Shown one piece after another: positions 1-64,000 of a DNA stretch of 64,000 nt. The notes beneath the pieces were generated by a model. It had not been told where the DNA came from. It made no database searches and saw only the letters and a program-made list of their open reading frames with translations. The translations under genes and the position numbers were made by a program. The stretch is from Povalibacter uvarum. GTDB taxonomy: Bacteria; Pseudomonadota; Gammaproteobacteria; Steroidobacterales; Steroidobacteraceae. The DNA is taken from the NCBI RefSeq assembly GCF_014202975.1, contig NZ_JACHHZ010000008.1, positions 62,001 through 126,000 of the forward strand. The letters run 5' to 3'. Position 1 is the first letter of the stretch. Every line of letters begins with the position of its first letter.

Positions 1-66
1 TGCGCGGGCGCACGAAGGTCCCTACGCCCTGAGAGCGTCAGGGGTAGTTCCAGATCGAGAGAATAA

Positions 67-2493
67 ATGGGGGCACACATGGCATTCCGAAGCACGGCAT
101 TCCGAGGCACGGCATCTAGACGTTCGCAACATCTGCTATTGGTTGGGGCCTGCGGCCTCGCTTCGAGCGTCGCTTCACTGGCGCAGGATTCCACGCCAGC
201 GCAGGACGGCCTGCTCGAGGAAGTGATCGTCACCGCGCAGATGCGTGCGCAGGACATCCAGGACGTGCCGATCGCGATCACCGTGATCAATCCCGAAGAC
301 CTGGCCCGCGCCGGCTTCAACGACGCCAACGATCTCAGCAAGATCGCGCCCAACGCGATCATCACGCAGGATCAGGGCGAGGTGAGCATTACGATTCGCG
401 GTATCGGCGACCTGTCCGACGGCGGGGACACCTCGGTCACCGCGAACATCGACGGTGAATATCTGAACGGCGGCCGGGCACTCGCGGCCGCGCTCTTCGA
501 TCTGGAACGTGTCGAGGTCCTGCGCGGCCCACAGGGCACATTGTATGGACGCAACTCCACCGCCGGCGCCGTGAACTACATCATGCGAAAGCCGGGTGAT
601 ACCTTCGACGCGAACATGGCCGTGAGCTACGGCGTCGATTACAGCTCCGTGCGCGCGGACGGCGGCGTCTCGATTCCGCTCACAGACGGCGTGGGTATCC
701 GTGTAGCCGGGTTCTATGAGGACCGCGATGGCTACGTCGAGCATCCGGGCCTGGCTGCCGGGAACTACGGCGGATTCAACTTCCCTGGCTATGAAGCATT
801 CGAGTCCGACGACAACGAAGGGTTCGGCGGCCGCTTCTCGCTTCGAGGCACCAATCTCGGCGCATTCACTTACTACCTCGCTGCAGAGTACTCGGAGCGT
901 GAATTCACGCCACAGGTCTTCGCCGCGATCGACACCCACCAACCGGAGTTCACGCCGGGCGCGAACTGCGCGGCACCTGGCTGGGAGGCTACGGCCCCGC
1001 TCATCACGACAGACACCCTGTGCATTCCGAGCGGGACGCGATACCAGGACACCCTGAACCGCGAGAACTACGCCGCGCCCGCGAATGGCGGCGGTCGTCA
1101 GTTCTGGGAAACGTACGCGTATCGCGCGCGCTTCGACTATGAGTTCAGTCCCGCGGCGACATTGAGCTACATCGGAGGCTACCGGTACTTCGAAGTGGAC
1201 CCGAAGAGCACGGGGTCCCTGCCCGTCGTCTATGCGAACGTGGTCGAGCAGAACGAAACGACGACGCAGAGTCACGAGATCAGGCTCGCGGGCGACGTGA
1301 ACGGAATCATCTACCAGGTCGGTGGATTCCTGTTCAAGCAGTCGATCGACCAGCTCGCCGGCTTCTATCTCGGAGACATCACGCCGGGCACCCAGAACTT
1401 CGGCTTCTTCATCAACTACAACCTGCGCGACTCGGACAACGAGAGCAAGTCCGCGTTCGGTCAGGTCGAAGTGCCGATCACCGATCAGCTCACGGCAGTG
1501 GGCGGCGTGCGTTACACCAGCAACGAGAACGATGGCTACTGGCGCGATCGTGCGGCCTTCCTCGTGGGTCCAGAAACTCGCCCGCGCGATACGCCGGGTA
1601 TCTTCACCGACCCGCTCCTGCTGCACAGCTCGGAGGAAAAGACCACCTGGCTCGCCGGCCTGAACTACAAGCTGGATCCCGACACACTGATCTACGGCAA
1701 GGTCTCGACGGGTTTCAAGGGCGGCGGCTTCGACGCCGTAGGCACTTACGGCCCGGAAACGAACACAGCCTACGAAACCGGCTTGAAGAAAGTGTTCGCG
1801 GACGGAAAGAACATCTTCAACGCTGCGGCGTTCTACTACGACTACAAGGGTCTGCAGGTCGATGTTCTGCTGAGCTCGGCGGAAGGCGGTCGCGTCTTCA
1901 ATGCGGGCGCCGCAACGATCTGGGGCTTCGAGCTCGAGGGCGTGTTCGAGCTGACCGAGAACGATCGCGTCAATGCGTCGCTCAACTACCTGAATGCGGA
2001 ACTGGACGAGCTGGAGGCGCTCTACAACGTGTACTGCGTCCCTGTCAGCGAGGGTGGTGTCGGACCGTGCGCGGGTGACGAGGCAGCTGTCGGTGACCTC
2101 GATCCCAATACGCCGGGAGTCCAGTCGCCGAACTTCGCCGGCAACAAGCTCGGCAACTCGCCCGAGTGGATCGCGACGCTTGGCTACGACCACGTGTTCC
2201 CGCTGAGCTCTGGCAACACCATCACGTTCCACGCGGACATCGCTTACAAGAGCGAGTTCTTCACGGAGTTCTACAACTACGAGGACCACAAGCAGGATGC
2301 GTACACGCAGTCGAACGCGTCGATCGACTTCGAGACGGACAACGGGCTCACCGTGTCTGCTTACGTCCGCAACATCGAGGACAAGCGCTACCTGACCAAC
2401 GGCTACTTCCTGGCGGCGGGCCCGGACGACATCTGGAACTTCCAGTTCGGCAACCCGCGTCAGTTCGGGGTGCGCTTCAGCAAGGACTGGTAG
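67..2493 (+). CDS. TonB-dependent outer-membrane receptor
   Basis: An 808-residue outer-membrane receptor of the TonB-dependent family, expected to import a large or scarce substrate with TonB/ExbB/ExbD energy. Residues 1-39 look like a signal peptide. A TonB-box-like EEVIVTA lies at about 51-57, followed by a plug domain with the usual DVPIAITV and VLRGPQGTLYGRNSTAG motifs. The rest is a long beta-barrel ending in aromatic Trp. A GAGAG purine tract sits about 5 bases before ATG 67; ATG 79 (codon 5) is an alternative start. The imported ligand cannot be read from sequence, but the nearby secreted esterase, alpha-L-rhamnosidase and ring-cleavage genes make a plant-derived glycoside or ester plausible (inference). 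A perfect hairpin follows the stop codon. The only upstream sequence in the window is 66 bases, with a small 6-bp hairpin at 27-43. Confidence 0.93.
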   Translation: MGAHMAFRSTAFRGTASRRSQHLLLVGACGLASSVASLAQDSTPAQDGLLEEVIVTAQMRAQDIQDVPIAITVINPEDLARAGFNDANDLSKIAPNAIITQDQGEVSITIRGIGDLSDGGDTSVTANIDGEYLNGGRALAAALFDLERVEVLRGPQGTLYGRNSTAGAVNYIMRKPGDTFDANMAVSYGVDYSSVRADGGVSIPLTDGVGIRVAGFYEDRDGYVEHPGLAAGNYGGFNFPGYEAFESDDNEGFGGRFSLRGTNLGAFTYYLAAEYSEREFTPQVFAAIDTHQPEFTPGANCAAPGWEATAPLITTDTLCIPSGTRYQDTLNRENYAAPANGGGRQFWETYAYRARFDYEFSPAATLSYIGGYRYFEVDPKSTGSLPVVYANVVEQNETTTQSHEIRLAGDVNGIIYQVGGFLFKQSIDQLAGFYLGDITPGTQNFGFFINYNLRDSDNESKSAFGQVEVPITDQLTAVGGVRYTSNENDGYWRDRAAFLVGPETRPRDTPGIFTDPLLLHSSEEKTTWLAGLNYKLDPDTLIYGKVSTGFKGGGFDAVGTYGPETNTAYETGLKKVFADGKNIFNAAAFYYDYKGLQVDVLLSSAEGGRVFNAGAATIWGFELEGVFELTENDRVNASLNYLNAELDELEALYNVYCVPVSEGGVGPCAGDEAAVGDLDPNTPGVQSPNFAGNKLGNSPEWIATLGYDHVFPLSSGNTITFHADIAYKSEFFTEFYNYEDHKQDAYTQSNASIDFETDNGLTVSAYVRNIEDKRYLTNGYFLAAGPDDIWNFQFGNPRQFGVRFSKDW

Positions 2494-2503
2494 CAGACTA
2501 AGC

Positions 2504-2537
2504 ACGACCGCGCAGTCCTTTGAGGCTGCGCGGTCGT
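2504..2537 (+). terminator. Stem-loop after the TonB receptor
   Basis: A perfect 12-bp inverted repeat (2504-2515 with 2526-2537) and a 10-base loop lie 10 bases after the receptor stop. No T-run follows, so it may be a weak or Rho-assisted terminator or an mRNA 3' stabiliser. Confidence 0.5.
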
Positions 2538-2564
2538 CGCATCAACCGGCATCTCCTTTCTTCC

Positions 2565-2600
2565 TGTGGGTCCGGCTTTAGCCGGACGTCATGCGAAGCA
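2565..2600 (+). repeat. REP-like palindrome, single copy
   Basis: The core GTCCGGCTTTAGCCGGAC is an 18-base palindrome, preceded by TGTGG and followed by GTCATGCGAAGCA. The same unit occurs at 33567-33648 and 49383-49478, where it is paired head-to-head. Here only one arm is present. It is intergenic, like REP/BIME elements. Confidence 0.8.
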
Positions 2601-2632
2601 TGCCTTTCGGTACTACGGCTGAGCCCTCATCC

Positions 2633-2700
2633 GTCATCCCCGCGAAAGCGGGGATCCATCTTGCGGAAAGGCATGGACTCCCGCCTGCGCGGGAGTGACG
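2633..2700. repeat. Inverted pair of GTCATYCCCGCG repeats
   Basis: Two roughly 27-base units in opposite orientation. One starts GTCATCCCCGCG and the other ends CGCGGGAGTGAC; each is a CCCGC...GCGGG hairpin flanked by ATGGA/TCCAT. They lie just beyond the stop of the LVIVD protein gene. Other copies are at 23786-23884 and 31522-31590. Confidence 0.8.
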
Positions 2701-2704
2701 AGCC

Positions 2705-3991
2705 CTAGTTCTTAGTCGCGCCCGTATACCTGACGATCCAGATCCCACCCTCTGATCCATTCGTCATGTAGGCGTACCCACGGGTGTCGACGAGCACGTC
2801 TTCCACACCGCGATGGCCCTTGTCCCAATCTGGGATCGGCGGCACGAAGTACGCAACCTCCGTGGGAAACAGCGGATTCGAAATGTCGTAGACCCTCAAC
2901 CCGGCGAGGAAGTACGTCGCGAACATCCGATTCACCGGCTTCTCCGTGACCGGCAGGTGCGTTTCAGCATTCACGTTGTGCAACCCGAAACGTCCCTTCA
3001 GATCGCAGAACGTTTTGTACGCGGCACCGGGCGGAGCTGAAGGCCTGCCAAAGCGTGCGACCAGCAGCGGATTCGCGGGATCGCGGTTGTTGATGATCCC
3101 GGCCTGCGCCAGCGTTTCGCTCTCGCAGCCAGGCTTCTCTGGCTCGGTCGAGAAGAATACATAGTCGTTCGGCAACCGCAGCGCCGTGTGCATCGACGGC
3201 GGACCCACCTGCGTGAGCGGACTGAAGTCGATCCTGCCGATGATCTTCGGATTCGCTGGATCGCGCACATCGAGATTCACGATTCCCGGCGCATAGGCCA
3301 GTGTCATCATCGTGCCGTCGCGATTCAGTGCGGGTGCGCCGTGGAAAGCCATCGGGATGCGTTCGACACCGTCGTTGTCGCGCTGACCCGGCCACCACCA
3401 GCGACCCACTTCGGTTGGGTGCCGCGGATCGCTGACATCAAGGGTGAGCAGGATCGACTGTCCCTGATAGCCGTCAACGAAGGCAGCGAGGTACGCATAC
3501 TTGCCGCCGAAGTAGCCGTTGCGATGCGTGCCCCAGCCGCGCGCGGCAAAGCCGGAAAGCTTCTGCGGATTCAACGGATCCTTGATGTCCCACAGCGTCA
3601 CCAGATCCATATCCTGCGGAGGCTGTCGAAACGGGCGTGGCGTGCCGCGATCGGTGAACGGCAGTTGTGCGCCGAGCAGCAGCAAGTCACCAGACGACGT
3701 TATCTGAGCGCTGCCCCGCTCCGATTCGATCACCTTCGCGATTGCGGGCTTGGCCGGATCGGTAACGTCGATGACATGAAAGCCGCCCGGATTTGTCGTT
3801 CCGACGAACAGATACCAGCGATCCGCGTCCGTGCGTTTCATCGTCAGCTTGAAGCCGCGCTGCGCTTTCAGGTTCACGTACGAAACCGGGCGCACATCCT
3901 TTGCCTGCCAGCCGGGCGGAATCGCATCGGCACCGGAGGCCGCAGCGACGACGGCGAAGAGAAGCGCAATGAATCCTGCAACCATTCGCAT
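2705..3991 (-). CDS. Secreted LVIVD-repeat beta-propeller protein
   Basis: A 428-residue exported protein. ATG 3991 is chosen because it is followed at once by a signal peptide (MRMVAGFIALLF..., cleavage near residue 21). The frame stays open further upstream, but that stretch is low-complexity and not signal-like. ATG 3985 is also possible. The body has repeated blades of the type FHVIDVTDPAKP, LWDIKDPLNP, LLTLDVSDPRHP, NLDVRDPANP and LRVYDISNPLFP, which is the LVIVD repeat pattern that folds as a beta-propeller. No catalytic motif is visible, so the function is unknown; such proteins are usually surface or periplasmic. It is divergent from the carboxylesterase across a 175-base gap holding a perfect inverted repeat. 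Confidence 0.8.
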   Translation of the reverse strand: MRMVAGFIALLFAVVAAASGADAIPPGWQAKDVRPVSYVNLKAQRGFKLTMKRTDADRWYLFVGTTNPGGFHVIDVTDPAKPAIAKVIESERGSAQITSSGDLLLLGAQLPFTDRGTPRPFRQPPQDMDLVTLWDIKDPLNPQKLSGFAARGWGTHRNGYFGGKYAYLAAFVDGYQGQSILLTLDVSDPRHPTEVGRWWWPGQRDNDGVERIPMAFHGAPALNRDGTMMTLAYAPGIVNLDVRDPANPKIIGRIDFSPLTQVGPPSMHTALRLPNDYVFFSTEPEKPGCESETLAQAGIINNRDPANPLLVARFGRPSAPPGAAYKTFCDLKGRFGLHNVNAETHLPVTEKPVNRMFATYFLAGLRVYDISNPLFPTEVAYFVPPIPDWDKGHRGVEDVLVDTRGYAYMTNGSEGGIWIVRYTGATKN

Positions 3992-4028
3992 CTTTGCCAA
4001 TTCCCAGGTGAAGAACGACTGTGGATTG

Positions 4029-4049
4029 TGCGGGCAGGAACTGCCCGCA
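4029..4049. promoter_or_regulatory. 9-bp inverted repeat in divergent promoter region
   Basis: TGCGGGCAG and CTGCCCGCA form a perfect palindrome with a 3-base centre (GAA). It lies between the divergent LVIVD and carboxylesterase genes, just before a TTGACC hexamer at 4051-4056. It could be an operator. No convincing -10 box was found. Confidence 0.4.
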
Positions 4050-4166
4050 GTTGACCAGCGTACTGTTGAAACTTGACTGGCTGCGCGGCCGCCTCCGAGG
4101 CAACTCATTGCGAGACCTAGACTGCACATCCGAGTACGTATCAACGCCATCATCGGACGGGATGAC

Positions 4167-5759
4167 ATGACAATTCGTGCAGCGTGCCTGGTCGGGATTC
4201 TCGTGTTAGCCGCCAACGGCGCGCCGCTCTTGGCGGCTTCGCCCACGGCTCCTTTCGTCGGGACGAAAGCGGGCACGCTGCGGGGAGTGCGCGAAGACGC
4301 CGTTGATGTGTTTCGAGGTGTGCCGTATGCCGAGGCACCTGTCGGTGCACTGCGCTGGCGTGCGCCCGTGGCCGCAAAGTCCTGGTCCGGCGTCCGCCCC
4401 GCCATCGAGTATGGCGCGAGTTGCTACCAGGAATGGCCGGCGCGTACGTTCGGCCCGTACACATCCGAATTCGTGGACACGCCGCGGCCCAGCGAAGACT
4501 GCCTCTACCTCAACGTGTGGTCTCCAGCGCAAAGGACCGCAAAGGTACCTGTCATGGTGTGGATCCACGGCGGCGGATTCTCCGGCGGCTCCGGAGCCCT
4601 GTCGATTTATGACGGCACGCACCTGGCGTCGCAAGGCATCATGGTCGTCACGATCAATTACCGAGTGGGACCTTTCGGATTCCTTGCACATCCCGAACTG
4701 ACGCGCGAAGCCCGTGGGACCGCGGCCGGCAACTATGGTCTGCAGGACATGATCGCAGCGTTGCGCTGGGTACAGGACAACGCAGCAGCATTCGGTGGCG
4801 ACGCGGCGAACGTCACGATCATGGGGCAATCGGCAGGTGCGATGGCTGTGAATGCTCTTGTTGCCTCTCCGCAAGCGAAGGGCTTGTTTGCGAGAGCGAT
4901 CGCCCAGAGCGGTTCGGGCATGGGCATCCCCGCGATTCCGCTTGCGGAAGCTGAGAACAACGGGGAGCGCCTCTTCAAAGCGACTGGTGCTGCCACGCTG
5001 ACGGAACTCCGCGCACTTCCGCCTGAGAAGATTCAATCGGCCAATCCGTTCTACTTCGGGTCCCCTCCGCCTGGCACTCCGCCGCGCATCGAGCTGCGCC
5101 CCGTACTCGATGGTGGCGTGCTGCCGGCGGACTACTCTCAACCGGGCGCGCCGGTGGCGTCGGCGGTACCGATCATCACGGGGTTCAATGCAGACGAGTT
5201 CATGCCGTCGAACGAGGTCACCGCAGCCGAGTTTCAGCAATCCGTGCGTGCACGTTACGGCGCTGATGCCGATCGACTGCTCTCGTTGTATCCGCACGCA
5301 ACGAACGAAGAGGCTGCGCAATCCGCGCGAGCGCTGGTGCGAGATGTCTACATGACGGCCACCTACCGCTGGGCCGTTGAGCACAGTCGCATCGGCGGAC
5401 GACCTGTGTATGCGTACCTGTTCACGCATCCTTCTCCCGTCGCGAAGCCTCCGGGCTTCGGTACCTTTCACTCGTCCGAGATTCCGTACCTGTTCGGCGT
5501 GCTCGATCGCAACCACCGCCCCTACGACGACAGGGATGAGCAGATCGCAAAGCAGCTGCAGTCGTACTGGCTCAGCTTCATTCGTACCGGCGACCCGAAC
5601 GGCGGGCCGGGAGCCCGCTGGAATCCGGTCGATCGAAACGTGGTCCAGGTGATGGGACTCGGCGACGATGCCGGCCCGCGCCCGCCGGTGTCATCGAATC
5701 AACGATTTCAGGCGCTGATGACCTACGCGGATTCCGGCGGGCGGCTGTCGATCCGTTAG
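4167..5759 (+). CDS. Secreted type-B carboxylesterase
   Basis: A 530-residue alpha/beta-hydrolase of the carboxylesterase type-B family. It has a signal peptide (residues 1-23), the SEDCLYLNVW block (109-118), the oxyanion-hole HGGG (134-137), the nucleophile elbow GQSAG with Ser222 (the usual Glu of GESAG is Gln here), the acid in NADEF (Glu344) and the catalytic His in FHSSEIPYLFG (His435). Length is normal for the family. It should hydrolyse carboxylic esters in the periplasm or outside the cell; the substrate is unknown. ATG 4167 is preceded by the purine-rich GGACGGGATGAC. Its position between the TonB receptor and an aromatic-catabolism cluster suggests release of phenolic esters, which is inference. 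It converges with the amidohydrolase gene, leaving only 10 bases. Confidence 0.88.
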   Translation: MTIRAACLVGILVLAANGAPLLAASPTAPFVGTKAGTLRGVREDAVDVFRGVPYAEAPVGALRWRAPVAAKSWSGVRPAIEYGASCYQEWPARTFGPYTSEFVDTPRPSEDCLYLNVWSPAQRTAKVPVMVWIHGGGFSGGSGALSIYDGTHLASQGIMVVTINYRVGPFGFLAHPELTREARGTAAGNYGLQDMIAALRWVQDNAAAFGGDAANVTIMGQSAGAMAVNALVASPQAKGLFARAIAQSGSGMGIPAIPLAEAENNGERLFKATGAATLTELRALPPEKIQSANPFYFGSPPPGTPPRIELRPVLDGGVLPADYSQPGAPVASAVPIITGFNADEFMPSNEVTAAEFQQSVRARYGADADRLLSLYPHATNEEAAQSARALVRDVYMTATYRWAVEHSRIGGRPVYAYLFTHPSPVAKPPGFGTFHSSEIPYLFGVLDRNHRPYDDRDEQIAKQLQSYWLSFIRTGDPNGGPGARWNPVDRNVVQVMGLGDDAGPRPPVSSNQRFQALMTYADSGGRLSIR

Positions 5760-5769
5760 CGCGGTCCGT

Positions 5770-6813
5770 TCAGCCTCTGATGCGCGCAAAAAGCGTCTCG
5801 GCTGTACCGCTAGAGATCGCCGCCAGATCGCCAGCACTCAGCGCCAGGCCCTGGAGCCTCGCCTGCGTCGCCTCGATCGGCACGAGTGGAAAATCGCTGC
5901 CAAACATCACCTGTGTCGCTGGCACGAGACTCAGCAGTGCAGCCATCGCAGGTTGGTTCGCCGAATTGGCGATCTCGTAGTACAGGCGCCGCAGCTCTGC
6001 TTCCACGCCGTCCGGCACAGCTGCGGTGAGCTGCGGCACGCTCGTACTCAACTGCGCAATGCGACCGGCCAGCATCGGAATGGTGCCGCCGGCGTGTGAG
6101 AAGATGAAACGAATACCACGGTGTCGTACGAGCTGACCGGAGAACATCAGGCTCGTGATCGTCCGGTTCGTGTCCTGCGTGAACTCGGTGAGGAATGGCG
6201 GCACGTAAGTCATCAGCTTCGAGCAGCATTCCGGAGAGCCGGGGTGGACGTAGACAACAGCGCCGCGGCGATCGAGCTCCTGCATCACCGGCTCAAAAAA
6301 TGGATCGCCGAGCCAGCGATCACCATAGCTCGTCATGAGCACGATTCCGTCCGCGTGAAGCTGATCGAAAGCATGCTCGATTTCGCGCAGGCTCCCTTCG
6401 ATGTCCGGCAGCGGCAGCGCGGCGAAGAAGCCGAAGCGCTTCGGATGCCGTTGCCGCAGCTGCGCGGCATACAGGCTCGTTTCACGCGACAGGCGCCTGC
6501 CCTGCACTACATCACCAAACCACACACCCGGCGCCGAGATCGAGAGAATCGCGGTCGCAACGCCAGTCTGGTCCATTCGCTCGAGCGCCCGCTGCTCCGA
6601 CCAGCCCAGCCAGTTGGGCACGATCCGGCCGCCGCCCTGTCGTGAGATGTGCTCCTTGACCTCCTCGAACCAGAACGGCGGAATGAAATGGTGATGGACA
6701 TCCACGAGCGCAGGGGCACTCGCGGCAGCGTAGGCCGGTGCCAGGCCGTAGCACGCGCCCGCCGCCGCGAGGCTGCCCAACAGTGTCCGTCGAGTCAGTG
6801 TGTCCGTCTTCAT
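5770..6813 (-). CDS. Tat-exported amidohydrolase, ACMSD/decarboxylase-like family
   Basis: A 347-residue protein of the amidohydrolase_2 family, which contains metal-dependent decarboxylases and hydrolases acting on aromatic acids or ring-cleavage products. The metal site is visible as DVHHHFIP (His40, His42), VYVHPGSP, FSHAGGTIP and GSDFPLVP. The N-terminus TLTRRTLLGSLAAAGA is a good twin-arginine signal ending near AYA, so the enzyme is predicted to fold in the cytoplasm and be exported. That is unusual for ACMSD-type enzymes. It sits 15 bases behind the MFS transporter gene on the same strand, so the two probably form one operon. An AGAAG tract precedes the ATG. Decarboxylase versus lactone hydrolase cannot be decided from sequence. 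Confidence 0.82.
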   Translation of the reverse strand: MKTDTLTRRTLLGSLAAAGACYGLAPAYAAASAPALVDVHHHFIPPFWFEEVKEHISRQGGGRIVPNWLGWSEQRALERMDQTGVATAILSISAPGVWFGDVVQGRRLSRETSLYAAQLRQRHPKRFGFFAALPLPDIEGSLREIEHAFDQLHADGIVLMTSYGDRWLGDPFFEPVMQELDRRGAVVYVHPGSPECCSKLMTYVPPFLTEFTQDTNRTITSLMFSGQLVRHRGIRFIFSHAGGTIPMLAGRIAQLSTSVPQLTAAVPDGVEAELRRLYYEIANSANQPAMAALLSLVPATQVMFGSDFPLVPIEATQARLQGLALSAGDLAAISSGTAETLFARIRG

Positions 6814-6828
6814 GGCTTCTTCTGGTGA

Positions 6829-8073
6829 TCAGGCGGCCGACTCGTTTCGGGTCTGGGGCGCGTTCTGGGCTATATCGGGTTCGGTTCGCTGCCGCGTCAA
6901 GGCGAAGACAGCGGCACCGCCAAGAGCAACGAACGGGATGATGCCAACGAGCACTGCCGAGCTCGCCGCGCCGAGCGCCAGCAAACCACCTGCGTAGAGC
7001 GGCCCTACAACTGATCCAAAGCGGCCAACAGCAACTGCAGCACCCACGCCAGTACTGCGCACCGCTGTGGAATACGACAGGGGCGCGAGCGCGTATACGA
7101 CGAGCTGTCCGCCGATGATCGTCGCGCCAGCGAGTGCGCATCCGAACAGCGCGATTTCGACGCTGGTGCCTGAGTACAACAACATCAATGCGACCACGAT
7201 GCCGAGATAGTTCAGCGTGACCCACAGGCTGCGACGCGGCCCACCACAGGCACGTGCTATGAGGGCTCCGATGAACGAGCCGCTGAGGTTGAAACAGATG
7301 GCGGCCCAGCTTGCCGCGGCATGCGAGAAACTCAGCCTGACGAACAACGTCGGCAGCCAGTTCAGCATCAGCAGAAGAATGAGCTGGTTGAAGAAGAACC
7401 CGGACCACAATTGCAGCGTCCTGCTGGCGCGACCGTCCGCGAACAGCGCCTGACTCAGGCTCGCGGTGTCAGGTCGCACGGCTCCATCTCCAGAGCGCTC
7501 CGCCGACTCACGCAGCAGCGGCATCATGAGCAGCGCGAGCACGACGGGGCCGATACCGCCGACATAGAAGATGACGCGCCAGTCCCAGCCGATCCCGTGG
7601 CTCAACGACAGCATGCCCGCAAGAGCGCCACCGAACGGCAGCGCCGCTGTCACAACGGTGACTACGGCAACCCGTCTCCGCGGCTCGACCATCTCGGCGG
7701 CCAGAGCGATGAAATTGGGCATGGCACCGCCCAGCCCGAGACCGGTCAGGAATCGCGCGAGCAGCAGGGACTCGACGCTATTGGCGAGCGCCGTTGCACA
7801 GGAACACAACCCCATGACCATCAGCGAAGCAATCAGGACCGGCTTTCTGCCGACCCGGTCGGCGACACGCCCGCCAATGATCGCTCCGACGAGAAGGCCG
7901 AACGTCGCAGCGCTGAATACCCAGGAAATGGCGCCGGGCGCCAGGCCGAACTCGGGAATGAGGCGCGGCGCCGCAACACCCATCGACTGATTGTCGAAGC
8001 CCTCGAACAGCGCTGCCAGCGCGCAGAGCACGAGCGAGCGCAGGTTGCCGTCCTGCACGGGCCGCGATTGCAT
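6829..8073 (-). CDS. MFS transporter, aromatic acid:H+ symporter type
   Basis: A 414-residue, 12-helix major facilitator. It carries the loop 2-3 signature GGRVADRVGRKP, and its start (MQSRPVQDGNLRSLVLCALAALFEGFD) matches the aromatic acid:H+ symporter pattern of PcaK/BenK/MhpT-like proteins, where an acidic residue in helix 1 (GFD) is conserved. ATG 8073 gives a normal-length N-terminus; the frame runs open 38 codons further, but with unhelical, Pro-rich sequence. It lies directly upstream of the exported amidohydrolase and opposite an AraC regulator, so it is probably the uptake system for the island's aromatic or ring-cleavage substrate. Confidence 0.85.
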   Translation of the reverse strand: MQSRPVQDGNLRSLVLCALAALFEGFDNQSMGVAAPRLIPEFGLAPGAISWVFSAATFGLLVGAIIGGRVADRVGRKPVLIASLMVMGLCSCATALANSVESLLLARFLTGLGLGGAMPNFIALAAEMVEPRRRVAVVTVVTAALPFGGALAGMLSLSHGIGWDWRVIFYVGGIGPVVLALLMMPLLRESAERSGDGAVRPDTASLSQALFADGRASRTLQLWSGFFFNQLILLLMLNWLPTLFVRLSFSHAAASWAAICFNLSGSFIGALIARACGGPRRSLWVTLNYLGIVVALMLLYSGTSVEIALFGCALAGATIIGGQLVVYALAPLSYSTAVRSTGVGAAVAVGRFGSVVGPLYAGGLLALGAASSAVLVGIIPFVALGGAAVFALTRQRTEPDIAQNAPQTRNESAA

Positions 8074-8394
8074 ACTCAACGGCGGCCCTGGCGGAATCGG
8101 GCGGGCCTGCCTCGACCATGCGATCTTCGGCTCTGTTCTGAATGGTCTGATCCCGCCATCACTTGCTTGCCCCGCGAGCTGCCACACCGGTGGAATGCAC
8201 CGATCGTATCCATCCTAGACAACCAGCGACAGGCGGGCTGGTCCCGGCATGCGGCCCGAATTGACCCTGTCAGCGGCAACCGGCGCACAAGAATGTCGAC
8301 ACCGGACCCTCCGGCACGTCTCTTGATAGAGCGACCGGGCGAATGCCGACGCAAACCGATAACCACGGCCGCTGCAGAAATCAGGGGTGACACG
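8074..8394. promoter_or_regulatory. Divergent intergenic region between transporter and AraC regulator
   Basis: This 321-base gap must hold the promoters of the leftward transporter operon and the rightward araC-type gene. A TTGACC hexamer is at 8261-8266, but no convincing -10 box is at the right distance. An AGGGG ribosome-binding site lies at 8383-8387 before GTG 8395. No gene, long repeat or RNA structure was recognised. Confidence 0.4.
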
Positions 8395-9354
8395 GTGCAC
8401 ATCGAGACTTTCTCGTCCGATCAGGTGCCTCAGACCGCGCGCAGCCGTCAGTTCCAGCGGGAAATGGAGCGGCGGTTCTCGCTGGGACTGGTCGTTGAGG
8501 CGACTTCCAACGAACCGCTGCGGACGCGAGTGACGGCCTATAGCGGCCGGCGCCTGCGCTTCGCGGAGCTCGAGTTCTCGCCGCATCGCACGCATTGCAG
8601 CCAGCCCCGTTGCGACGCACCAGGCCGCCTGCTCATCTCGATCCACCAGGAAGGCAGCGGCCTCGTGTCCCAGTCCGGCCGCAGCCAGCAGATCGACGCG
8701 GGTCAGATGTTCGTTCTCGATCCTTCGCGGCCGTTCTCCATTGAAACATCCGCGGTGCGCGCCCGGTCCGTCTATCTCTCCGCCGACTCGGTTCGAGCAG
8801 TGTTGCCGCAACTGGAAGAAGTGACGGCGCGCCGGATCGACCTGCGCAACGGACCCGGACGCATCTTCGCCAGCATGGTCGATCAGATGTTTGCGATCGC
8901 TCATGAGCTCGACGAGCACGCTACGGATTCACTGGCGGACGCACTTCCTTACATGCTGGTCACTGCGCTGGACGGCGCGGATGCCGCATCGCTCGAATGC
9001 AGCTCACGCCTGACGCTGCTGCACAGGCACCGTATCCAGCAGTTCGCAAAGGAGCACCTTCGCGATCCGAGGCTCGACGCGAAGATGATCGCCGAGGGCG
9101 TAAGTCTGTCGATCCGCCGCGTCTACGAACTGTTCAATCCCTCCTCTGCGTCACTCATGAAGTGGGTCTGGCACGAACGCCTGGAGCGATGCCGCCGCGA
9201 TCTCGGCACGTCAGCACTGCGCGCCAGACCGATCGGCGCCATTGCCTTCGCATGGGGGTTCAGTGACATCTGCCACTTCAGCCGGACCTTCAAGCAACGC
9301 TACGGAATGACGCCGCGCGAGTGGCGAACGAGCAAGACCGAGCAGTGCGACTGA
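8395..9354 (+). CDS. AraC-family transcriptional regulator
   Basis: A 319-residue activator-type regulator. Residues 1 to about 190 resemble the AraC-binding-like (PF14525-type) sensory domain, with the motif LLISIHQEGSGLVSQSGR. The last roughly 100 residues are a two-helix-turn-helix AraC domain ending in GFSDICHFSRTFKQRYGMTPREWR. GTG 8395 is preferred because AGGGG precedes it by 7 bases and the sensor begins soon after. ATG 8293 would add 34 residues without family-like sequence. It is divergent from the MFS/amidohydrolase operon and converges with the beta-keto acid cleavage gene, so it likely controls the surrounding catabolic genes (inference). Confidence 0.85.
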   Translation: MHIETFSSDQVPQTARSRQFQREMERRFSLGLVVEATSNEPLRTRVTAYSGRRLRFAELEFSPHRTHCSQPRCDAPGRLLISIHQEGSGLVSQSGRSQQIDAGQMFVLDPSRPFSIETSAVRARSVYLSADSVRAVLPQLEEVTARRIDLRNGPGRIFASMVDQMFAIAHELDEHATDSLADALPYMLVTALDGADAASLECSSRLTLLHRHRIQQFAKEHLRDPRLDAKMIAEGVSLSIRRVYELFNPSSASLMKWVWHERLERCRRDLGTSALRARPIGAIAFAWGFSDICHFSRTFKQRYGMTPREWRTSKTEQCD

Positions 9355-9359
9355 CGCCC

Positions 9360-10193
9360 TCACGTCCGGTATAGGGCCCCAGCCTCATCGCGTGTTGCCA
9401 GCGGACGACCGGTGCACTCGATCATCTGGCGCACATTGGTCACGGATGCAGCGTTGTCCTTCGCGAGCGTGCCATCCGGCGCCATCAGATTGTTCTCGAA
9501 ACCCACCCGCACATGCCCGCCGAGAGCGATAGCGGCCGCCAGACACAGCGGCTCCGTCCTGCCGAAGGCGCACACAGTCCACGGCCAGTCCATCGGCCAG
9601 TCCGCGATGAACGTCAGCAGGTCACGCGGATTCGACAGGCCATTGACCGCGTGTCGTCCGACAACGAACAAGCCGTGCGGGCGATCGACCGCAATGAGCC
9701 CGCGCGAATGCAACCGGGTCAATGCGGCGACATCCGCCGCCGTGTAGAGAATGAACTGGATTCCGATCGCCTGCTGTGCGGCCCACGCAAGGAAGCCGGC
9801 AGCAGCTGACTCATGAGACTCGTCGGGTATCAGCTCGCGGATCGCCATCGACATGTATCGGGGGACAAGGTTGCGGATCACGGCGACCTGTTGTTCCGCA
9901 CGATAGAGACCCGCACTTTCCGTGGTGACCTGCACCAGGAGGTCATCGCCTACGCGGGCACGAATTGCCGCGATCGCTTCTCGGTACAACTCCGGATCAA
10001 GGCTATGCCGCCCTTGCGCGTCGCGAACATGCAGATGCAACACATGTGCACCGGCCTCGACGATCTGGGCTGCCTCATCGGCAAGCTCCGCAGCGGTCAT
10101 CGGCAATCGCGCGTGATCGGCCTTGCCACGACGTGCACCGTTGGGCGCAACACAGATGACGACAGGAGGTGAGCCGGCGTGCATGGACGACAT
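9360..10193 (-). CDS. Beta-keto acid cleavage enzyme (BKACE, DUF849)
   Basis: A 277-residue TIM-barrel enzyme of the BKACE family (founder: 3-keto-5-aminohexanoate cleavage enzyme). The family reaction is beta-keto acid plus acetyl-CoA giving acetoacetate and a new CoA ester. Family features seen are VICVAPNGAR near the start, the zinc ligand pair in HLHVRD, the TTESAG strand, and GGHVRVGFENN near the C-terminus. ATG 10193 lies 2 bases after the stop of the flavin monooxygenase, so the two are probably co-translated; ATG 10184 is an alternative. In this setting it may cleave a beta-keto acid formed after ring opening. The CoA acceptor substrate cannot be inferred. Confidence 0.85.
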   Translation of the reverse strand: MSSMHAGSPPVVICVAPNGARRGKADHARLPMTAAELADEAAQIVEAGAHVLHLHVRDAQGRHSLDPELYREAIAAIRARVGDDLLVQVTTESAGLYRAEQQVAVIRNLVPRYMSMAIRELIPDESHESAAAGFLAWAAQQAIGIQFILYTAADVAALTRLHSRGLIAVDRPHGLFVVGRHAVNGLSNPRDLLTFIADWPMDWPWTVCAFGRTEPLCLAAAIALGGHVRVGFENNLMAPDGTLAKDNAASVTNVRQMIECTGRPLATRDEAGALYRT

Positions 10194-10195
10194 GG

Positions 10196-11320
10196 TCAGA
10201 TCGGCTCCGCGAGTGCGCGAAGCGATTCCTCCACGAGTGCCGTCTGCTCCCCCACTGAGCCTCCTCGTTTCTCCACGCGGCCGATTTCCAGCGAGTTTCT
10301 GACGACCAGCCCGCATCGCCCGAACCGTCGACGCATGAAAGCATCGCATGCCTTCTCGATCGACTCAGCACGCAGAAGCTCCTCACCCAACACCAGCGCG
10401 TCCTCGATCGCCATGCCGGCGCCCGATGCAAGCTGGGGGCTCGTCGGGTGAGCGGCGTCACCGATCAGAAGGGCACGACCCCGGAACCATGGTGCATCGA
10501 GAACCAGCGCATCAACCGGTCGAAAAACAATGGACGAGTGAATTCCCAGCGCGGCACGTATCTCGCTCAGAATTCCCCCGTAGCCTTCGAGCAAGCGTGC
10601 CAGCTCGCCGTGTGCACCAAACTGCGGGATTCGATCGCGGCGCGGACGCGCTTGCAGCAGAAACAAGTACATCTCGTCCCGCGATACCGGACTCAAACCT
10701 ACCTTGACCGGTCCCCCGAGAAAGTAGTGGCGACGATCGATGGACGGCGGACGCGGCACGACGACTCGCCACACGCTCTGCCCCGTGTACTCAGGCTTCG
10801 GCGCATCGGGAAACAGAAGCTCACGAATGCGCGAGTGAGCGCCGTCGGCACCGATGACGAAGTCATAGTCGCCAGTGCTCCAGTCAGTGAACACGACGTG
10901 AACATGCCCGTCACGTTCGGTCATTGCCTCGACACTCAACCCGAGCCGCACATTCACGCCCAGCTCGCGCACACGTCGCGCCAGCAACTCATGCAGCACC
11001 GGCCTGAGAATTCCACCGCTGCCCTCGAGACCATCGATCCCTTTGGGCGCCGGCGTCTGCAGTTCCTGCAGCGTCGCTCCGTCCATTCCACAGATGCGGA
11101 TTCCATGCCCGGTATATCCGAGCTGGCGCACCTCTTCGAGAACACCCAGGGAATGCAAGGCACGCAGCGTCGGCCCCGTGATCGTGATGCCAGTGCCCGC
11201 GACTCGCCAGCTGGGATCCCATTCGACGAGATCGACTTTCACGCCGGCACGGGCGAGCACGATTGCCGCTGACATACCGGCAATGCCTGCGCCTGTGATC
11301 AGAACCGATGCAGCAATCAT
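10196..11320 (-). CDS. FAD-dependent aromatic monooxygenase (class A)
   Basis: A 374-residue flavoprotein hydroxylase of the PHBH/UbiH/salicylate-hydroxylase group. It has the N-terminal FAD motif LITGAGIAG with the strand ending DLVE, the NADPH/FAD DG motif VIGADGAHSRIR, and the GD motif LLIGDAAHP followed by GAGMAIEDALVL. ATG 11320 puts the Rossmann motif immediately after the start, as is normal; 15 extra upstream codons are possible but unlikely. It should hydroxylate an aromatic ring using NAD(P)H and O2, giving a catechol or polyphenol for the LigAB-type dioxygenase encoded on the other strand. It is the first gene of a leftward pair with the BKACE gene and divergent from the ring-cleavage operon. 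Confidence 0.88.
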   Translation of the reverse strand: MIAASVLITGAGIAGMSAAIVLARAGVKVDLVEWDPSWRVAGTGITITGPTLRALHSLGVLEEVRQLGYTGHGIRICGMDGATLQELQTPAPKGIDGLEGSGGILRPVLHELLARRVRELGVNVRLGLSVEAMTERDGHVHVVFTDWSTGDYDFVIGADGAHSRIRELLFPDAPKPEYTGQSVWRVVVPRPPSIDRRHYFLGGPVKVGLSPVSRDEMYLFLLQARPRRDRIPQFGAHGELARLLEGYGGILSEIRAALGIHSSIVFRPVDALVLDAPWFRGRALLIGDAAHPTSPQLASGAGMAIEDALVLGEELLRAESIEKACDAFMRRRFGRCGLVVRNSLEIGRVEKRGGSVGEQTALVEESLRALAEPI

Positions 11321-11468
11321 GTCGTCTTGTGCCGCGCAGGCTGTCGGGCAGTCAACGCGACACATTCAGTTACGCAGGTTCAGTCAAGAGTGGGTGCAGG
11401 AGCAATCCAATCGGCCTGCGCGGTGTGGCTAGCATGTCCTCTCCTGCCCAGAGCGACCAGGTGGCCGC

Positions 11469-12620
11469 GTGCCCGACGCAACGATCGATCCCTCCGTCCA
11501 AGGACGGCCGAAAACGCTGGACGAAGCCAAGGCGTGGATGAAGTCGCGGCTTGCCGCACGCACGCACCCGATGAACAACATCGAACCTGTCGAAGGCAAT
11601 CGACTGATCGATCAGCTCAAGGGCCTCGATGGCGAATCCTGGGCTGCCGTGTGGGGAACTGCCGCCGATGGAGTGATGAATGAAGCGCGGCAGGCCGAGC
11701 GCAATGGCGACGCCGCTGCCGTGAGCGCTCTATATCAACGCGCAAGCGGACTGTATTTCATGGGGCGATTCCCCTGCCCCAATCATCCCGCCAAGGAGCG
11801 ATGCGCCGTGGCGGAACGCGAAGCGTACATCGCAGCGTCGCGCCATTGGCCTCATCCGGTCGAGCCCGTCATCGTTCCCTTTGCAGGTCGCAAGGGTGAA
11901 GGGAACCGGGTCACCGGCTATCTGCGCCGTCCCCACGACGTTCCGAAGCCGCGAGTCGTGGTGATGTGGGGCGGCGTCGACGCATGGAAGGAGCAGATGA
12001 CGGCTATCAGCGATGCCTTCCTCGCACGGGGACTCGCGACCATCGCAATGGACAACGCCGGCACCGGCGAATCACCCGTAAAGGGCGTCGTCGATGCCGA
12101 CCGAAGCTTCGTAGCCATGTTCGATTGGGCCGCGGCACAACGCGATCTCGACGCGGATCGCGTGGCGTGCCTGGGCAGATCGTTCGGCGGCTACTGGGCA
12201 ACCCGACTCGCCCATCTGCACCCCGACCGCATCGCCGGTGCCGTCAACTGGGGCGGCGGTGCCCACTTCATGTTTCAGCGCGAGTGGATCGAGGCCTCGA
12301 GGTATCCCGACAGCTATCTCATGGACCTCGTCGAAACGCGCTCGCGGATGCTGGGCGCCTCGACCGACGAGGAATACATCGCGTTCTTCGAGCGCCTCTC
12401 CCTGCTGGACCAGGGATTGCTCGATCGTCCCTGCGCGCCTCTGTTGCTGGTCAATGGCAAGGATGACCGGCAGTGCCCGATCGCGGACATGCATCTGCTC
12501 ATGGAGCGCGGCAGCCCGAAATCAGTCCGGCTGTTCCCGGGCGGCCACATGGGCCTGACGCCGCAAACGCTGCCGACGATCGTGGACTGGCTCGTCGCCC
12601 GCGCGCACAACCAGAGCTGA
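11469..12620 (+). CDS. Alpha/beta hydrolase, FrsA/DHPON-hydrolase-like
   Basis: A 383-residue alpha/beta hydrolase with a long helical N-terminal cap (about 1-130) before the core, the layout of the FrsA and 2,6-dihydroxypseudooxynicotine hydrolase group. That group includes enzymes that cleave C-C bonds of beta-diketone-like compounds. The nucleophile elbow is GRSFGG (Ser238), the acid Asp332/333 in NGKDDRQ, and the His in GGHMGL (His360). GTG 11469 is preceded by AGGTGG at 11459-11464. It starts the rightward ring-cleavage operon, 8 bases before the LigA-like gene. A role in splitting a diketone or ring-fission product is inference from family and place; esterase activity is the alternative. 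Confidence 0.75.
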   Translation: MPDATIDPSVQGRPKTLDEAKAWMKSRLAARTHPMNNIEPVEGNRLIDQLKGLDGESWAAVWGTAADGVMNEARQAERNGDAAAVSALYQRASGLYFMGRFPCPNHPAKERCAVAEREAYIAASRHWPHPVEPVIVPFAGRKGEGNRVTGYLRRPHDVPKPRVVVMWGGVDAWKEQMTAISDAFLARGLATIAMDNAGTGESPVKGVVDADRSFVAMFDWAAAQRDLDADRVACLGRSFGGYWATRLAHLHPDRIAGAVNWGGGAHFMFQREWIEASRYPDSYLMDLVETRSRMLGASTDEEYIAFFERLSLLDQGLLDRPCAPLLLVNGKDDRQCPIADMHLLMERGSPKSVRLFPGGHMGLTPQTLPTIVDWLVARAHNQS

Positions 12621-12628
12621 AGCAAACC

Positions 12629-12931
12629 ATGCGCAACTGGCAGCAAGACATCCCGACGATTCAGGCGTACTGGATCGATCGTGTCCTGTTCGACGTTCAC
12701 CACAAGGAAGGCCACCTCCAGCGCTACAACGCCAGCCCCGATGCGTATCTGTCCGCGATCCCGTTGAGCGCGGAGATCAAGGCACTCATTCGCGACAACG
12801 CGGTGGGCGCGCTGTATCTCGCCGGTGCCAACCCCTACCTGCTGCGTGCGCATTGCCTGGGACTGCACATGCCCGACGCCGAGTTCGTTGCCTCGTTGCG
12901 CGCCGTCGCCGGAGAAGCACGCCGTGGCTGA
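12629..12931 (+). CDS. Extradiol dioxygenase small subunit, LigA-like
   Basis: A 100-residue protein resembling the alpha (LigA) subunit of protocatechuate 4,5-dioxygenase-type class II extradiol dioxygenases. The conserved region is IRDNAVGALYLAGANPYLLRAHCLGLHMP. It is shorter than stand-alone LigA (about 140 residues) but matches the core. It contributes to the substrate pocket of the LigB partner rather than binding iron. ATG 12629 is 8 bases after the hydrolase stop, and its 3' end overlaps the LigB-like start by 8 bases, so the subunits are translationally coupled. Confidence 0.82.
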   Translation: MRNWQQDIPTIQAYWIDRVLFDVHHKEGHLQRYNASPDAYLSAIPLSAEIKALIRDNAVGALYLAGANPYLLRAHCLGLHMPDAEFVASLRAVAGEARRG

Positions 12932-13757
12932 TCTCGTCGGTGTCTTCGCAGCCAGCCATACGCCGGTCATGCTCAACTTCCCGGACGCGGTCGAGGAAGC
13001 TGACCGCAGCGCCGTCTACGACGAGTTCCGCAAGCTCGGGGCGGCGCTGGCGGCCACCAAGCCACAAACCGTGATCGTGATCTCCGACGATCACCTGCAT
13101 AACTTCTTTCTCGACAACCTTCCAGCGTTCTGTATCGGTGCCGCGGACAGCTATGCATCGCCGGCCGAGCATTGGCTCGCTGTCGATCGCCACGCCTTGC
13201 GCGGTGACAGCGCCCTCTCCGCACACGTGCTCGGCGAAGCGCTTGAAGCAGGTTTCGATCCAGCGTTCTCCATGCAGCTCACTCTCGATCACGGAGTGCT
13301 CACGCCGCTCGTGCTCGCAGGCCTTTCGCGACAGGTCGCGATCGTTCCCATCCTGGTCAATTGCGTGCAGCCGCCGCTGCCGACCATGGCGCGCTGCCTG
13401 CAATGGGGACGATTCCTCTCTACCGCGATCCGCAGCTATCGCGGCTGCGAGCGTGTAGCGATTCTCGCAACCGGCGGTATCAGTCACGACGTCGCGACGC
13501 CGCGCATGGGAATGATCAACGAAGCGTTCGATCGCGAATTCCTGCGCCTGCTCGAGCTCGACGACAGTGAGCAACTCCTCAGGTTCGCTACCGACCACGT
13601 CAACGAGGCCGGCAACGGTGCCGAGGAGATCCGGAACTGGCTGATGGCACACGGTGCTGCCGCCGGGCACCGCTTCGAACTGCAGTTCTATCGGCCGCTG
13701 CACAAGTGGTACACGGGCATTGGGATGGCGCGCTGGCACACGGGCGACGCATCGTGA
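12924..13757 (+). CDS. Extradiol ring-cleavage dioxygenase catalytic subunit, LigB-like
   Basis: A 277-residue catalytic subunit of the class III (LigB-type) extradiol dioxygenases, which use non-heme Fe(II) to open catechol-like rings at the meta position. The N-terminal iron/active-site His lies in FAASHTPVM (His12). VIVISDDHLHNFF gives further conserved His, and LTLDHGVLTPL and ATGGISHD are family blocks. GTG 12924 is chosen because GGAGAAG at 12911-12917 precedes it and it overlaps the LigA-like stop. The substrate is probably the product of the neighbouring flavin monooxygenase (inference); protocatechuate, gallate-like or larger bicyclic phenols are all possible. Confidence 0.88.
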   Translation: MADLVGVFAASHTPVMLNFPDAVEEADRSAVYDEFRKLGAALAATKPQTVIVISDDHLHNFFLDNLPAFCIGAADSYASPAEHWLAVDRHALRGDSALSAHVLGEALEAGFDPAFSMQLTLDHGVLTPLVLAGLSRQVAIVPILVNCVQPPLPTMARCLQWGRFLSTAIRSYRGCERVAILATGGISHDVATPRMGMINEAFDREFLRLLELDDSEQLLRFATDHVNEAGNGAEEIRNWLMAHGAAAGHRFELQFYRPLHKWYTGIGMARWHTGDAS

Positions 13758-14533
13758 GTGACCCGATCACGTCGTGGCACGACATCGGTCCACGCTCCGC
13801 GCCCGTCGTCGTACTCCTGCACGCCATTGCGACGGACAGCGACCTGTGGGCGTCGCAAATTCCCGTGTGGTCGCAGCGATTCCGTCTGCTCGCGGTCGAT
13901 CTGCCTGGTCACGGGGCGAGTAAACCCCGGCCGCATATCAACTCCGTCGAGGCCTACGCCGATGCGCTTGCGCAACTGCTGCTGCGCGAATCGATTCAGA
14001 CCGCCTCAATCGTGGGCCTGTCGCTGGGAGGCATGATCGCTCAGGCATTCGCCCTGTCGTTCCCGGAGCGCGTTCGTTCGCTGGTATTGAGCAACACTTC
14101 CGCGCGCACTCCGCCGGCGATGCAGGACATCTGGTCGAAGCGCATGCAGCAGGCCGTTCAGCACGGGATGGAGCACCAGGTTGCGCCAACGATCGAGCGC
14201 TGGTTTACGCCGCGATTCACCGAACGTGCTCCACTGCATGTCGCGCGCATCGCCAGGATGATTCGCAGCACATCTCTGGAAGGCTACGTGGCGGCGATCG
14301 AGGCGATTCAACGACTCGACCTGCTGGATCGACTTCCGGAGCTGTCGATGCCTGCCCTGGTCATCACGGGACGCCTTGACCCCGCGGCAACACCACAGAT
14401 CGCAGAAACGATCGCGGGCAAGCTGCCCGACTCGAGGCTAACAGTGATCGAGGATGCCGCCCATCTTTCCAACATCGAGCAGCCCGGGGCGTTCGTGGAA
14501 TCAGTAGGCGCCTTCCTCGAACAGACACGCTAG
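13754..14533 (+). CDS. Alpha/beta hydrolase, 3-oxoadipate enol-lactonase-like
   Basis: A 259-residue alpha/beta hydrolase closest in pattern to PcaD-type enol-lactonases. It has VVLLHAIATDSDLW (oxyanion region), VDLPGHGASKP, the nucleophile elbow GLSLGGM (Ser90), GRLDPAATP (Asp209) and DAAHLSNIEQP (His237). It begins with GTG inside a GTGA overlap with the LigB-like stop, so it is translationally coupled to the dioxygenase. It likely hydrolyses a lactone or ester made after ring cleavage. PcaD itself acts in the ortho pathway, so this copy beside a meta-type dioxygenase probably has a different lactone substrate. Confidence 0.82.
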   Translation: MSDPITSWHDIGPRSAPVVVLLHAIATDSDLWASQIPVWSQRFRLLAVDLPGHGASKPRPHINSVEAYADALAQLLLRESIQTASIVGLSLGGMIAQAFALSFPERVRSLVLSNTSARTPPAMQDIWSKRMQQAVQHGMEHQVAPTIERWFTPRFTERAPLHVARIARMIRSTSLEGYVAAIEAIQRLDLLDRLPELSMPALVITGRLDPAATPQIAETIAGKLPDSRLTVIEDAAHLSNIEQPGAFVESVGAFLEQTR

Positions 14534-14550
14534 TTCGACACGAGGACGAC

Positions 14551-17500
14551 ATGAGCTTCGCTTCGCGCATTCTGTTCTTCGCCGCGCTGCTTCCTCCTGC
14601 GTTCGCGGCAGAGACTCCTCGGACACCGACTCCCGCCGCATCGACGTCAGCGGCTGGCGAGCTCGAGTCCGGCTTTCGCAATCCTCCCGCAGCCGCGCGA
14701 CCACGCGTCTGGTGGCACTGGATGAACGGGAATGTCACCAAGGAAGGTATCACCGAAGATCTGCGCTGGATGAAAAGCGTCGGGATCGGCGGCCTGCAGA
14801 ATTTCGATGCGTCGCTGGGAACACCGCAAGTCGTCGAGAAGCGGCTGGCCTTCATGACGCCGGAATGGCAGGACGCATTCCGGCACGCCGCTTCGCTGTC
14901 ACGGGAGCTCGATCTCGAGCTCGCAATCGCGACCTCCGCAGGCTGGAGTCAGACGGGCGGCCCCTGGGTTGCGCCTGAGCAGGCGATGAAGAAGGTTGTC
15001 TGGAGCACCGCGATTCTCGAAGGAGGTCAGCGTCGACAATCCCCTCTGCCTCTACCGCCGAACGTCGCCGGTCCTTACCAGGATATACCGTACCCATCGC
15101 GCACCTCCGCACCTGCGCCGCCCTTCTACGTCGACACTCACGTCATCGCCTTTCCCGCGCCTCCCGATGACGGCAGCGAGAATGCATTGACTCCACGTGT
15201 CCACACTCGCTCGGGAGTGCTGGATCGGAGCCTCCTCGCTGACGGCAGTCTCGCGAACACGGTGACTGTGTCAGTCGCCGATGCGACAAGTGGCATCACC
15301 TTCGACTATCCGCAGCCGACGCGAATCGCCGCGATCACCGTTGCCGTGCCTGTTCGACATGGATTTGGAGCGCCGCCTCAGTTCTCCGCCACGTTGGAGG
15401 CGAGCGATGACGGAACGACCTATCGCCGCGTCGCCGACGTCCCACCCTCACGCGCGGATCAACGCACGATCGCTTTCCCTGCGGTCACCGCACGATCGTT
15501 CCGCGTTTCGTTCAGAGCGGGCGACCCTTTCTCAAGACCGATCGGCGATGGCGTCGTGCCCATGCAGTTTCCGCCGGTGCCCGCCTCGATCGACATCGCC
15601 GAGCTCGCTCTGCACCAGCGCATGCGAGTCAACCAATTCGTCGAGAAGGCGGGCTTCGCTGCTGCGAACGACTACTACGCGATCGCAACACCTCAGGCTC
15701 CGTCGGGATCCATCGTAAAGAGCAAGGACATCATCGATCTCACGCGCAAGCTCGGTCGCGACGGCGTTCTCGACTGGACCCCGCCGCGAGGTCGATGGAT
15801 CGTGCTGCGCTTCGGCTATGGCCTCACTGGACACATGAACGGACCCGCCACCGAGGAGGCGACGGGCCTGGAAGTCGACAAGCTGAATCGGCAGCACGTC
15901 CGCGGTTACATCGATCGCTACCTGGACATGTACACGAAGGCCGTCGGTATCGATCTGGTCGGCACGCAGGGCCTTCGAGCGTTGCTGAGCGACAGCTATG
16001 AAGCGGGCGCGCAGAACTGGACCGAGCACATGCCCGAAGAGTTCGAGCGACGGCGTGGCTACGATGCCCGTCGCTGGCTGCCATCGCTTGCCGGGTGGGT
16101 CATCGACAGCTCCGTCGCGAGCGATCGATTTCTCTGGGACTATCGACGCACGATCACTGATCTGCTCGCGGACGCTCACTACGGCGAGATCGCATCAGTC
16201 GCTCGCGAGCGCGGCCTGCTGCTGTATGGCGAAGCACTCGAGGATCAACGGCCGGCTCTCGGAGACGACATGGCGATGCGGCGTCACGCCGACATTCCCA
16301 TGGCCGCAATGTGGATGTACCCGGGAAGGCCCGGACCGAATCCGACTTACGTTGCCGACCATCGCGGCGCCGCTTCGGTGGCCCACGTCTACGGCCAGAA
16401 CGTCGCTGCCGCCGAATCGCTGACGTCCTTCGGATATCCATGGGCGTTCGCGCCGCGCGATCTGCAGCCCGTCGCTGATCTGCAGTTCGCGCTGGGCATC
16501 AATCGGATCGTCGTTCATACATCCGTGCATCAACCGCTCTCCGACAAGCGTCCCGGCATGTCCCTGCGTCCGCTGCTGGGACAGTATTTCGGACGCACGG
16601 AGACGTGGGCGAAGCACGCGCAGCCGTGGATTGACTACCTCGCACGCAGTTCGTTCCTGCTGCAGCAGGGAACGTACGCAGCCGATGTTGCGTACTTCTA
16701 TGGGCAAGAAGCGCCGATCACCGGACTCTATGGCCTTCCCGCCTCGGAACCGCAACCCGCTGATCAACCCACAGGCTATGCGTTCGACTTCGTCAACGAC
16801 GATGTAGTGCTGAACCAGTTCTCGGTCGATCGCGGTGATCTCACGACGCCGGGCGGAATGCGATATCGCATCCTCTATCTTGGAGGCACCAGCGAGCGGA
16901 TGACATTGGCTGTCGTGCGAAGGCTCGAACAACTCGTGCGAGCGGGCGCTACTGTCGTCGGCACGCCGCCCCGTGAATCGCCGAGCCTCGCTGATGATCC
17001 ATCGCAATTCGCTTCCGCCGTAGCAATCCTTTGGGGAGATGATGTCGGCGCAGGAACAGTTCGCGTCCTCGGCAAGGGACGAATCATGCGCGCAGCAACA
17101 CCGGCGCTTGCATTGGAACAGCTCGGAGTGTCGAAGGACTTCGAGCTTCGCGGCAAGGCAGCCACCGGCGATGTCATGTTCCTGCACCGGCGGCTTGCCG
17201 ACGGACACGCGTATTTCCTCAGCAATCGAACCGATCGGATTCTGTCGGGCGATGCCGTCTTCCGGGTCGACAACAGGCTTCCCGAACTGTGGGACGCGGA
17301 ATCGGGAAAGATTTCGCCGCTCTCCTATCGGCTGGAGAATGGCCGCACGATAGTTCCCCTCGAACTGCAAGCGCACCGTTCTGCCTTCGTCGTGTTTCGC
17401 ACGCCGGCGAAGGCCCGCTCGTGGACTGCTCCTTCGATGAAAGACGCGACGCTCCAGCCGCTCGACGGCGAGTGGAACGTCGAGTTTCCCGCCGCCCACA

Positions 17501-17940
17501 CCCGACTGACTTTGCCCTCTCTCGCGAACTGGGCTGTGAATGACGATCCGAAGGTGCGCTACTACTCTGGAAGTGCCTTCTACCGAAAGACATTCAACCT
17601 CGCCGCTCGTTCGCAAGCTGGCGGCGAACGCGTGATCCTCGACCTGGGCGATGTCCGCGAACTCGCCGTCGTGACTGTCAACGGCCAGACGCTTCAGACC
17701 TTGTGGCGGCCTCCGTTCCGCGTCGACATCACCGATGCGCTCATTGCCGGCAAGAACGAAATGACGGTCGAAGTCGTCAACCTCTGGGTCAATCGCCTGA
17801 TCGGCGATGCGCAGCCCGGCGCGAGTCCGCGGACTTTCACGACCGGTCCCACCTACCTGCCGGGTGCTCCACTGCGTCCCTCCGGCCTGCTTGGACCTGT
17901 GCGACTGCTCAGTACTGGAGCAGTCGAAGGTGGCGGCTAG
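14551..17940 (+). CDS. Secreted GH106 alpha-L-rhamnosidase
   Basis: A 1129-residue glycoside hydrolase of the GH106 type, which removes terminal alpha-L-rhamnose from plant glycosides and polysaccharides. A signal peptide spans residues 1-19 (cleavage near AFA-A). The family start FRNPPAAARPRVWWHWMNG is at about 47-65, followed by VGIGGLQNFD and LAIATSAGWSQTGGPW. A large catalytic barrel is followed by a C-terminal jelly-roll domain (about 980-1115, with WNVEFP, FYRKTFNL and VEVVNLWVNRLIGD). GAGGACGAC precedes ATG 14551. It is 17 bases after the lactonase-like gene and almost certainly in the same operon, which links deglycosylation to ring cleavage. Confidence 0.88.
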   Translation: MSFASRILFFAALLPPAFAAETPRTPTPAASTSAAGELESGFRNPPAAARPRVWWHWMNGNVTKEGITEDLRWMKSVGIGGLQNFDASLGTPQVVEKRLAFMTPEWQDAFRHAASLSRELDLELAIATSAGWSQTGGPWVAPEQAMKKVVWSTAILEGGQRRQSPLPLPPNVAGPYQDIPYPSRTSAPAPPFYVDTHVIAFPAPPDDGSENALTPRVHTRSGVLDRSLLADGSLANTVTVSVADATSGITFDYPQPTRIAAITVAVPVRHGFGAPPQFSATLEASDDGTTYRRVADVPPSRADQRTIAFPAVTARSFRVSFRAGDPFSRPIGDGVVPMQFPPVPASIDIAELALHQRMRVNQFVEKAGFAAANDYYAIATPQAPSGSIVKSKDIIDLTRKLGRDGVLDWTPPRGRWIVLRFGYGLTGHMNGPATEEATGLEVDKLNRQHVRGYIDRYLDMYTKAVGIDLVGTQGLRALLSDSYEAGAQNWTEHMPEEFERRRGYDARRWLPSLAGWVIDSSVASDRFLWDYRRTITDLLADAHYGEIASVARERGLLLYGEALEDQRPALGDDMAMRRHADIPMAAMWMYPGRPGPNPTYVADHRGAASVAHVYGQNVAAAESLTSFGYPWAFAPRDLQPVADLQFALGINRIVVHTSVHQPLSDKRPGMSLRPLLGQYFGRTETWAKHAQPWIDYLARSSFLLQQGTYAADVAYFYGQEAPITGLYGLPASEPQPADQPTGYAFDFVNDDVVLNQFSVDRGDLTTPGGMRYRILYLGGTSERMTLAVVRRLEQLVRAGATVVGTPPRESPSLADDPSQFASAVAILWGDDVGAGTVRVLGKGRIMRAATPALALEQLGVSKDFELRGKAATGDVMFLHRRLADGHAYFLSNRTDRILSGDAVFRVDNRLPELWDAESGKISPLSYRLENGRTIVPLELQAHRSAFVVFRTPAKARSWTAPSMKDATLQPLDGEWNVEFPAAHTRLTLPSLANWAVNDDPKVRYYSGSAFYRKTFNLAARSQAGGERVILDLGDVRELAVVTVNGQTLQTLWRPPFRVDITDALIAGKNEMTVEVVNLWVNRLIGDAQPGASPRTFTTGPTYLPGAPLRPSGLLGPVRLLSTGAVEGGG

Positions 17941-18065
17941 CGCGAGATCCAGCCGCCCGCGCTCCAGGGCCACGCCGATTTGTCGCATTCGGCGCTGCAG
18001 TTCGTTCCATCAACCAGAGACAGCCGGTCAGCCGACCGCACCTGTGCCTGGCGACGGCCCGCGGG

Positions 18066-20300
18066 ATGGCGTGCGTTGCAGCGCAAACTTCATCGTCGCC
18101 ATGGAGACCCGAGTTGTTCATTCTTGCCGCAGCGTTGCTCGTGTTCCTCGCCTTGTGCGCCGAGGCGAACGCACAGACTGCGCCCCTGGAGAAATCCTTC
18201 ACCGCGGGCAGGACGTCCCAGGCACCCACCATTGACGGCCGTATCGACGAGATCGAGTGGAAGGACGCGGCCACTGTCGACGGCTTCCATACGCTGTTGC
18301 CCGTCGAGTTTGCAGTTCCGGCCGAGCGGACAGTCGTCAAGGTCATGTACGACTCGGATGCGCTTTACGTCGGCGCATTCCTCTACAACCGCGATCCTCG
18401 CCAGATCAGCGCCCGGGTGATGAAGCAAGGCGATGCGCTGCTCGCCGACGACCGCTTCTCGGTGGTCATCGACACGTTCCATGACCGGCGCAACGGCTAT
18501 CTTTTCATGGTGAACGCCAATGGCGTGCGTCGCCAGGGTCTGTTCCAGAACACCACCAACCTGAACTTCGACTGGAAGGGAATCTGGCAGACACGCTCGA
18601 GCAGGACTGAAGACGGCTGGGTCACGGAGATGCGCATTCCGTTCAAGACGCTCGCCTTCGATCCCACCACCGACGAGTGGGGAATCAACTTCGAGCGCGA
18701 AGTGCCGGGGCGCAATGAAAGTTATGGCTGGTCGTCGCACAACGCGCAGGTCAACCCAGGAACGGCCGGCAACGTGCGCGGCCTCCAGGGATTGAGTCAG
18801 GGCCTGGGGCTCGATGTCGTACCCTCTCTGAGCGCAAGGCGAACTCAGCGCAGCGACGAGGACAACGACGAGTGGCGCCTCGAGCCCTCGCTGGATGTGT
18901 TTTACAGGCCGACCCCGACGCTCACGGCAGCGCTCACATTCAACACCGATTTCTCCGCGACCGACGTCGACGATCGCGAAGTCAATCTCACGCGCTTCAG
19001 CCTCTTCTTTCCGGAGCGCCGCAGCTTCTTCCTCGAGGGTGCCGACTTCTTCGAGTTCGGACGGCTCGATGCGACCAATGAAGAAGACTCCGCGATCCCC
19101 TCCTCTTCGCGCCAGAACGGCCGCCCGTACTTCTCGCGACAGATCGGGCTCGCCGCCGACGGCACACCGGTCGACATCCTGGCGGGAGCCAAGCTGACAG
19201 GTCGCGCCGGACGCTGGAACATCGGCGTGCTCGACGTTCAACAGGAAGCGTTCGCTGAAGTCGACTCACGGAACCTCGCTGTCGCGCGCGTTTCTGCAAA
19301 CATCCTCGAAGAATCCAGTCTCGGCATGATCGCAACGAATGGCGATCCTCGTTCGAACGAAGACAACTCGGTTGCCGGCGTCGACTTCCGGTATCGCAAC
19401 TCACACCTGCCGGGCAACAACGTCTTCGAAGCGGAAGCCTGGTACCAGATGAGCACGGGGACCCGCGCGACGGAAGACGAAGCGTTCGGTGTTCGCCTGC
19501 GGTTGCCCAACACTGTAGGCTGGCGGGCCGGCCTCAGTGTCAAGGAGATCGGAGAGAACTTCTATCCCGCACTTGGTTTCGTCAACCGCCGCGGCATCCG
19601 CGACCAGGTCGCCGAAGCCGGCTACGAGTACCGGACCTCCGGCAAATTCCTGCAGTCGATCTACGCCGGCGTGGATGCGCAGCAAGTCGATCGCCTGAGC
19701 GGCGACATGGAAAGCAGGCTCGTGGTGCTGCGGCCCCTCGAGATCGAGACCCGCAATGCCGACATCCTCGGCCTGCGCACGTACATGAATACCGAAGTGC
19801 TCGCGGAACCCTTCGAGATTGCGCCGGGCGTTTCGATAGCGCCCGGCCGCTACGATTTCGACGAGTACGAGATGTACCTTGAAACCGGCGCGCATCGCGC
19901 GCTGGCTCTCGCGCTCACCGCAGCGACCGGCGACTTCTACGACGGCGAGCAGCAACGCGCCGAGGCAGAGATCACCTGGCGGCCAACGCCGCACTTCGCG
20001 GCCATCGTCGCGCACGAGATCAACGATATCGACTTGCCTTCCGGCGCATTCATCGCGCGACTCAGCCGAGTGCGCTTCGACATCGTGTTTTCCTCGACGC
20101 TTGCGTGGACCAGCTTCGTCCAGTACGACAACGTGTCGGAGCTCATCGGCATCAACAGTCGCCTGCACTGGGTTCCCGAAGCCGGTCGCGAGATGTATCT
20201 CGTCTTCAACCAGGGACTGCAGGACTTCGACCGCGACGACCGGTTCCGCTCCGTCCAGTCGGATGTTGTCGGAAAGGTCGGCTATACGTTCAGATTCTGA
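18066..20300 (+). CDS. CBM9-like/DUF5916 outer-membrane protein
   Basis: A 744-residue exported protein. A hydrophobic signal (ELFILAAALLVFLALCAEANA) is followed by a CBM9-like carbohydrate-binding domain (PTIDGRIDEIEWKDA to roughly residue 220). A DUF5916 region carries the hallmark RFSLFFPERRSFFLEGADFFEFG, and the C-terminus GYTFRF ends in Phe, as in beta-barrels inserted by the Bam complex. The function of the family is not established; surface glycan or glycoside binding is inference. ATG 18066 gives an Arg-containing n-region. TTG 18114 has a better ribosome site (GGAG 7 bases upstream) but lacks a basic n-region. It is 125 bases after the rhamnosidase and probably co-regulated. Confidence 0.8.
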   Translation: MACVAAQTSSSPWRPELFILAAALLVFLALCAEANAQTAPLEKSFTAGRTSQAPTIDGRIDEIEWKDAATVDGFHTLLPVEFAVPAERTVVKVMYDSDALYVGAFLYNRDPRQISARVMKQGDALLADDRFSVVIDTFHDRRNGYLFMVNANGVRRQGLFQNTTNLNFDWKGIWQTRSSRTEDGWVTEMRIPFKTLAFDPTTDEWGINFEREVPGRNESYGWSSHNAQVNPGTAGNVRGLQGLSQGLGLDVVPSLSARRTQRSDEDNDEWRLEPSLDVFYRPTPTLTAALTFNTDFSATDVDDREVNLTRFSLFFPERRSFFLEGADFFEFGRLDATNEEDSAIPSSSRQNGRPYFSRQIGLAADGTPVDILAGAKLTGRAGRWNIGVLDVQQEAFAEVDSRNLAVARVSANILEESSLGMIATNGDPRSNEDNSVAGVDFRYRNSHLPGNNVFEAEAWYQMSTGTRATEDEAFGVRLRLPNTVGWRAGLSVKEIGENFYPALGFVNRRGIRDQVAEAGYEYRTSGKFLQSIYAGVDAQQVDRLSGDMESRLVVLRPLEIETRNADILGLRTYMNTEVLAEPFEIAPGVSIAPGRYDFDEYEMYLETGAHRALALALTAATGDFYDGEQQRAEAEITWRPTPHFAAIVAHEINDIDLPSGAFIARLSRVRFDIVFSSTLAWTSFVQYDNVSELIGINSRLHWVPEAGREMYLVFNQGLQDFDRDDRFRSVQSDVVGKVGYTFRF

Positions 20301-20365
20301 TTGTTTGTCGCGGTGGCAGGCGGCGCCCCGTTGTACCTCTCGAGGATCGCAACCAAGGAGCCGCC

Positions 20366-20582
20366 ATGCGCCATGCCGTGCGCACACTGATCGTGTCCGC
20401 GTTCGTGTTTCCCGTTGCGCTTTGACCGAGAAAGGCGAACCGGTGAAGCAAGTCGGCCATCACGACCGGGTAGGCGCCCTTACTACGTCGTGGAACTCTG
20501 CGCATCCCAGCCGGGCTGCAGCCAGCAGGCGCTGACGGCCAGCGGCGGCAACGGCTTCTTCTACTGCTTCGCTGCGGATTGA
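20366..20582 (+). pseudogene. Frameshifted small secreted Cys-containing peptide gene
   Basis: ATG 20366 follows a textbook AAGGAG and encodes the signal-like MRHAVRTLIVSAFVFPVAL, then hits TGA at 20423-20425. The coding sense resumes in other frames. Frame 20422-20484 reads LTEKGEPVKQVGHHDR, and frame 20490-20582 reads RPYYVVELCASQPGC followed by SQQALTASGGNGFFYCFAAD and TGA 20580. Two single-base deletions, or one insertion, would restore one secreted peptide of about 72 residues with three cysteines. It is either a decayed gene or carries assembly errors. The mature peptide is not recognised. The 202 bases from 20583 to 20784 hold nothing identifiable beyond the ribosome site of the PepSY gene. 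Confidence 0.6.
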
Positions 20583-20784
20583 ACTCGAAGCGCGCCTGGC
20601 CAGCGCGCAGCAAGATGAAAGCGCGAAGCGTTCTCATCTGTACGTGATTTCGCTGCGTTCGCTGGTGATGTGGGCTCACCGAACTGGCCTTCGTTTGCAC
20701 CCAAGGACGCGACGGCGCCCGCTACAGTCGGTCCGACCAAGTCGCTGCACGCGCGTGGTCACCTTACTCACAGAGGAACCGACC

Positions 20785-21060
20785 ATGAAGAGATTGCTTG
20801 TACTCACCGCGCTGGGCTCGCTCCTGTCGGCAACGACGGCATTGGCCACAGGCCTTGCGACCTGCGATTCAGGCCCTCAGGAAACCTGGCAACCGCAGGC
20901 TACTCTGGAGAAGCAACTGACGGACAAGGGCTGGCAAGTCCGGAGAATCAAGATCGATGGCGGCTGCTATGAGGTCTACGCAATCGATGAGAAAGGCCAG
21001 AAGGTAGAGGCGTACTTCCATCCGAAGACGCTCGCCCCGGTGCCAACCAAGAAATCCTGA
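20785..21060 (+). CDS. Periplasmic PepSY-domain protein
   Basis: A 91-residue exported protein. A signal peptide (MKRLLVLTALGSLLSATTALA) is followed by one PepSY-type domain (LEKQLTDKGWQVRRIKIDGGCYEVYAIDEKGQKVEAYFHP). Two cysteines, one in LATCDSG and one in GGCYEVY, could form a disulfide. PepSY modules are found beside membrane cytochromes and sensor systems, where they are thought to bind ligands or modulate partners. ATG 20785 has GAGGAAC about 8 bases upstream. It is 11 bases before the cytochrome b561 gene, so the two are likely one unit. Confidence 0.82.
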   Translation: MKRLLVLTALGSLLSATTALATGLATCDSGPQETWQPQATLEKQLTDKGWQVRRIKIDGGCYEVYAIDEKGQKVEAYFHPKTLAPVPTKKS

Positions 21061-21071
21061 GAAGCAGCTTC

Positions 21072-21596
21072 GTGACGCGCTGGGTGCGAGTCTGGGACCC
21101 GCTGGTTCGCATCGGCCACTGGCTGCTCGTGGCTGGGGTTGTCGCTGCGTGGGTCACTCGGCACTCCACGAGCAGTTGGCACGAACGCCTCGGCTATCTC
21201 GTACTCGGGATCGTGGCGCTGCGCATAGTGTGGGGCTGGACTGGCTCCACCTATGCGCGATTCGCGTCGTTCGTCTCCTCTCCTTCCGGCACGTTCAATT
21301 ACGCACGCCAGCTCATCGCTCGAAGCGAGCCTCGTCACGTGGGGCACAACCCGCTTGGGGGCTGGATGATCGTCGCACTGCTCCTGACGATCACCGCAGT
21401 GTGCGTTACGGGATGGCTCTACACCACCGATCGTTTCTGGGGAGTCGAGTGGGTCGAGACGACACACTCGATGCTGACGGATCTGCTCATGATTCTCGTC
21501 GGCCTGCACCTCTGCGGGGTTCTCTATTCGACTTACCGTCATCGCGAGAACCTCATCGCGTCGATGCTGCATGGTCGCAAACGCGAGATCGATTGA
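21072..21596 (+). CDS. Cytochrome b561-type membrane protein
   Basis: A 174-residue integral membrane protein with four predicted helices and the prokaryotic cytochrome b561 pattern. Heme-ligand His candidates are in RIGHWLL, HSTSSWHERLGY and the late helix LVGLHLCGVLYSTYRHRE, with the family motif VWGWTGSTYARF. It would transfer electrons across the inner membrane, often to a periplasmic or soluble c-type partner. It starts with GTG 21072, 11 bases after the PepSY gene, and its end abuts the porin start. The electron acceptor is not encoded nearby. Confidence 0.85.
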   Translation: MTRWVRVWDPLVRIGHWLLVAGVVAAWVTRHSTSSWHERLGYLVLGIVALRIVWGWTGSTYARFASFVSSPSGTFNYARQLIARSEPRHVGHNPLGGWMIVALLLTITAVCVTGWLYTTDRFWGVEWVETTHSMLTDLLMILVGLHLCGVLYSTYRHRENLIASMLHGRKREID

Positions 21597-21597
21597 G

Positions 21598-22791
21598 ATG
21601 CGGCCCCCTGTGCGCCGCGCCGGCCCAGCGCTTGCGATGATCGGAGTCGCATCGGGTATCTGCGCCGATGAAGTCGCGGAGCCCGCAGTTGCGCTGTCTG
21701 CTGTCTACACAGCGGACCTGCTTCGCAACACGAGTGGTGGGTTGAAAACGGGCAACGCGTATCTCGACAACCTCGACATGACACTCTCGATCGATGGGGA
21801 GCGTGCGTTCGGCTTACCGGGCCTTACCTTGTTTGCGTACGGCCTCTACACAAATGATGCCCGATTCTCCGAGGTCTACCCCGGGGACGTGATGACAGCT
21901 TCCAACATCGATGCACCCGAGGCGCTGCGCTTGTACGAGGCCTGGGCGCAATGGGGATTTGGACCTCATGATTCCTCCCTTCGCTTCGGCCTCTATGATC
22001 TGAACTCCGAGTTCGACGTCAGTGCAGCGCGCGGAGTATTCATCAACTCCAGCTTTGGCGTTGGCCACGAACTGGCGCAGACGGGGCTCAATGGCCCGTC
22101 GATCTTTCCGATCACTTCGCTCGCCCTGCGTCTCGCGATCCAGCCGACGCCACAGTGGACCGTGCTTGCCGCAGTCCTCGACGGCGTGCCCGGTGATCGC
22201 AACGAGCCAACCAGGACAGGCATTCACCTGGATGCCGACGAGGGCGTTCTGGGAATTGCTGAAGTCGCCTGGAGTGGAACGAAACTCAGAAAGCTTGCGG
22301 CTGGGGCCTGGCGGTACAGCGAACCGTTCGAGCGCATCGACGAGACGGAGTCCGCAGGAACCGCCTTCAGCTACGGAGCATATGCGCTGACCGAGTTCGA
22401 ACTGTGGACTGACCCACGCAGTGACGCGCGGGAGATTGCGGCATTTTTCCGAGTGGGCATCGCATCAGACGCAGTCAACGAATACGACCGAAGCACACAG
22501 GCCGGCATCATCTTCCATCAACCCTTCAGCAACGCCGAAGAAGAGACGTTCGGCGTGGCGATCAGCACTGCACGGGTCGGCCGCTCCTATCGGCACAGTC
22601 AGGAGGAAACCGGTGTGCAGCTCAGTGAGCGCGAAACGGCGATCGAGCTGACTTATCGACGCCGCATCACCGACTGGCTCCTCGTTCAGCCCGACATTCA
22701 ATACATCCTCAATCCCAGCGCCGACCGGACCCTGAAGCATGCGCTTGTGCTGGGCCTGCGCTTCGAGTTCCTCACCGAACGATCCTGGTAG
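21598..22791 (+). CDS. OprB-type carbohydrate-selective porin
   Basis: A 397-residue outer-membrane porin of the OprB family. A short signal (MRPPVRRAGPALAMIGVASGICA) is followed by barrel sequence with the family blocks GNAYLDNLDMTLSIDGE, FINSSFGVGHELAQTG, DGVPGD and a C-terminal LGLRFEFLTERSW. It would allow diffusion of sugars into the periplasm; here a link to rhamnose released by the GH106 enzyme is possible but unproven. ATG 21598 overlaps the cytochrome stop region (TGAGATG). An in-frame ATG at 21571 lies inside the cytochrome gene and would disrupt the signal peptide, so it is not preferred. Confidence 0.85.
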   Translation: MRPPVRRAGPALAMIGVASGICADEVAEPAVALSAVYTADLLRNTSGGLKTGNAYLDNLDMTLSIDGERAFGLPGLTLFAYGLYTNDARFSEVYPGDVMTASNIDAPEALRLYEAWAQWGFGPHDSSLRFGLYDLNSEFDVSAARGVFINSSFGVGHELAQTGLNGPSIFPITSLALRLAIQPTPQWTVLAAVLDGVPGDRNEPTRTGIHLDADEGVLGIAEVAWSGTKLRKLAAGAWRYSEPFERIDETESAGTAFSYGAYALTEFELWTDPRSDAREIAAFFRVGIASDAVNEYDRSTQAGIIFHQPFSNAEEETFGVAISTARVGRSYRHSQEETGVQLSERETAIELTYRRRITDWLLVQPDIQYILNPSADRTLKHALVLGLRFEFLTERSW

Positions 22792-22854
22792 ATCGCGCAA
22801 CGCTCAGTTCAGCCGATCGTGCGCAATCACATCTGTAAACGATGCGAACCAATA

Positions 22855-22872
22855 GTTAGGTATTGACCTTAG
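22855..22872. promoter_or_regulatory. Candidate ArsR-type operator and -35 box
   Basis: GTTAGGTATTGACCTTAG contains the inverted repeat AGGT-ATTG-ACCT, partly extended on both sides. It overlaps a TTGACC hexamer (22863-22868) that has a weak CAAGAT 17 bases later (22886-22891). Placed 66 bases before the ArsR start, it could be the regulator's own operator. Confidence 0.35.
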
Positions 22873-22937
22873 TTTTATCCGATGCCAAGATCTTTCCATC
22901 GCAGATCGGGCAACCCAACCAATGCACGGGTGTCGAA

Positions 22938-23279
22938 ATGGCTCAAGCCGCAGTTGCTGACGATGTTTTCTACGCCTTGTCCAATGCGACGCGGCGGAAG
23001 GTTCTGGAGCACCTGTCGCGAAGACCAGCGACCGTCACCGAGCTCGCGGCGCCGTTCGACATGAAGCTCCCCTCGTTCGTGCAGCACCTGTCGGTGCTGG
23101 AGCGCAGCCGGCTCGTGAGATCGAAGAAGCTGGGGCGTGTGCGCACGTATGAGCTCGCCCCCGAACGATTCAAGGTCGCTGAAGACTGGCTGACCACACG
23201 GCGGCAACTGTGGGAATCCCGGTTGGATCAGTTCGACCAGTACGTCAAGCAACTCAAGGACAAGGAATCAGCATCATGA
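22938..23279 (+). CDS. ArsR-family transcriptional repressor
   Basis: A 113-residue winged-helix repressor. The sequence MAQAAVADDVFYALSNATRRKVLEHL is the usual ArsR/SdpR start, followed by the recognition region VTELAAPFDMKLPSFVQHLSVLERSRLVRSKKLGRVRTYEL. No clustered cysteines are present, so it is unlikely to be a metal sensor; it belongs with ArsR proteins paired to START/AHSA1 proteins. ATG 22938 is chosen by family alignment; further upstream sequence is not conserved. Its TGA overlaps the ATG of the SRPBCC gene (ATGA), so the pair is translationally coupled and probably autoregulated. Confidence 0.87.
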   Translation: MAQAAVADDVFYALSNATRRKVLEHLSRRPATVTELAAPFDMKLPSFVQHLSVLERSRLVRSKKLGRVRTYELAPERFKVAEDWLTTRRQLWESRLDQFDQYVKQLKDKESAS

Positions 23280-23764
23280 GAAAGCAATTCGCGGTCGATC
23301 CGAAACTGGATTTCACCATCGAACGATTCATCGACGCTCCCGTGCGACTCGTCTGGGAAGCACTGACGAAGCCCGAACATCTCAAGGAATGGTACATGCC
23401 CAAAGCCTGGGGTCGCGTGGCACGAGCGGAGATGGACGTGAAACCGGGCGGCATCTTCAGCATCGACATCGCAAATGCCGAGGGCCAGGAGTTTCCGAAC
23501 CTTGGCTGCTTCCTGGACGTGGTTCCAGGAGAGCGACTCGTCTGGACCTCCATGTTGTTTCCCGGCTATCGCCCGGCTGTGTTCGACGACATTCCGATCA
23601 CGGCCATCGTCACGATGAAGAACGAGGGCAAGGGAACGCGCTACGTCTTCACGGCACTGCATCGGAGCGAAGCGGACCTCGAGACGAACAGAACGTCAGG
23701 CTGGCAGGAAGGGACCGGGATCGCCGTCGATCAGCTGGTGGCGCACGTGACGTCGATGAAGTAG
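23276..23764 (+). CDS. SRPBCC (AHSA1/START-like) domain protein
   Basis: A 162-residue member of the SRPBCC superfamily of hydrophobic-ligand-binding or stress-related domains. Family blocks are IERFIDAPVRLVWEALTKPEHLKEWYMP near the N-terminus, VKPGGIFSIDI in the middle and the C-terminal helix GWQEGTGIAVDQLVAHVTSM. AAGGA lies 9 bases before ATG 23276. It is in an ArsR-AHSA1 pair, an arrangement common across bacteria in which the ArsR protein controls the partner. The ligand is unknown. Confidence 0.85.
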   Translation: MRKQFAVDPKLDFTIERFIDAPVRLVWEALTKPEHLKEWYMPKAWGRVARAEMDVKPGGIFSIDIANAEGQEFPNLGCFLDVVPGERLVWTSMLFPGYRPAVFDDIPITAIVTMKNEGKGTRYVFTALHRSEADLETNRTSGWQEGTGIAVDQLVAHVTSMK

Positions 23765-23785
23765 TTCGACGTGACGCCGCCGGAT

Positions 23786-23884
23786 GGATTCCCGCGTACG
23801 CGGGAATGACAACTACCCCGTCACTCCCGCGCATGCGGGAATGACAACCACTCTGTCACTCCCGCGCATGCGGGAGTCCATGCC
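23786..23884. repeat. Three-unit array of TTCCCGCG/CGCGGGAA hairpins
   Basis: Hairpin units at 23786-23810, 23820-23845 and 23856-23884. Each is ATTCCCGCG or ACTCCCGCG, 2-4 bases, then CGCGGGAAT or GCGGGAGT. The last two units and their spacers repeat with a period of about 36 bases and few mismatches. They lie between the convergent SRPBCC and S9 peptidase genes, so they may act as a bidirectional terminator. This is the same family as the elements at 2633-2700 and 31522-31590. Confidence 0.8.
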
Positions 23885-23893
23885 CTGTCGCTT

Positions 23894-25993
23894 CTAGGGC
23901 TTCAGTCGTTCCCCGAAGAATGCGCTCATCTCCTTCCACAGCCGAAACCATGCCTCGTTCCGGATGAACCCATGAGGCTCACCCGGCACGAGTGTCGTCT
24001 CGACAGCCACCCCGTTGGCTCTGAGCTTCTGCGCCAGATCGACCGTCTCCAGAACATCGACATTCATATCGGCATCGCCGCTGAAGAGCAGCACCGGCGA
24101 CTTCCATTGGTCTACACGCGAAAGCGGCGAAGCTTCGAACGCGCGCTTCCGATCGTCATCCGACACACCGAAGAAGCGACTCGGATTCAGGTGCCCCTGC
24201 TTCGCAGAAGGCCAGCCCCAGTCGTACACACCGTGCACTGAAACGCCGGCCGCGAAGAGATCGGAGTTTCGCGCGAGCGCCTGCGCTGTGAGCAAGCCGC
24301 CGTATGAACCGCCCCAGATACCGATCTTTGCGCGATCGACGTCATCGCGCTCTGCCAACCAGCGGGCGGCAGCCAGAACATCGCGATACTCCGATGCGCC
24401 TCGCCATCCGCGATCGGCTGCTTCCCGGAACGCCCGGCCGTAGCCTACGCCCGACCGGAAGTTGACGCTGAGTACGACGTAGCCGAGCCGCGCGAGTTCG
24501 CGATTGAAAGCATAGTTGCGCGCGTAGTACTCGCTGAAGTGATAGGCCGGGAACATCTGGCGCTGCGGGCCACCATGCACATAGATCACGGCGGGATGCG
24601 GGCCTTTGCCAGTGGGCATGAAGAGCTGAGCTGCAACTTCGACACCATCCTCTGCGCGCAGCAAGACGATGGCTGGAGGAGCACGATCGGTAGTGCCGGC
24701 GTATCCGTGATCGGCCGGCTTCTCTGCAAGAGCCACCCGCCGGTTCGATGTTTGCAGCACGCGCATCAATGGCGCTGCATTCGCGTCACCGCCGCTGAAC
24801 GCAACAAAGCCATTCGCTCCGGCAACAGCGTTCGCAAGCACCTTGTCCGCTGTCGCAACGGCGGCAGTCTTCCCATTGCGCAAATCGATGATCGACGCCT
24901 GCCTGAGATGGCGGTCGGTGCAGTTGTGAATGACGAACAGCTCGAACGCGTCGATCTGTTCGCTCTCCGCCACCTCGCAGTTCGGCGGCGTGATTGCGGT
25001 TGGCGAACCGCCCGCCGCTGCGATGGTGTACAGCCGTGCCCAACCGTCGTGCTCTGAGAGAAAGACGAGACGATCGTTGCCCATCCAGCGCAGCGCGCTG
25101 TCCGGATCTTCCATGAGCTCCATTGCAGCGACGCCCTGCGATTGCCACAGCGTGCGGGTCTCGGCGGTGCGAACATCTACGACATGAACCGACAGCGGTT
25201 CACTCTCGGTGCGGTCGTAGACCTTGTCGTGTTCGCGACCAGGTCGCGTCACGTACGCAAGCTGAGTGCCGTCCGGTGACCACACCGGCGATGCAGCACG
25301 GTCTGGTCCGCTCACTACCCAATTGATGCGATCCGCGCCGAAGCGGTAGACGCCGACGAAGGCGTAGCCTCCACGATCGTGGGTGAAGGCGATTGCCGTG
25401 CTGTCAGGTGACAACTGGACGTCCCCGAAAGCGGCGCCTCCTGCGAGCAAGAGCTGATCGTTGGCGGCGTCGGCGGACAGTTCCACGGAACGCAGGTCGC
25501 GACCTTGCCTATATATGAGACGAGTCCGAAGGAACTCGGGGCCGGTGCCCTTGCCGATCTTCCGCGGCGGCGCGTTGGATTGAGTTGCTGCGATCCAGAC
25601 GGTCGTCGCCGGCGGGTCGATCAAGCCGGCGGGATTGTGTGCCTGGCCTTCGATGTAGCCGACACCCGTGAGGAAGGCCACGAAAGCGCCGTCTGCGGAG
25701 AGCGCGACAGCGGTTACCGGCTGCCCGTCGTGATCAGTGCGCTCGTGGATTGTCAGCGGCTGGAAGGCCGGACCTCGGGCGAACATTACTTTCGTTCGAT
25801 CGCCCTGGCGGATGGTCCAGGCGAAGGCGTCGGAGTTGCGGGAGGATGCGGTGGTGAGGGTGATGGGGAAGTCGAGGAGGCGTGCGTACTGACTCGGATC
25901 CTTCGGGGCAGCCGACGCGGGGCCAGCTATTAGAGGTCCGGCTGCGAGAGCAAGGACAGAGGGCAGGCGAAGGAACCAGCGTGTGCCTTTCAT
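23894..25993 (-). CDS. Secreted prolyl oligopeptidase-family (S9) peptidase
   Basis: A 699-residue S9 serine peptidase, DPP4/acylaminoacyl-peptidase-like. A signal peptide (MKGTRWFLRLPSVLALAAGPLIAGPASA) is followed by a WD/PD40-like beta-propeller (about 40-440; repeats such as SPDSTAIAFTHD and SPDGTQLAYV). The C-terminal hydrolase carries GGSYGG (Ser563), GDADMN (Asp642) and GEPHGF (His674). It should release short peptides in the periplasm. ATG 25993 is preferred because the signal peptide starts there; the upstream 21 codons are not signal-like. It converges with the SRPBCC gene across the repeat array. Confidence 0.88.
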   Translation of the reverse strand: MKGTRWFLRLPSVLALAAGPLIAGPASAAPKDPSQYARLLDFPITLTTASSRNSDAFAWTIRQGDRTKVMFARGPAFQPLTIHERTDHDGQPVTAVALSADGAFVAFLTGVGYIEGQAHNPAGLIDPPATTVWIAATQSNAPPRKIGKGTGPEFLRTRLIYRQGRDLRSVELSADAANDQLLLAGGAAFGDVQLSPDSTAIAFTHDRGGYAFVGVYRFGADRINWVVSGPDRAASPVWSPDGTQLAYVTRPGREHDKVYDRTESEPLSVHVVDVRTAETRTLWQSQGVAAMELMEDPDSALRWMGNDRLVFLSEHDGWARLYTIAAAGGSPTAITPPNCEVAESEQIDAFELFVIHNCTDRHLRQASIIDLRNGKTAAVATADKVLANAVAGANGFVAFSGGDANAAPLMRVLQTSNRRVALAEKPADHGYAGTTDRAPPAIVLLRAEDGVEVAAQLFMPTGKGPHPAVIYVHGGPQRQMFPAYHFSEYYARNYAFNRELARLGYVVLSVNFRSGVGYGRAFREAADRGWRGASEYRDVLAAARWLAERDDVDRAKIGIWGGSYGGLLTAQALARNSDLFAAGVSVHGVYDWGWPSAKQGHLNPSRFFGVSDDDRKRAFEASPLSRVDQWKSPVLLFSGDADMNVDVLETVDLAQKLRANGVAVETTLVPGEPHGFIRNEAWFRLWKEMSAFFGERLKP

Positions 25994-26088
25994 TGGGGCG
26001 GACCTGTGTGCAATGACTCGGTGTCGTCGCACGTTCGACCTGCTCCCTAAAATCACCCGGCTCTAGCGTGAGGTGGTGCAAATCGTCG

Positions 26089-26126
26089 TCGCGTTGCTTC
26101 GATCTGGAGCGGACGAAGCAACGCGA
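26089..26126 (-). terminator. Stem-loop after the glycine-zipper gene
   Basis: A perfect 13-bp inverted repeat (26089-26101 with 26114-26126) and a 12-base loop lie just past the leftward stop at 26146. On the minus strand the stem is followed by GACGATTTGC, only a short T-run, so termination is plausible but not certain. Confidence 0.5.
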
Positions 26127-26145
26127 GTGATGACGACACCCCCGG

Positions 26146-26682
26146 TCACTTCAACGTATACCCCCTGCCCTCCATGCACGCCGCATTCGCGCGATTGTAA
26201 GTATCGATCTGCTGCTGCTTCTGCGCCTCTGCCTGATCCTGTGCTGTCTTCTGCGCCTGCTCCTGTTCCTGCGCCGCCTGTTTCTCTTCAGCCTTGCGGT
26301 TCTGTCGCGAACGGCTGCCTCCCGCGAGCACACCCACGGCCGCTCCCGCCTTGGCACCCTCGCTCGCATCATCGTTCACGATCTCTCCGGTGATCGCACC
26401 GGCGGCAGCACCACGCGCTGCACCCCTGAGGCGCTCGCCCTTCGGGCCGCTCGACTCCTTCTCTGCCGGTGCAGGAGCTGCAACAGTCGCGGGCGTAGCG
26501 GCGACGGCTGCAGGATCGATGCCTGTGGTTTGCTTCGCCCACACAGCGCACTCGCCTGAATCCTTCTGTTGCTGTTCGGCACTCTGGCCCTTGGCGGGAT
26601 AGATGATCGGTGCCTGCGCCAGCACGGAGGTTGCGCTCAGGGCAAAGATCGTAGCTGTCGTGAATCGGCGGAAGGCACGCAT
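26146..26682 (-). CDS. Exported glycine-zipper protein
   Basis: A 178-residue protein. It has a signal peptide (about 1-22, ending VLA), a Pro/Ala-rich linker, and a glycine-zipper segment (about 83-125: GAARGAAAGAITGEI and GAKAGAAVGVLAGG). A strongly charged Gln/Glu/Lys coiled-coil stretch (about 125-160) and a short C-terminus with one Cys (NAACMEGRGYTLK) follow. A second Cys is in SGECAVWAKQTTG. Glycine zippers pack in membranes, and similar proteins sit in the envelope, but no function is established. It is a single gene with its own ATG 26682 and a hairpin after the stop. Confidence 0.72.
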   Translation of the reverse strand: MRAFRRFTTATIFALSATSVLAQAPIIYPAKGQSAEQQQKDSGECAVWAKQTTGIDPAAVAATPATVAAPAPAEKESSGPKGERLRGAARGAAAGAITGEIVNDDASEGAKAGAAVGVLAGGSRSRQNRKAEEKQAAQEQEQAQKTAQDQAEAQKQQQIDTYNRANAACMEGRGYTLK

Positions 26683-26727
26683 GAGGGCACCTCTGCAGTA
26701 GCGGAGAGTTCGGAGCGGCGACTCGCT

Positions 26728-27909
26728 TCAGAAGATCGCCTTGAGCACATAGGAGGCAAATTCCTCCAGCGAGAAGATCGTCAGCAACAGAGGCAGGAAA
26801 GGGATCGCCGTCATCGATGCAAGCCTCGTCACATCGCGCCAGCCGAAGGGGAACAGGCGCATTTCCTGCACTACGCCGAAGCTGTTCCCGAGATCCGCCA
26901 GCGACTGGATGTCGCCGCTGCCAAGCAGTTCGTCGTCGGTGGAAGAATCATGGAGCCACTTGCCTTCGAATCTTGAGCCGTAACGACTCGCCAGCCGCCC
27001 AAATGCGCCCAGCCCCGCGCGCTTCGCTTCCGCAAGACGGGGCGCGAACACAGTGAGCGGCAAGAGCGTCGCCACGATGAAGAATGCGAGGAACGCGACG
27101 ACCTGCACCCGGAAATCGGTCAGCACTGCGCCAGCGTGGAGAATCTGACCGGCAATCAATCCGGCCAGGATGGCGCCCTGAGCAACCAGGATTGGCGCGA
27201 AGGCATGCGTGCTCGTCCCGAGAAAACCCAATCCACCCGTCCTGTCGACATGGATCGGAATGAGCTTCAGGTTGAGTCGCGACACGCGAAACAGGAAGTA
27301 GAACCAAAGGAAGAACCGGAAGTACCAGCGCAACAGGATGAACTGGAAGATCGGCACGCTCACGAACACGAACCAGTAGCCGGCGGGCGTCAGCCTCATC
27401 CGCGTGCCGTCCGGAATGGCGTACCAGCTCGCCGCGCCCAGCGAAAACTGCTTGATCCAGACCCAGATGCCGATCGAGTACACGATGAGGATGAGCAGGA
27501 TCTCCGTCATCGGCGAGTTTCGCAGCCGCAGCGTCGATTCGATCGCGCGCTCGAACTTCGGCGTGTCCTCGGGCGTCACGATCCGCCGCTCGATGAACTG
27601 GCTCACCGCCGGCCGCAGGCGGCGATGAACGATCAGTTCCGCGCCGATGAGAATCGGCAGCGCCACCAGAAATCGAACGTGCGATTCGACATCCTCGATG
27701 AAAGGAATTTCGACCGCGCCACCGAACGCGGTTCCTGCGAGTATCGTCAGCAGGAGCAGCGGAATCCACGCAATGCCCGCAATGATGATGATCCGACGAT
27801 TCAGCAGTTCCAGCGCATCACCCGAGAGATGCGCCCGTCGAAACAACTGGAACAACGGACCGCCCAGAACGAGGGAGAAATTCTGCGCGCTGAATGCGTT
27901 GGTGCTCAT
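26728..27909 (-). CDS. Polytopic membrane protein of unknown function
   Basis: A 393-residue inner-membrane protein with about six hydrophobic helices (for example IIIIAGIAWIPLLLLTILAGTAFGG, ILLILIVYSIGIWVWI, YWFVFVSVPIFQFILL, ILVAQGAILAGLIAGQIL and VVAFLAFFIVATLLPLTVFAP). It also has conserved-looking polar loops (RRLRPAVSQFIERRIV, and HVDRTGGLGFLG between helices). No enzyme or transporter family was recognised. ATG 27909 is used; ATG 27915 and a longer open frame to 27960 would overlap the regulator gene just upstream. It is 28 bases after the stop of the LuxR-type regulator on the same strand, so they are probably co-transcribed. Confidence 0.7.
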   Translation of the reverse strand: MSTNAFSAQNFSLVLGGPLFQLFRRAHLSGDALELLNRRIIIIAGIAWIPLLLLTILAGTAFGGAVEIPFIEDVESHVRFLVALPILIGAELIVHRRLRPAVSQFIERRIVTPEDTPKFERAIESTLRLRNSPMTEILLILIVYSIGIWVWIKQFSLGAASWYAIPDGTRMRLTPAGYWFVFVSVPIFQFILLRWYFRFFLWFYFLFRVSRLNLKLIPIHVDRTGGLGFLGTSTHAFAPILVAQGAILAGLIAGQILHAGAVLTDFRVQVVAFLAFFIVATLLPLTVFAPRLAEAKRAGLGAFGRLASRYGSRFEGKWLHDSSTDDELLGSGDIQSLADLGNSFGVVQEMRLFPFGWRDVTRLASMTAIPFLPLLLTIFSLEEFASYVLKAIF

Positions 27910-27937
27910 GGCCATGGCCTGCGCAAGCGCGGATCCG

Positions 27938-28612
27938 TCAGTGCGACAGTTCCTCGGCAACGGCCGCCGATCTGTCGATCGCAGGTCGCCGACCCTCGGG
28001 TCGTGCAGCCTTCTCCAACGTCAGTGACATGCCGATCAGTTCCGCAACGGACGCGGCCTCCATCTTCCTCATCACGCTGCGTCGATGCGTCTCTACCGTC
28101 CGCCGGCTCAGGCCGAGCCGGGAAGCAATGACTTTGTTGATCGAACCGATCGCGAGCATCCGCATGACCTCGCGTTCCCTGGCGCTCAACGAGGCGACGC
28201 GCTGCCGCAGAACCTCGTTGTACTTCTGATCCATCAGGCTGTCTTCCGAGAACCGGACCGCACCCGCGATGCAGCGCCGCAGGTCGTGGGGGTTCAGCGG
28301 CAACTCGAGACAATCGAAGGCGCCGCCCTTCATCATTTCTACCGCGGTCTCGATATCCGCGTTGGCGGAGATGACGACAACGGGCAGCGCATGCCTGCTT
28401 CCCCAAAGGGAAGGTAGGTCGGCTGCGCCGGCCGTCGATACCTCAACGAGCACACAACCTGACCTCAGCGCCGTGTAGCCTTGCAGATATTCGGCAACGC
28501 TACTGTAGGTCAGCCGCCCCCAATCCGACCCTTCGAGCGCCTTCTCCACCGTCGCGCTGGCCTGCTCATCCTGCACAACTACGTGAACGACGGAGAGTTC
28601 TTTGGTGCTCAT
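27938..28612 (-). CDS. LuxR-type regulator with degenerate receiver domain
   Basis: A 224-residue protein laid out like FixJ/NarL response regulators. Residues 5-120 form a receiver-like domain and about 137-200 an intact LuxR helix-turn-helix (LSAREREVMRMLAIGSINKVIASRLGLSRRTVETHRRSVMRKM). Aligned to FixJ, the acidic pair DD is replaced by Val13-Gln14, the phosphoacceptor Asp by Glu57 (GCVLVEVS), the Thr by Ser (VISANAD), and the conserved Lys of the KP motif by Leu (LELPL). Phosphorylation is therefore unlikely; Glu57 could mimic an active state. No histidine kinase is adjacent. The partner gene is the membrane protein downstream. Confidence 0.82.
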   Translation of the reverse strand: MSTKELSVVHVVVQDEQASATVEKALEGSDWGRLTYSSVAEYLQGYTALRSGCVLVEVSTAGAADLPSLWGSRHALPVVVISANADIETAVEMMKGGAFDCLELPLNPHDLRRCIAGAVRFSEDSLMDQKYNEVLRQRVASLSAREREVMRMLAIGSINKVIASRLGLSRRTVETHRRSVMRKMEAASVAELIGMSLTLEKAARPEGRRPAIDRSAAVAEELSH

Positions 28613-28673
28613 GAACTTCTGCTGCGGTGGCGGTGGATGGGCCGGAATCTACCCCCGTCGCGAGAATCCGGAA

Positions 28674-28701
28674 GTAACAGGACGTTAGCTACGTAACAGG
28701 A
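28674..28701. promoter_or_regulatory. Direct repeat GTAACAGGA x2 in divergent region
   Basis: Two identical 9-base copies (28674-28682 and 28693-28701), 19 bases apart start to start, lie in the 98-base gap between the divergent LuxR-type regulator and the alpha/beta hydrolase. The second copy also supplies the ribosome-binding AGGA of the hydrolase. A regulator site is possible. Confidence 0.3.
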
Positions 28702-28710
28702 TCTGGTCTG

Positions 28711-29523
28711 ATGCGCTCCTTCCTCACTTTCTCGCTGAACGCACTGGCGATTGCCGCGACCGTGTACATCCTCTTCTGCGCCCTGCTCTACTGGCGGCAG
28801 GAAGCATCGATTTTTTACCCGGGCCCGAACGATCGGGCGCTCAAGGATCAATGGTCCGCGAATCGCATTGAAATCCCCGTGTCGGGTGCGACGCTCGAAG
28901 GCTGGTGGACCGACAATCCGCGTGCCGCAACGCCTGCGGTGATCCTCTATTTCGGCGGCAATGCGGAGGACGTGCTCTACACGGCAAGCACGGCACGTTT
29001 TCTCGAGGCTCGTCGGCTCCTCGTCGTGAACTATCGCGGCTACGGGGGCAGCTCGGGCCGGCCGGGTCAGAAGGAACTGTACGACGACGCGCTCGCGATT
29101 TACGACTGGATGATCCGCGAAGGAACCGATCCGAAACATATCGTCGTGATGGGTCGCAGTCTCGGTTCGGGCGTAGCAACGATGCTCGCCGCCAATCGTC
29201 CCGTCGCAGGCGCGATTCTGATCACGCCGTTCGACAGCCTCGCCGATGTCGCGGCCGGGCACTACCCGATCTTTCCGGTTCGACTGCTGCTGCGTCATCC
29301 CTTCCCGTCCGGGGAATGGGCGCGGCAGATTTCGCGACCCGCTCTGATCATCGCGGCCAGTCACGACTTCATCGTGCCGGCAAAGCACGCTCAACGTCTG
29401 GCCGAGCAATGGGCTGGTCCCAAGGACATCCGGATCCTGCAGGGCGTCGGCCACAACGATGTCGATGCGAACGCGGACTACTATCCGTTGATCAACCAGT
29501 TCCTGTCGTCCGTCGCCCAATAG
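28711..29523 (+). CDS. Membrane-anchored alpha/beta hydrolase (BEM46/YfhR-like)
   Basis: A 270-residue serine hydrolase. One N-terminal transmembrane segment (about 8-27) is followed by the fold marks LYFGGNAED, VNYRGYGGSSGRPGQ, the nucleophile elbow GRSLGSG, the acid in ASHDFIVP and the His in GVGHNDVD. Substrates of this group (esters, acyl groups, possibly lipids) are poorly known. AGGATC precedes ATG 28711. It is divergent from the LuxR-type regulator gene, which may therefore control it. It is followed by the GST gene after 70 bases on the same strand. Confidence 0.83.
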   Translation: MRSFLTFSLNALAIAATVYILFCALLYWRQEASIFYPGPNDRALKDQWSANRIEIPVSGATLEGWWTDNPRAATPAVILYFGGNAEDVLYTASTARFLEARRLLVVNYRGYGGSSGRPGQKELYDDALAIYDWMIREGTDPKHIVVMGRSLGSGVATMLAANRPVAGAILITPFDSLADVAAGHYPIFPVRLLLRHPFPSGEWARQISRPALIIAASHDFIVPAKHAQRLAEQWAGPKDIRILQGVGHNDVDANADYYPLINQFLSSVAQ

Positions 29524-29593
29524 CAAATGAATGTCGGGCCCGCCGACCCTGCCACGTCCTTGAGGTCACACCCAGGCGTACGAGGCAGACATC

Positions 29594-30223
29594 ATGAGAC
29601 TCTATGAATTCGGACCGACCCGCTCGCTGCGGGTGCGATGGACGCTGCAGGAACTCGGCGTCCCATTCCAGTCGGTGATCGTGGATATGTCGCGCAATGA
29701 GCATCAGCTCCCGGACTTCCTCTCGCTGAATCCCGCCGCCAAGCTGCCCGTGCTCGTCGACGGCGATCTCGTGCTCAATGAATCGGCTGCGATCGTCCTG
29801 TATCTCGCGGAGAAGTACGCGGACAAGGGGCTCGTGCCCAAGGACCTGCGGGAACGCGCCGACATGACGCGATGGTTGCTGTTCACTGTGACGGAACTCG
29901 AGCAGCCGCTTTGGCGAATCGCACGCAATACGTTCGTCTATGCAGAAAGCGATCGCGTGGCCGCTGACGTTCCTGTCGCCCGCCGCGATTTCGAAGCGAT
30001 GGCTGCCGTGATGGATGCGCACATGAGGGATCGTGAGTTCGTGGTTGGCAACCACGTAACAGTCGCCGACTTCGTGCTGGCCTACACGCTGGACTGGGCG
30101 AACGAGGAGGAACTCCTCGCGAAATTCCCGCGACTGAAGGCGTATATGGAGAAGCTCTATCGCCGCCCGACTGCAACGCCGCGAATCGCCGCGGCAATGG
30201 CAGCGGTGCAGGCTGCAGGCTGA
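29594..30223 (+). CDS. Glutathione S-transferase family protein
   Basis: A 209-residue GST. The N-terminal thioredoxin-like domain (about 1-77) reads MRLYEFGPTRSLRVRWTLQELGVPF, with the glutathione-binding cis-Pro and SNAIL-like motif in KLPVLVDGDLVLNESAAIVLYLAEKY. The C-terminal helical domain has the N-capping motif in HVTVADFVLAYTLDWA. The usual catalytic Ser/Cys/Tyr near residue 10 is most likely Ser11 (TRSLR). It conjugates or reduces electrophiles in the cytoplasm. Its stop touches the stop of the convergent MFS gene with no gap. Confidence 0.88.
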   Translation: MRLYEFGPTRSLRVRWTLQELGVPFQSVIVDMSRNEHQLPDFLSLNPAAKLPVLVDGDLVLNESAAIVLYLAEKYADKGLVPKDLRERADMTRWLLFTVTELEQPLWRIARNTFVYAESDRVAADVPVARRDFEAMAAVMDAHMRDREFVVGNHVTVADFVLAYTLDWANEEELLAKFPRLKAYMEKLYRRPTATPRIAAAMAAVQAAG

Positions 30224-31456
30224 TCAGCGAGCCGCTGTCGGCAAGCGATCCATGGAACGAAGCTCGGGAAAGAGGCGCGACCAAACTGCCGCGACGATGA
30301 GTGTCGCGGCGCCTCCGACTACAACCGCGCGCACAGTTCCGAACCACGCTGCGGTGACGCCTGACTCGAACTCGCCGAGTTCATTTGACGCACCGACGAA
30401 CACAGCGTTGACGGCACTGACGCGACCTCGAATCGCGTCGGGTGTCTCGAGCTGCACAAGGAGATGGCGCAGATACACACTGACCATGTCGCCCGCACCG
30501 AGCAACGTGAGTGCAACCATCGACACCGCCAGGTTCGTGGACAAGCCGAACACGATCGTCGCGATCCCGAAGACCGTCACGCCGCCGAACATCCATGCGC
30601 CCACATGCCGGGAGAGCGGCTTCGCAGCGAGCGCTAGTGCACAGATCATGGCGCCGACCGCCGGCGCTGTGCGCAGCAGCCCAAGCCCCGCTGAACTCGT
30701 GTGCAGAATGTCGTGAGCGTAGACAGGCAACAGCGCAGTTGCACCGCCGAACAGCACGGCGAACAGATCGAGCGAAATCGCACCCAGCACGATCGGTTTC
30801 GACTTCACGAAGCGCAGACCGGAAAGCAGTGACTGCACACTGACCGCCGGCGCAACGCTGGCCGAACGGCCACCCGACCGAATACGCAGCATCAAGAGCG
30901 TGCTCGTGAACAGCAGCGTCGCGACGATCCCGTAGACGACGCTGGCACCGGCAAGATAGAGGACACCGCCAAGCGTCGGCCCGACGATTGTCGACACCTG
31001 GAACACGGACTGATTGACTGCGACGGCCCGAGCGAACGATTGCGGCGGAACCAGGTTCGGGATCAGAGCCTGCGCCGCCGGCATCGCGAACGCACGGGTG
31101 ATTCCGAGCAGCGTCATGAGCGCGAAGATCGGCGTCACCGAATTCACACCGCGCAGCGACAGCGTGAGCAGGCTCAAGGCGCAGATCATGTTGAGGAAGT
31201 AGCAGCCGGTCACGATCCGGCGACGATCGAACGAGTCGGCCACGTGCCCTGCCGGCAAAATCAGCACGATGAACGGCAGGAACTGGGACAGCCCGATGAA
31301 ACCGAGATGCAACGGATCGCGCGTCGTCTGATAGACCTGCCAGCCCACAGCGACCGTCTGCATCTGAACCGCGAGCGTGCCGAGGCATCGCGCGGTCAGA
31401 TACCGAATGAAATCACGCTCGCCCAGGAGGCCCGCGCGGGTGGGAGCATCCGTCAT
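30224..31456 (-). CDS. MFS exporter, EntS/TMEM_secretion-like
   Basis: A 410-residue major facilitator with about 12 helices, most like the enterobactin-exporter/'transmembrane secretion effector' group. Typical blocks are FIRYLTARCLGTLAVQMQTVAVGWQVYQTTRDP at the start, the loop GHVADSFDRRRIV, and NQSVFQVSTIVGPTLGGVLY. ATG 31456 is chosen because this conserved start follows; the 24 codons upstream are not family-like. It probably exports a small molecule or drug. No siderophore synthesis genes are nearby, so the cargo is unknown. Confidence 0.82.
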   Translation of the reverse strand: MTDAPTRAGLLGERDFIRYLTARCLGTLAVQMQTVAVGWQVYQTTRDPLHLGFIGLSQFLPFIVLILPAGHVADSFDRRRIVTGCYFLNMICALSLLTLSLRGVNSVTPIFALMTLLGITRAFAMPAAQALIPNLVPPQSFARAVAVNQSVFQVSTIVGPTLGGVLYLAGASVVYGIVATLLFTSTLLMLRIRSGGRSASVAPAVSVQSLLSGLRFVKSKPIVLGAISLDLFAVLFGGATALLPVYAHDILHTSSAGLGLLRTAPAVGAMICALALAAKPLSRHVGAWMFGGVTVFGIATIVFGLSTNLAVSMVALTLLGAGDMVSVYLRHLLVQLETPDAIRGRVSAVNAVFVGASNELGEFESGVTAAWFGTVRAVVVGGAATLIVAAVWSRLFPELRSMDRLPTAAR

Positions 31457-31521
31457 CGAAGAGTCCGCAGGGAAGTGGGCGGGCAGAATACCGAAAATCG
31501 GTACAGGTTCGTTATCCCTCT

Positions 31522-31590
31522 CCGTCACTCCCGCGCAGGCGGGAGTCCATGCCTTGATCCAGATGGATTCCCGCGTTCGCGGGAATGACG
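31522..31590. repeat. Inverted pair of GTCAYTCCCGCG repeats
   Basis: One unit begins GTCACTCCCGCG and ends GGGAGTCCAT (about 31525-31550). The second, inverted, runs ATGGATTCCCGCG to GGGAATGAC (about 31563-31589). They lie between the stop of the disulfide reductase gene and the start of the MFS exporter, both leftward, and belong to the family at 2633-2700 and 23786-23884. Confidence 0.8.
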
Positions 31591-31597
31591 GACATAC

Positions 31598-32977
31598 TCA
31601 GCCCGACACTTCCCGAAGCTCCCCCAGCATCGTCGGAATCAACTCCGACACCGTCGGATGAATCGGAACCGCATCGCGGAGCGCCGTGTACGCAACGCCC
31701 GCATTCATGACGTCGAGGATGCCGTGGATGGCCTCGTCGCCGCCGGTGCCGAGAATCGAAGCGCCGAGTATCTTCTGTGTCTGCGCATCGACGATGACCT
31801 TCATGAAACCCCGCGTCTCGCCCTTCTCGATGGCGCGCCCGACCTTCGTCATCGGCCGGCTGCCGATCAGGACCTTCCGGCCGCTTCGTCGGGCTTCTGT
31901 TTCGGTGACACCGCAGCGGCCCAGCGGCGGATCGATGTACAACGCATACGCCGGCACGCGATCGCTCACACGCCGATGGGCGCCGTCGAAGATGTTCGCG
32001 GCGACGATTTCGTAGTCGTTGTACGCGGTGTGCGTGAACGCGCCGCGACCGTTGCAATCGCCTACCGCCCAGATGCCCGGCACGCTGGTGCGAAGTTCGT
32101 CATCGACGACGATGTAGCCGCGCTTGTCGACAGTGACACCCGCCTGATCGAGCCCTAGGTCGTCCGTGTTCGGACGCCGGCCTACGGCGAGTAACACGTG
32201 CGTACCGATCACGCTCGGCGAGCCCTCCCTGCAGTCGACATGCACCTCGACTCCCTTCGCGTGGCGTGCGAGCCGGATGCATTCCGCGCCCGTTCGCATA
32301 GCAATTCCTTCCGCACGCAGGATGTCTGCAATGGCAGTCGAAACGTCCTCGTCTTCCCGCGAGACAAGACGGGGGCCCTTCTCGACGATGGTGACCTGCG
32401 CCCCGAATCGCCGGAACATCTGCGCAAACTCGAGGCCGACGTAACTCCCGCCGACCACGACGAGATGCTCGGGCAGCGTCGTGAGCTGCAGCATCGACGT
32501 ATTGGTCAGGTACGGAACGTCGTCGATACCGGGAAAATCAGGCCGGAAGGCGCGGCCGCCGACATTGATGAAGATCTTCGGCGCTTCGAGCAGTTCATTA
32601 TCGACTCGGACGCTCGTCGCCGACTCGAATCGCGCATGACCCTGGATCACCGTGCAACCCGGCATCGAACGCACCCAGCCTTCGACCCCGTTGCGCGCAT
32701 TCGTCGACACGGTTGCCGCGCGTTCATGAACGCGTGCCAAGTCGATTCGCGGCGCGCCACCGAGAACGACACCGTATTCAGCGGCTCGTTGCGCGACACG
32801 CGCTGCATACGCACTCGCAACCATCGTCTTCGTCGGCATGCAGCCCGTGTTGACACACGTGCCCCCGAACAAATGGCGTTCGACCATCGCCACCTTCATG
32901 CCAGCGGTGCTGAGGCGATTGGCGAGGGATGGCCCCGCCTGCCCCGCACCGATGACGATGGCGTCGAAGCGCGTCAT
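31598..32977 (-). CDS. Pyridine nucleotide-disulfide oxidoreductase (class I)
   Basis: A 459-residue flavoprotein of the dihydrolipoamide/mercuric reductase family. It has FAD motif DAIVIGAGQAGPSLA, redox disulfide GGTCVNTGCMPTK (Cys41, Cys46), NAD(P) motif VVVGGSYVGLEFAQMF, the second FAD motif IWAVGDCNG, and C-terminal interface His in IHPTVSELIP. It lacks the C-terminal vicinal cysteines and N-terminal metal-binding domain of MerA, so mercury reduction is unlikely. The true substrate is not evident. ATG 32977 overlaps the stop of the DUF4126 gene (ATGA), so it is translationally coupled to it. Confidence 0.85.
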   Translation of the reverse strand: MTRFDAIVIGAGQAGPSLANRLSTAGMKVAMVERHLFGGTCVNTGCMPTKTMVASAYAARVAQRAAEYGVVLGGAPRIDLARVHERAATVSTNARNGVEGWVRSMPGCTVIQGHARFESATSVRVDNELLEAPKIFINVGGRAFRPDFPGIDDVPYLTNTSMLQLTTLPEHLVVVGGSYVGLEFAQMFRRFGAQVTIVEKGPRLVSREDEDVSTAIADILRAEGIAMRTGAECIRLARHAKGVEVHVDCREGSPSVIGTHVLLAVGRRPNTDDLGLDQAGVTVDKRGYIVVDDELRTSVPGIWAVGDCNGRGAFTHTAYNDYEIVAANIFDGAHRRVSDRVPAYALYIDPPLGRCGVTETEARRSGRKVLIGSRPMTKVGRAIEKGETRGFMKVIVDAQTQKILGASILGTGGDEAIHGILDVMNAGVAYTALRDAVPIHPTVSELIPTMLGELREVSG

Positions 32978-33438
32978 CCGGGCACGGCCAGAAGCAGCAA
33001 CGCGGCGCCGCCGATGGCGACGATGTCTTCGATGATCGCAGCCGGTCGATCCTTGCCGAACGCGGCTGCGAGCCGTGCCCTCGCTGCTCGTCCGCCCAGC
33101 GTGCCGATCACCGCACCGATGATTCCGGCGATCGCGCCGGCCCACAGAGAACCGCCAGTCACGCCGATGGCAGCGCCACAGAGCGCGCCACTCAGGATGC
33201 GGGTGCCGAACTGAACGGGCACGGTGCGACTCGGTGTGGTCGGAAGCTGGTCCGTGACCAGTTCAGCAAGCGCCAGGACAGTGAAAATCCAGGGAGTCCA
33301 GGCAAAACCCATGAAGGCAACGAGGCTTCCCTGCACTTTGAGCACACCCAGATGGGCGCCCCATGCAAATGCGGCTGGCGCGGTCATGGCGCGCAGGCCG
33401 GCAACGATCCCGATCAGCAAAGCCAGCAGATAGATCAC
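32974..33438 (-). CDS. DUF4126 membrane protein
   Basis: A 154-residue integral membrane protein with the DUF4126 pattern. An N-terminal helix with IYLLALLIGIVAGLRAMTAPA is followed by WGAHLG, TDQLPTTPSRT and a glycine-rich end with GAIAGIIGAVIGTLGG. GTG 33438 is preferred over upstream options because AGGAG lies 7 bases before it and the first helix starts at once. The function of the family is unknown. Coupling to a FAD-dependent disulfide reductase suggests a shared redox or membrane process, which is inference. Confidence 0.8.
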   Translation of the reverse strand: MIYLLALLIGIVAGLRAMTAPAAFAWGAHLGVLKVQGSLVAFMGFAWTPWIFTVLALAELVTDQLPTTPSRTVPVQFGTRILSGALCGAAIGVTGGSLWAGAIAGIIGAVIGTLGGRAARARLAAAFGKDRPAAIIEDIVAIGGAALLLLAVPG

Positions 33439-33566
33439 GGCGTGCTCCTGTCTTCGGTCGCAATGGCAGGCCGACACTGGCCCGGCTCATCGACTGTGAC
33501 CGGCGGCCCGCCCGGAGGCTTGAATCAGCGTGCCGTTTTCAACCGAACGGACTGAGGATACTCCAG

Positions 33567-33648
33567 CTGCGGGTCCGGCTTCAGCCGGACGTCATGCGAA
33601 GCATCGCCTGTCGGCGATCACGTCCGGCTAAAGCCGGACCCACAGCAG
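33567..33648. repeat. BIME-like pair of REP palindromes, head-to-head
   Basis: The left arm has GGGTCCGGCTTCAGCCGGACGT (arm core 33571-33592) and the right arm has ACGTCCGGCTAAAGCCGGACCC (33620-33641). They are separated by about 27 bases that include GTCATGCGAAGCA and a small ATCGCC/GGCGAT hairpin. Outer ends CTGC and GCAG also pair. It lies between the DUF4126 gene start and the esterase stop. Confidence 0.85.
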
Positions 33649-33665
33649 GAAGGCGAGCCGCGTTC

Positions 33666-34565
33666 TCAGTCCGCGGCCGCTGCGAAAAGATGGACGTGCA
33701 TGAACTCCAGTGCCGCTCGGATGATCTCCCGGGACCGCTCGTCGTCGTTGTCCACATCGAATCCGTGCAGCCCCTGAGGATGGTTCACGAACGTCAGCGG
33801 GACATTGGCGGCGACTGCATCGGCGACGAACCGGTCGAGGCGCTCATTGAGTTCCGGGATCGCATCGCGTCCGGCTCTGGCAACGAAGAGCGGCGGGAAC
33901 GCGGGCTCCTTCAGATACGTCGACAGAGAATACTGCCGCTGCAACGCGCTGGCAGACGCCGGCTCGGGCGGGCGAATATCGATCAGCGGATAGATACCCA
34001 ACTGGCACCGGATATACGGACGCGGCTCGCGAAGAGCCACCGAGAGCAGCGGACCTCCCGCGGACCAGGCAGCCACACAGATCCGATCTGCATCCGCCTG
34101 CCATTCACCGCTCTTCGTGCGAACGTAATCGAGCGCCGTCACGACATCCGCCGCTGCTTCCTCGAGCCGCGCGAGGGGCCATTCGAGTCGATGCCCCGCA
34201 ACGACAGCCACCATGCCCTGCGCTGCAATCACGCGGCCCCACGACCTGAAGGCACCGGCGTCCTTGACCGGAATTCCTGCGGGAGCGCCACCGTGCAGCA
34301 ACAGCACGACGGGACGTCGCTTCTCGCCAGCCGGTTCTGGAGGCAGATAGACGTCCATGCGCAATCGAGGCTCATCGATGCTGCTGTAGCGCAGATTCGC
34401 GAGGACTTTGACGTCCTCCATACGCGGCACGCGATACACGATCGGCCGACGGACACGTTCGAGAATTGCAGGGTCGAGGGCGGGCCGTTCGGGAGTCGCC
34501 GCGAAGGCAGGGGCGAAACAAGCGGCTGTCAGCAGCACAATCAGGATGGTCTGGGCTGGTCTCAT
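33666..34565 (-). CDS. Secreted alpha/beta hydrolase (esterase/lipase-like)
   Basis: A 299-residue hydrolase. A signal peptide (MRPAQTILIVLLTAACFAPAFA) is followed by the oxyanion region LLLHGGAPAG, the nucleophile elbow AAWSAGGPL, the acid in AGRDAIPEL and the catalytic His in PQGLHGFDVD. This is close to the dienelactone hydrolase/esterase group. GGGGAG lies about 6 bases before ATG 34565, which supports it over the open frame extending to 34655. It probably acts on small esters in the periplasm. It lies downstream of the DUF4097 gene on the same strand across an 86-base gap. Confidence 0.8.
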   Translation of the reverse strand: MRPAQTILIVLLTAACFAPAFAATPERPALDPAILERVRRPIVYRVPRMEDVKVLANLRYSSIDEPRLRMDVYLPPEPAGEKRRPVVLLLHGGAPAGIPVKDAGAFRSWGRVIAAQGMVAVVAGHRLEWPLARLEEAAADVVTALDYVRTKSGEWQADADRICVAAWSAGGPLLSVALREPRPYIRCQLGIYPLIDIRPPEPASASALQRQYSLSTYLKEPAFPPLFVARAGRDAIPELNERLDRFVADAVAANVPLTFVNHPQGLHGFDVDNDDERSREIIRAALEFMHVHLFAAAAD

Positions 34566-34651
34566 TCCGACTCCCCTATCACTGCAGTAGTCACTGCATG
34601 ATAGAGAGCGAAGGCGCGAGCGGAAAGCCGGAGGCTGCGAGCGGGGAGCGA

Positions 34652-35653
34652 TCAATCCCTCGCCCTTAGCCGCACATCCCCACCCGAGCTGCGGGCCTGG
34701 ATGCTGGCTCCGCCACCATTGATCGTCCCGGCGAGTCGGCGCTCGCGGACTTCGGTGGTCGTTACCGGGAGATCAGTCGACACCGAACCGCCGCTGGTCG
34801 ATGCGTCCACGGACGCAGTGACACTCCGCGGTACGCGCACGGTGACGCTGCCACCATTTGTCGTCGCAACGATGCCGCGATTCGCGCCGATCAGATCCAC
34901 TTTCACATCGCCGCCCGACGTGACCGCGCGAATGCTGCCGTCGATCGCATCGGCATCGATGCTGCCGCCGGAAGTCTGCAGGTCTGCCGGTCCACGAATA
35001 TCTCTCGCGATCACGTCGCCGCTCGAAGTGCGCGCTGTCGCTCCACCCGCCACTTGTTCGATGCGGATGCTGCCGCCGGAAGTTTCCGCACGCAGATCAC
35101 CGTTGACGACCTTCGCACGAATGTCGCCGCCGGACGTACGCACTTCGGTCTGGCCCGTTACGTTCTCGACTTCGATGCTGCCGCCCGAGGTGCTCATCCG
35201 GACCGTGCCCTTGATCGCGCCGAGGCGGATGTCTCCGCCGGATGTCTTGCCGACTGCGTCGCCTTCGACGTCCTTCACGACGATGTTCCCGCCAGAGGTG
35301 CGCAGGTCCGTCCCGTACTTTTTCGGCACGGTCACGGTGACGGTCGTCTGCTGGTTGAATCCGTTGAACCAGCCGGTCCACTCCTTCTTCGCTTTGACGG
35401 CAACGTCGTTGCCCTGCTGCTCGGCGGACAGCGTGATTTTCTCGAGGGCATCGCGAGAACCCTTGAGGACGATCTGGACAACCACCTGGTTCGAACTGCC
35501 GCCATTGACGACGACGTCGCCGCCGTCCACGTCGACGATGACCTTGCCGCCGGGGCTCACCGTGAACGTCTTGTCGAGGCGACGCTCCTCGGCATGGACG
35601 ATCAGGGGCGCGAGCAGACAGCCGAACAGCAAGCCTCGGACGACGACGTTCAT
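34652..35653 (-). CDS. Exported DUF4097 repeat protein (adhesin-like beta-helix)
   Basis: A 333-residue exported protein. A signal peptide ([21 protein letters not shown]) is followed by a regular series of roughly 20-residue repeats centred on TSGGxI/TSGGDV, the DUF4097 pattern predicted to form a right-handed beta-helix. At least nine such turns lie between about residues 110 and 330. The N-terminal part ([22 protein letters not shown]) is also typical. GGGAG precedes ATG 35653 by 9 bases. The function of the family is not established; some members are controlled by envelope-stress systems. It is divergent from zwf, with an 11-base direct repeat between them. Confidence 0.83.
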
Positions 35654-35710
35654 ATGGAATTCTCCCTGCACAAGGACCGGTTTCCATTGCGACGCGGGCC
35701 GCGGCCAAAA

Positions 35711-35736
35711 GGTTGCAATGCGCCAGGTTGCAATGC
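35711..35736. promoter_or_regulatory. Direct repeat GGTTGCAATGC x2 between DUF4097 gene and zwf
   Basis: Identical 11-base copies at 35711-35721 and 35726-35736 have a 15-base period, close to 1.5 helical turns. They lie in the 215-base divergent region between the DUF4097 gene and zwf, and may bind a regulator. No known regulator box (such as HexR) was matched. Confidence 0.35.
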
Positions 35737-35868
35737 CTTTCGCCCCGGAATGGCAGTCCCGATCGCCCGGCGAGATTCATTCCGGTGCGTCGACTGCCGT
35801 ATGGCACCGCCGCCGACCCCGATTTATCCTGCCCGCTTCTTGCAAGCCCGGAGGGGGCAGTTCATTCC

Positions 35869-37344
35869 ATGGGAGAGCCGGTGGCGAAAGTAGTGCCCGG
35901 AGTCGGTCCGAAGTTTCCCCAGGTCGTCGTCCTGTTCGGGGCGACGGGCGACCTGGCGCGTCGCAAGCTGCTGCCCGGGCTGTTCCATCTCGCAAGCGCC
36001 GGCTTCATTCCAGGGTGCCGCATCGTCGGGGTATCGCTGGATTCGTTGTCGGCCGAGCAGTTCCGGACCGCCGCCCGCGAGGCGATGGAGGAATTCTCGC
36101 CGAGGAAGTTCGCTCCTGAAGACTGGAATGCGTTTGCCGCCGGCCTGGACTACGTGCCGATCTCGGCGGGCCCCGCCGCACTGCGTGCAGCCATCGATCG
36201 CGCCGAGCAGTCCTTCTCCGGCGAAAGTCGCCGACTGCATTATCTGAGCGTGCCGCCGAACGCTGCGCTGTCCGCCGTCCGCATGCTGGCCGACGCCGGT
36301 GTCGTCGAACGGTCGCGCATCGTGATGGAGAAGCCGTTCGGCACCGATCTCGCGAGCGCCGTCTCGCTCAATTCGAAGCTGCACGAAGTCTTCAGCGAGG
36401 ACCAGATCTTCCGCATCGACCACTTCCTGGGCAAGGAGCCCGCGCAGAACATCCTGGCGTTCCGGTTCGCGAACGGGCTCTTCGAGCCGATCTGGAACCG
36501 CAACTTCATCGATCACATCCAGATCGACGTGCCCGAAACGCTCGGCCTCGGCAAACGCTCCGGCTTCTACGAAGCGACCGGCGCGTATCGCGACATGGTA
36601 GTGACGCATCTGTTCCAGATTCTCGCCTTCGTCGCCATGGAACCGCCGACCGCACTCGAACCGACATCGATCGGCGAAGAAAAGAATAAGGTCTTCCGCT
36701 CGATGCTGCCGATCACGCCATCCGACGTGGTGCGCGGGCAATACACAGGCTATCGCCAGGAAGAAGGCGTCAATCCCGAATCGGAAACCGAAACGTTCAT
36801 CGCGCTCAAATGCTCGATCGACAACTGGCGGTGGGCCGGCGTGCCCTTCTTCCTGCGCACGGGAAAACGCCTCGCCGAAGGCCAGCGAATCATCTCGATC
36901 GCGTTTCGTGAACCGCCGAAGAGCATGTTCCCCGCCAACTCCGGCGTGGGCGCGCAAGGCCCGGATCACTTGACGTTCGATCTCGCCGACGCATCGAAGA
37001 TGTCACTGTCCTTTTACGGCAAGCGCCCAGGTCCGGGCATGCGGCTGGACAAACTCAGTCTGCAGTTTGCGATGCGCGATACAGGGTTGATCGGCGATGT
37101 GCTCGAGGCCTACGAACGGTTGATTCTCGATGCGATGCGCGGCGATCACACGCTCTTCACGACGGCGCGGGGCATCGAGCGCCTCTGGGAAGTTTCGACG
37201 CCGCTGCTCGAATCGCCGCCGCCCGTTCGCCTGTACGCACCGGGCTCGTGGGGACCGAACGCAATTCATCAACTGGTCGCGCCGCGCGCGTGGCGCCTGC
37301 CGTTCGAAAGAACGTGGCGCGATCCGAATCAGCTGGGTGCCTGA
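35869..37344 (+). CDS. zwf: Glucose-6-phosphate 1-dehydrogenase
   Basis: A 491-residue enzyme that oxidises glucose-6-phosphate to 6-phosphogluconolactone with NADP+. It is the entry to the pentose-phosphate and Entner-Doudoroff routes. The coenzyme motif [16 protein letters not shown] is near residues 24-39, and the active-site motif [16 protein letters not shown] matches the conserved [19 protein letters not shown] and the C-terminal substrate-binding regions are intact, and length is normal. ATG 35869 is chosen from family alignment; GTG 35881 is possible. No pgl, edd or eda gene is adjacent. It is divergent from the DUF4097 gene. Confidence 0.95.
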
Positions 37345-37347
37345 CGA

Positions 37348-37584
37348 TCAGTAGATGCTGACCCAGGGCAGGATGAGGAAATCCGGCACGTCGCCCTTGG
37401 TCACATAGTCCCCTGCTTCCGCCGATCCCTGGGCATTTCTCGGCCTGAGGATGCGGCTGCCCGTGACTTCGGCTCTCAGCCAGCGGGGGTTGTTCTCGGC
37501 GACGAAGTTCGGGCCGACGCAGCCCGCGGACAGCGACGCTGCACCGAGGCAGATCGTGAGGCGTACGACTTTCGAAAAGGTCAT
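37348..37584 (-). CDS. Small lipoprotein
   Basis: A 78-residue predicted lipoprotein. Its signal peptide MTFSKVVRLTICLGAASLSAGC ends with a lipobox-like LSAGC (Cys22). The mature part is short (VGPNFVAENNPRWLRAEVTG to PWVSIY) and resembles no known domain. A perfect AGGAGG lies 7 bases before ATG 37584, strong support that it is real. It converges with zwf, with a 3-base gap. Confidence 0.72.
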   Translation of the reverse strand: MTFSKVVRLTICLGAASLSAGCVGPNFVAENNPRWLRAEVTGSRILRPRNAQGSAEAGDYVTKGDVPDFLILPWVSIY

Positions 37585-37663
37585 AACCGAACCTCCTGTG
37601 CCAGAACCCACGTCGACTATAGCCCACTGCCGCGACGCTGCTGTGCGGGATCGCACATGTCGT

Positions 37664-39538
37664 CTAGTAATCCAGTCGTCTCGTCGCCTCTGATGCGGGA
37701 ACCGCATCGAAAGCCACCGTCAGGCGCGGCTCCGGGTCCGAAAACGGCACGGTTCCATGCAATAAATAAGAAGGAAAGAGCACGAGCCGTCCCGGCTCTG
37801 GCCGAACCAGGCGCCGCGGCGAAAGATCGAGACCCAATTCGGACGGGGGCGCGCCGAACTGTAGCCAGCCCTCGGACGAGTCGCCAGACGACCGCAGCAC
37901 GGACGGCGGCAGTGCGACATGAAAGGCCGAACTGATCCATCCGTTCTGGTGGAAGTGATTTACATGCCGCCCGGACGACCAGAGACGGACCGACCAGGCC
38001 CCGGCAAAACGGACCGCGTTCTCCTTGCAACGTAGAAATGGATGCTGCGAATCGTCCGGCAACGCAGTCACATATTTCTCAATGGCTGCGCGCATCGCGG
38101 CCCGCATCGCCACCAGTACGGGATCGCGGCGACCGAAGAGATTTCCGGAGGTCTGCGATCCTCCGCGCACACTCTGATTGACCGGTTCGCGGCGAGCGAC
38201 GTGCATCGGCAGCAGCGTTGCCTGCAATGCATCGAGAAATCCGGCCAGATCAGGAAACGACTCAGGAAGCGGAACTTCCATCGAAGCGACCAGCCGGTCG
38301 TACCCGCAGAGCCACTCCTCCCGTGGATCCGACAGCAATCGCCATGCGATGCCGAGAAACGCCAATGCCGACTGATTCCGGGGATTGCGCTCGACAGCCC
38401 CCAGAGCAACAGACGCAGCACGCCCGGGATCGCCTGTTTTCAGCAGGAGCCGCACATGGAGATCGGCGAAAGCTGCATTGGTGGACAGTTTGTCGCTGGT
38501 GCCATCGAGCAGCTCGATCGCTTCCGCCAAGCGTCCGTTGCGATCGAGCGCGTGCCCTTCGAGTACAACGAACGTCGCATCGTCTCGCCCTTCACGCAGT
38601 ATCCGAATCTGCCGCAGCGCTTCTTCGGTGGCCTGCGATTCGAGCAAGAACTTGACGAACGCGCTCCGCAACTCGTCGTTCCGCGGCTGCGCTTCGACCG
38701 CTCTCGAAAAGGATGTCGCAGGAGACTCGTGCGGTGACAGGTGTTCTCCGTGCTCCCAGAGTATTTGCGCCAGCATCGGATACGCGGGGACATACGCCGG
38801 AAATTTCTCGATCGTTCGCCGCGTCAGCTGCAGCGCCTGGTGCGTCTCTCCCAGATCGAGTCGGGCGCTGGCTTCGGCATCGTCGATCTCGGGTCCAGCG
38901 AAGCCGACGGATCGCGCGTGTGAGTAGCATTGAAGTGATTCCGCCGGGTCGCCCAGCAGACGTGTGACGACACCCAGACTGACCCAGGCTGCGCCGTCAT
39001 TCGGATCGAACTCCACCGCGCGCCGCAACGCGCTCTGCGCTCCTTCCAGATCGCCTGTCGAACGCCGCGCCGAACCAAGAGCTCGCCAGGACACCGCGTG
39101 TCGGGGTCGCAGCTGAACTGCGTGCTCGAGTGCCGGAAGTGCGTCTGACGCGTGTCCCGCCTGCGTCAACGCGATACCCAGATTCATCCAGCCGTCGGCA
39201 TGGTCGGGAGCAATACGCAGTGCCGTGCGATACAACTCGATCGCACGCGCTGCTTCGCCCTGCTGCCGCAGGAAATTCGCATAGTTGTTGAGCAGGCTGG
39301 CGTTCGACGGCGCCAGGGCAACAGCGGCCTCGAAGCTGGCTGCTGCACCCTCCATGTTTCCCATACTCTTGCTGCAAAGAGCGACGAGGTGCAGCGCGTC
39401 AGGGGAATGGGGAATGCGATGCGCGATGTCGTCGGCGATGCGCGCCGCCGCCTGCATCTGACCTTGCTGCAGAAGCCCGAATGCCTGCGCCAGGCGTTGC
39501 GCGTCGGAAGTAGTGAGCTGCGCGGGCTTGTGTGTCAC
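37664..39538 (-). CDS. TPR protein fused to a 2OG-Fe(II) oxygenase
   Basis: A 624-residue two-part protein. Residues 10 to about 430 are tandem tetratricopeptide repeats (for example NLGIALTQAGHASDALPALEHAVQL and SLGVVTRLLGDPAESLQCYSHA). Residues about 490-624 resemble the putative 2OG-Fe(II) oxygenase family (PF13759-like), with metal-site candidates in HVNHFHQNGWIS, LLHGTVPFSD and the 2-oxoglutarate-binding Arg in PRLTVAFD. Such enzymes hydroxylate proteins or small molecules; the TPR part may select the protein substrate. It starts with GTG 39538 without a strong ribosome site and follows a small exported protein gene by 22 bases on the same strand. Confidence 0.8.
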   Translation of the reverse strand: MTHKPAQLTTSDAQRLAQAFGLLQQGQMQAAARIADDIAHRIPHSPDALHLVALCSKSMGNMEGAAASFEAAVALAPSNASLLNNYANFLRQQGEAARAIELYRTALRIAPDHADGWMNLGIALTQAGHASDALPALEHAVQLRPRHAVSWRALGSARRSTGDLEGAQSALRRAVEFDPNDGAAWVSLGVVTRLLGDPAESLQCYSHARSVGFAGPEIDDAEASARLDLGETHQALQLTRRTIEKFPAYVPAYPMLAQILWEHGEHLSPHESPATSFSRAVEAQPRNDELRSAFVKFLLESQATEEALRQIRILREGRDDATFVVLEGHALDRNGRLAEAIELLDGTSDKLSTNAAFADLHVRLLLKTGDPGRAASVALGAVERNPRNQSALAFLGIAWRLLSDPREEWLCGYDRLVASMEVPLPESFPDLAGFLDALQATLLPMHVARREPVNQSVRGGSQTSGNLFGRRDPVLVAMRAAMRAAIEKYVTALPDDSQHPFLRCKENAVRFAGAWSVRLWSSGRHVNHFHQNGWISSAFHVALPPSVLRSSGDSSEGWLQFGAPPSELGLDLSPRRLVRPEPGRLVLFPSYLLHGTVPFSDPEPRLTVAFDAVPASEATRRLDY

Positions 39539-39560
39539 GAATGCTCGGCGGGCAGTGCCG

Positions 39561-40058
39561 CTATTCGATGCGTTCCAGCTTGATCATCCGGCGTTCGCCA
39601 TCAACGTACATGCGATAACCGCCGATGGCACCGCGCTCGATGCGCGCGGAGTACTTCTTGTTCGAGTCGAGACGTGCGCGTTCGGGCGTTGCCACGGTCT
39701 CGCGCCAGACCTGCCCGTCGGCCATGCGGAATGTGCCCAATCCGCCTGCGCCGTAGGAAACCGAGACGATGTCGACGAGGACCTGAGGCCGTGCTTCGTC
39801 GCTGTCGCGCTTGCCCGCACGAACCTGTTCGGCGCCAAGCTCGGTCGGCTTTGCCTCTGCCACCGGCGCATTCTGTTGCTGAACCTTCTGCGGTTGCTTC
39901 GCTGCGGAAGGTTTCGGCCCCTGCAACGCTCCTTCGAGGCATGCGATGTGAGCCGCGGAATCGCCGCTGTGCCTTGCCCTGCATTCCGCGACAGGATCCG
40001 TCCCCGACATCGCCGGGACTGCAATCAACCCTGCCAACCAGATCAAGTGCTTGTTCAT
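39561..40058 (-). CDS. Exported protein of unknown function
   Basis: A 165-residue protein. A signal peptide (MNKHLIWLAGLIAVPAMSG) is followed by a segment with two cysteines (VAECRARHSGDSAAHIACLEG) and a Pro/Gln-rich linker (about 50-90). A C-terminal beta-rich domain (VDIVSVSYGAGGLGTFRMADGQVWRETV to YVDGERRMIKLERIE) resembles small OB/SH3-like periplasmic domains, though no family is recognised. ATG 40058 is preferred for the signal peptide; ATG 40076 and 40070 are in frame. It is downstream of the second TonB receptor beyond its terminator, and just upstream of the TPR-oxygenase gene. Confidence 0.7.
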   Translation of the reverse strand: MNKHLIWLAGLIAVPAMSGTDPVAECRARHSGDSAAHIACLEGALQGPKPSAAKQPQKVQQQNAPVAEAKPTELGAEQVRAGKRDSDEARPQVLVDIVSVSYGAGGLGTFRMADGQVWRETVATPERARLDSNKKYSARIERGAIGGYRMYVDGERRMIKLERIE

Positions 40059-40083
40059 TCGCCCGATCATCGACAATCCAATG

Positions 40084-40116
40084 AAAAAACGGGGCGGAGA
40101 GAACTCTCCGCCCCGT
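40084..40116 (-). terminator. Intrinsic terminator of the second TonB receptor gene
   Basis: A 12-bp perfect stem (40089-40100 with 40105-40116) with a GAAC loop, preceded on the plus strand by AAAAAA (40084-40089), reads on the minus strand as hairpin plus T-run. It is 30 bases after the receptor stop. This is a classical Rho-independent terminator. Confidence 0.9.
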
Positions 40117-40145
40117 CAGTTTGCCGGAGCTGTCCCCGGCGCAAG

Positions 40146-43061
40146 TTACATCCGCATTTCGAAGCCGAGGAAGTACCGGCGGCCGAGCACGTCATAGAGC
40201 GACGGATCGGTGTTTGCCTGCACGTTCGGCGTGTAGAGACGCGGTTCCTGATTGGTCAGGTTGTTGACACCCAGGCGGATCGTGACGTTGTCCAGCACGT
40301 CGTACGATGCGGTCATATCGAGGTACCAGGTAGCCGGCACGCTCGTATTCGCCACCGGAGATCCACCCGTCACCGTGTTGCGGTGATCCATCGCATCGAT
40401 GTACCGGGCCTGGAGCTGAGTGCGGAAGTCGTTCAAGGTGTAAGCCGTCACCAGCGTACCCTTCCATTCCGGATACGACGTACCGGTGGTGGAACCGATC
40501 GTGCCGCCGTAGTCGTAAACCGGATCGAACGGCGTCACTGCCGTCTGTTCCTCGAACTTCTCGATCCAGGTACCGACGAGCTGGAAGCTCAGGTCACCCA
40601 CATCGCCCATGTCGAAGCCGTAGCCGAACGTGAGGTCGATGCCGCTGGTGTTGAAGAAGGCCTGGTTGACCTGCAGCTGCTGCAGATTGATGACGCCGCC
40701 GTTGCTCTGTTCGCGACTGAACATCTGACACCACGCGTTGTTGATGTCGTAGTTCGGGTTCGCGCCTTCGCGGTTGAAGCAGCGCTGCACGATCGTGGAA
40801 GCCTCGATCGCGCCGATCACGTCTTCCAGTTCGATCGACCAGTAGTCGACCGACATCGACAGGCGGTCGAGCGCCGGCGAATCGAAGGGCGACTGAAGGA
40901 CGAATCCGACCGTGAACGAATCAGCAGTTTCTGGCGAGAGATTCGGATTGCCGCCCGTGATGCCCGTCGCCTGACCCGACGGCTGCACGTAAGTCGCGCC
41001 GCCAGCGGTGGCCGACTGAGCTGTGCACAGCGCCCGGACCTGCGCACCATCCGGGCCATTGCGGTACTGGGCCGCAATCGCGCCGGACACGTTGCACGGG
41101 TCCTGGTTGGTGAAGGTCGGGAAGTTGTTGACCTGTGGCGAGAAGAGCTCGGTGATGCTCGGGCTGCGAACAGCCTTCTGCACACCTGCACGGAATCTCG
41201 CCCAGTCAACGATCGACCAGTCGAGCGACAGCTTCCACGTTTCGTCGTCGCCGAAGATGTTGTTGTCCGTCGTGCGGACACCGGCAGTGACGCCGAGCGA
41301 CTTCACTCCAGGCAGATCCGCGAGGATCGGAATGTTCACTTCGCCGAAGAGGTCCGTGAAGTTCAGCTTGCCATTGACGGGCAGCTGCTGGTTGAAGCCC
41401 GCAACCAGGCCGGGCTGCAGACCGCCGTCCGGACGGAAGTCGAACGACAGGTCGCGATAGCCCGCACCGACGGCCACCATCACGGCGCCGGCCGGCAGCG
41501 AGAACACCTCACCGCTCAGCACGCCTTCGACGACGTTCTGCTCGACGACCGTGAGGTTCTTAGCTTCGAGGCTGATGTAGTCCTTGCAAGCCTGGCTGAT
41601 CGCAGCGGAGCCGAACAGGTTCAGACCGCCCGCGCAAAGTGAAGCGCCGCCGTCGGCTGCGTTCAGGAGAGCCTGTACGCGGTCGCGACGCACGTTGCCA
41701 CCCTGCACCTCGTTCTGAACCGAACGGCCGTAGGACGCATAAACGTCGTACGTCCAGGTCTCGGTGATGTCGCCGGTGCCGCCGATGGTCAGCTGCCACA
41801 CGTCATGCGTGTTGTAGCCGGTACGGCCGCCCAGGTCGTTGAAGCGCTTCGAGAACGACAGCGGTGCCGTCGGGTTCGCGCGATTGGCAGCCAGGTAAGC
41901 CAGCGAGGTCGGAATGAACGGGTTCGTCACGGGAACCGTGAAACCCGTCGATCCTGCCGCCGGCGTCGGTGCCAGCTCCTGCAGAGCGTTGTAGTTCGTG
42001 TACTGCGCCTGCGCGTACGGGCGGAACCACTCCGACACTTCCAGGTCGATGCTGGTGAAGAGATTCCAGCGTTCCATCGGCAACACGAGAATGTTGTCAG
42101 GCTCGAAGTTGTACGAATAGAAGTCGGGGTAGAACGCCGTCGCGATGTACGAATCCGGACCAGTGAAACCGACGGCGTCGAACGTCGGGTTGTTCTGAAT
42201 GCCCGTACAGAACACCGAACCGTCCGGATTGAAGCCGAAACCGCCGGTGCCGCCGCTGCGATCGCAACGGCCGGGGCCGAACAGCGTGTCCACAGCAGCC
42301 TGGGTAGGCTGATTCGCCGCAGCACCGGGCGCCCAACCGCCGCCTGGATAGGTGCTGGTCGTGGTGCTGGCCTGCGCCGAGAACTCGCGCGCATCCTTGT
42401 ACATGTCATCGCGCTTGAAATAGCCAGCGTTGAAAATCGCGTTGCCCTTGCCGTCGGCGAACTCGCCGCCGAAGGTCATGTCAGCGCCCCACTCCTGGCC
42501 GTCGCCCTCTTCGGTCAGGTTGTAGTTGGTGTTCAGCGCAACGCCGTCGAAGCTCTTCTTCATGATGAAGTTGACGACACCGGCCACGGCGTCAGGACCG
42601 TAGGTCGCTGCCGCGCCGCCCGTGATCACTTCGACGCGATCGATGAGCGCGGTCGGAATCGTATTGACGTCAACCACGCCGCCGCCGGTCGAGCCCATCG
42701 CACGCTTGCCGTTGATCAGCACGAGGTTGCGATTGGTGCCCAGTCCGCGCAGGTCGATGAACGCGCGGCCGTTGGAGCTCGGGTTGTTCGACTGCGAGCT
42801 GAGGTTGGGAGTGACTTGTGGAAGTGTGTTGAGGTAGTGATCGACCGTGGCGAGACCGCTCTCCACGATGGCATCGCTGCTCACGGTGAAGATCGGCGTC
42901 TCCGCGGACGCGTCACGATTTGCGATGCGGGTGCCCGTGACCACGACTTCGCTGATGCTCTGCTCCTGAGCAACGGCTGGGACTGCCGTTACCACAGTCG
43001 CAACAGCGCCCGTCAGCAGTGCCAGTCGCACCGCCCGCTGTACTGATTTACTCGTCGACAT
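40146..43061 (-). CDS. TonB-dependent outer-membrane receptor
   Basis: A 971-residue receptor with a signal peptide (about 1-31, ending PAVA) and TonB box region SISEVVVTGTRI (about 36-47). The plug domain has ANNPSSNGRAF-type and VDVNTIPTALIDRVEVITGGAAATYGPDAVAGVVNFI motifs. The long barrel ends RRYFLGFEMRM. It belongs to the large-receptor subtype with extended loops (cysteines in DPCNVSG and NAWCQMF), like receptors for peptides, polysaccharides or plant compounds. A strong AGGAGGAG precedes ATG 43061. A clean intrinsic terminator follows. No substrate gene is adjacent, so the ligand is unknown. Confidence 0.93.
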   Translation of the reverse strand: MSTSKSVQRAVRLALLTGAVATVVTAVPAVAQEQSISEVVVTGTRIANRDASAETPIFTVSSDAIVESGLATVDHYLNTLPQVTPNLSSQSNNPSSNGRAFIDLRGLGTNRNLVLINGKRAMGSTGGGVVDVNTIPTALIDRVEVITGGAAATYGPDAVAGVVNFIMKKSFDGVALNTNYNLTEEGDGQEWGADMTFGGEFADGKGNAIFNAGYFKRDDMYKDAREFSAQASTTTSTYPGGGWAPGAAANQPTQAAVDTLFGPGRCDRSGGTGGFGFNPDGSVFCTGIQNNPTFDAVGFTGPDSYIATAFYPDFYSYNFEPDNILVLPMERWNLFTSIDLEVSEWFRPYAQAQYTNYNALQELAPTPAAGSTGFTVPVTNPFIPTSLAYLAANRANPTAPLSFSKRFNDLGGRTGYNTHDVWQLTIGGTGDITETWTYDVYASYGRSVQNEVQGGNVRRDRVQALLNAADGGASLCAGGLNLFGSAAISQACKDYISLEAKNLTVVEQNVVEGVLSGEVFSLPAGAVMVAVGAGYRDLSFDFRPDGGLQPGLVAGFNQQLPVNGKLNFTDLFGEVNIPILADLPGVKSLGVTAGVRTTDNNIFGDDETWKLSLDWSIVDWARFRAGVQKAVRSPSITELFSPQVNNFPTFTNQDPCNVSGAIAAQYRNGPDGAQVRALCTAQSATAGGATYVQPSGQATGITGGNPNLSPETADSFTVGFVLQSPFDSPALDRLSMSVDYWSIELEDVIGAIEASTIVQRCFNREGANPNYDINNAWCQMFSREQSNGGVINLQQLQVNQAFFNTSGIDLTFGYGFDMGDVGDLSFQLVGTWIEKFEEQTAVTPFDPVYDYGGTIGSTTGTSYPEWKGTLVTAYTLNDFRTQLQARYIDAMDHRNTVTGGSPVANTSVPATWYLDMTASYDVLDNVTIRLGVNNLTNQEPRLYTPNVQANTDPSLYDVLGRRYFLGFEMRM

Positions 43062-43345
43062 GAAAACTCCTCCTGCGAGAGGGATTCTTGGTTTTGTTGG
43101 CCACTGGGGTCAGTGGGCCGCTTGGCAGGGGGATCGGCGGCTATGACGTTGCATTGCTCGCTCTTTTCCGACCTCCCCACGTGGCGCCGAGCATACAGGT
43201 TACGAATCTGTAATGAATAGTCACGGAAGGCCTGAATTTCCCTTCAAACGCCAGGCAGCCGGCCGCGCTCAGCAACTCATGCTGTATACAGTTGGTTAAA
43301 TGCAACGATATGACCGCCGCGTTATCGCGGATGAGGAAGGCGCCG
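43062..43345. promoter_or_regulatory. Upstream region of the second TonB receptor
   Basis: This 284-base gap between tadA and the receptor must hold the receptor promoter. A 10-base palindrome CTGTATACAG is at 43282-43291, and a weak CCGCG-TTAT-CGCGG hairpin (43317-43330) lies near the tadA stop. No good -35/-10 pair was found, and no small gene. Confidence 0.4.
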
Positions 43346-43807
43346 CTACCGACGCGACATAAAGAAGGAGCGCAGCAGCGCGCTGCACTCGTCCGCCAGG
43401 ACGCCTGGGACGATGTCGAGGCGGTGATTCAGCGCTGAATGCTGAACGATGTTGAAGACTGATCCCGCGGCGCCCGCCCGCGGATCGGTGGCCGCGTAGA
43501 CGAGACGCTTCACCCTCGCATGCACCATCGCGCCTGCGCACATCGCGCAGGGCTCGAGGGTCACGTACAGAGTGGTGTCGAGCAGGCGGTAGTTTTCCAG
43601 TGCCTGGGCGGCGGCACGCATGGCGATCATCTCGGCATGCGCGCTCGGATCGTGAGTGCTGATCGGCCGATTCCAGCCTTCGGCGATCACGATTCCGTCT
43701 TTGACGACGAGCGCCCCGACCGGCACTTCGCCGGCGCGCTCGGCTTCACGGGCGAGTTCGATCGCCCGGGCCATGAACAGTACGTCGACGTTTTCCGCTT
43801 CGCTCAT
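43346..43807 (-). CDS. tadA: tRNA-specific adenosine deaminase
   Basis: A 153-residue zinc deaminase that converts adenosine 34 of tRNA-Arg(ACG) to inosine. The catalytic HAEM (His57, Glu59) and PCAMC (Cys87, Cys90) motifs are intact, and GNRPI-like [17 protein letters not shown] is typical. ATG 43807 overlaps the guaA stop (ATGA), so it is translationally coupled. GTG 43813, also in frame, would add two residues. It is the third gene of guaB-guaA-tadA, a common gammaproteobacterial order. Confidence 0.94.
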
Positions 43808-45417
43808 TCCCACTCGATCGTCGCCGGCGGCTTGCCGGAGATGTCGTAGGTCACGCGCGAGATGCCCTGCACTTCGTTGATGATTCGCCGCGCGACCAGG
43901 TCCAGGAATTCATACGGCAGGCGCGACCAGCGCGCCGTCATGAAGTCGATGGTTTCGACACAGCGCAATGCGATGACATAGTCGTACCGGCGACCGTCGC
44001 CCATCACTGCAACGGATCGCACCGGCAGGAACACGGCGAACGCCTGGCTGGTTCGATCGTAGAGATCGTGGCGACGCAGCTCATCGAGGAAGATCACGTC
44101 GGCCTGGCGCAGCAGGTCGGCGTAGGGCTTCGTGACCTCGCCCAGGATTCGTACACCGAGCCCGGGGCCCGGGAACGGATGGCGATAAACCATTTCGCGC
44201 GGCAGACCGAGCTCAACGCCAAGCTTGCGCACTTCGTCCTTGAACAGCTCGCGCAGCGGCTCGCAGAGCTTGAGATTCATCTTCTCCGGCAGGCCGCCGA
44301 CGTTGTGATGACTCTTGATAACGTGCGCCTTGCCGGTCTTCGAGCCAGCGGACTCGATCACGTCCGGATAGATCGTGCCCTGCGCGAGCCAGCGAATGCC
44401 CTGCAGCTTCGCTGCTTCTTCCTCGAACACTTCGACGAACAGGCGGCCGATGATCTTGCGCTTGCGCTCGGGATCGGCCTCGCCCTTCAGCGCCTTGAAG
44501 AAGCGATCGGCGGCATCGACGCGAATCACACGGACGCCCATGTGACGCGCGAAGGTATCCATCACCTGGTCACCTTCATTCAGGCGCAGCAAGCCGTGAT
44601 CGACGAACACGCAGGTGAGCTGCTTGCCAATGGCCCGATGCAGCAACGCACCCACGACTGACGAATCGACGCCACCCGACAGGCCCAGCAGCACGTTGTC
44701 GGAACCGACCTGCTCGCGCACGCGGGCAATCGAGTCCGCAATGATGTTGCCCGCGCTCCAGCGAGCTTCGCAGCCGCAGATCTCCCGGACGAAACGCTCG
44801 AGCAACTGCGCGCCCTGCAGCGTGTGCGTCACTTCAGGATGGAACTGCACGCCGTAGAACTGTCGCGACTCATCGGCCATCGCGGCCAGCGGTACGCTGT
44901 TCGTGAATGCCGTAGCGACGAAACCGGCCGGCAGTTCCTCGACGCGATCGCCGTGGCTCATCCACACATCGAGCAGCGCACGCCCCTGCCCATCACTGTG
45001 ATCGCGCAAACCATCCAGCAATCGACACGGCGCCGCGGACGTCACCTGCGCGTAGCCGAACTCCCGGTGATTCGATGCCGTCACGCGGCCGCCCAGCTGC
45101 TTCGCCATCGTCTGCATGCCGTAGCAGATGCCGAGAACCGGCACCTTCAGGTCGAAAACGACGGACGGCGCCACGGGCGGCGTGACGTCGGTGACCGACT
45201 CCGGGCCACCTGAAAGAATGATTCCGCGAGCTCCAAACGCCTGCACGTCGGCGTCCGACATGTCCCAGGGATGAATTTCGCAGTAGACACCGCTCTCGCG
45301 CACACGACGCGCGATCAACTGCGTGTACTGCGCGCCGAAGTCGAGAATCAGGATTCGATGGGCGTGGATGTCGGCGGGCGGTGAAATCGTTACGGGCGGC
45401 GAGTTGTGAGAAGTCAC
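43804..45417 (-). CDS. guaA: GMP synthase (glutamine-hydrolysing)
   Basis: A 537-residue enzyme that aminates XMP to GMP with glutamine and ATP. The class I amidotransferase domain (about 20-210) has [15 protein letters not shown] with the catalytic Cys and HPEVTHT. The ATP-pyrophosphatase domain has the P-loop [12 protein letters not shown], and the C-terminal dimerisation domain ends [15 protein letters not shown]. It starts with GTG 45417, without a strong ribosome site; the N-terminus is about 10 residues longer than in E. coli. It is 39 bases downstream of guaB and overlaps tadA. Confidence 0.95.
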
Positions 45418-45456
45418 GTGGGATCCCGATGCATGGATAAAAATCCGATTTCCGTC

Positions 45457-46929
<1,473 letters not shown>

Positions 46930-46960
46930 CTAGCCCACGGCCTGTCGATGAAAGCGCGCC

Positions 46961-46989
46961 ATTGTACTCCGGCGGCGATCTCCGGTAAA
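46961..46989 (-). promoter_or_regulatory. Predicted sigma-70 promoter of guaB
   Basis: On the minus strand, TTTACC (46989-46984) and TACAAT (46966-46961) are separated by exactly 17 bases. They match the -35 consensus at 4 of 6 and the -10 consensus at 5 of 6. The start point would fall about 30 bases before the guaB ATG. Confidence 0.55.
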
Positions 46990-47025
46990 CGGGCACGAGC
47001 GGTCAAAGTCAGCCATGTCGAGCCA

Positions 47026-47053
47026 TTGGTGTGTCGAGTCGTTGGAGTATATG
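47026..47053 (+). promoter_or_regulatory. Possible promoter of xseA
   Basis: TTGGTG (47026-47031), a 16-base spacer, and TATATG (47048-47053) lie 85 bases before the xseA ATG. The match to sigma-70 consensus is moderate. Confidence 0.3.
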
Positions 47054-47138
47054 GGGCATATCGGGCAAACACTGAGGCCCGCCGCCTTGCCGGAGTCGTG
47101 GGGTGTCGGGGCGGGGCCGATCCTGTAGCCTCGCGGCC

Positions 47139-48515
47139 ATGTCCGATTTGTTCGCCAATCTTCAACCCGAGCGCGACGTCTACACGCCGACCCGCCTGAA
47201 CCGGGAAGCCCGGATCATGCTGGAACGCGGCTTCTCGGCCCTGTGGGTCGAGGGCGAGATGTCCAACCTCTCGCGCCCTTCGTCGGGACACTGGTATTTC
47301 TCGATCAAGGACGAATCCGCACAGCTGCGCTGTGCCATGTTCCGCCAGCGCAATATGCTCGCCCGCTTCTCGCCGAAGGACGGACAACGCGTCCTGCTGA
47401 GGGGACGAGTCAGCCTTTACGAGCCTCGCGGAGACTACCAGTTCCTCGTCGACCACATCGAGGAAGCCGGCGAAGGCGAGCTGCGCAGGCGCTTCGATCT
47501 GCTGAAGGCAAAGCTCGCGGCGGAAGGCCTGTTCGGCACCGAACGAAAGCGCGCCCTGCCCCGCCTGCCACGGCGCATCGGGATCGTCACGTCGCCGAGT
47601 GGTGCGGCCATCCGGGACATCCTGCACATTCTGCAGCGCCGCTTCCGCACGATTCCCGTCCTGATCTACCCGGTCCAGGTTCAGGGCGCTGCGGCCGCTC
47701 CCCAGATCGTGCGAGCGATTCAACGCGCGTCGGCACGCGCTGAGTGCGACGTGTTGATCCTCGCGCGCGGCGGTGGTTCTCTCGAAGATCTCTGGCCGTT
47801 CAACGAGGAGATCGTGGCTCGCGCCATTGCGGCCTGCCCGATTCCAATCGTGAGCGGCGTGGGTCATGAAGTCGATTTCACGATCGCTGATTTCGTCGCC
47901 GATGTGAGAGCACCGACGCCTTCAGGCGCCGCCGAACTCGTCGCGCCGGATTGCAACGAATGGCTGCGCAACGTGGCCGCGCTTTCGCGCCGCCTGAGCA
48001 TAACCCTGCAGCGTTCGCTTACGACGCAACGCAATCGCCTGACCTGGATGCAGCGGCGACTCGCCCAGCTGCATCCCGGCGTTGAGCTGCGGCAGCGCGC
48101 ACAGCGGCTCGATGAGCTCGAGGTGCGCCTTGCCCGTGTCATGAAGCAACAGCTCCGCCATCGCCGAGCACTGGTCGCCCAGCATGCGGCACATCTTCGA
48201 CACGCATCGCCGGTCGTACGCATCGCCGATGCAAAGACGCGAATGAAGATTGCGAAGGCGGCGATCAATGCGGCGCTGCGCGGCAGGCTTCAGCAACTTC
48301 GCCGCCAGCTCGCGGTCGCAGGCGGCAAGCTCGATGCAATCAGTCCGCTCGCCACGCTGAATCGCGGCTATGCAATCGTTACGGACGCGGGTGGCCATGT
48401 GGTGACCGATGCCTCCGCCGTGCGCCCCGGTGACCTGATCGAAACGCGACTCGCTGCCGGCCGCTTGAGTGCCCGCGTAGAGCGATCGTTGCTCCCCGAC
48501 GAAGGAACTGCCTGA
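47139..48515 (+). CDS. xseA: Exodeoxyribonuclease VII large subunit
   Basis: A 458-residue nuclease subunit that, with XseB, degrades single-stranded DNA. An N-terminal OB fold (about 18-115; RDVYTPTRLNREARIMLERGFSALWVEGEMSN) is followed by the catalytic region (PRRIGIVTSPSGAAIRDILHIL and the RGGGSLEDLWPFNEE motif), then long coiled-coil helices. ATG 47139 is chosen from the family; an ATG at 47103 adds 12 poor residues. The xseB gene is not in the window. It is divergent from guaB and 4 bases upstream of the M23 peptidase gene. Confidence 0.95.
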   Translation: MSDLFANLQPERDVYTPTRLNREARIMLERGFSALWVEGEMSNLSRPSSGHWYFSIKDESAQLRCAMFRQRNMLARFSPKDGQRVLLRGRVSLYEPRGDYQFLVDHIEEAGEGELRRRFDLLKAKLAAEGLFGTERKRALPRLPRRIGIVTSPSGAAIRDILHILQRRFRTIPVLIYPVQVQGAAAAPQIVRAIQRASARAECDVLILARGGGSLEDLWPFNEEIVARAIAACPIPIVSGVGHEVDFTIADFVADVRAPTPSGAAELVAPDCNEWLRNVAALSRRLSITLQRSLTTQRNRLTWMQRRLAQLHPGVELRQRAQRLDELEVRLARVMKQQLRHRRALVAQHAAHLRHASPVVRIADAKTRMKIAKAAINAALRGRLQQLRRQLAVAGGKLDAISPLATLNRGYAIVTDAGGHVVTDASAVRPGDLIETRLAAGRLSARVERSLLPDEGTA

Positions 48516-48519
48516 AGTG

Positions 48520-49359
48520 ATGTTGAGAAAGACGCTTTCGCTTACTGCCCTGCTCTGCCTGATCTGCGGCAGCGTTCTCGCGAACGCGCCATCGCTGCCT
48601 CGCGAAGCTCGCGTTCCCGGCGGCGTCGCGTTCGTCGAGATTCCCGGCGACAAGGCACCTGCTCGCGTGATGTTCGGCGACTACCAAGTGGCCGTGATCC
48701 GACAGGACAACCGCTGGGTTGCCGTCGTGGGGATTCCGCTCGCGACGAAACCCGGGCCGCAAACGCTCGTCGTCTACTCCGGCACCGACAGGAAGGAAGC
48801 GACGTTCAATGTCACCGACAAGCAGTACCGGACGCAGAAGCTCACGATCAAGAACCAGCGACAGGTCGATCCGAATCCGGATGACCTGAAGCGCATCCAG
48901 CAGGAACAGCAGCGATCCGATGCAGCCCTGTCGAAATTCACCCCAGGCGCTGACGTGCCCGGTCTTTCGCTGCTTTCGCCGGTTCCGGGTGTTCGATCGG
49001 ATTCCTACGGTTCGCGCCGCATCTTCAACGGCCAGCCGCGCAATCCTCATTCCGGCATGGACATCGCCGCCGCGACCGGTACACCGATCGTGGCGCCCGC
49101 CGCGGGCAAGGTCGTCGAGGCCGGAGACTTCTTCTTCAACGGCAACACGCTCTACATCGATCACGGTTACGGCCTCGTGACCATGTACTGCCACCTGAGC
49201 AGCATCGCCGTGAAAGTCGGTGACGAAGTGAAAGCCGGCCAGCTCATCGGCAAAGTCGGCGCGACGGGCCGCGTTACGGGAGCACACCTGCATTGGGGCG
49301 TGGCGCTGAACCGGGCGATGGTGGACCCGGGGCTGTTCCTGGAGCCGCAAACCCCATGA
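48520..49359 (+). CDS. M23 (LytM-type) metallopeptidase
   Basis: A 279-residue exported peptidase. After a signal peptide (MLRKTLSLTALLCLICGSVLA) comes a beta-rich N-terminal part (about 25-140). The C-terminal M23 domain carries the zinc site in NPHSGMDIAAATGTPI (HxxxD) and HLHWGV. Both ligand motifs are intact, so it should cleave peptidoglycan cross-links in the periplasm rather than be a degenerate activator. GTG 48517 is one codon earlier and equally open; GAAGGAA lies upstream. It directly follows xseA. A head-to-head REP pair separates it from the convergent MetX-family gene. Confidence 0.87.
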   Translation: MLRKTLSLTALLCLICGSVLANAPSLPREARVPGGVAFVEIPGDKAPARVMFGDYQVAVIRQDNRWVAVVGIPLATKPGPQTLVVYSGTDRKEATFNVTDKQYRTQKLTIKNQRQVDPNPDDLKRIQQEQQRSDAALSKFTPGADVPGLSLLSPVPGVRSDSYGSRRIFNGQPRNPHSGMDIAAATGTPIVAPAAGKVVEAGDFFFNGNTLYIDHGYGLVTMYCHLSSIAVKVGDEVKAGQLIGKVGATGRVTGAHLHWGVALNRAMVDPGLFLEPQTP

Positions 49360-49382
49360 CGGGGCGCGCAGTCACCTCTGCT

Positions 49383-49478
49383 TGTGGGTCCGGCTTTAGC
49401 CGGACGTCATGCGAAGCAGCGGCTAGCCGCTCTCAGTGCGCTGGCGCGCTAACGTCCGACTAAAGTCGGACCCACACA
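49383..49478. repeat. BIME-like pair of REP palindromes
   Basis: The left arm is GTGGGTCCGGCTTTAGCCGG, continuing ACGTCATGCGAAGCA. The right inverted arm reads AACGTCCGACTAAAGTCGGA then CCCACA; it carries two compensatory changes that preserve its own palindrome. A GCGGCTAGCCGC hairpin is between them. It lies between the convergent M23 peptidase and MetX-family genes, so it can act on both transcripts. Confidence 0.85.
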
Positions 49479-49507
49479 ATCAGAAGGAGCTCGGCGACCC
49501 GGCTCCG

Positions 49508-50614
49508 CTACTTGATCACGGCCCCTTCCAGGAACTCCGCGATCACTGGCCTGAATCGATCCATATCCACCAGGAACGAATCGTGCCCCTGCAGTGAAGG
49601 CAATCGCGCGAACTGAACTTCGCGGCCTTCCGCCTTCAATCCATCCGCGAGCTCCTGCTGCTGTTCGATCGGGAACAGCAGATCGGTCTCGACCCCCATG
49701 ACGAGCGCACGATCGACTCCGAACCGCTTGAGCGCATCGGCAACCGTTCCGCCGTGATCGGCGAGATCGAAGAGATCCATCGCCCGGGAAATATAAAGGT
49801 AGCAGTTCGGGTCGTACTGGCCCGTGAACTTCGTGGCGTGATTCTCGAGATACGCCTCGACTTCGAAATCGATGCCGAACGGATCGCCCGGCTTGCGCTC
49901 CGAGTTCGCGCGCTCGCGGCCGAAGCGCAGCTGCCATTCCTTCGCCGAGCGATACGTGATCATGCCGAGCTTGCGCGCGAGGCGCATGCCGGAGACCGGG
50001 ATTTCATTCGTCGCGTAGTTACCCTCGTGCCACGCCGGATCGCGACGGATGATCTCGCGCTGCAGGGAACGCAGCGCAATCGAGAACGGCAGCGAACGAG
50101 CAGCGCCTGAAATCGTCACGACGCTGCGTGCCGCGTTCGGGAACAGCGCGCAGTACGCGAGGACGGTCATTCCACCCAGCGAAGGTCCGATGACCGAAGC
50201 CAGCTTCCGCACGCCGAGCGACAGCGCGACTTCGTGCCCCGCGCGTGCGATGTCCTCGACTGTCAGTACAGGGAACGTGAGCCTGTAAGGCTCACCGGTC
50301 GCTGCATTGATCGAGGCCGGCGACGTCGAACCGTACGGACTGCCGAGCGAGTTCACGCAGATGACGAAGAAGCGACGCGTATCGATGGGCCGGCCCGGTC
50401 CGATCATGTCCTCCCACCAGCCTGGCGACCCATCTTCGGTCGACGAAGCCGCGTGTGCCGAGGGCGAGAGTCCCGTAAAGATCAGGATCGCGTTGTCCGC
50501 GCAGAACGCCAGATCGCCCCAGGTCTCGTACGCGATCTGCACATCGTTGAGCACGCCGCCGCGGCGCATCTCGAACGGGCGGTCGAGCTTGAGGATCTTG
50601 CGTGCGGTGGACAT
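49508..50614 (-). CDS. metX: MetX-family acyltransferase (homoserine or serine O-acyltransferase)
   Basis: A 368-residue alpha/beta-hydrolase-fold acyltransferase. Family marks are NAILIFTGLSPSAHA, RFFVICVNSLGSPYGSTSPAS, nucleophile Ser145 in GPSLGGM, Asp311 in GVETDLLFP and His344 in LQGHDSFLVD. Length is normal. Classical MetX has GGSMGGM and acetylates homoserine. The GPSLGGM elbow and the following SLPFSIALRSLQREIIRRDPAW resemble the Xanthomonadales subgroup shown to act as serine O-succinyltransferase, giving a cysteine rather than methionine precursor (recalled knowledge). Exact substrate is undecided. It has no strong ribosome site. It lies between a REP pair and der. Confidence 0.82.
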   Translation of the reverse strand: MSTARKILKLDRPFEMRRGGVLNDVQIAYETWGDLAFCADNAILIFTGLSPSAHAASSTEDGSPGWWEDMIGPGRPIDTRRFFVICVNSLGSPYGSTSPASINAATGEPYRLTFPVLTVEDIARAGHEVALSLGVRKLASVIGPSLGGMTVLAYCALFPNAARSVVTISGAARSLPFSIALRSLQREIIRRDPAWHEGNYATNEIPVSGMRLARKLGMITYRSAKEWQLRFGRERANSERKPGDPFGIDFEVEAYLENHATKFTGQYDPNCYLYISRAMDLFDLADHGGTVADALKRFGVDRALVMGVETDLLFPIEQQQELADGLKAEGREVQFARLPSLQGHDSFLVDMDRFRPVIAEFLEGAVIK

Positions 50615-50726
50615 GGAGAAAGCGCCGGCGGTGTATGTCAGCCCATTCTAGTAGGGAAGCCGCGCGTCGGGGATAGCCGGCGTTGCATACACCCAAGAAC
50701 GATTCGTTCTATGGACAGCTCCGTCC

Positions 50727-50744
50727 GATCGTCCGCGGACGATC
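50727..50744. promoter_or_regulatory. 18-bp perfect palindrome at the der stop codon
   Basis: GATCGTCCGCGGACGATC reads the same on both strands and overlaps the first two bases of the reverse-strand stop codon of der. No T-run follows, and there is no loop, so a protein-binding site or cruciform is as likely as a terminator. The rest of the 128-base gap to the MetX-family gene shows nothing else. Confidence 0.4.
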
Positions 50745-52131
50745 AACCCTTCTTTACGCGCTGCATCAGACGCTTCCGCTTCTGCATCTGGCGGGGTGTC
50801 AGCGTATTGCGCTTGCCCTTGAACGGATTTGCGTCGGAGCGGAACTCGATGCGCACCGGCGTGCCTTCCAGGTGGAAATGCTTCCGGTATGCGTTGGCCA
50901 GATAGCGTCTGTACGCGTCCGGCACATGCTCCACCTGGTTCCCGTGGATGACGATGATCGGCGGATTGCGTCCACCCTGGTGTGCATAGCGCAGCTTGAT
51001 GCGCCGCCCGCGGATCAGCGGAGGCTGGTGCTGCTGCATTGCCGCTTCGAGTACGCGGGTGAGATCCGGTGTCGCGAGGTCGCGCATCGCAGCCGCGTAT
51101 ACCTTCTTCACGTCTCGCATCAGCTCGCCGACACCGGTGCCGTGGAGCGCGGAGATGAAATGCACGGGTGCGAAATCCAGGAACGGCAATCGCAAGTCGA
51201 GTCCGGTGCGGATTTCGTTGCGCTTGTCGGAGGGAATGCCGTCCCACTTGTTGACGGCGATCATCAACGCGCGTCCACGCTCGGCTACCAGACCGAACAG
51301 GCTCGCATCCTGCTCCGCGACGGTATCATGCGCGTCGATCACGCCGATCACGACATGCGCGTCGTCCACCGCCTGCAGCGTTTTGACGATGCTGAATTTC
51401 TCGATCGCTTCCTCGACGCGCGAACGGCGTCGCACACCGGCTGTGTCGATGAGCGTGTATTGCTGGCCATCGCGCTCGAAGGGAACGAACACGGCATCGC
51501 GTGTCGTGCCCGGCTGGTCGAATGCAATCAGGCGATCCTCGCCGATCAGGCGATTGATCAGCGTCGATTTGCCCACATTCGGACGGCCAATGACTGCAAC
51601 ACGAATGCCGGTATCTTCGACGGCGCCTGCGCCATGCGCGACGGTAAATCCCTCGAGCGCTCGGTCGATCAGCCCCTTGATCCCATTGCCGTGTGCCGCG
51701 GAGATCGCGAGAGGTTCGCCCAATCCAAGCTGATGGAAGTCAGCACCTGCTGTCGCGCTCTCGACGCCTTCGGCCTTGTTGACGACAACCACGACATCCT
51801 TGCCCAGGCGACGCAGTGTCTGTGCGACGAACTGGTCGGAGGGTGTGCAGCCTTCGCGGGAATCGAGAATGAAGAGAACCCTGTCGGCTTCTTCGATGGC
51901 CTTCAGCGTCTGCTTCGCCATCAGCTGCTCGATCCCCTCCGCCTCGGCCACGAGACCACCGGTATCGACGACAAGGTAAGGAATCGGGCCGACCTTGCCA
52001 TAACCGTAGATACGGTCGCGCGTGAGCCCCGGCAGATCCGCGACGAGCGCATCGCGGCTACGCGTAAGAACGTTGAACAGCGTCGACTTTCCGACGTTCG
52101 GTCGGCCGACCAGGGCAATGACGGGAAGCAT
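50743..52131 (-). CDS. der: Ribosome-assembly GTPase Der (EngA)
   Basis: A 462-residue protein with two tandem GTPase domains and a C-terminal KH-like domain, needed for 50S subunit maturation. G1 is at [15 protein letters not shown] (first domain) and [15 protein letters not shown] (second). The DTGG and DTAG G3 motifs and NKAEG and NKWDG G4 motifs are all intact. The basic C-terminus ([11 protein letters not shown]) is typical. ATG 52131 is the family start. It is the last gene of the leftward block hisS-yfgM-bamB-der. Confidence 0.96.
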
Positions 52132-52144
52132 AGGGAAGTGACTA

Positions 52145-52165
52145 GCGGATAGCGGATGGCGGATA
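52145..52165. repeat. Three tandem copies of GCGGATA/G
   Basis: GCGGATA, GCGGATG and GCGGATA at 52145-52151, 52152-52158 and 52159-52165 lie within the 45-base gap between bamB and der. Such short tandem arrays are prone to slippage and can vary between strains. Confidence 0.6.
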
Positions 52166-52176
52166 GAGCAAGGGAC

Positions 52177-53379
52177 TTACTGTCCGCTGTCGGCGGTCCG
52201 CTCCTCGCGGGAAGTGCTGCGCAGGGCGATCACCTTGCCGGAGTCCGTCTGCACGAACGTGCGCCCGTCCTGGGCAATGGCTGCGTTGGTGATCCGCTCG
52301 CCGTCGGTCTTGCGACGCGCGACGATCTCGCCGCTCGACTTGTCGAGCCAGTGCAGGTAACCCTCGAAATCACCGACCAGCAGCGAGTCGCCATCGATCG
52401 TCGGCGCGGTCAGACCGCGGCGACGCAACGCCGACTGTTCCCACTGCACCGCACCGTCGGCGCGACGCATCGCTACGACGACACTGTCCGAGTTGGTGAG
52501 ATAGATGTTCTCGTCGTCCATGCTGAAGCCGCGATAACTCGAAGCATCGCGCGCCCACCAGATCTGCCCCGAATCGAGCGCGAGCATCGCGACGCGACCC
52601 TGGAAGCCGACGACGAAGATGTCATCGCCCGAGACGTGGACGGACGAGTCGATGTCGGAGAGGCGTTCGAGTTCGGTACGACCATGCGGCGCGTTGACGA
52701 TCGTGTCCCACAAGACATCGCCATTGCGCACATCGACGGCGATGACGCGACCGTTGTCGAAGCCCGCGATGATGCGATCGCCGGCAAGCACCGGCGGTGC
52801 GGTGCCGCGCAACGTCAATCGCGGCACCTGCTCATCGACGGCCCAGCGGGTCGCGCCGTCCGTCAGCGACAAACCTTCGAGATGGCCATCCACCGTGCGG
52901 ATGATGACGAGATCGCTCGCGACGAGCGGGCTCGCCAGCACTTCGCTGTTGATGGCTTTGCGCCAGCGCTGCTGACCGTTCGATGCATCGAGCGCGATCA
53001 CGTCGCCATCGCTGGATCCCATCACGACTACGCCTGAACCGACCGCGGGACCGGCGGCGAGCGACAGCTTCGTCTTTACGCCCCAGACTCTGCGGCCGTT
53101 CTCCGCGTTGACCGCGACGACTTCGCCGTCGTGGGACGCGGCATAAACGGTCCCCTCCACCACCGTCGGGCGAAGCGCCAGACGCAGGTTCTCGGAGTCT
53201 CCACCGAGCCCGAGGCTCCAGATCTCCTGCACGTTGCGCTTGGCAACGATATCGACAAGCTCGGCCGGCGGATCGACGTCCTTGTCCTTGTCGCACGCGG
53301 CAATGCCGAACAGAGCTACGAGCAACAGGAATGCCGGACCAAAACGGCCGGCGGTTTCGAGACGTCGACTTGCTTGCAT
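52177..53379 (-). CDS. bamB: Outer-membrane assembly lipoprotein BamB
   Basis: A 400-residue lipoprotein of the BAM complex that helps insert beta-barrel proteins. It has a lipoprotein signal with lipobox GIAAC (Cys29), then an eight-bladed propeller with PQQ-like repeats (VVAVNAENGRRVWGVK, VIALDASNGQQRWRKA, VIAVDVRNGDVLWDT, MLALDSGQIWWARD and others). ATG 53379 shares one base with the yfgM stop (TGATG), and AGGGGA precedes it. GTG 53382 is in frame but overlaps more. The order yfgM-bamB-der is conserved in gammaproteobacteria. Confidence 0.94.
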   Translation of the reverse strand: MQASRRLETAGRFGPAFLLLVALFGIAACDKDKDVDPPAELVDIVAKRNVQEIWSLGLGGDSENLRLALRPTVVEGTVYAASHDGEVVAVNAENGRRVWGVKTKLSLAAGPAVGSGVVVMGSSDGDVIALDASNGQQRWRKAINSEVLASPLVASDLVIIRTVDGHLEGLSLTDGATRWAVDEQVPRLTLRGTAPPVLAGDRIIAGFDNGRVIAVDVRNGDVLWDTIVNAPHGRTELERLSDIDSSVHVSGDDIFVVGFQGRVAMLALDSGQIWWARDASSYRGFSMDDENIYLTNSDSVVVAMRRADGAVQWEQSALRRRGLTAPTIDGDSLLVGDFEGYLHWLDKSSGEIVARRKTDGERITNAAIAQDGRTFVQTDSGKVIALRSTSREERTADSGQ

Positions 53380-54044
53380 CACAATGTCCCCTGCACCGCG
53401 CCGGATGCCGGCACCACGCCGCCTACATCCTGCAGTTTCAACTCAACGATCTGACGATCAATCTGTACATCGGCTTCCGCGAGCGCCGCGGCGTATTCGG
53501 CGCGGGCACCTTCAGCGTCGCCCTTGGCGAACAGCGCGTCGCCGCGAATCTCTCGCGCCTGCGCACCGAAAGCGCCAGCAGTCAGCGGCTCGAGCAGCTT
53601 CACTGCGTCATCATGCTTGCCGTCCTGGATCAGCAGGCGCGCCAGGCGCAGCTTCGCAACTGCTCCGAGCTCCTCGTCCTTCGACTTGTCGACGACAGTC
53701 CGCAGCAGCGATTCAGCTTCAGCGAACTTTGCTGCTTCGACATGAGACTTCGCGAGGAGCAGGCGACCTTGCTGCGCGTACGCGGACGAATCGAAGTCGC
53801 CGATCAGAGCATCGAGCTTCTCCTGTGCCTTCGTGGCATCGCCTGCGGCAACAGCCGCTTCGATGTCGCTGTACAACTGTCCCGCGGACTCTGCCTGGCG
53901 CTGCTTGTGCGATCCCCAGTAGTTCCAGCCGATCAGCAGGCCCACGCCGAGAATCACGCCGCCGACGATCCAGGCCCAGTTGTCGCGCCACCACTGGCGC
54001 AGTAGTTCTTCGCGTTCGTTGTCGGAGAGGTTTTCGTCGGCCAT
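53379..54044 (-). CDS. YfgM-type membrane-anchored TPR protein (SecYEG ancillary)
   Basis: A 221-residue protein. A cytosolic N-tail (MADENLSDNEREELLRQWWRDN), one transmembrane segment (about 24-43) and a periplasmic TPR region (about 55-200) match YfgM, which associates with the SecYEG translocon and periplasmic chaperones. Its place between hisS and bamB is the same as in E. coli, which supports the call. Its stop overlaps the bamB start by one base. Confidence 0.88.
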   Translation of the reverse strand: MADENLSDNEREELLRQWWRDNWAWIVGGVILGVGLLIGWNYWGSHKQRQAESAGQLYSDIEAAVAAGDATKAQEKLDALIGDFDSSAYAQQGRLLLAKSHVEAAKFAEAESLLRTVVDKSKDEELGAVAKLRLARLLIQDGKHDDAVKLLEPLTAGAFGAQAREIRGDALFAKGDAEGARAEYAAALAEADVQIDRQIVELKLQDVGGVVPASGAVQGTL

Positions 54045-54084
54045 GGCTGCTTGGGTGGTGAGTGAGGGAGTGTGTCAGTGAAGT

Positions 54085-54101
54085 AGCAGGGCTGCCCTGC
54101 T
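54085..54101 (-). terminator. Short hairpin at the end of hisS
   Basis: AGCAGGG-CTG-CCCTGCT, a 7-bp stem with a 3-base loop, overlaps the first base of the reverse-strand stop of hisS. No T-run follows. It may slow ribosomes or polymerase but is not a strong terminator. Confidence 0.35.
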
Positions 54102-55417
54102 CATGCCTTGTTCAATCGGTTCCTGAGCTCGGTCGCCAGGACGTCCCAGGAAATTTCCACCTGCGGTTGCTCCACACGCAGGGACTTCAGACCGACGATC
54201 CGGCGTTCGGTTTCAGTATCGCCCAGGATCAGGGCGTAGGCCGCGCCGCTCTTGTCCGCGCGCTTCATCTGGGACTTGAAGCTGCCGCCGCCGCAGTTCG
54301 TTTCGATCCGGATGCCGGGAACGCTGTCGCGCAATTTCTCGGACAGGCGGAGCCCTTCAGCCTCGGCGCTCTGGCCGGCGATGACGAAGTAGATATCGGG
54401 TGCATTCGCCGCGGCATTCACGCCCTGAACCCGAAGCAGTTCGACGATGCGCTCCTGGCCGAGGGCCCAGCCGATGGCAGGCGTTGGCTCGCCGCCCAGC
54501 TGGGTCACGAGTCCGTCGTAGCGGCCGCCGGAACAGACGGCACCTTGAGAACCCAGTTCGGTGGTGACCCACTCGAAGACGGTGTGACTGTAGTAGTCGA
54601 GCCCGCGCACGAGCCGTGGATTGAGGACGTACTTGATTCCGACCGCATCGAGGTGACGGCACAGTCCGGAGAAGTGTGCGCGCGACTCTTCGTCGAGGTA
54701 ATCGGTGAGGACAGGAGCAGTCGCGATGATGTCCTGCAGGTCCGGATTCTTGCTGTCCAGGATGCGCAGCGGATTGCCTTCGAGGCGCCGCAGGCTGTCC
54801 GGATCGAGCTTCGACTTGTGCGCCGAGAAATGGGCGACGAGCTTCTCGCGATACTCGCGCCGCGATCCTGGCGTGCCGAGCGAGTTGAGATTCAACTCCA
54901 CGCGATCGACACCGACGGCCTTGAGCAGTCGGCTGCTGAGCATGATGAGCTCGGCGTCGATATCGGGGCCGGCGTAACCGAAGGCCTCCACATCGAGCTG
55001 GTGAAACTGGCGGAAGCGCCCGCGTTGCGGCTTCTCGTGCCGGAACATCGGCCCGGCAAGCCAGACGCGGTGACGCTGGTTGTGCAACAGGCCGTTCGAG
55101 ATCATTGCGCGGACGATGCCTGCCGTCCCTTCGGGACGCAGCGTGAGCGAATCACCGCTCGGATCGTCGAAGGTGAACATCTCCTTCTGCACGATATCCG
55201 TGAACTCGCCGATCGAGCGCTTGAACAGGCCCGTGTGCTCGACGATCGGCACGCGGATTTCCTGGTACGCGTACGCAGTGAACAGTTCGCGCGCGATGCT
55301 CTCGAGCCGCTGCCACGCAGCGGCGTCGGCCGGCACCATGTCGTTCATGCCGCGCACTGGCTGGATTGCCTGCGCCTGAGCGGGTGCTGTGGAAACTTGA
55401 GTGGACGTGGATGTCAT
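54101..55417 (-). CDS. hisS: Histidyl-tRNA synthetase
   Basis: A 438-residue class II aminoacyl-tRNA synthetase. Catalytic motifs include [13 protein letters not shown] (motif 2 region), the histidine-specific [15 protein letters not shown] and SGGRYDGLV, motif 3 near [12 protein letters not shown], and a C-terminal anticodon-binding domain (about 345-430). The N-terminus has the family [11 protein letters not shown], preceded by a short Gln/Ala-rich tail that is slightly longer than usual. ATG 55417 is used. It is 30 bases downstream of rodZ; the usual ispG gene is missing from this spot. Confidence 0.95.
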
Positions 55418-55447
55418 CTGCGGATTCGATCGGAATATCGCCTCAGG

Positions 55448-56350
55448 CTAACGCAGCGAGCCATCCGCGGCGACTGTAAAGCGTGCGGCGTCGCGATTGG
55501 CACGCCGCGGAACCACGACGGGACTGTCGTTGACATCGAGCGTCACCGCCGACGCCAATCCCAGAGTGACTCGCAAAGGAGCAGTGCCGGCGACCACACG
55601 AGTCTGGCCGGGCTGGCCGATCCCGTACATCAGTCGCCGGTCACCCGCGTCGTAGATCTCGACCCAGGACGACTCGGAGAATGTCAGGCGCATCCGGACA
55701 CCTTCGCCCGCAACGGCGGCTCGCGGAGCGGGCTGCTCAACGAGCGCTGGTGCTCTCGAAGCTGCAGGAGCGCCTTCGGCAACGAGCGGCTGAGCGGGCG
55801 GTGCCGCAGCTGACTGACCGGGATTCGTCTGCTGCGGAATCTCCGCAGGCGCAGCTGCCGGCGCCGTCGCAGATTGCGGCACGCTCGACACGGGACTGGA
55901 CTGCGTGCGACCCAGCAGCGCGATCGCAACCCAGATGAGCAGTCCCACCGCCACGATTCCGCCGACGATCAGCATCGGCACGCGAAGCGAAACACGCTGC
56001 GGCGGAGGCACCGCGACGCTGGCGGGAATGACAGTCGGTGTGACCGGGACGTCCGTCAGCGTTTCGTAATGAGAGATGACGACTTCGGGCGACAGCCCAA
56101 GCACCGTCGCATATTTGCGCAAGTGCCCGCGCGCATACACCGGCGCACCGAGCAGGAGAAAGTTGTTCGATTCGATCGCCTGCACGAGCCGCACGTCGAG
56201 ATGAAGCTCATCGGCGACCTGCTGAACCGTGAGCCCCCGCCCTTCCCGGCCCGCCCGCAGGAATTCGCCAGGCGTCGGCGAACTCGGGGGCGGCGGCGCT
56301 GCTGCCGCGGGTTCCGCGGTCTGGGCCATGCCGGCCGCGTCCACACTCAT
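55448..56350 (-). CDS. rodZ: Cell-shape protein RodZ
   Basis: A 300-residue membrane protein that links MreB to the envelope. The N-terminal Cro/HTH domain (about 28-96; LTVQQVADELHLDVRLVQAIE) is followed by one transmembrane helix (about 124-146), a Pro/Ala-rich periplasmic linker (150-205) and a C-terminal DUF4115 domain (about 212-295; SWVEIYDAGDRRLMYGIGQPG). ATG 56350 overlaps the pilW stop (ATGA). The neighbours pilW, rlmN and hisS match the standard context. Confidence 0.92.
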   Translation of the reverse strand: MSVDAAGMAQTAEPAAAAPPPPSSPTPGEFLRAGREGRGLTVQQVADELHLDVRLVQAIESNNFLLLGAPVYARGHLRKYATVLGLSPEVVISHYETLTDVPVTPTVIPASVAVPPPQRVSLRVPMLIVGGIVAVGLLIWVAIALLGRTQSSPVSSVPQSATAPAAAPAEIPQQTNPGQSAAAPPAQPLVAEGAPAASRAPALVEQPAPRAAVAGEGVRMRLTFSESSWVEIYDAGDRRLMYGIGQPGQTRVVAGTAPLRVTLGLASAVTLDVNDSPVVVPRRANRDAARFTVAADGSLR

Positions 56351-57105
56351 CCCGAATGCCGCTCGGACTCGATGAGCTGTTTCGTTTCCGCTGCCTGCGG
56401 GTACTCCAGCTTCAGTCGCTGGCTGTACTTGCTGGCTTCGGCCGTGTTGCCGAGCTGCTGTTCGATGCGAACCGCAAGCCACAGGCTCGACGGGGTCGAC
56501 CGGCCTGCGACGAGGTAGCGCTCGATGAAGCCGCGCGCGGACATGTAGCTCTTGTTCTGGAACTCGAGATCGGCCATCTGATAGAGCGCTTCCGAGAATC
56601 GCGGCTTGAGCGCGAGCGCCTTGCGGAAATGCGCCTCGGCATTCGCGAGATCGCCGGCGCTTCGGGCGCAGTTGCCGGCGTTGAGGTACGCCACTTCCGG
56701 TGTCTTGTAGAGCGGATTCGAGGCGGCCTGCACGAAGAGCTTCTCGCCCTTCGCATGCTTGCCGCGCTTGCAGAGAATGACGGCGTAGTTGTTCAGGATC
56801 TCGGGATTGTTGCCATCCAGCGAAACCGCCTTGTCGAAGTGCGCTTCGCTCCTCTTCGGTTCGTTCAACCGGTCATACAGCAGTCCGGACGCTGCCTGCG
56901 CTTTGGCATTGCGCGGATTCTGTTCGACGGCGCGATCGATCTTCTCCTTCGCCGCGGCCAGGTTGCCCTTGCGGAAATAGTCGATACCCAGCTCCAGGTT
57001 GATGTCGGACGCTTTCTCCGGCTGCGGCTTGGACAGGTTGTTGTCCGTGGTCATGCAGGCCGCGAGCACCATCGACGCAAGTGCGATCAATGCCTTTCGA
57101 ATCAC
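56347..57105 (-). CDS. pilW: Type IV pilus biogenesis/stability lipoprotein PilW (PilF)
   Basis: A 252-residue lipoprotein with tetratricopeptide repeats that is needed for outer-membrane assembly of the PilQ secretin. It has lipobox LAAC (Cys17), then about six TPR units (LGIDYFRKGNLAAAKEKIDRAVEQNP, NYAVILCKRGKHAKGEKLF and others). GTG 57105 sits in a GTGA overlap with the rlmN stop and starts the signal peptide MIRKALIALASMVLAAC. It is normally found between rlmN and rodZ, as here. Other pilus genes are not in the window. Confidence 0.9.
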   Translation of the reverse strand: MIRKALIALASMVLAACMTTDNNLSKPQPEKASDINLELGIDYFRKGNLAAAKEKIDRAVEQNPRNAKAQAASGLLYDRLNEPKRSEAHFDKAVSLDGNNPEILNNYAVILCKRGKHAKGEKLFVQAASNPLYKTPEVAYLNAGNCARSAGDLANAEAHFRKALALKPRFSEALYQMADLEFQNKSYMSARGFIERYLVAGRSTPSSLWLAVRIEQQLGNTAEASKYSQRLKLEYPQAAETKQLIESERHSG

Positions 57106-58256
57106 GTTTGCACCGCCACCGAAATGAGTTTCGATCCCAGGCGAACCGTCGTTCTGTCGCGCACGCGGCCCACGAGCTGGCCGCAAGCTGCGTCGATGTC
57201 ATCTCCGCGTGTGCGTCGGGTCGTCGCTATGACGCCGTGCGAATTGCAGATGTCGCGGAATCGTTCGATCGCGGCCGCGGAGGAACGGCGGTACTGCGTT
57301 CCCGGGAACGGATTGAACGGAATCAGGTTGACCTTGGCGGGCTGGCCCTTGAGCAGGCGCACGAGCTCGAACGCGTGCTCCGGCTGATCGTTGATGCCGT
57401 CGAGCATGACGTATTCGAACGTGATGCTGCGGGCATTCTGCTTGTTGACGTACTGCCAGCAGGCGTCCAGCAGTTCGGCGATCTTGTGCTTGCGGTTGAT
57501 CGGCACCAGCACGTCGCGCAGCTCGTCGTTCGGCGCATGCAGCGAAACCGCCAGCGCACAGTTGGTTTCTTCGGCGAGCTTCAGCATCTGCGGAACGAGC
57601 CCGGAGGTGCTGACGGTGACACGACGACGGGAGATGTCGAATCCCAGATCGTCCATGAGGATTTCGGTCGCGGGCACGACGTTGCGATAGTTCGCCAGCG
57701 GCTCGCCCATTCCCATGAACACGATATTCGTGATGACGCGATTGCCGCCCGGCTCGTAGCCGAGCTCCTTGTTCGCCAGCCACACCTGGCCGACGATCTC
57801 GGCAACGCTCAGATTGCGATTGAATCCCTGCTGCGCGGTCGAGCAGAACGTGCAATCCATCGCGCAGCCGAGCTGGCTGGAAATGCACAACGTGCCGCGG
57901 CCGGGCTCGGGAATGAAGACCATCTCGATCGCCTGGCTCGCATCGATGGGATCATCGGCCTGCGCCGGCCCCTTTCCGCGAAGTGTGTCCATCGACAGCA
58001 GCCATTTCCGCGTGCCGTCGGTCGACACCTGGGTCATGCGGATTTCAGGCGTGCGGACTTCGGCAACTTCCTTCAGTCGTTCGCGAAAGGATTTCGCGAG
58101 GTCGGTCATCTGGTCGAAATCGCTCTCGGCGCGCTTGTACAGCCACTTCATCAGCTGGCGCGCGCGGAACGGCTTCTCGCCCATTCCGGCGATGAACGCT
58201 TCCAGCTCGGGTCGCGAGAGCCCGAGGAGATTGGTCTTGTTGGTCGCAGCGTTCAT
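57102..58256 (-). CDS. rlmN: Dual-specificity 23S rRNA/tRNA adenine-C2 methyltransferase
   Basis: A 384-residue radical-SAM enzyme that methylates A2503 of 23S rRNA and A37 of some tRNAs. The CxxxCxxC cluster motif is CAMDCTFC (Cys131, 135, 138). The second-methyl-transfer Cys is in AACGQL near the C-terminus. GMGEPLANY and the family N-terminus NLLGLSRPELEAFI are present. Length equals E. coli RlmN. ATG 58256 is preferred; TTG 58295 is upstream. A large hairpin lies between ndk and this gene. Confidence 0.95.
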   Translation of the reverse strand: MNAATNKTNLLGLSRPELEAFIAGMGEKPFRARQLMKWLYKRAESDFDQMTDLAKSFRERLKEVAEVRTPEIRMTQVSTDGTRKWLLSMDTLRGKGPAQADDPIDASQAIEMVFIPEPGRGTLCISSQLGCAMDCTFCSTAQQGFNRNLSVAEIVGQVWLANKELGYEPGGNRVITNIVFMGMGEPLANYRNVVPATEILMDDLGFDISRRRVTVSTSGLVPQMLKLAEETNCALAVSLHAPNDELRDVLVPINRKHKIAELLDACWQYVNKQNARSITFEYVMLDGINDQPEHAFELVRLLKGQPAKVNLIPFNPFPGTQYRRSSAAAIERFRDICNSHGVIATTRRTRGDDIDAACGQLVGRVRDRTTVRLGSKLISVAVQT

Positions 58257-58276
58257 GCAGTTCTGGTCGGAGTGCT

Positions 58277-58310
58277 CGGTCCGGGATTCGTTCAACCCAA
58301 TCCCGGACCG
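58277..58310 (-). terminator. Perfect stem-loop between ndk and rlmN
   Basis: A 12-bp perfect stem (58277-58288 with 58299-58310) and a 10-base loop start 9 bases after the ndk stop. No T-run follows on the minus strand, so it may terminate ndk partially, attenuate rlmN or protect the ndk mRNA end. Confidence 0.55.
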
Positions 58311-58318
58311 TCGTCAGC

Positions 58319-58750
58319 TCAGCGGGTCCGCGGGCAAATATCCGCGGCCGCGAAGAAGTACGCGATCTCGATCTTGGCGTTTTCGGCGCTATCGGAGCCG
58401 TGGGCCACATTTTCTTCGATGCTCGCAGCCAGATCGCCGCGGATCGTGCCCTTGTCGGCCTTCTTCGGGTCCGTGGCACCCATCAGCTCGCGATTCTTGG
58501 CAACGGCGTTCTCGCCTTCGAGCACCTGGACGATGACCGGGCCGGAGCTCATGTACTTGGTCAGGTCCTTGAAGAACGGACGTTCGCGGTGGACGGCGTA
58601 GAAACCTTCAGCCTGCGCGAGGCTGAGATGCATCATGCGGGCGGCCACGATCTTGAGACCGGCCTGCTCGAAGCGGCGATAAACCTCGCCGATGAGGTTC
58701 TTCTGGACACCGTCGGGTTTGACAATCGAAAGAGTGCGTTCAAGCGCCAT
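58319..58750 (-). CDS. ndk: Nucleoside diphosphate kinase
   Basis: A 143-residue enzyme that balances nucleoside triphosphates by phospho-transfer through His117 in [30 protein letters not shown] is the family start, and length is exact. ATG 58762 in frame would add four residues, but it abuts the AGAGG ribosome site, so ATG 58750 is preferred. The 231 bases upstream to iscA contain a GGCCG-CGGCC hairpin at 58770-58784 and GC-rich sequence but no gene. Confidence 0.96.
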
Positions 58751-58969
58751 GGGAATCGTCATCCTCTAAGGCCGGAAAACGGCCGATGAAACAATGAATT
58801 AGGACAGCCCCGCCGATGCGCTGGCTATAGGGAGTACTGGGGCGGGTTTTGCGCGCGGCGAAGTCTACCCGCCGGGGTCCCGGGCGGCAAGAAAAACGAA
58901 TGGTGACGAGGGGTTAGGGGAAGCAAGGAAACCGCGACCCGGCAAGACCCGCGGCCCCTCTTCCGCCCT

Positions 58970-58996
58970 CTGGCCAGCTGGCTGGCTAGCTGGCTA
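58970..58996. repeat. GGCTAGCTGGCT tandem tract at the end of iscA
   Basis: CTGGCCAGCTGGCTGGCTAG and then CTGGCTA are imperfect tandem GCTGGC/GCTAGC units that run into the reverse-strand iscA stop codon. The tract is slippage-prone. Confidence 0.45.
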
Positions 58997-59317
58997 AACG
59001 GTGAAGCTTTCCCCGCACCCACACTCCCCCTTCACGTTGGGATTGCGGAAGCGGAAAGCTTCATTGAGCCCCTGCTTCACGAAATCGACTTCGGTGCCGT
59101 CGATGAAGCCCAGGCTGTCCCGGTCGACGATGACTTTGACGCCCTGATCCTCGAAGACGACGTCATTGCCCGTCAGATCGTCCGCGTAATTGACGACGTA
59201 GGCGAAGCCTGAACACCCCGTCTTCTTGACCCCGAGGCGCAGGCCGAGGCCATGACCGCGGCGGGTCAGGAAGGTACGGACACGATCAGCGGCAGCGATG
59301 GTCAGCGAGATGGACAT
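58994..59317 (-). CDS. iscA: A-type iron-sulfur carrier IscA
   Basis: A 107-residue A-type carrier that binds and delivers iron or Fe-S clusters. The three conserved cysteines are present (Cys35 in [11 protein letters not shown]; Cys98 and Cys100 in GECGCGESF). [23 protein letters not shown] is the family core. ErpA and SufA are close relatives; IscA is preferred because of the neighbouring iscS. It is 106 bases after the IscU-like gene, with no hscB, hscA or fdx following. Confidence 0.88.
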
Positions 59318-59423
59318 AGGCGGTCGATAGCGAACTTAAGCGGCAGCCATGAAGATTGAGGGGCGGTGCGTTCAAGTCAAGTGCGAAGTCCATGCCGGAT
59401 CGGCATGCCTTCAGCTCGAAACT

Positions 59424-59798
59424 CTACGGAGGCTGCAAGCCGATTTCAGCCAAGCACTTCACAGCATCCTGCAGGATCAGCATCCGCCCCCGCTTCTCCG
59501 CGGGGATTTCGAGCGCTTGCGCCACTGGACGCCAGTCCCACCGGGCCAGCGCTTCGATCGGGCTGCCCACCAGATGCTCTGTAGTCCACGACGCTGCGGC
59601 AATGCAATGCGGACAGCCGTAGGCCTCGAACTGCATCGCCATGATGCTTTCGCCGGACAAACGCGCACTCAGATGGAACGACGTGCCCTGCGCAACACTG
59701 CCCGCTGAAGCCTCGATCACGTCAGGCGCTGCCGGCAACCGGCCTGAGTTGCGTGGACGATCGAAGTGATCGATCACGAGGGGCGAATACCGCGCCAT
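59424..59798 (-). CDS. IscU-like scaffold protein lacking two ligand cysteines
   Basis: A 124-residue protein that aligns along its length with IscU (YSPLVIDHFDRPRNSG, FEAYGCPHCIAAASWTTEHLVG, ILQDAVKCLAEIG). Of the three cysteines that hold the Fe-S cluster, only one remains. The position of Cys37 is Gln37 with the following Asp also lost (GSVAQGTS), Cys62 is kept, and Cys106 with its His is Gly-Arg (Arg105). It gains Cys65, making a CPHC motif, and Cys115. It cannot be a normal scaffold; a regulator of IscS, a sulfur acceptor or a decaying gene are options. It is 3 bases after iscS. Confidence 0.82.
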   Translation of the reverse strand: MARYSPLVIDHFDRPRNSGRLPAAPDVIEASAGSVAQGTSFHLSARLSGESIMAMQFEAYGCPHCIAAASWTTEHLVGSPIEALARWDWRPVAQALEIPAEKRGRMLILQDAVKCLAEIGLQPP

Positions 59799-59801
59799 CC
59801 G

Positions 59802-60962
59802 TCAGCCCGAAGCGATCTGCCTCAACCGGCCGACCTCGCGCTGCACTTCCGCAATGGCGGTCTCGACTTCCGCGGTCGTCGAGAAGCGGCCGAGGCTGAA
59901 GCGCAGCGAGCTCTGCGCCTGCTGATCCGTTCGACCCAGCGCACGCAGCACGTAAGACGCCTCATCGGATCCGGACGAGCACGCCGCGCCCGCCGAGACC
60001 GCGACCGCTCGCAACGCAAACTGCAGGCTCTCGCCTTCGACGCCATGGAACGTGACGTTGAGGATGTTCGAAACGCGGTCGGCCGATTCCGCGTTGATCT
60101 CCACATCCCCTACTTTCGCGATGCCTTGCCACAGACGCTCACGGAGGCTGCGCAGGCGATCGACATCCTCGTCTTTCTCGGCAATCGCCAGCTCGAACGC
60201 CGCGCCCATGCCGACGATCTGATGCGTCGGCAACGTGCCCGAGCGAAGTCCGAACTCCTGGCCGCCGCCAAACAGAATGGGCCGCAACCCGACAGGCGGC
60301 GTGCGACGCACGTAGAGCGCACCGACACCCTTCGGCCCGTAGGCCTTGTGGGCGGTCATCGAGAGAAGGTCGATCTGCATCGCTTCCACATCGACGGGCA
60401 CTTTGCCGATGGACTGCGCGGCATCGCAATGAAACAGAACGCCGCGTTCGCGACACAGCCGCCCCACTGCGCCCACATCCTGGATCACACCCGTTTCATT
60501 GTTCACGTGCATGAGCGACACGAGGATCGTGTCCGGCCGCAGCGCTTCCCGCACCTGTTCGGGCTGAACGATGCCGTCCACGCCCGGGCGCAGATAGGTC
60601 ACATCGAATCCTTCGCGCTCGAGCTGCTTCAGCGCATCGAGCACGGCCTTGTGCTCTGTTTTCGAGGACACGATGTGCCGGCCGCGATCGGCATGGAATC
60701 GCGCCACGCCCTGGATCGCGAGGTTGTCGGATTCCGTTGCGCCGGAAGTCCAGACGATGGTCGCCGGTTTCGCGCCGATCGCATTCGCGACTTGCACGCG
60801 CGCCTTCTCGACGAGCTCTCGCGCACGTCGGCCGAACTCGTGGCTCGCCGAGGATGGATTGCCGTGGGCGCCTTCGGGCCGCAGACACTCGATCATCCGG
60901 TCAGCCACACGGGGGTCGACCGGCGTCGTGGCGGCGTAATCGAGATAGATGGGTGAGCTCAT
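59802..60962 (-). CDS. iscS: Cysteine desulfurase IscS
   Basis: A 386-residue PLP enzyme that takes sulfur from cysteine for Fe-S clusters and thio-modified tRNA. The PLP lysine is Lys206 (TAHKAYGPKG), and the persulfide Cys328 (GAACSSGSDE) matches the E. coli residue number. IYLDYAATTPVDPRV and GNPSSASHEFG are the family start. It is shorter by about 18 residues at the C-terminus than E. coli IscS, which ends with the IscU-binding tail. It is 19 bases after trmJ and 3 bases before the IscU-like gene; no iscR lies between. Confidence 0.93.
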   Translation of the reverse strand: MSSPIYLDYAATTPVDPRVADRMIECLRPEGAHGNPSSASHEFGRRARELVEKARVQVANAIGAKPATIVWTSGATESDNLAIQGVARFHADRGRHIVSSKTEHKAVLDALKQLEREGFDVTYLRPGVDGIVQPEQVREALRPDTILVSLMHVNNETGVIQDVGAVGRLCRERGVLFHCDAAQSIGKVPVDVEAMQIDLLSMTAHKAYGPKGVGALYVRRTPPVGLRPILFGGGQEFGLRSGTLPTHQIVGMGAAFELAIAEKDEDVDRLRSLRERLWQGIAKVGDVEINAESADRVSNILNVTFHGVEGESLQFALRAVAVSAGAACSSGSDEASYVLRALGRTDQQAQSSLRFSLGRFSTTAEVETAIAEVQREVGRLRQIASG

Positions 60963-60981
60963 GATGGTGCAACGATACAGA

Positions 60982-61707
60982 CTAAACCTTGCCCGCGGGC
61001 CGCCTGCGCGACTGAACTGCCGTCAGGATGCCGCGCAGAATGTTCATCTCGTTCTGATCGAGCTGTGCGCGATTGAACAGCCGCCGGATGCGCGCCATCA
61101 GATGACCGCCGCCCGTGCGGTCCTTGAAGTCGATCTCTTCGAGCACCTGCTCGAAATGCACATACAGTCGCGACACCTCTTCGGCGCTTGCGAGCGGCAC
61201 ATCGCGTTCGGGCGGCGGCGGTGCGCCAGGGCGCGCGGCGAGCCACAACTCATAGGTCACGACCTGCACGGCCATCGCGAGATTCAGCGAGCTGTATTCC
61301 GACGCTGTCGGAATCGTCATCAGGAGGTGGCATCGATCGAGCTCCACGTTGGTGAGGCCCGTACGCTCGGCGCCGAAGACCACTGCGGCAGTCTGGTCCC
61401 GCGACGATTGGATGATCTGCGCACTGCACTCGCGGGGCTCGACGATGCTCCATGGCAGATGGCGCTGCCTCGCGCTCGTACCGACGATGAGCCCGCAATC
61501 AGCAATTGCCTGATCGAAGCGCTCGTGAACGACCGCGGCGTCCAGCACGTCGTCCGCACCCGAGGCGCGTGCGGATGCTTCCTGATGCGGGAACAGAGCC
61601 GGTTTCACGAGATGCAGCTCGCGCAGCCCCATGTTCTTCATGGCGCGCGCGACCGCTCCGATATTGCCGGGATGCTGGGGTTCGACGAGAACGATGCGGA
61701 TAGGCAT
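60982..61707 (-). CDS. trmJ: tRNA (cytidine/uridine-32-2'-O)-methyltransferase
   Basis: A 241-residue SPOUT methyltransferase that 2'-O-methylates position 32 of tRNAs. The N-terminal IVLVEPQHPGNIGAVARAMKNMG, FGAERTGLTNVELDRCHLL and the knot region PTASEYSSLNLAMAVQVVTYEL are typical. A C-terminal helical extension follows. ATG 61707 is used. It is next to iscS, as in the enterobacterial order trmJ-iscR-iscS, but without iscR. It is divergent from suhB, with 82 bases between. Confidence 0.93.
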   Translation of the reverse strand: MPIRIVLVEPQHPGNIGAVARAMKNMGLRELHLVKPALFPHQEASARASGADDVLDAAVVHERFDQAIADCGLIVGTSARQRHLPWSIVEPRECSAQIIQSSRDQTAAVVFGAERTGLTNVELDRCHLLMTIPTASEYSSLNLAMAVQVVTYELWLAARPGAPPPPERDVPLASAEEVSRLYVHFEQVLEEIDFKDRTGGGHLMARIRRLFNRAQLDQNEMNILRGILTAVQSRRRPAGKV

Positions 61708-61789
61708 GGGATCTCAATGCTATTCTACGCACCCCCGGGACGCACCCTTCGTCCCCCGCTCTTTGCCAATCCCGCTCGCCGAGGTTTCC

Positions 61790-62599
61790 ATGCAGCCCCT
61801 GCTCAATATCGCCATCCGTGCCGCCCGACGGGCCGGTGAAATCATCGTTCGCGGCATGAACCGGCTGCATCGCCTCGACGTCCAGCGCAAGGGTCAGAAC
61901 GACTTCGTGTCGGAGATCGACCTGGCGGCCGAGCGGGACATCATCGAGACCATCCGCAAGCATTACCCCGATCATTCCGTGCTGGCCGAAGAAAGCGGCC
62001 AGACCGAAGGTCGTGGCGGCGAAAGCGAATTCACCTGGATCATCGATCCCCTCGACGGCACGACCAACTTCCTCCACGGGTTCCCGCAGTTCGCCGTGTC
62101 GATTGCCGTGCAGCGTCGCGGCCGCATCGAACACGGTGTCGTCTACGATCCGCTGCGGCAGGAGCTCTTCACGACTTCACGCGGCGAAGGTGCGCAGCTC
62201 GATGGTCGCAAGATCCGCGTGAGCAGCCACATCGGACTCGAGGGCGCGCTGATCGGCACCGGCTTTCCCTATCGCGCCAACCTGCATTGGCTCGACAACT
62301 ACATGGCGATGATGAAGGCCGTCATGCAGCAGACGGCGGGTATCCGCCGCCCTGGCTCCGCGGCGCTCGATCTTGCTTATGTCGCCGCGGGCCGGCTCGA
62401 TGCCTTCTGGGAGATCGGCCTGTCGCCCTGGGATACAGCAGCCGGCACGCTGCTCATCACCGAGGCCGGCGGAATGGTCGGCACGCTCACTGGCGGAGAC
62501 TACAAGCTGCAACCGCACATCATCGCCGGCACTCCCAAGGTGTATACGCCGCTCCTGACATTGCTCGGTCCACACGTCCCTGAATCCTTGCGGGATTGA
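61790..62599 (+). CDS. suhB: Inositol-1-monophosphatase/Nus factor SuhB
   Basis: A 269-residue Mg2+-dependent phosphatase of the IMPase family; in gammaproteobacteria SuhB also takes part in rRNA antitermination. Metal-site motifs are AEESG (Glu67/Glu68), IDPLDGTTNF (Asp86, Asp89) and SPWDTAAGTLLITEAGG. The family start is QPLLNIAIRAARRAGEII. GAGG precedes ATG 61790 by 6 bases. It is divergent from trmJ, the same pairing as in E. coli. Confidence 0.93.
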   Translation: MQPLLNIAIRAARRAGEIIVRGMNRLHRLDVQRKGQNDFVSEIDLAAERDIIETIRKHYPDHSVLAEESGQTEGRGGESEFTWIIDPLDGTTNFLHGFPQFAVSIAVQRRGRIEHGVVYDPLRQELFTTSRGEGAQLDGRKIRVSSHIGLEGALIGTGFPYRANLHWLDNYMAMMKAVMQQTAGIRRPGSAALDLAYVAAGRLDAFWEIGLSPWDTAAGTLLITEAGGMVGTLTGGDYKLQPHIIAGTPKVYTPLLTLLGPHVPESLRD

Positions 62600-62753
62600 G
62601 CACGCACTGTGCTGCCTCGCTTTTGCGCAACTGCTCCGCTAGAGTCTCGCGCCTGAGCACGCCTGAGCCTGCGTCGAACGGTCGGTGCAGCCTGCTGCTG
62701 CAAAGTCGCGCCAATGTGCGCAGAAAGAGCCAGTTTCGGGGAGGAGTCAACGC

Positions 62754-64000
62754 GTGGATCTATTCAGAACAAAAGTGGTCGGCAACGACCCGCACGTCGA
62801 TGCGGGCGAGCCGGCGGACAGCGCCAATCCGGAAGCCCGCACACTCAAGCGGGCACTGAGCGCGCGACAACTCGTCCTGCTCGGTATCGGCGCGGTCATC
62901 GGCGCCGGTATCTTCGTCATGACGGGCCAGGCTGCCGCGAATCACGCGGGTCCTGCCATCACGCTGAGCTTCGTCATCGCCGGTTTTGCCTGCGCGCTGG
63001 CGGGTCTCTGCTACGCCGAGTTCTCTTCGATGCTGCCGGTTTCCGGCAGTGCTTACTCCTACGCATACGCAACGCTCGGCGAGCTCGTCGCCTGGTTCAT
63101 CGGCTGGATGCTGGTGCTGGAGTATCTGGTCGCTGTCGCAACAGTTGCTGTCGGATGGGGCGGCTATTTCAACGGCCTGCTCGAATCGCTGGGAGGATTC
63201 ATAGGCACGTCGCTCGCGCTGCCTGATGCGCTGTCGAATGCGCCGTTCAGCTTCGCGGGACACACGCTCACGTCCACGGGCGGCATCATCAACATTCCCG
63301 CGATCATCATCGTCGTCGCCATCGCCGCGCTCTGCTACCGGGGCATCTCGCAGTCGGCGGCAGTGAATGCCGTCATCGTTGCGATCAAGCTGACGGTGAT
63401 CTTCCTGTTCGTGGTGTTCGCCATCCGCCACGTGAATCCCGAAAACTGGACGCCGTTCATCCCGCCGGCGGAAGGCCCGGGCAAGTATGGAATGGATGGT
63501 GTGATCCGCGGCGCCACGGTCGTGTTCTTCGCGTACATCGGATTCGACGCGGTCTCGACCGCAGCGTCCGAAGCCAAGAATCCGCAACGCGACATGCCCA
63601 TCGGCATTCTGGGATCGCTCGCGCTCTGCACGCTCGTCTACATCGTAGTGTCAGGCGTGCTGACGGGCATCATGCCGTATCACCTCCTCGGCACCGCGAA
63701 GCCGGTGGCGACCGCCCTCGAAACCTACTCCGACCTTTCCTGGCTGAAGTTCTTCGTCGAGGTCGGCGCCATCGCAGGTCTCAGCTCGGTGATCCTGGTG
63801 ATGATGATCGGCCAGACGCGCGTGTTCTACGCGATGTCGCACGACGGTCTGATCGGGAAGTTCTTCGGTCGCGTTCACCCTCGCTTCCAGACGCCTTACA
63901 AGGGCACCGTATTCGTCGGTGCAGTGGCTGCATTGCTCGCTGGCCTGCTGCCGTTGCAGGTGCTGGGCGACCTGGTGTCGATGGGCACTCTGCTGGCGTT
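62754..64000 (+). CDS. APC-family amino-acid permease (cut by window end)
   Basis: An inner-membrane transporter of the amino acid-polyamine-organocation family, cationic-amino-acid-transporter-like. 415 residues are visible and the 3' end is outside the window. LKRALSARQLVLLGIGAVIGAGIFVMTG is the APC helix 1 signature, followed by LCYAEFSSMLPVSGSAYSYAYATLGE and the later FFAYIGFDAVSTAASEAKNPQRDMP. At least nine helices are visible. GTG 62754 is chosen because GGAGGAG lies 7 bases before it. It begins 155 bases after suhB; the gap shows no other gene. Confidence 0.9.
   Translation, partial: MDLFRTKVVGNDPHVDAGEPADSANPEARTLKRALSARQLVLLGIGAVIGAGIFVMTGQAAANHAGPAITLSFVIAGFACALAGLCYAEFSSMLPVSGSAYSYAYATLGELVAWFIGWMLVLEYLVAVATVAVGWGGYFNGLLESLGGFIGTSLALPDALSNAPFSFAGHTLTSTGGIINIPAIIIVVAIAALCYRGISQSAAVNAVIVAIKLTVIFLFVVFAIRHVNPENWTPFIPPAEGPGKYGMDGVIRGATVVFFAYIGFDAVSTAASEAKNPQRDMPIGILGSLALCTLVYIVVSGVLTGIMPYHLLGTAKPVATALETYSDLSWLKFFVEVGAIAGLSSVILVMMIGQTRVFYAMSHDGLIGKFFGRVHPRFQTPYKGTVFVGAVAALLAGLLPLQVLGDLVSMGTLLA

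Follow-up and report, generated by a model that had tools for sequence, protein, structure and literature searches.

The genes between positions 5770 and 20300 of the window (the 64,000-nucleotide stretch of the Povalibacter uvarum genome analysed here) are built around a real conserved module comprising an FAD monooxygenase, an Ayg1/FrsA-type hydrolase, LigA, LigB and a PcaD-like hydrolase. This core recurs across distant genera and is more than a chance assembly, and a predicted function for the module in ring-cleavage catabolism is strongly supported. In the window the module is followed by a GH106 alpha-L-rhamnosidase gene, and we give an even chance to the island serving to degrade a rhamnosylated phenolic, perhaps of flavonoid type. 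The job looks familiar (removal of rhamnose and ring opening of a plant phenolic), whilst the combination of enzymes looks like a new variant. The features are as follows.

67..2493, forward strand: TonB-dependent receptor (Pfam), upstream, membership of the island uncertain
4167..5759, forward strand: type B carboxylesterase adjoining the island, membership uncertain (Pfam COesterase 370.6 bits)
5770..6813, reverse strand: Amidohydro_2 protein with a twin-arginine-like signal sequence, judged by eye (Pfam 111.8 bits, cut-off 26.4)
6829..8187, reverse strand: MFS transporter, MhpT-like and of aromatic-acid type, start at 8187 or 8073 (NCBIfam PRK11551 412.6 bits, cut-off 410)
8293..9354, forward strand: AraC-family regulator (Pfam HTH_18 56.4 bits, cut-off 33.6)
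9360..10193, reverse strand: BKACE (beta-keto acid cleavage enzyme), ATG at 10193 (Pfam 213.4 bits, cut-off 24.8)
10196..11365, reverse strand: FAD-dependent monooxygenase, PRK06847 subfamily, start at 11365 or 11320 (NCBIfam 424.2 bits, cut-off 372; FAD_binding_3 104.4, cut-off 22)
11469..12620, forward strand: Ayg1/FrsA-type alpha/beta C-C hydrolase (FrsA-like 66.8 bits, cut-off 22; phmmer to 8qd7)
12629..12931, forward strand: LigA-like small subunit (Pfam 25.9 bits, just above the cut-off of 25.3)
12924..13757, forward strand: LigB-like class III extradiol dioxygenase, catalytic subunit (Pfam 133.8 bits, cut-off 26.3)
13754..14533, forward strand: PcaD-like alpha/beta hydrolase (NCBIfam pcaD 217.1 bits, under the cut-off of 255.85)
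14551..17940, forward strand: GH106 alpha-L-rhamnosidase with a signal-like N-terminus (Pfam 989.4 bits, cut-off 29)
18066..20300, forward strand: CBM9-like/DUF5916 protein (Pfam DUF5916 51.8-52.5 and CBM9_1 29.7-30.1 bits, both above cut-off)

The first-pass annotation had described one contiguous island with GH106, dioxygenase and BKACE in a single operon. All of the genes are present and the identities that it gave them are borne out by Pfam and NCBIfam scores, except for the label 'enol-lactonase-like': the likeness to PcaD stands, but at 217.1 bits against the 255.85 required by TIGR02427 the protein falls outside the family, and 3-oxoadipate enol-lactonase was rejected as its identity. 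The single operon, however, does not survive. The genes lie on both strands in what we presume to be four transcription units: transporter then amidohydrolase (reverse), the AraC regulator (forward), the FAD gene then BKACE (reverse), and hydrolase, LigA, LigB, PcaD-like, GH106 and DUF5916 (forward). BKACE, on the strand opposite to the dioxygenase operon, had been wrongly placed in it. Measured from the likeliest start codons, hydrolase and LigA are 8 nt apart, LigA and LigB overlap by 8 nt, LigB and the PcaD-like gene overlap by 4 nt, and 17 nt separate the latter from GH106; the FAD gene lies 2 nt from BKACE and the transporter gene 15 nt from that of the amidohydrolase. The DUF5916 ORF opens at 17703 and overlaps GH106; judged by eye, the earliest plausible start codon that gives a signal-like sequence lies at 18066, 125 bases past GH106. 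Promoter and terminator scans gave no more matches than shuffled sequence. GC content is 0.62-0.64 across the whole window, island included, so that base composition gives no sign of recent transfer. The single tRNA gene of the window, at 39604, is far from the island.

LigB has its domain above cut-off, a separate LigA subunit, and conserved His and Glu positions that align with those of gallate dioxygenase; we take these to be the iron ligands and the catalytic His. The window thus shares both subunits and the active-site positions with LigAB and gallate dioxygenase, but its LigB forms a separate set together with those of 26 other loci. Despite the even base composition, the sequences nearest to it come from other taxonomic families, with best-segment identities of 51-66% elsewhere and at most 39% within the family (217 family genomes, among the matches listed).

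These 26 loci, each with a LigB ortholog of 53-70% identity and each counted only over the stretch read, come from taxa that include Burkholderiales, Pseudomonas, Novosphingobium and Rhizobiaceae. The FAD gene and LigA are found in all 26, the Ayg1-type hydrolase in 23 and the PcaD-like gene in 21, and AraC relatives of 43-50% identity lie close to the module in 16. BKACE is a recurrent partner, present in six of the 26 (L043, L048, L050, L097, L105 and L106); there, as in the window, it adjoins the hydrolase or the FAD gene. The window protein has the BKACE domain and retains the HLH motif, whose His pair is presumably metal-binding; the FEDN of 2y7d is FENN here. The module is rare though scattered across distant genera, and its carriers include plant-associated bacteria, Rhizobium tropici CIAT 899 among them. 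A limited literature search found no assigned substrate for it among the matches listed; the window hints at one, a rhamnosylated phenolic.

The closest PDB matches of the hydrolase in phmmer searches were 8qd7 (E = 1.6e-52), 8qd1 (5.5e-43) and 2jbw (1.1e-10), the nearest being enzymes that cut an acyl group from a polyhydroxy ring, as described in passages of PMC11165489. The window enzyme belongs to the same family as the polyketide-trimming hydrolases Ayg1 and Wdyg1 and the DHPON hydrolase and shares their catalytic positions, Ser, Asp and His being retained, but it differs in its substrate-pocket residues and in its catabolic context. Aligned by eye, the GLDG motif of Ayg1 reads GVDA, and the pocket has lost Trp196 and Glu381; with neither motif nor naphthol pocket kept, we rejected the Ayg1 melanin hydrolase as its identity. 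A deacylase could nevertheless act first in the pathway, the hydrolase stripping an acylphenol and the freed polyphenol then being hydroxylated and cut by LigAB. The retained Ser, Asp and His favour this order, as do the removal of acetoacetyl or acetyl groups from polyhydroxyarenes by Ayg1 and Wdyg1 (passages of PMC11165489) and the fate of the released beta-keto acid, which would go to BKACE. We nonetheless consider it rather unlikely, given the altered motif and pocket and a biphenyl-pathway-like gene order in Rhodococcus (L107: Rieske, SDR, hydrolase, VOC), in which the hydrolase would follow ring cleavage. The deacylase-first order is compatible with the same class of substrate as a rhamnosylated phenolic. 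Branches in the hydrolase tree are very long.

Neighbours of the module bear on what it degrades. A hydroquinone/hydroxyquinol pathway adjoins it in six of the 26 loci, a Rieske O-demethylase in three and a molybdenum hydroxylase in three rhizobial ones (L048, L050 and L105), and an Amidohydro_1 relative lies beside seven of the first 19. The molybdenum hydroxylase and Amidohydro_1 genes, together with PDB matches of the FAD enzyme that include 6-hydroxynicotinate and methylhydroxypyridine-carboxylate oxygenases, would suit an N-heteroaromatic substrate degraded by a nicotine-like logic of hydroxylation, DHPON-type hydrolysis and ring opening. This we regard as quite improbable: the island has neither the molybdenum hydroxylase nor the Amidohydro_1 extras, its hydrolase is far nearer to Ayg1 (1.6e-52) than to the DHPON hydrolase (1.1e-10), and genes for carbocyclic phenols (the Rieske and hydroquinone genes above) adjoin nine of the 26 loci. 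The hydroquinone/hydroxyquinol and molybdenum hydroxylase neighbours need not mean flavonoids.

The argument for a rhamnosylated phenolic turns on GH106. Its closest solved relative is 6q2f (1019.5 bits, against 436.9 for 5mqm), which matches a Novosphingobium PP1Y plasmid gene at 2540 bits and is presumably RHA-P, the PP1Y rhamnosidase. With a GH106 domain and this closest relative, the window enzyme is, to judge from its sequence, of the PP1Y (RHA-P) flavonoid-rhamnosidase type. The PP1Y enzyme hydrolyses naringin, rutin and neohesperidin dihydrochalcone, according to passages of a review (PMC6710449). GH106 relatives adjoin an FAD hydroxylase and a VOC-type extradiol dioxygenase in seven of the 12 plasmid loci read, PP1Y included, and ring-cleavage genes are found next to GH106 in several different gene orders. 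Using an MhpA query itself drawn from a GH106 locus, a close MhpA-type hydroxylase was found within 9 kb of GH106 in all seven plasmid records having both. Amongst the GH106 relatives read outside these 12 loci, some of which sit in rhamnose operons, the ring-cleavage pair was recognised in one of 16 loci (none of seven in the own family, one of nine in others). Rhamnosidase and ring-cleavage genes thus turn up together repeatedly, chiefly in sphingomonads; in the window a class III LigAB module occupies the position of the VOC enzyme. The closeness of GH106 to 6q2f and the position of its relatives beside FAD hydroxylase and extradiol dioxygenase genes indirectly support a putative tie between deglycosylation and ring cleavage.

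The first-pass annotation had said beforehand that finding dioxygenase and rhamnosidase adjacent in one strain only would count against its phenolic-rhamnoside route. For LigB this is the case, the two genes standing side by side in one of 27 loci, the window alone. Of that route the ring-cleavage module, conserved in 26 loci, holds up well, whilst the GH106 link holds indirectly, through 6q2f and the seven of 12 plasmid loci. The LigAB module might instead act on a simple phenolic or acylphenol, GH106 and DUF5916 being an independent rhamnose-scavenging pair behind it that shares its promoter by chance. Consistent with this, neither GH106 nor DUF5916 was found in the stretches read of the 26 loci. 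Also against the phenolic-rhamnoside route, 15 of the 19 source genomes or records of L032-L050 (three being plasmid records only) lack GH106 altogether. In favour of chance sharing, GH106 and DUF5916 are 125 nt apart; rhamnose isomerase and aldolase genes neighbour the GH106 relative in L077, L089, L091, L094 and L149; and some genomes hold several copies of DUF5916 relatives, with no ring-cleavage gene recognised beside them in the four loci gene-called out of six retrieved, for which N-terminal letters only were used. Set against this are the varied gene orders in which this kind of GH106 adjoins ring-cleavage genes, the seven of seven plasmid records and the lack of a rhamnose isomerase match in the window (the sole match is on contig C5), and chance sharing seems to us somewhat doubtful.

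For a rhamnosylated phenolic, the reaction order and substrate that we infer are these. GH106 would remove L-rhamnose outside the cytoplasm and the aglycone would then be imported; the FAD enzyme would add a hydroxyl beside an existing phenol hydroxyl, after which LigAB would open the ring. The Ayg1-type serine hydrolase would split a C-C bond in the diketone-like product, the PcaD-like enzyme would hydrolyse a lactone or enol, and BKACE would transfer the released beta-keto acid to acetyl-CoA. The rhamnose might be consumed by a rhamnose isomerase and a rhamnulose-phosphate aldolase whose genes lie on a different contig of this genome; both score above NCBIfam cut-offs.

As described in passages of PMC11069340, flavonoid A-ring cleavage by the fde and ifc systems (Herbaspirillum seropedicae, Variovorax) likewise proceeds by FAD hydroxylase and then extradiol cleavage, but with a glyoxalase-type (VOC) dioxygenase and cupins where the window has class III LigAB, a PcaD-like hydrolase and BKACE. 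Scanning the genes at 5770-20300, we recognised neither a VOC/glyoxalase domain nor a cupin; LigAB stands in place of an FdeC/IfcB-type dioxygenase. The ifc cluster also encodes an alpha/beta hydrolase resembling the DHPON enzyme, and daidzein degradation persisted after its disruption (passages of PMC11069340). In related clusters an FAD enzyme of the subfamily found in the window is paired with a VOC dioxygenase; some (L108, L109, L112) also have cupins and resemble the ifc/fde content described in parts of PMC11069340. We tentatively suggest, whilst holding it short of probable, that LigAB, Ayg1-type hydrolase and BKACE make up a second, unrelated flavonoid A-ring route, carried by soil and plant bacteria on both plasmids and chromosomes and joined here to rhamnoside removal. 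If the substrate is indeed a rhamnosylated phenolic, a flavonoid-type route would have exchanged its class of dioxygenase, and aromatic catabolism would make use of BKACE and an Ayg1-type hydrolase. Searches of open-licence papers gave nothing on point on DUF5916 or a rhamnosidase-LigAB pathway among the matches listed, and NCBIfam (E 1e-20) gave no name for DUF5916, an LVIVD protein or the VOC protein of L109.

Sphingomonad loci such as that of Novosphingobium PP1Y (GH106, MhpA-type hydroxylase, VOC dioxygenase, FAH) have the same kind of rhamnosidase by an FAD hydroxylase and an extradiol dioxygenase, but these are of other families than in the window; L141, L152, L154 and L155 add a GH1-type beta-glucosidase. 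On Croceicoccus marinus plasmid pCME4A9I (L150), a PRK06847 FAD oxidoreductase, an extradiol-type dioxygenase, an FrsA-type hydrolase and GH106 are consecutive, although the dioxygenase is of VOC type and the FAD enzyme and hydrolase are only 36% and 27% identical to the window proteins. As regards a candidate role as flavonoid 8-hydroxylase, the FAD step of the fde/ifc pathway, PRK06847 scores above cut-off in the window enzyme, in L150 and in an fde/ifc-like cluster of B. anthina. A quick FAD tree with SH-aLRT support only separates LigAB-linked from VOC-linked enzymes (93 at the base), with two exceptions: a second R. rhizoryzae enzyme groups with the VOC-linked ones, and a Streptomyces enzyme with the LigAB-linked ones. 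In two genomes of the same family, 44% relatives of the MFS transporter are found close to distantly related Ayg1-like hydrolases, and weak relatives of the Amidohydro_2 protein (21-28%) occur in the VOC-type clusters L108, L111 and L114.

We found that the enzyme set claimed by the first-pass annotation for the island at 5770-20300 largely stands: the identities lie over the curated Pfam and NCBIfam cut-offs, with the exception of the "enol-lactonase-like" gene, which falls under the PcaD cut-off and is called PcaD-like here. The genes fall into four presumed units over two strands, with a further group directly upstream:

67-5759: TonB receptor, LVIVD-repeat protein (2705 to ~4000, minus strand) and carboxylesterase, directly upstream of the island
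Unit 1, minus strand: MFS transporter, then amidohydrolase
Unit 2, plus strand: AraC regulator
Unit 3, minus strand: FAD monooxygenase, then BKACE (beta-keto acid cleavage enzyme)
Unit 4, plus strand: Ayg1/FrsA-type hydrolase, LigA, LigB, PcaD-like hydrolase, GH106 (14551..17940), DUF5916

The single operon originally proposed survives in part. All junctions from the hydrolase to GH106 measure 17 bases or less, two being overlaps, and GH106 therefore very probably shares one operon with the dioxygenase; BKACE, however, lies in a divergent unit. The upstream TonB receptor, LVIVD protein and carboxylesterase possibly have a role in uptake or de-esterification. DUF5916 starts ~125 bases after GH106, and DUF5916/CBM9 proteins are strongly multiplied, some of them clustered, in two relatives of this genome (8 matches in G119, 12 in G1408).

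The LigAB core is a conserved module. Although 97 of 217 genomes of the window's own taxonomic family have a LigB-type match, the best other one among the matches listed is only 39% identical. Sixteen closer loci (51-66% by best segment) came from Burkholderiales, Pseudomonas and Novosphingobium when one genome per species was scanned by pattern with a single-protein query, a search that detects close relatives only; ten more, from plasmids and additional genomes, bring the total to 26. Matches to the window's FAD monooxygenase and LigA are present in all 26, to the hydrolase in 23, the PcaD-like gene in 21, AraC in 16 and BKACE in six. Neither GH106 nor DUF5916 occurs in any of the 26 fetched stretches, four of which (L033, L039, L045 and L046) have short flanks. 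L099, with the hydrolase and PcaD-like gene but without LigB in the fetched stretch, was left out of this count. L032-L050 come from 19 genomes or records, of which four encode a GH106 anywhere; in NZ_CP117418.1, the sole record with both positions known, it lies ~56 kb from the module. Among these loci LigB-GH106 adjacency is a single case, that of the window, an outcome which the first-pass annotation had named as counting against its proposed route. The module is also rare. At E<=1e-90, a sample of 369 genomes of the class contains a hydrolase orthologue only in the genome of the window itself; the families to which the Ramlibacter genome and Novosphingobium capsulatum belong gave 7/399 and 2/397, respectively, both figures including known loci.

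The nearest solved relative of the window GH106 is 6q2f (1019.5 bits, versus 436.9 for 5mqm). This structure matches a plasmid Mpl protein of Novosphingobium PP1Y at 2540 bits over 1108 residues, and we therefore take it to be RHA-P, the rhamnosidase of that strain. Naringin, rutin and neohesperidin dihydrochalcone are named as substrates of the PP1Y enzyme in passages of a review (PMC6710449). We read 28 loci of GH106 relatives: 12 on plasmids (from 12 of 36 matching plasmid records), nine from module-bearing genomes or records (two on a thirteenth of the 36) and seven of 19 match places in the window's family. A ring-cleavage pair was scored when markers for a FAD hydroxylase and a VOC dioxygenase both matched within the fetched stretch. 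Seven of the 12 plasmid loci have it (L140, L141, L149, L150, L152, L154 and L155), the VOC assignment in L149, the PP1Y locus, resting on 39% identity to the L140 protein and being unnamed by Pfam at 1e-6. One of the nine (L091) and none of the seven do, so that 15 of the 16 relatives outside the plasmid set are without a recognised pair. The L153 stretch ends at the record start, with its MhpA-type gene ~8 kb off across the origin. Close MhpA-type relatives (E<=1e-120) occur on 12 plasmid records, and in all seven that also carry GH106 (plasmids of 0.2-1.76 Mb) the two lie within 9 kb; as a rough control this is not independent, since the query came from a GH106 locus and the seven records are related. 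These loci show three gene orders. A fourth, in Croceicoccus marinus (L150), runs from a FAD oxidoreductase of the PRK06847 subfamily, like that of the window, through a VOC dioxygenase and an FrsA-type hydrolase to GH106 in succession, a functional set identical to the window's but with a different class of dioxygenase. Sphingomonad relatives of the window GH106 thus often adjoin ring-cleavage genes of a class other than LigAB.

Six annotated plasmids (L108-L112 and L114), picked from 68 records, were viewed for FAD enzymes with 44-48% identity to that of the window. By sequence matches and annotation, a VOC family gene is nearby in all six, a distant hydrolase relative in five, a fumarylacetoacetate hydrolase family gene in five and a cupin in three. 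Judged by gene content alone, these clusters are like the flavonoid A-ring cleavage clusters ifc and fde, as described in sections of PMC11069340. A quick tree separates LigAB-linked from VOC-linked FAD enzymes. The subfamily is not limited to catabolism, since on a seventh record viewed, a Streptomyces sp. NBC_01260 plasmid (L113, 5977-7104), a FAD monooxygenase sharing 54% identity with that of the window lies in a biosynthetic-looking cluster with an acyl carrier protein and phenylalanine aminomutase.

The simplest account is that the window lineage joined a LigAB module, whose relatives in the 26 loci lack GH106, to a GH106 of the kind that in sphingomonads often adjoins ring-cleavage genes, for use on a rhamnosylated phenolic, a route whose catalytic steps we infer throughout. 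The compounds hydrolysed by the PP1Y enzyme, together with the ifc/fde-like sister clusters, make a flavonoid the likeliest guess for the substrate. Another contig encodes rhamnose isomerase and rhamnulose-1-phosphate aldolase, both over NCBIfam cut-offs, and the strain could therefore use the freed rhamnose.

The closest solved relatives of the hydrolase are the fungal pigment hydrolases Wdyg1 (E=1.6e-52) and Ayg1 (5.5e-43), followed by the nicotine-pathway DHPON hydrolase (1.1e-10). Passages of PMC11165489 describe Wdyg1 and Ayg1 as removing an acyl group from a polyhydroxy ring, Ayg1 releasing 3-oxobutanoate, a beta-keto acid. In an alignment by eye the window protein retains their catalytic serine, aspartate and histidine positions but not the GLDG motif or two pocket residues. 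BKACE borders the hydrolase or the FAD gene not only in the window but also, in varying orders, in L043, L048, L050, L097, L105 and L106, an arrangement consistent with a beta-keto acid product; homologues of this BKACE (E<=1e-30) occur as well in 6 of 16 other genomes or records searched. The window's hydrolase may act either before or after ring cleavage: its 45% relative in Rhodococcus (L107) has a Rieske dioxygenase, an SDR and a VOC dioxygenase for neighbours, the setting expected of a ring-product hydrolase. Two same-family genomes (L081 and L082) have a distant Ayg1-type hydrolase, with a signal-like N-terminus in L082, close to a transporter 44% identical to the MhpT-like one of the window; no LigB match lies by the hydrolase.

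Elsewhere the module keeps other company: hydroquinone/hydroxyquinol lower-pathway genes (L039, L041, L042, L044, L046 and L049), a Rieske O-demethylase (L034, L036 and L040) or a molybdenum hydroxylase (L048, L050 and L105). In Variovorax, according to parts of PMC11069340, disruption of a DHPON-like hydrolase gene left daidzein degradation unaffected. Given these observations, the uniqueness of the LigB-GH106 adjacency and the 15 of 16 GH106 relatives without the pair, the substrate may be a simpler phenolic or vary from one lineage to another.

Every component family is already known. Neither the LigAB, Ayg1-type hydrolase and BKACE combination as a conserved aromatic module nor the union of the LigAB module with GH106 was found in open-licence literature among the matches listed. 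The Rhizobium tropici CIAT 899 plasmid pRtrCIAT899c (L105), from a bean-nodule isolate, combines the LigAB module, BKACE and a molybdenum hydroxylase. On a Rhizobium rhizoryzae plasmid (L106), a FAD gene of the VOC-linked type, accompanied by a distant hydrolase, lies within ~13 kb of a complete LigAB module (3713-7288 and 11099-16132).
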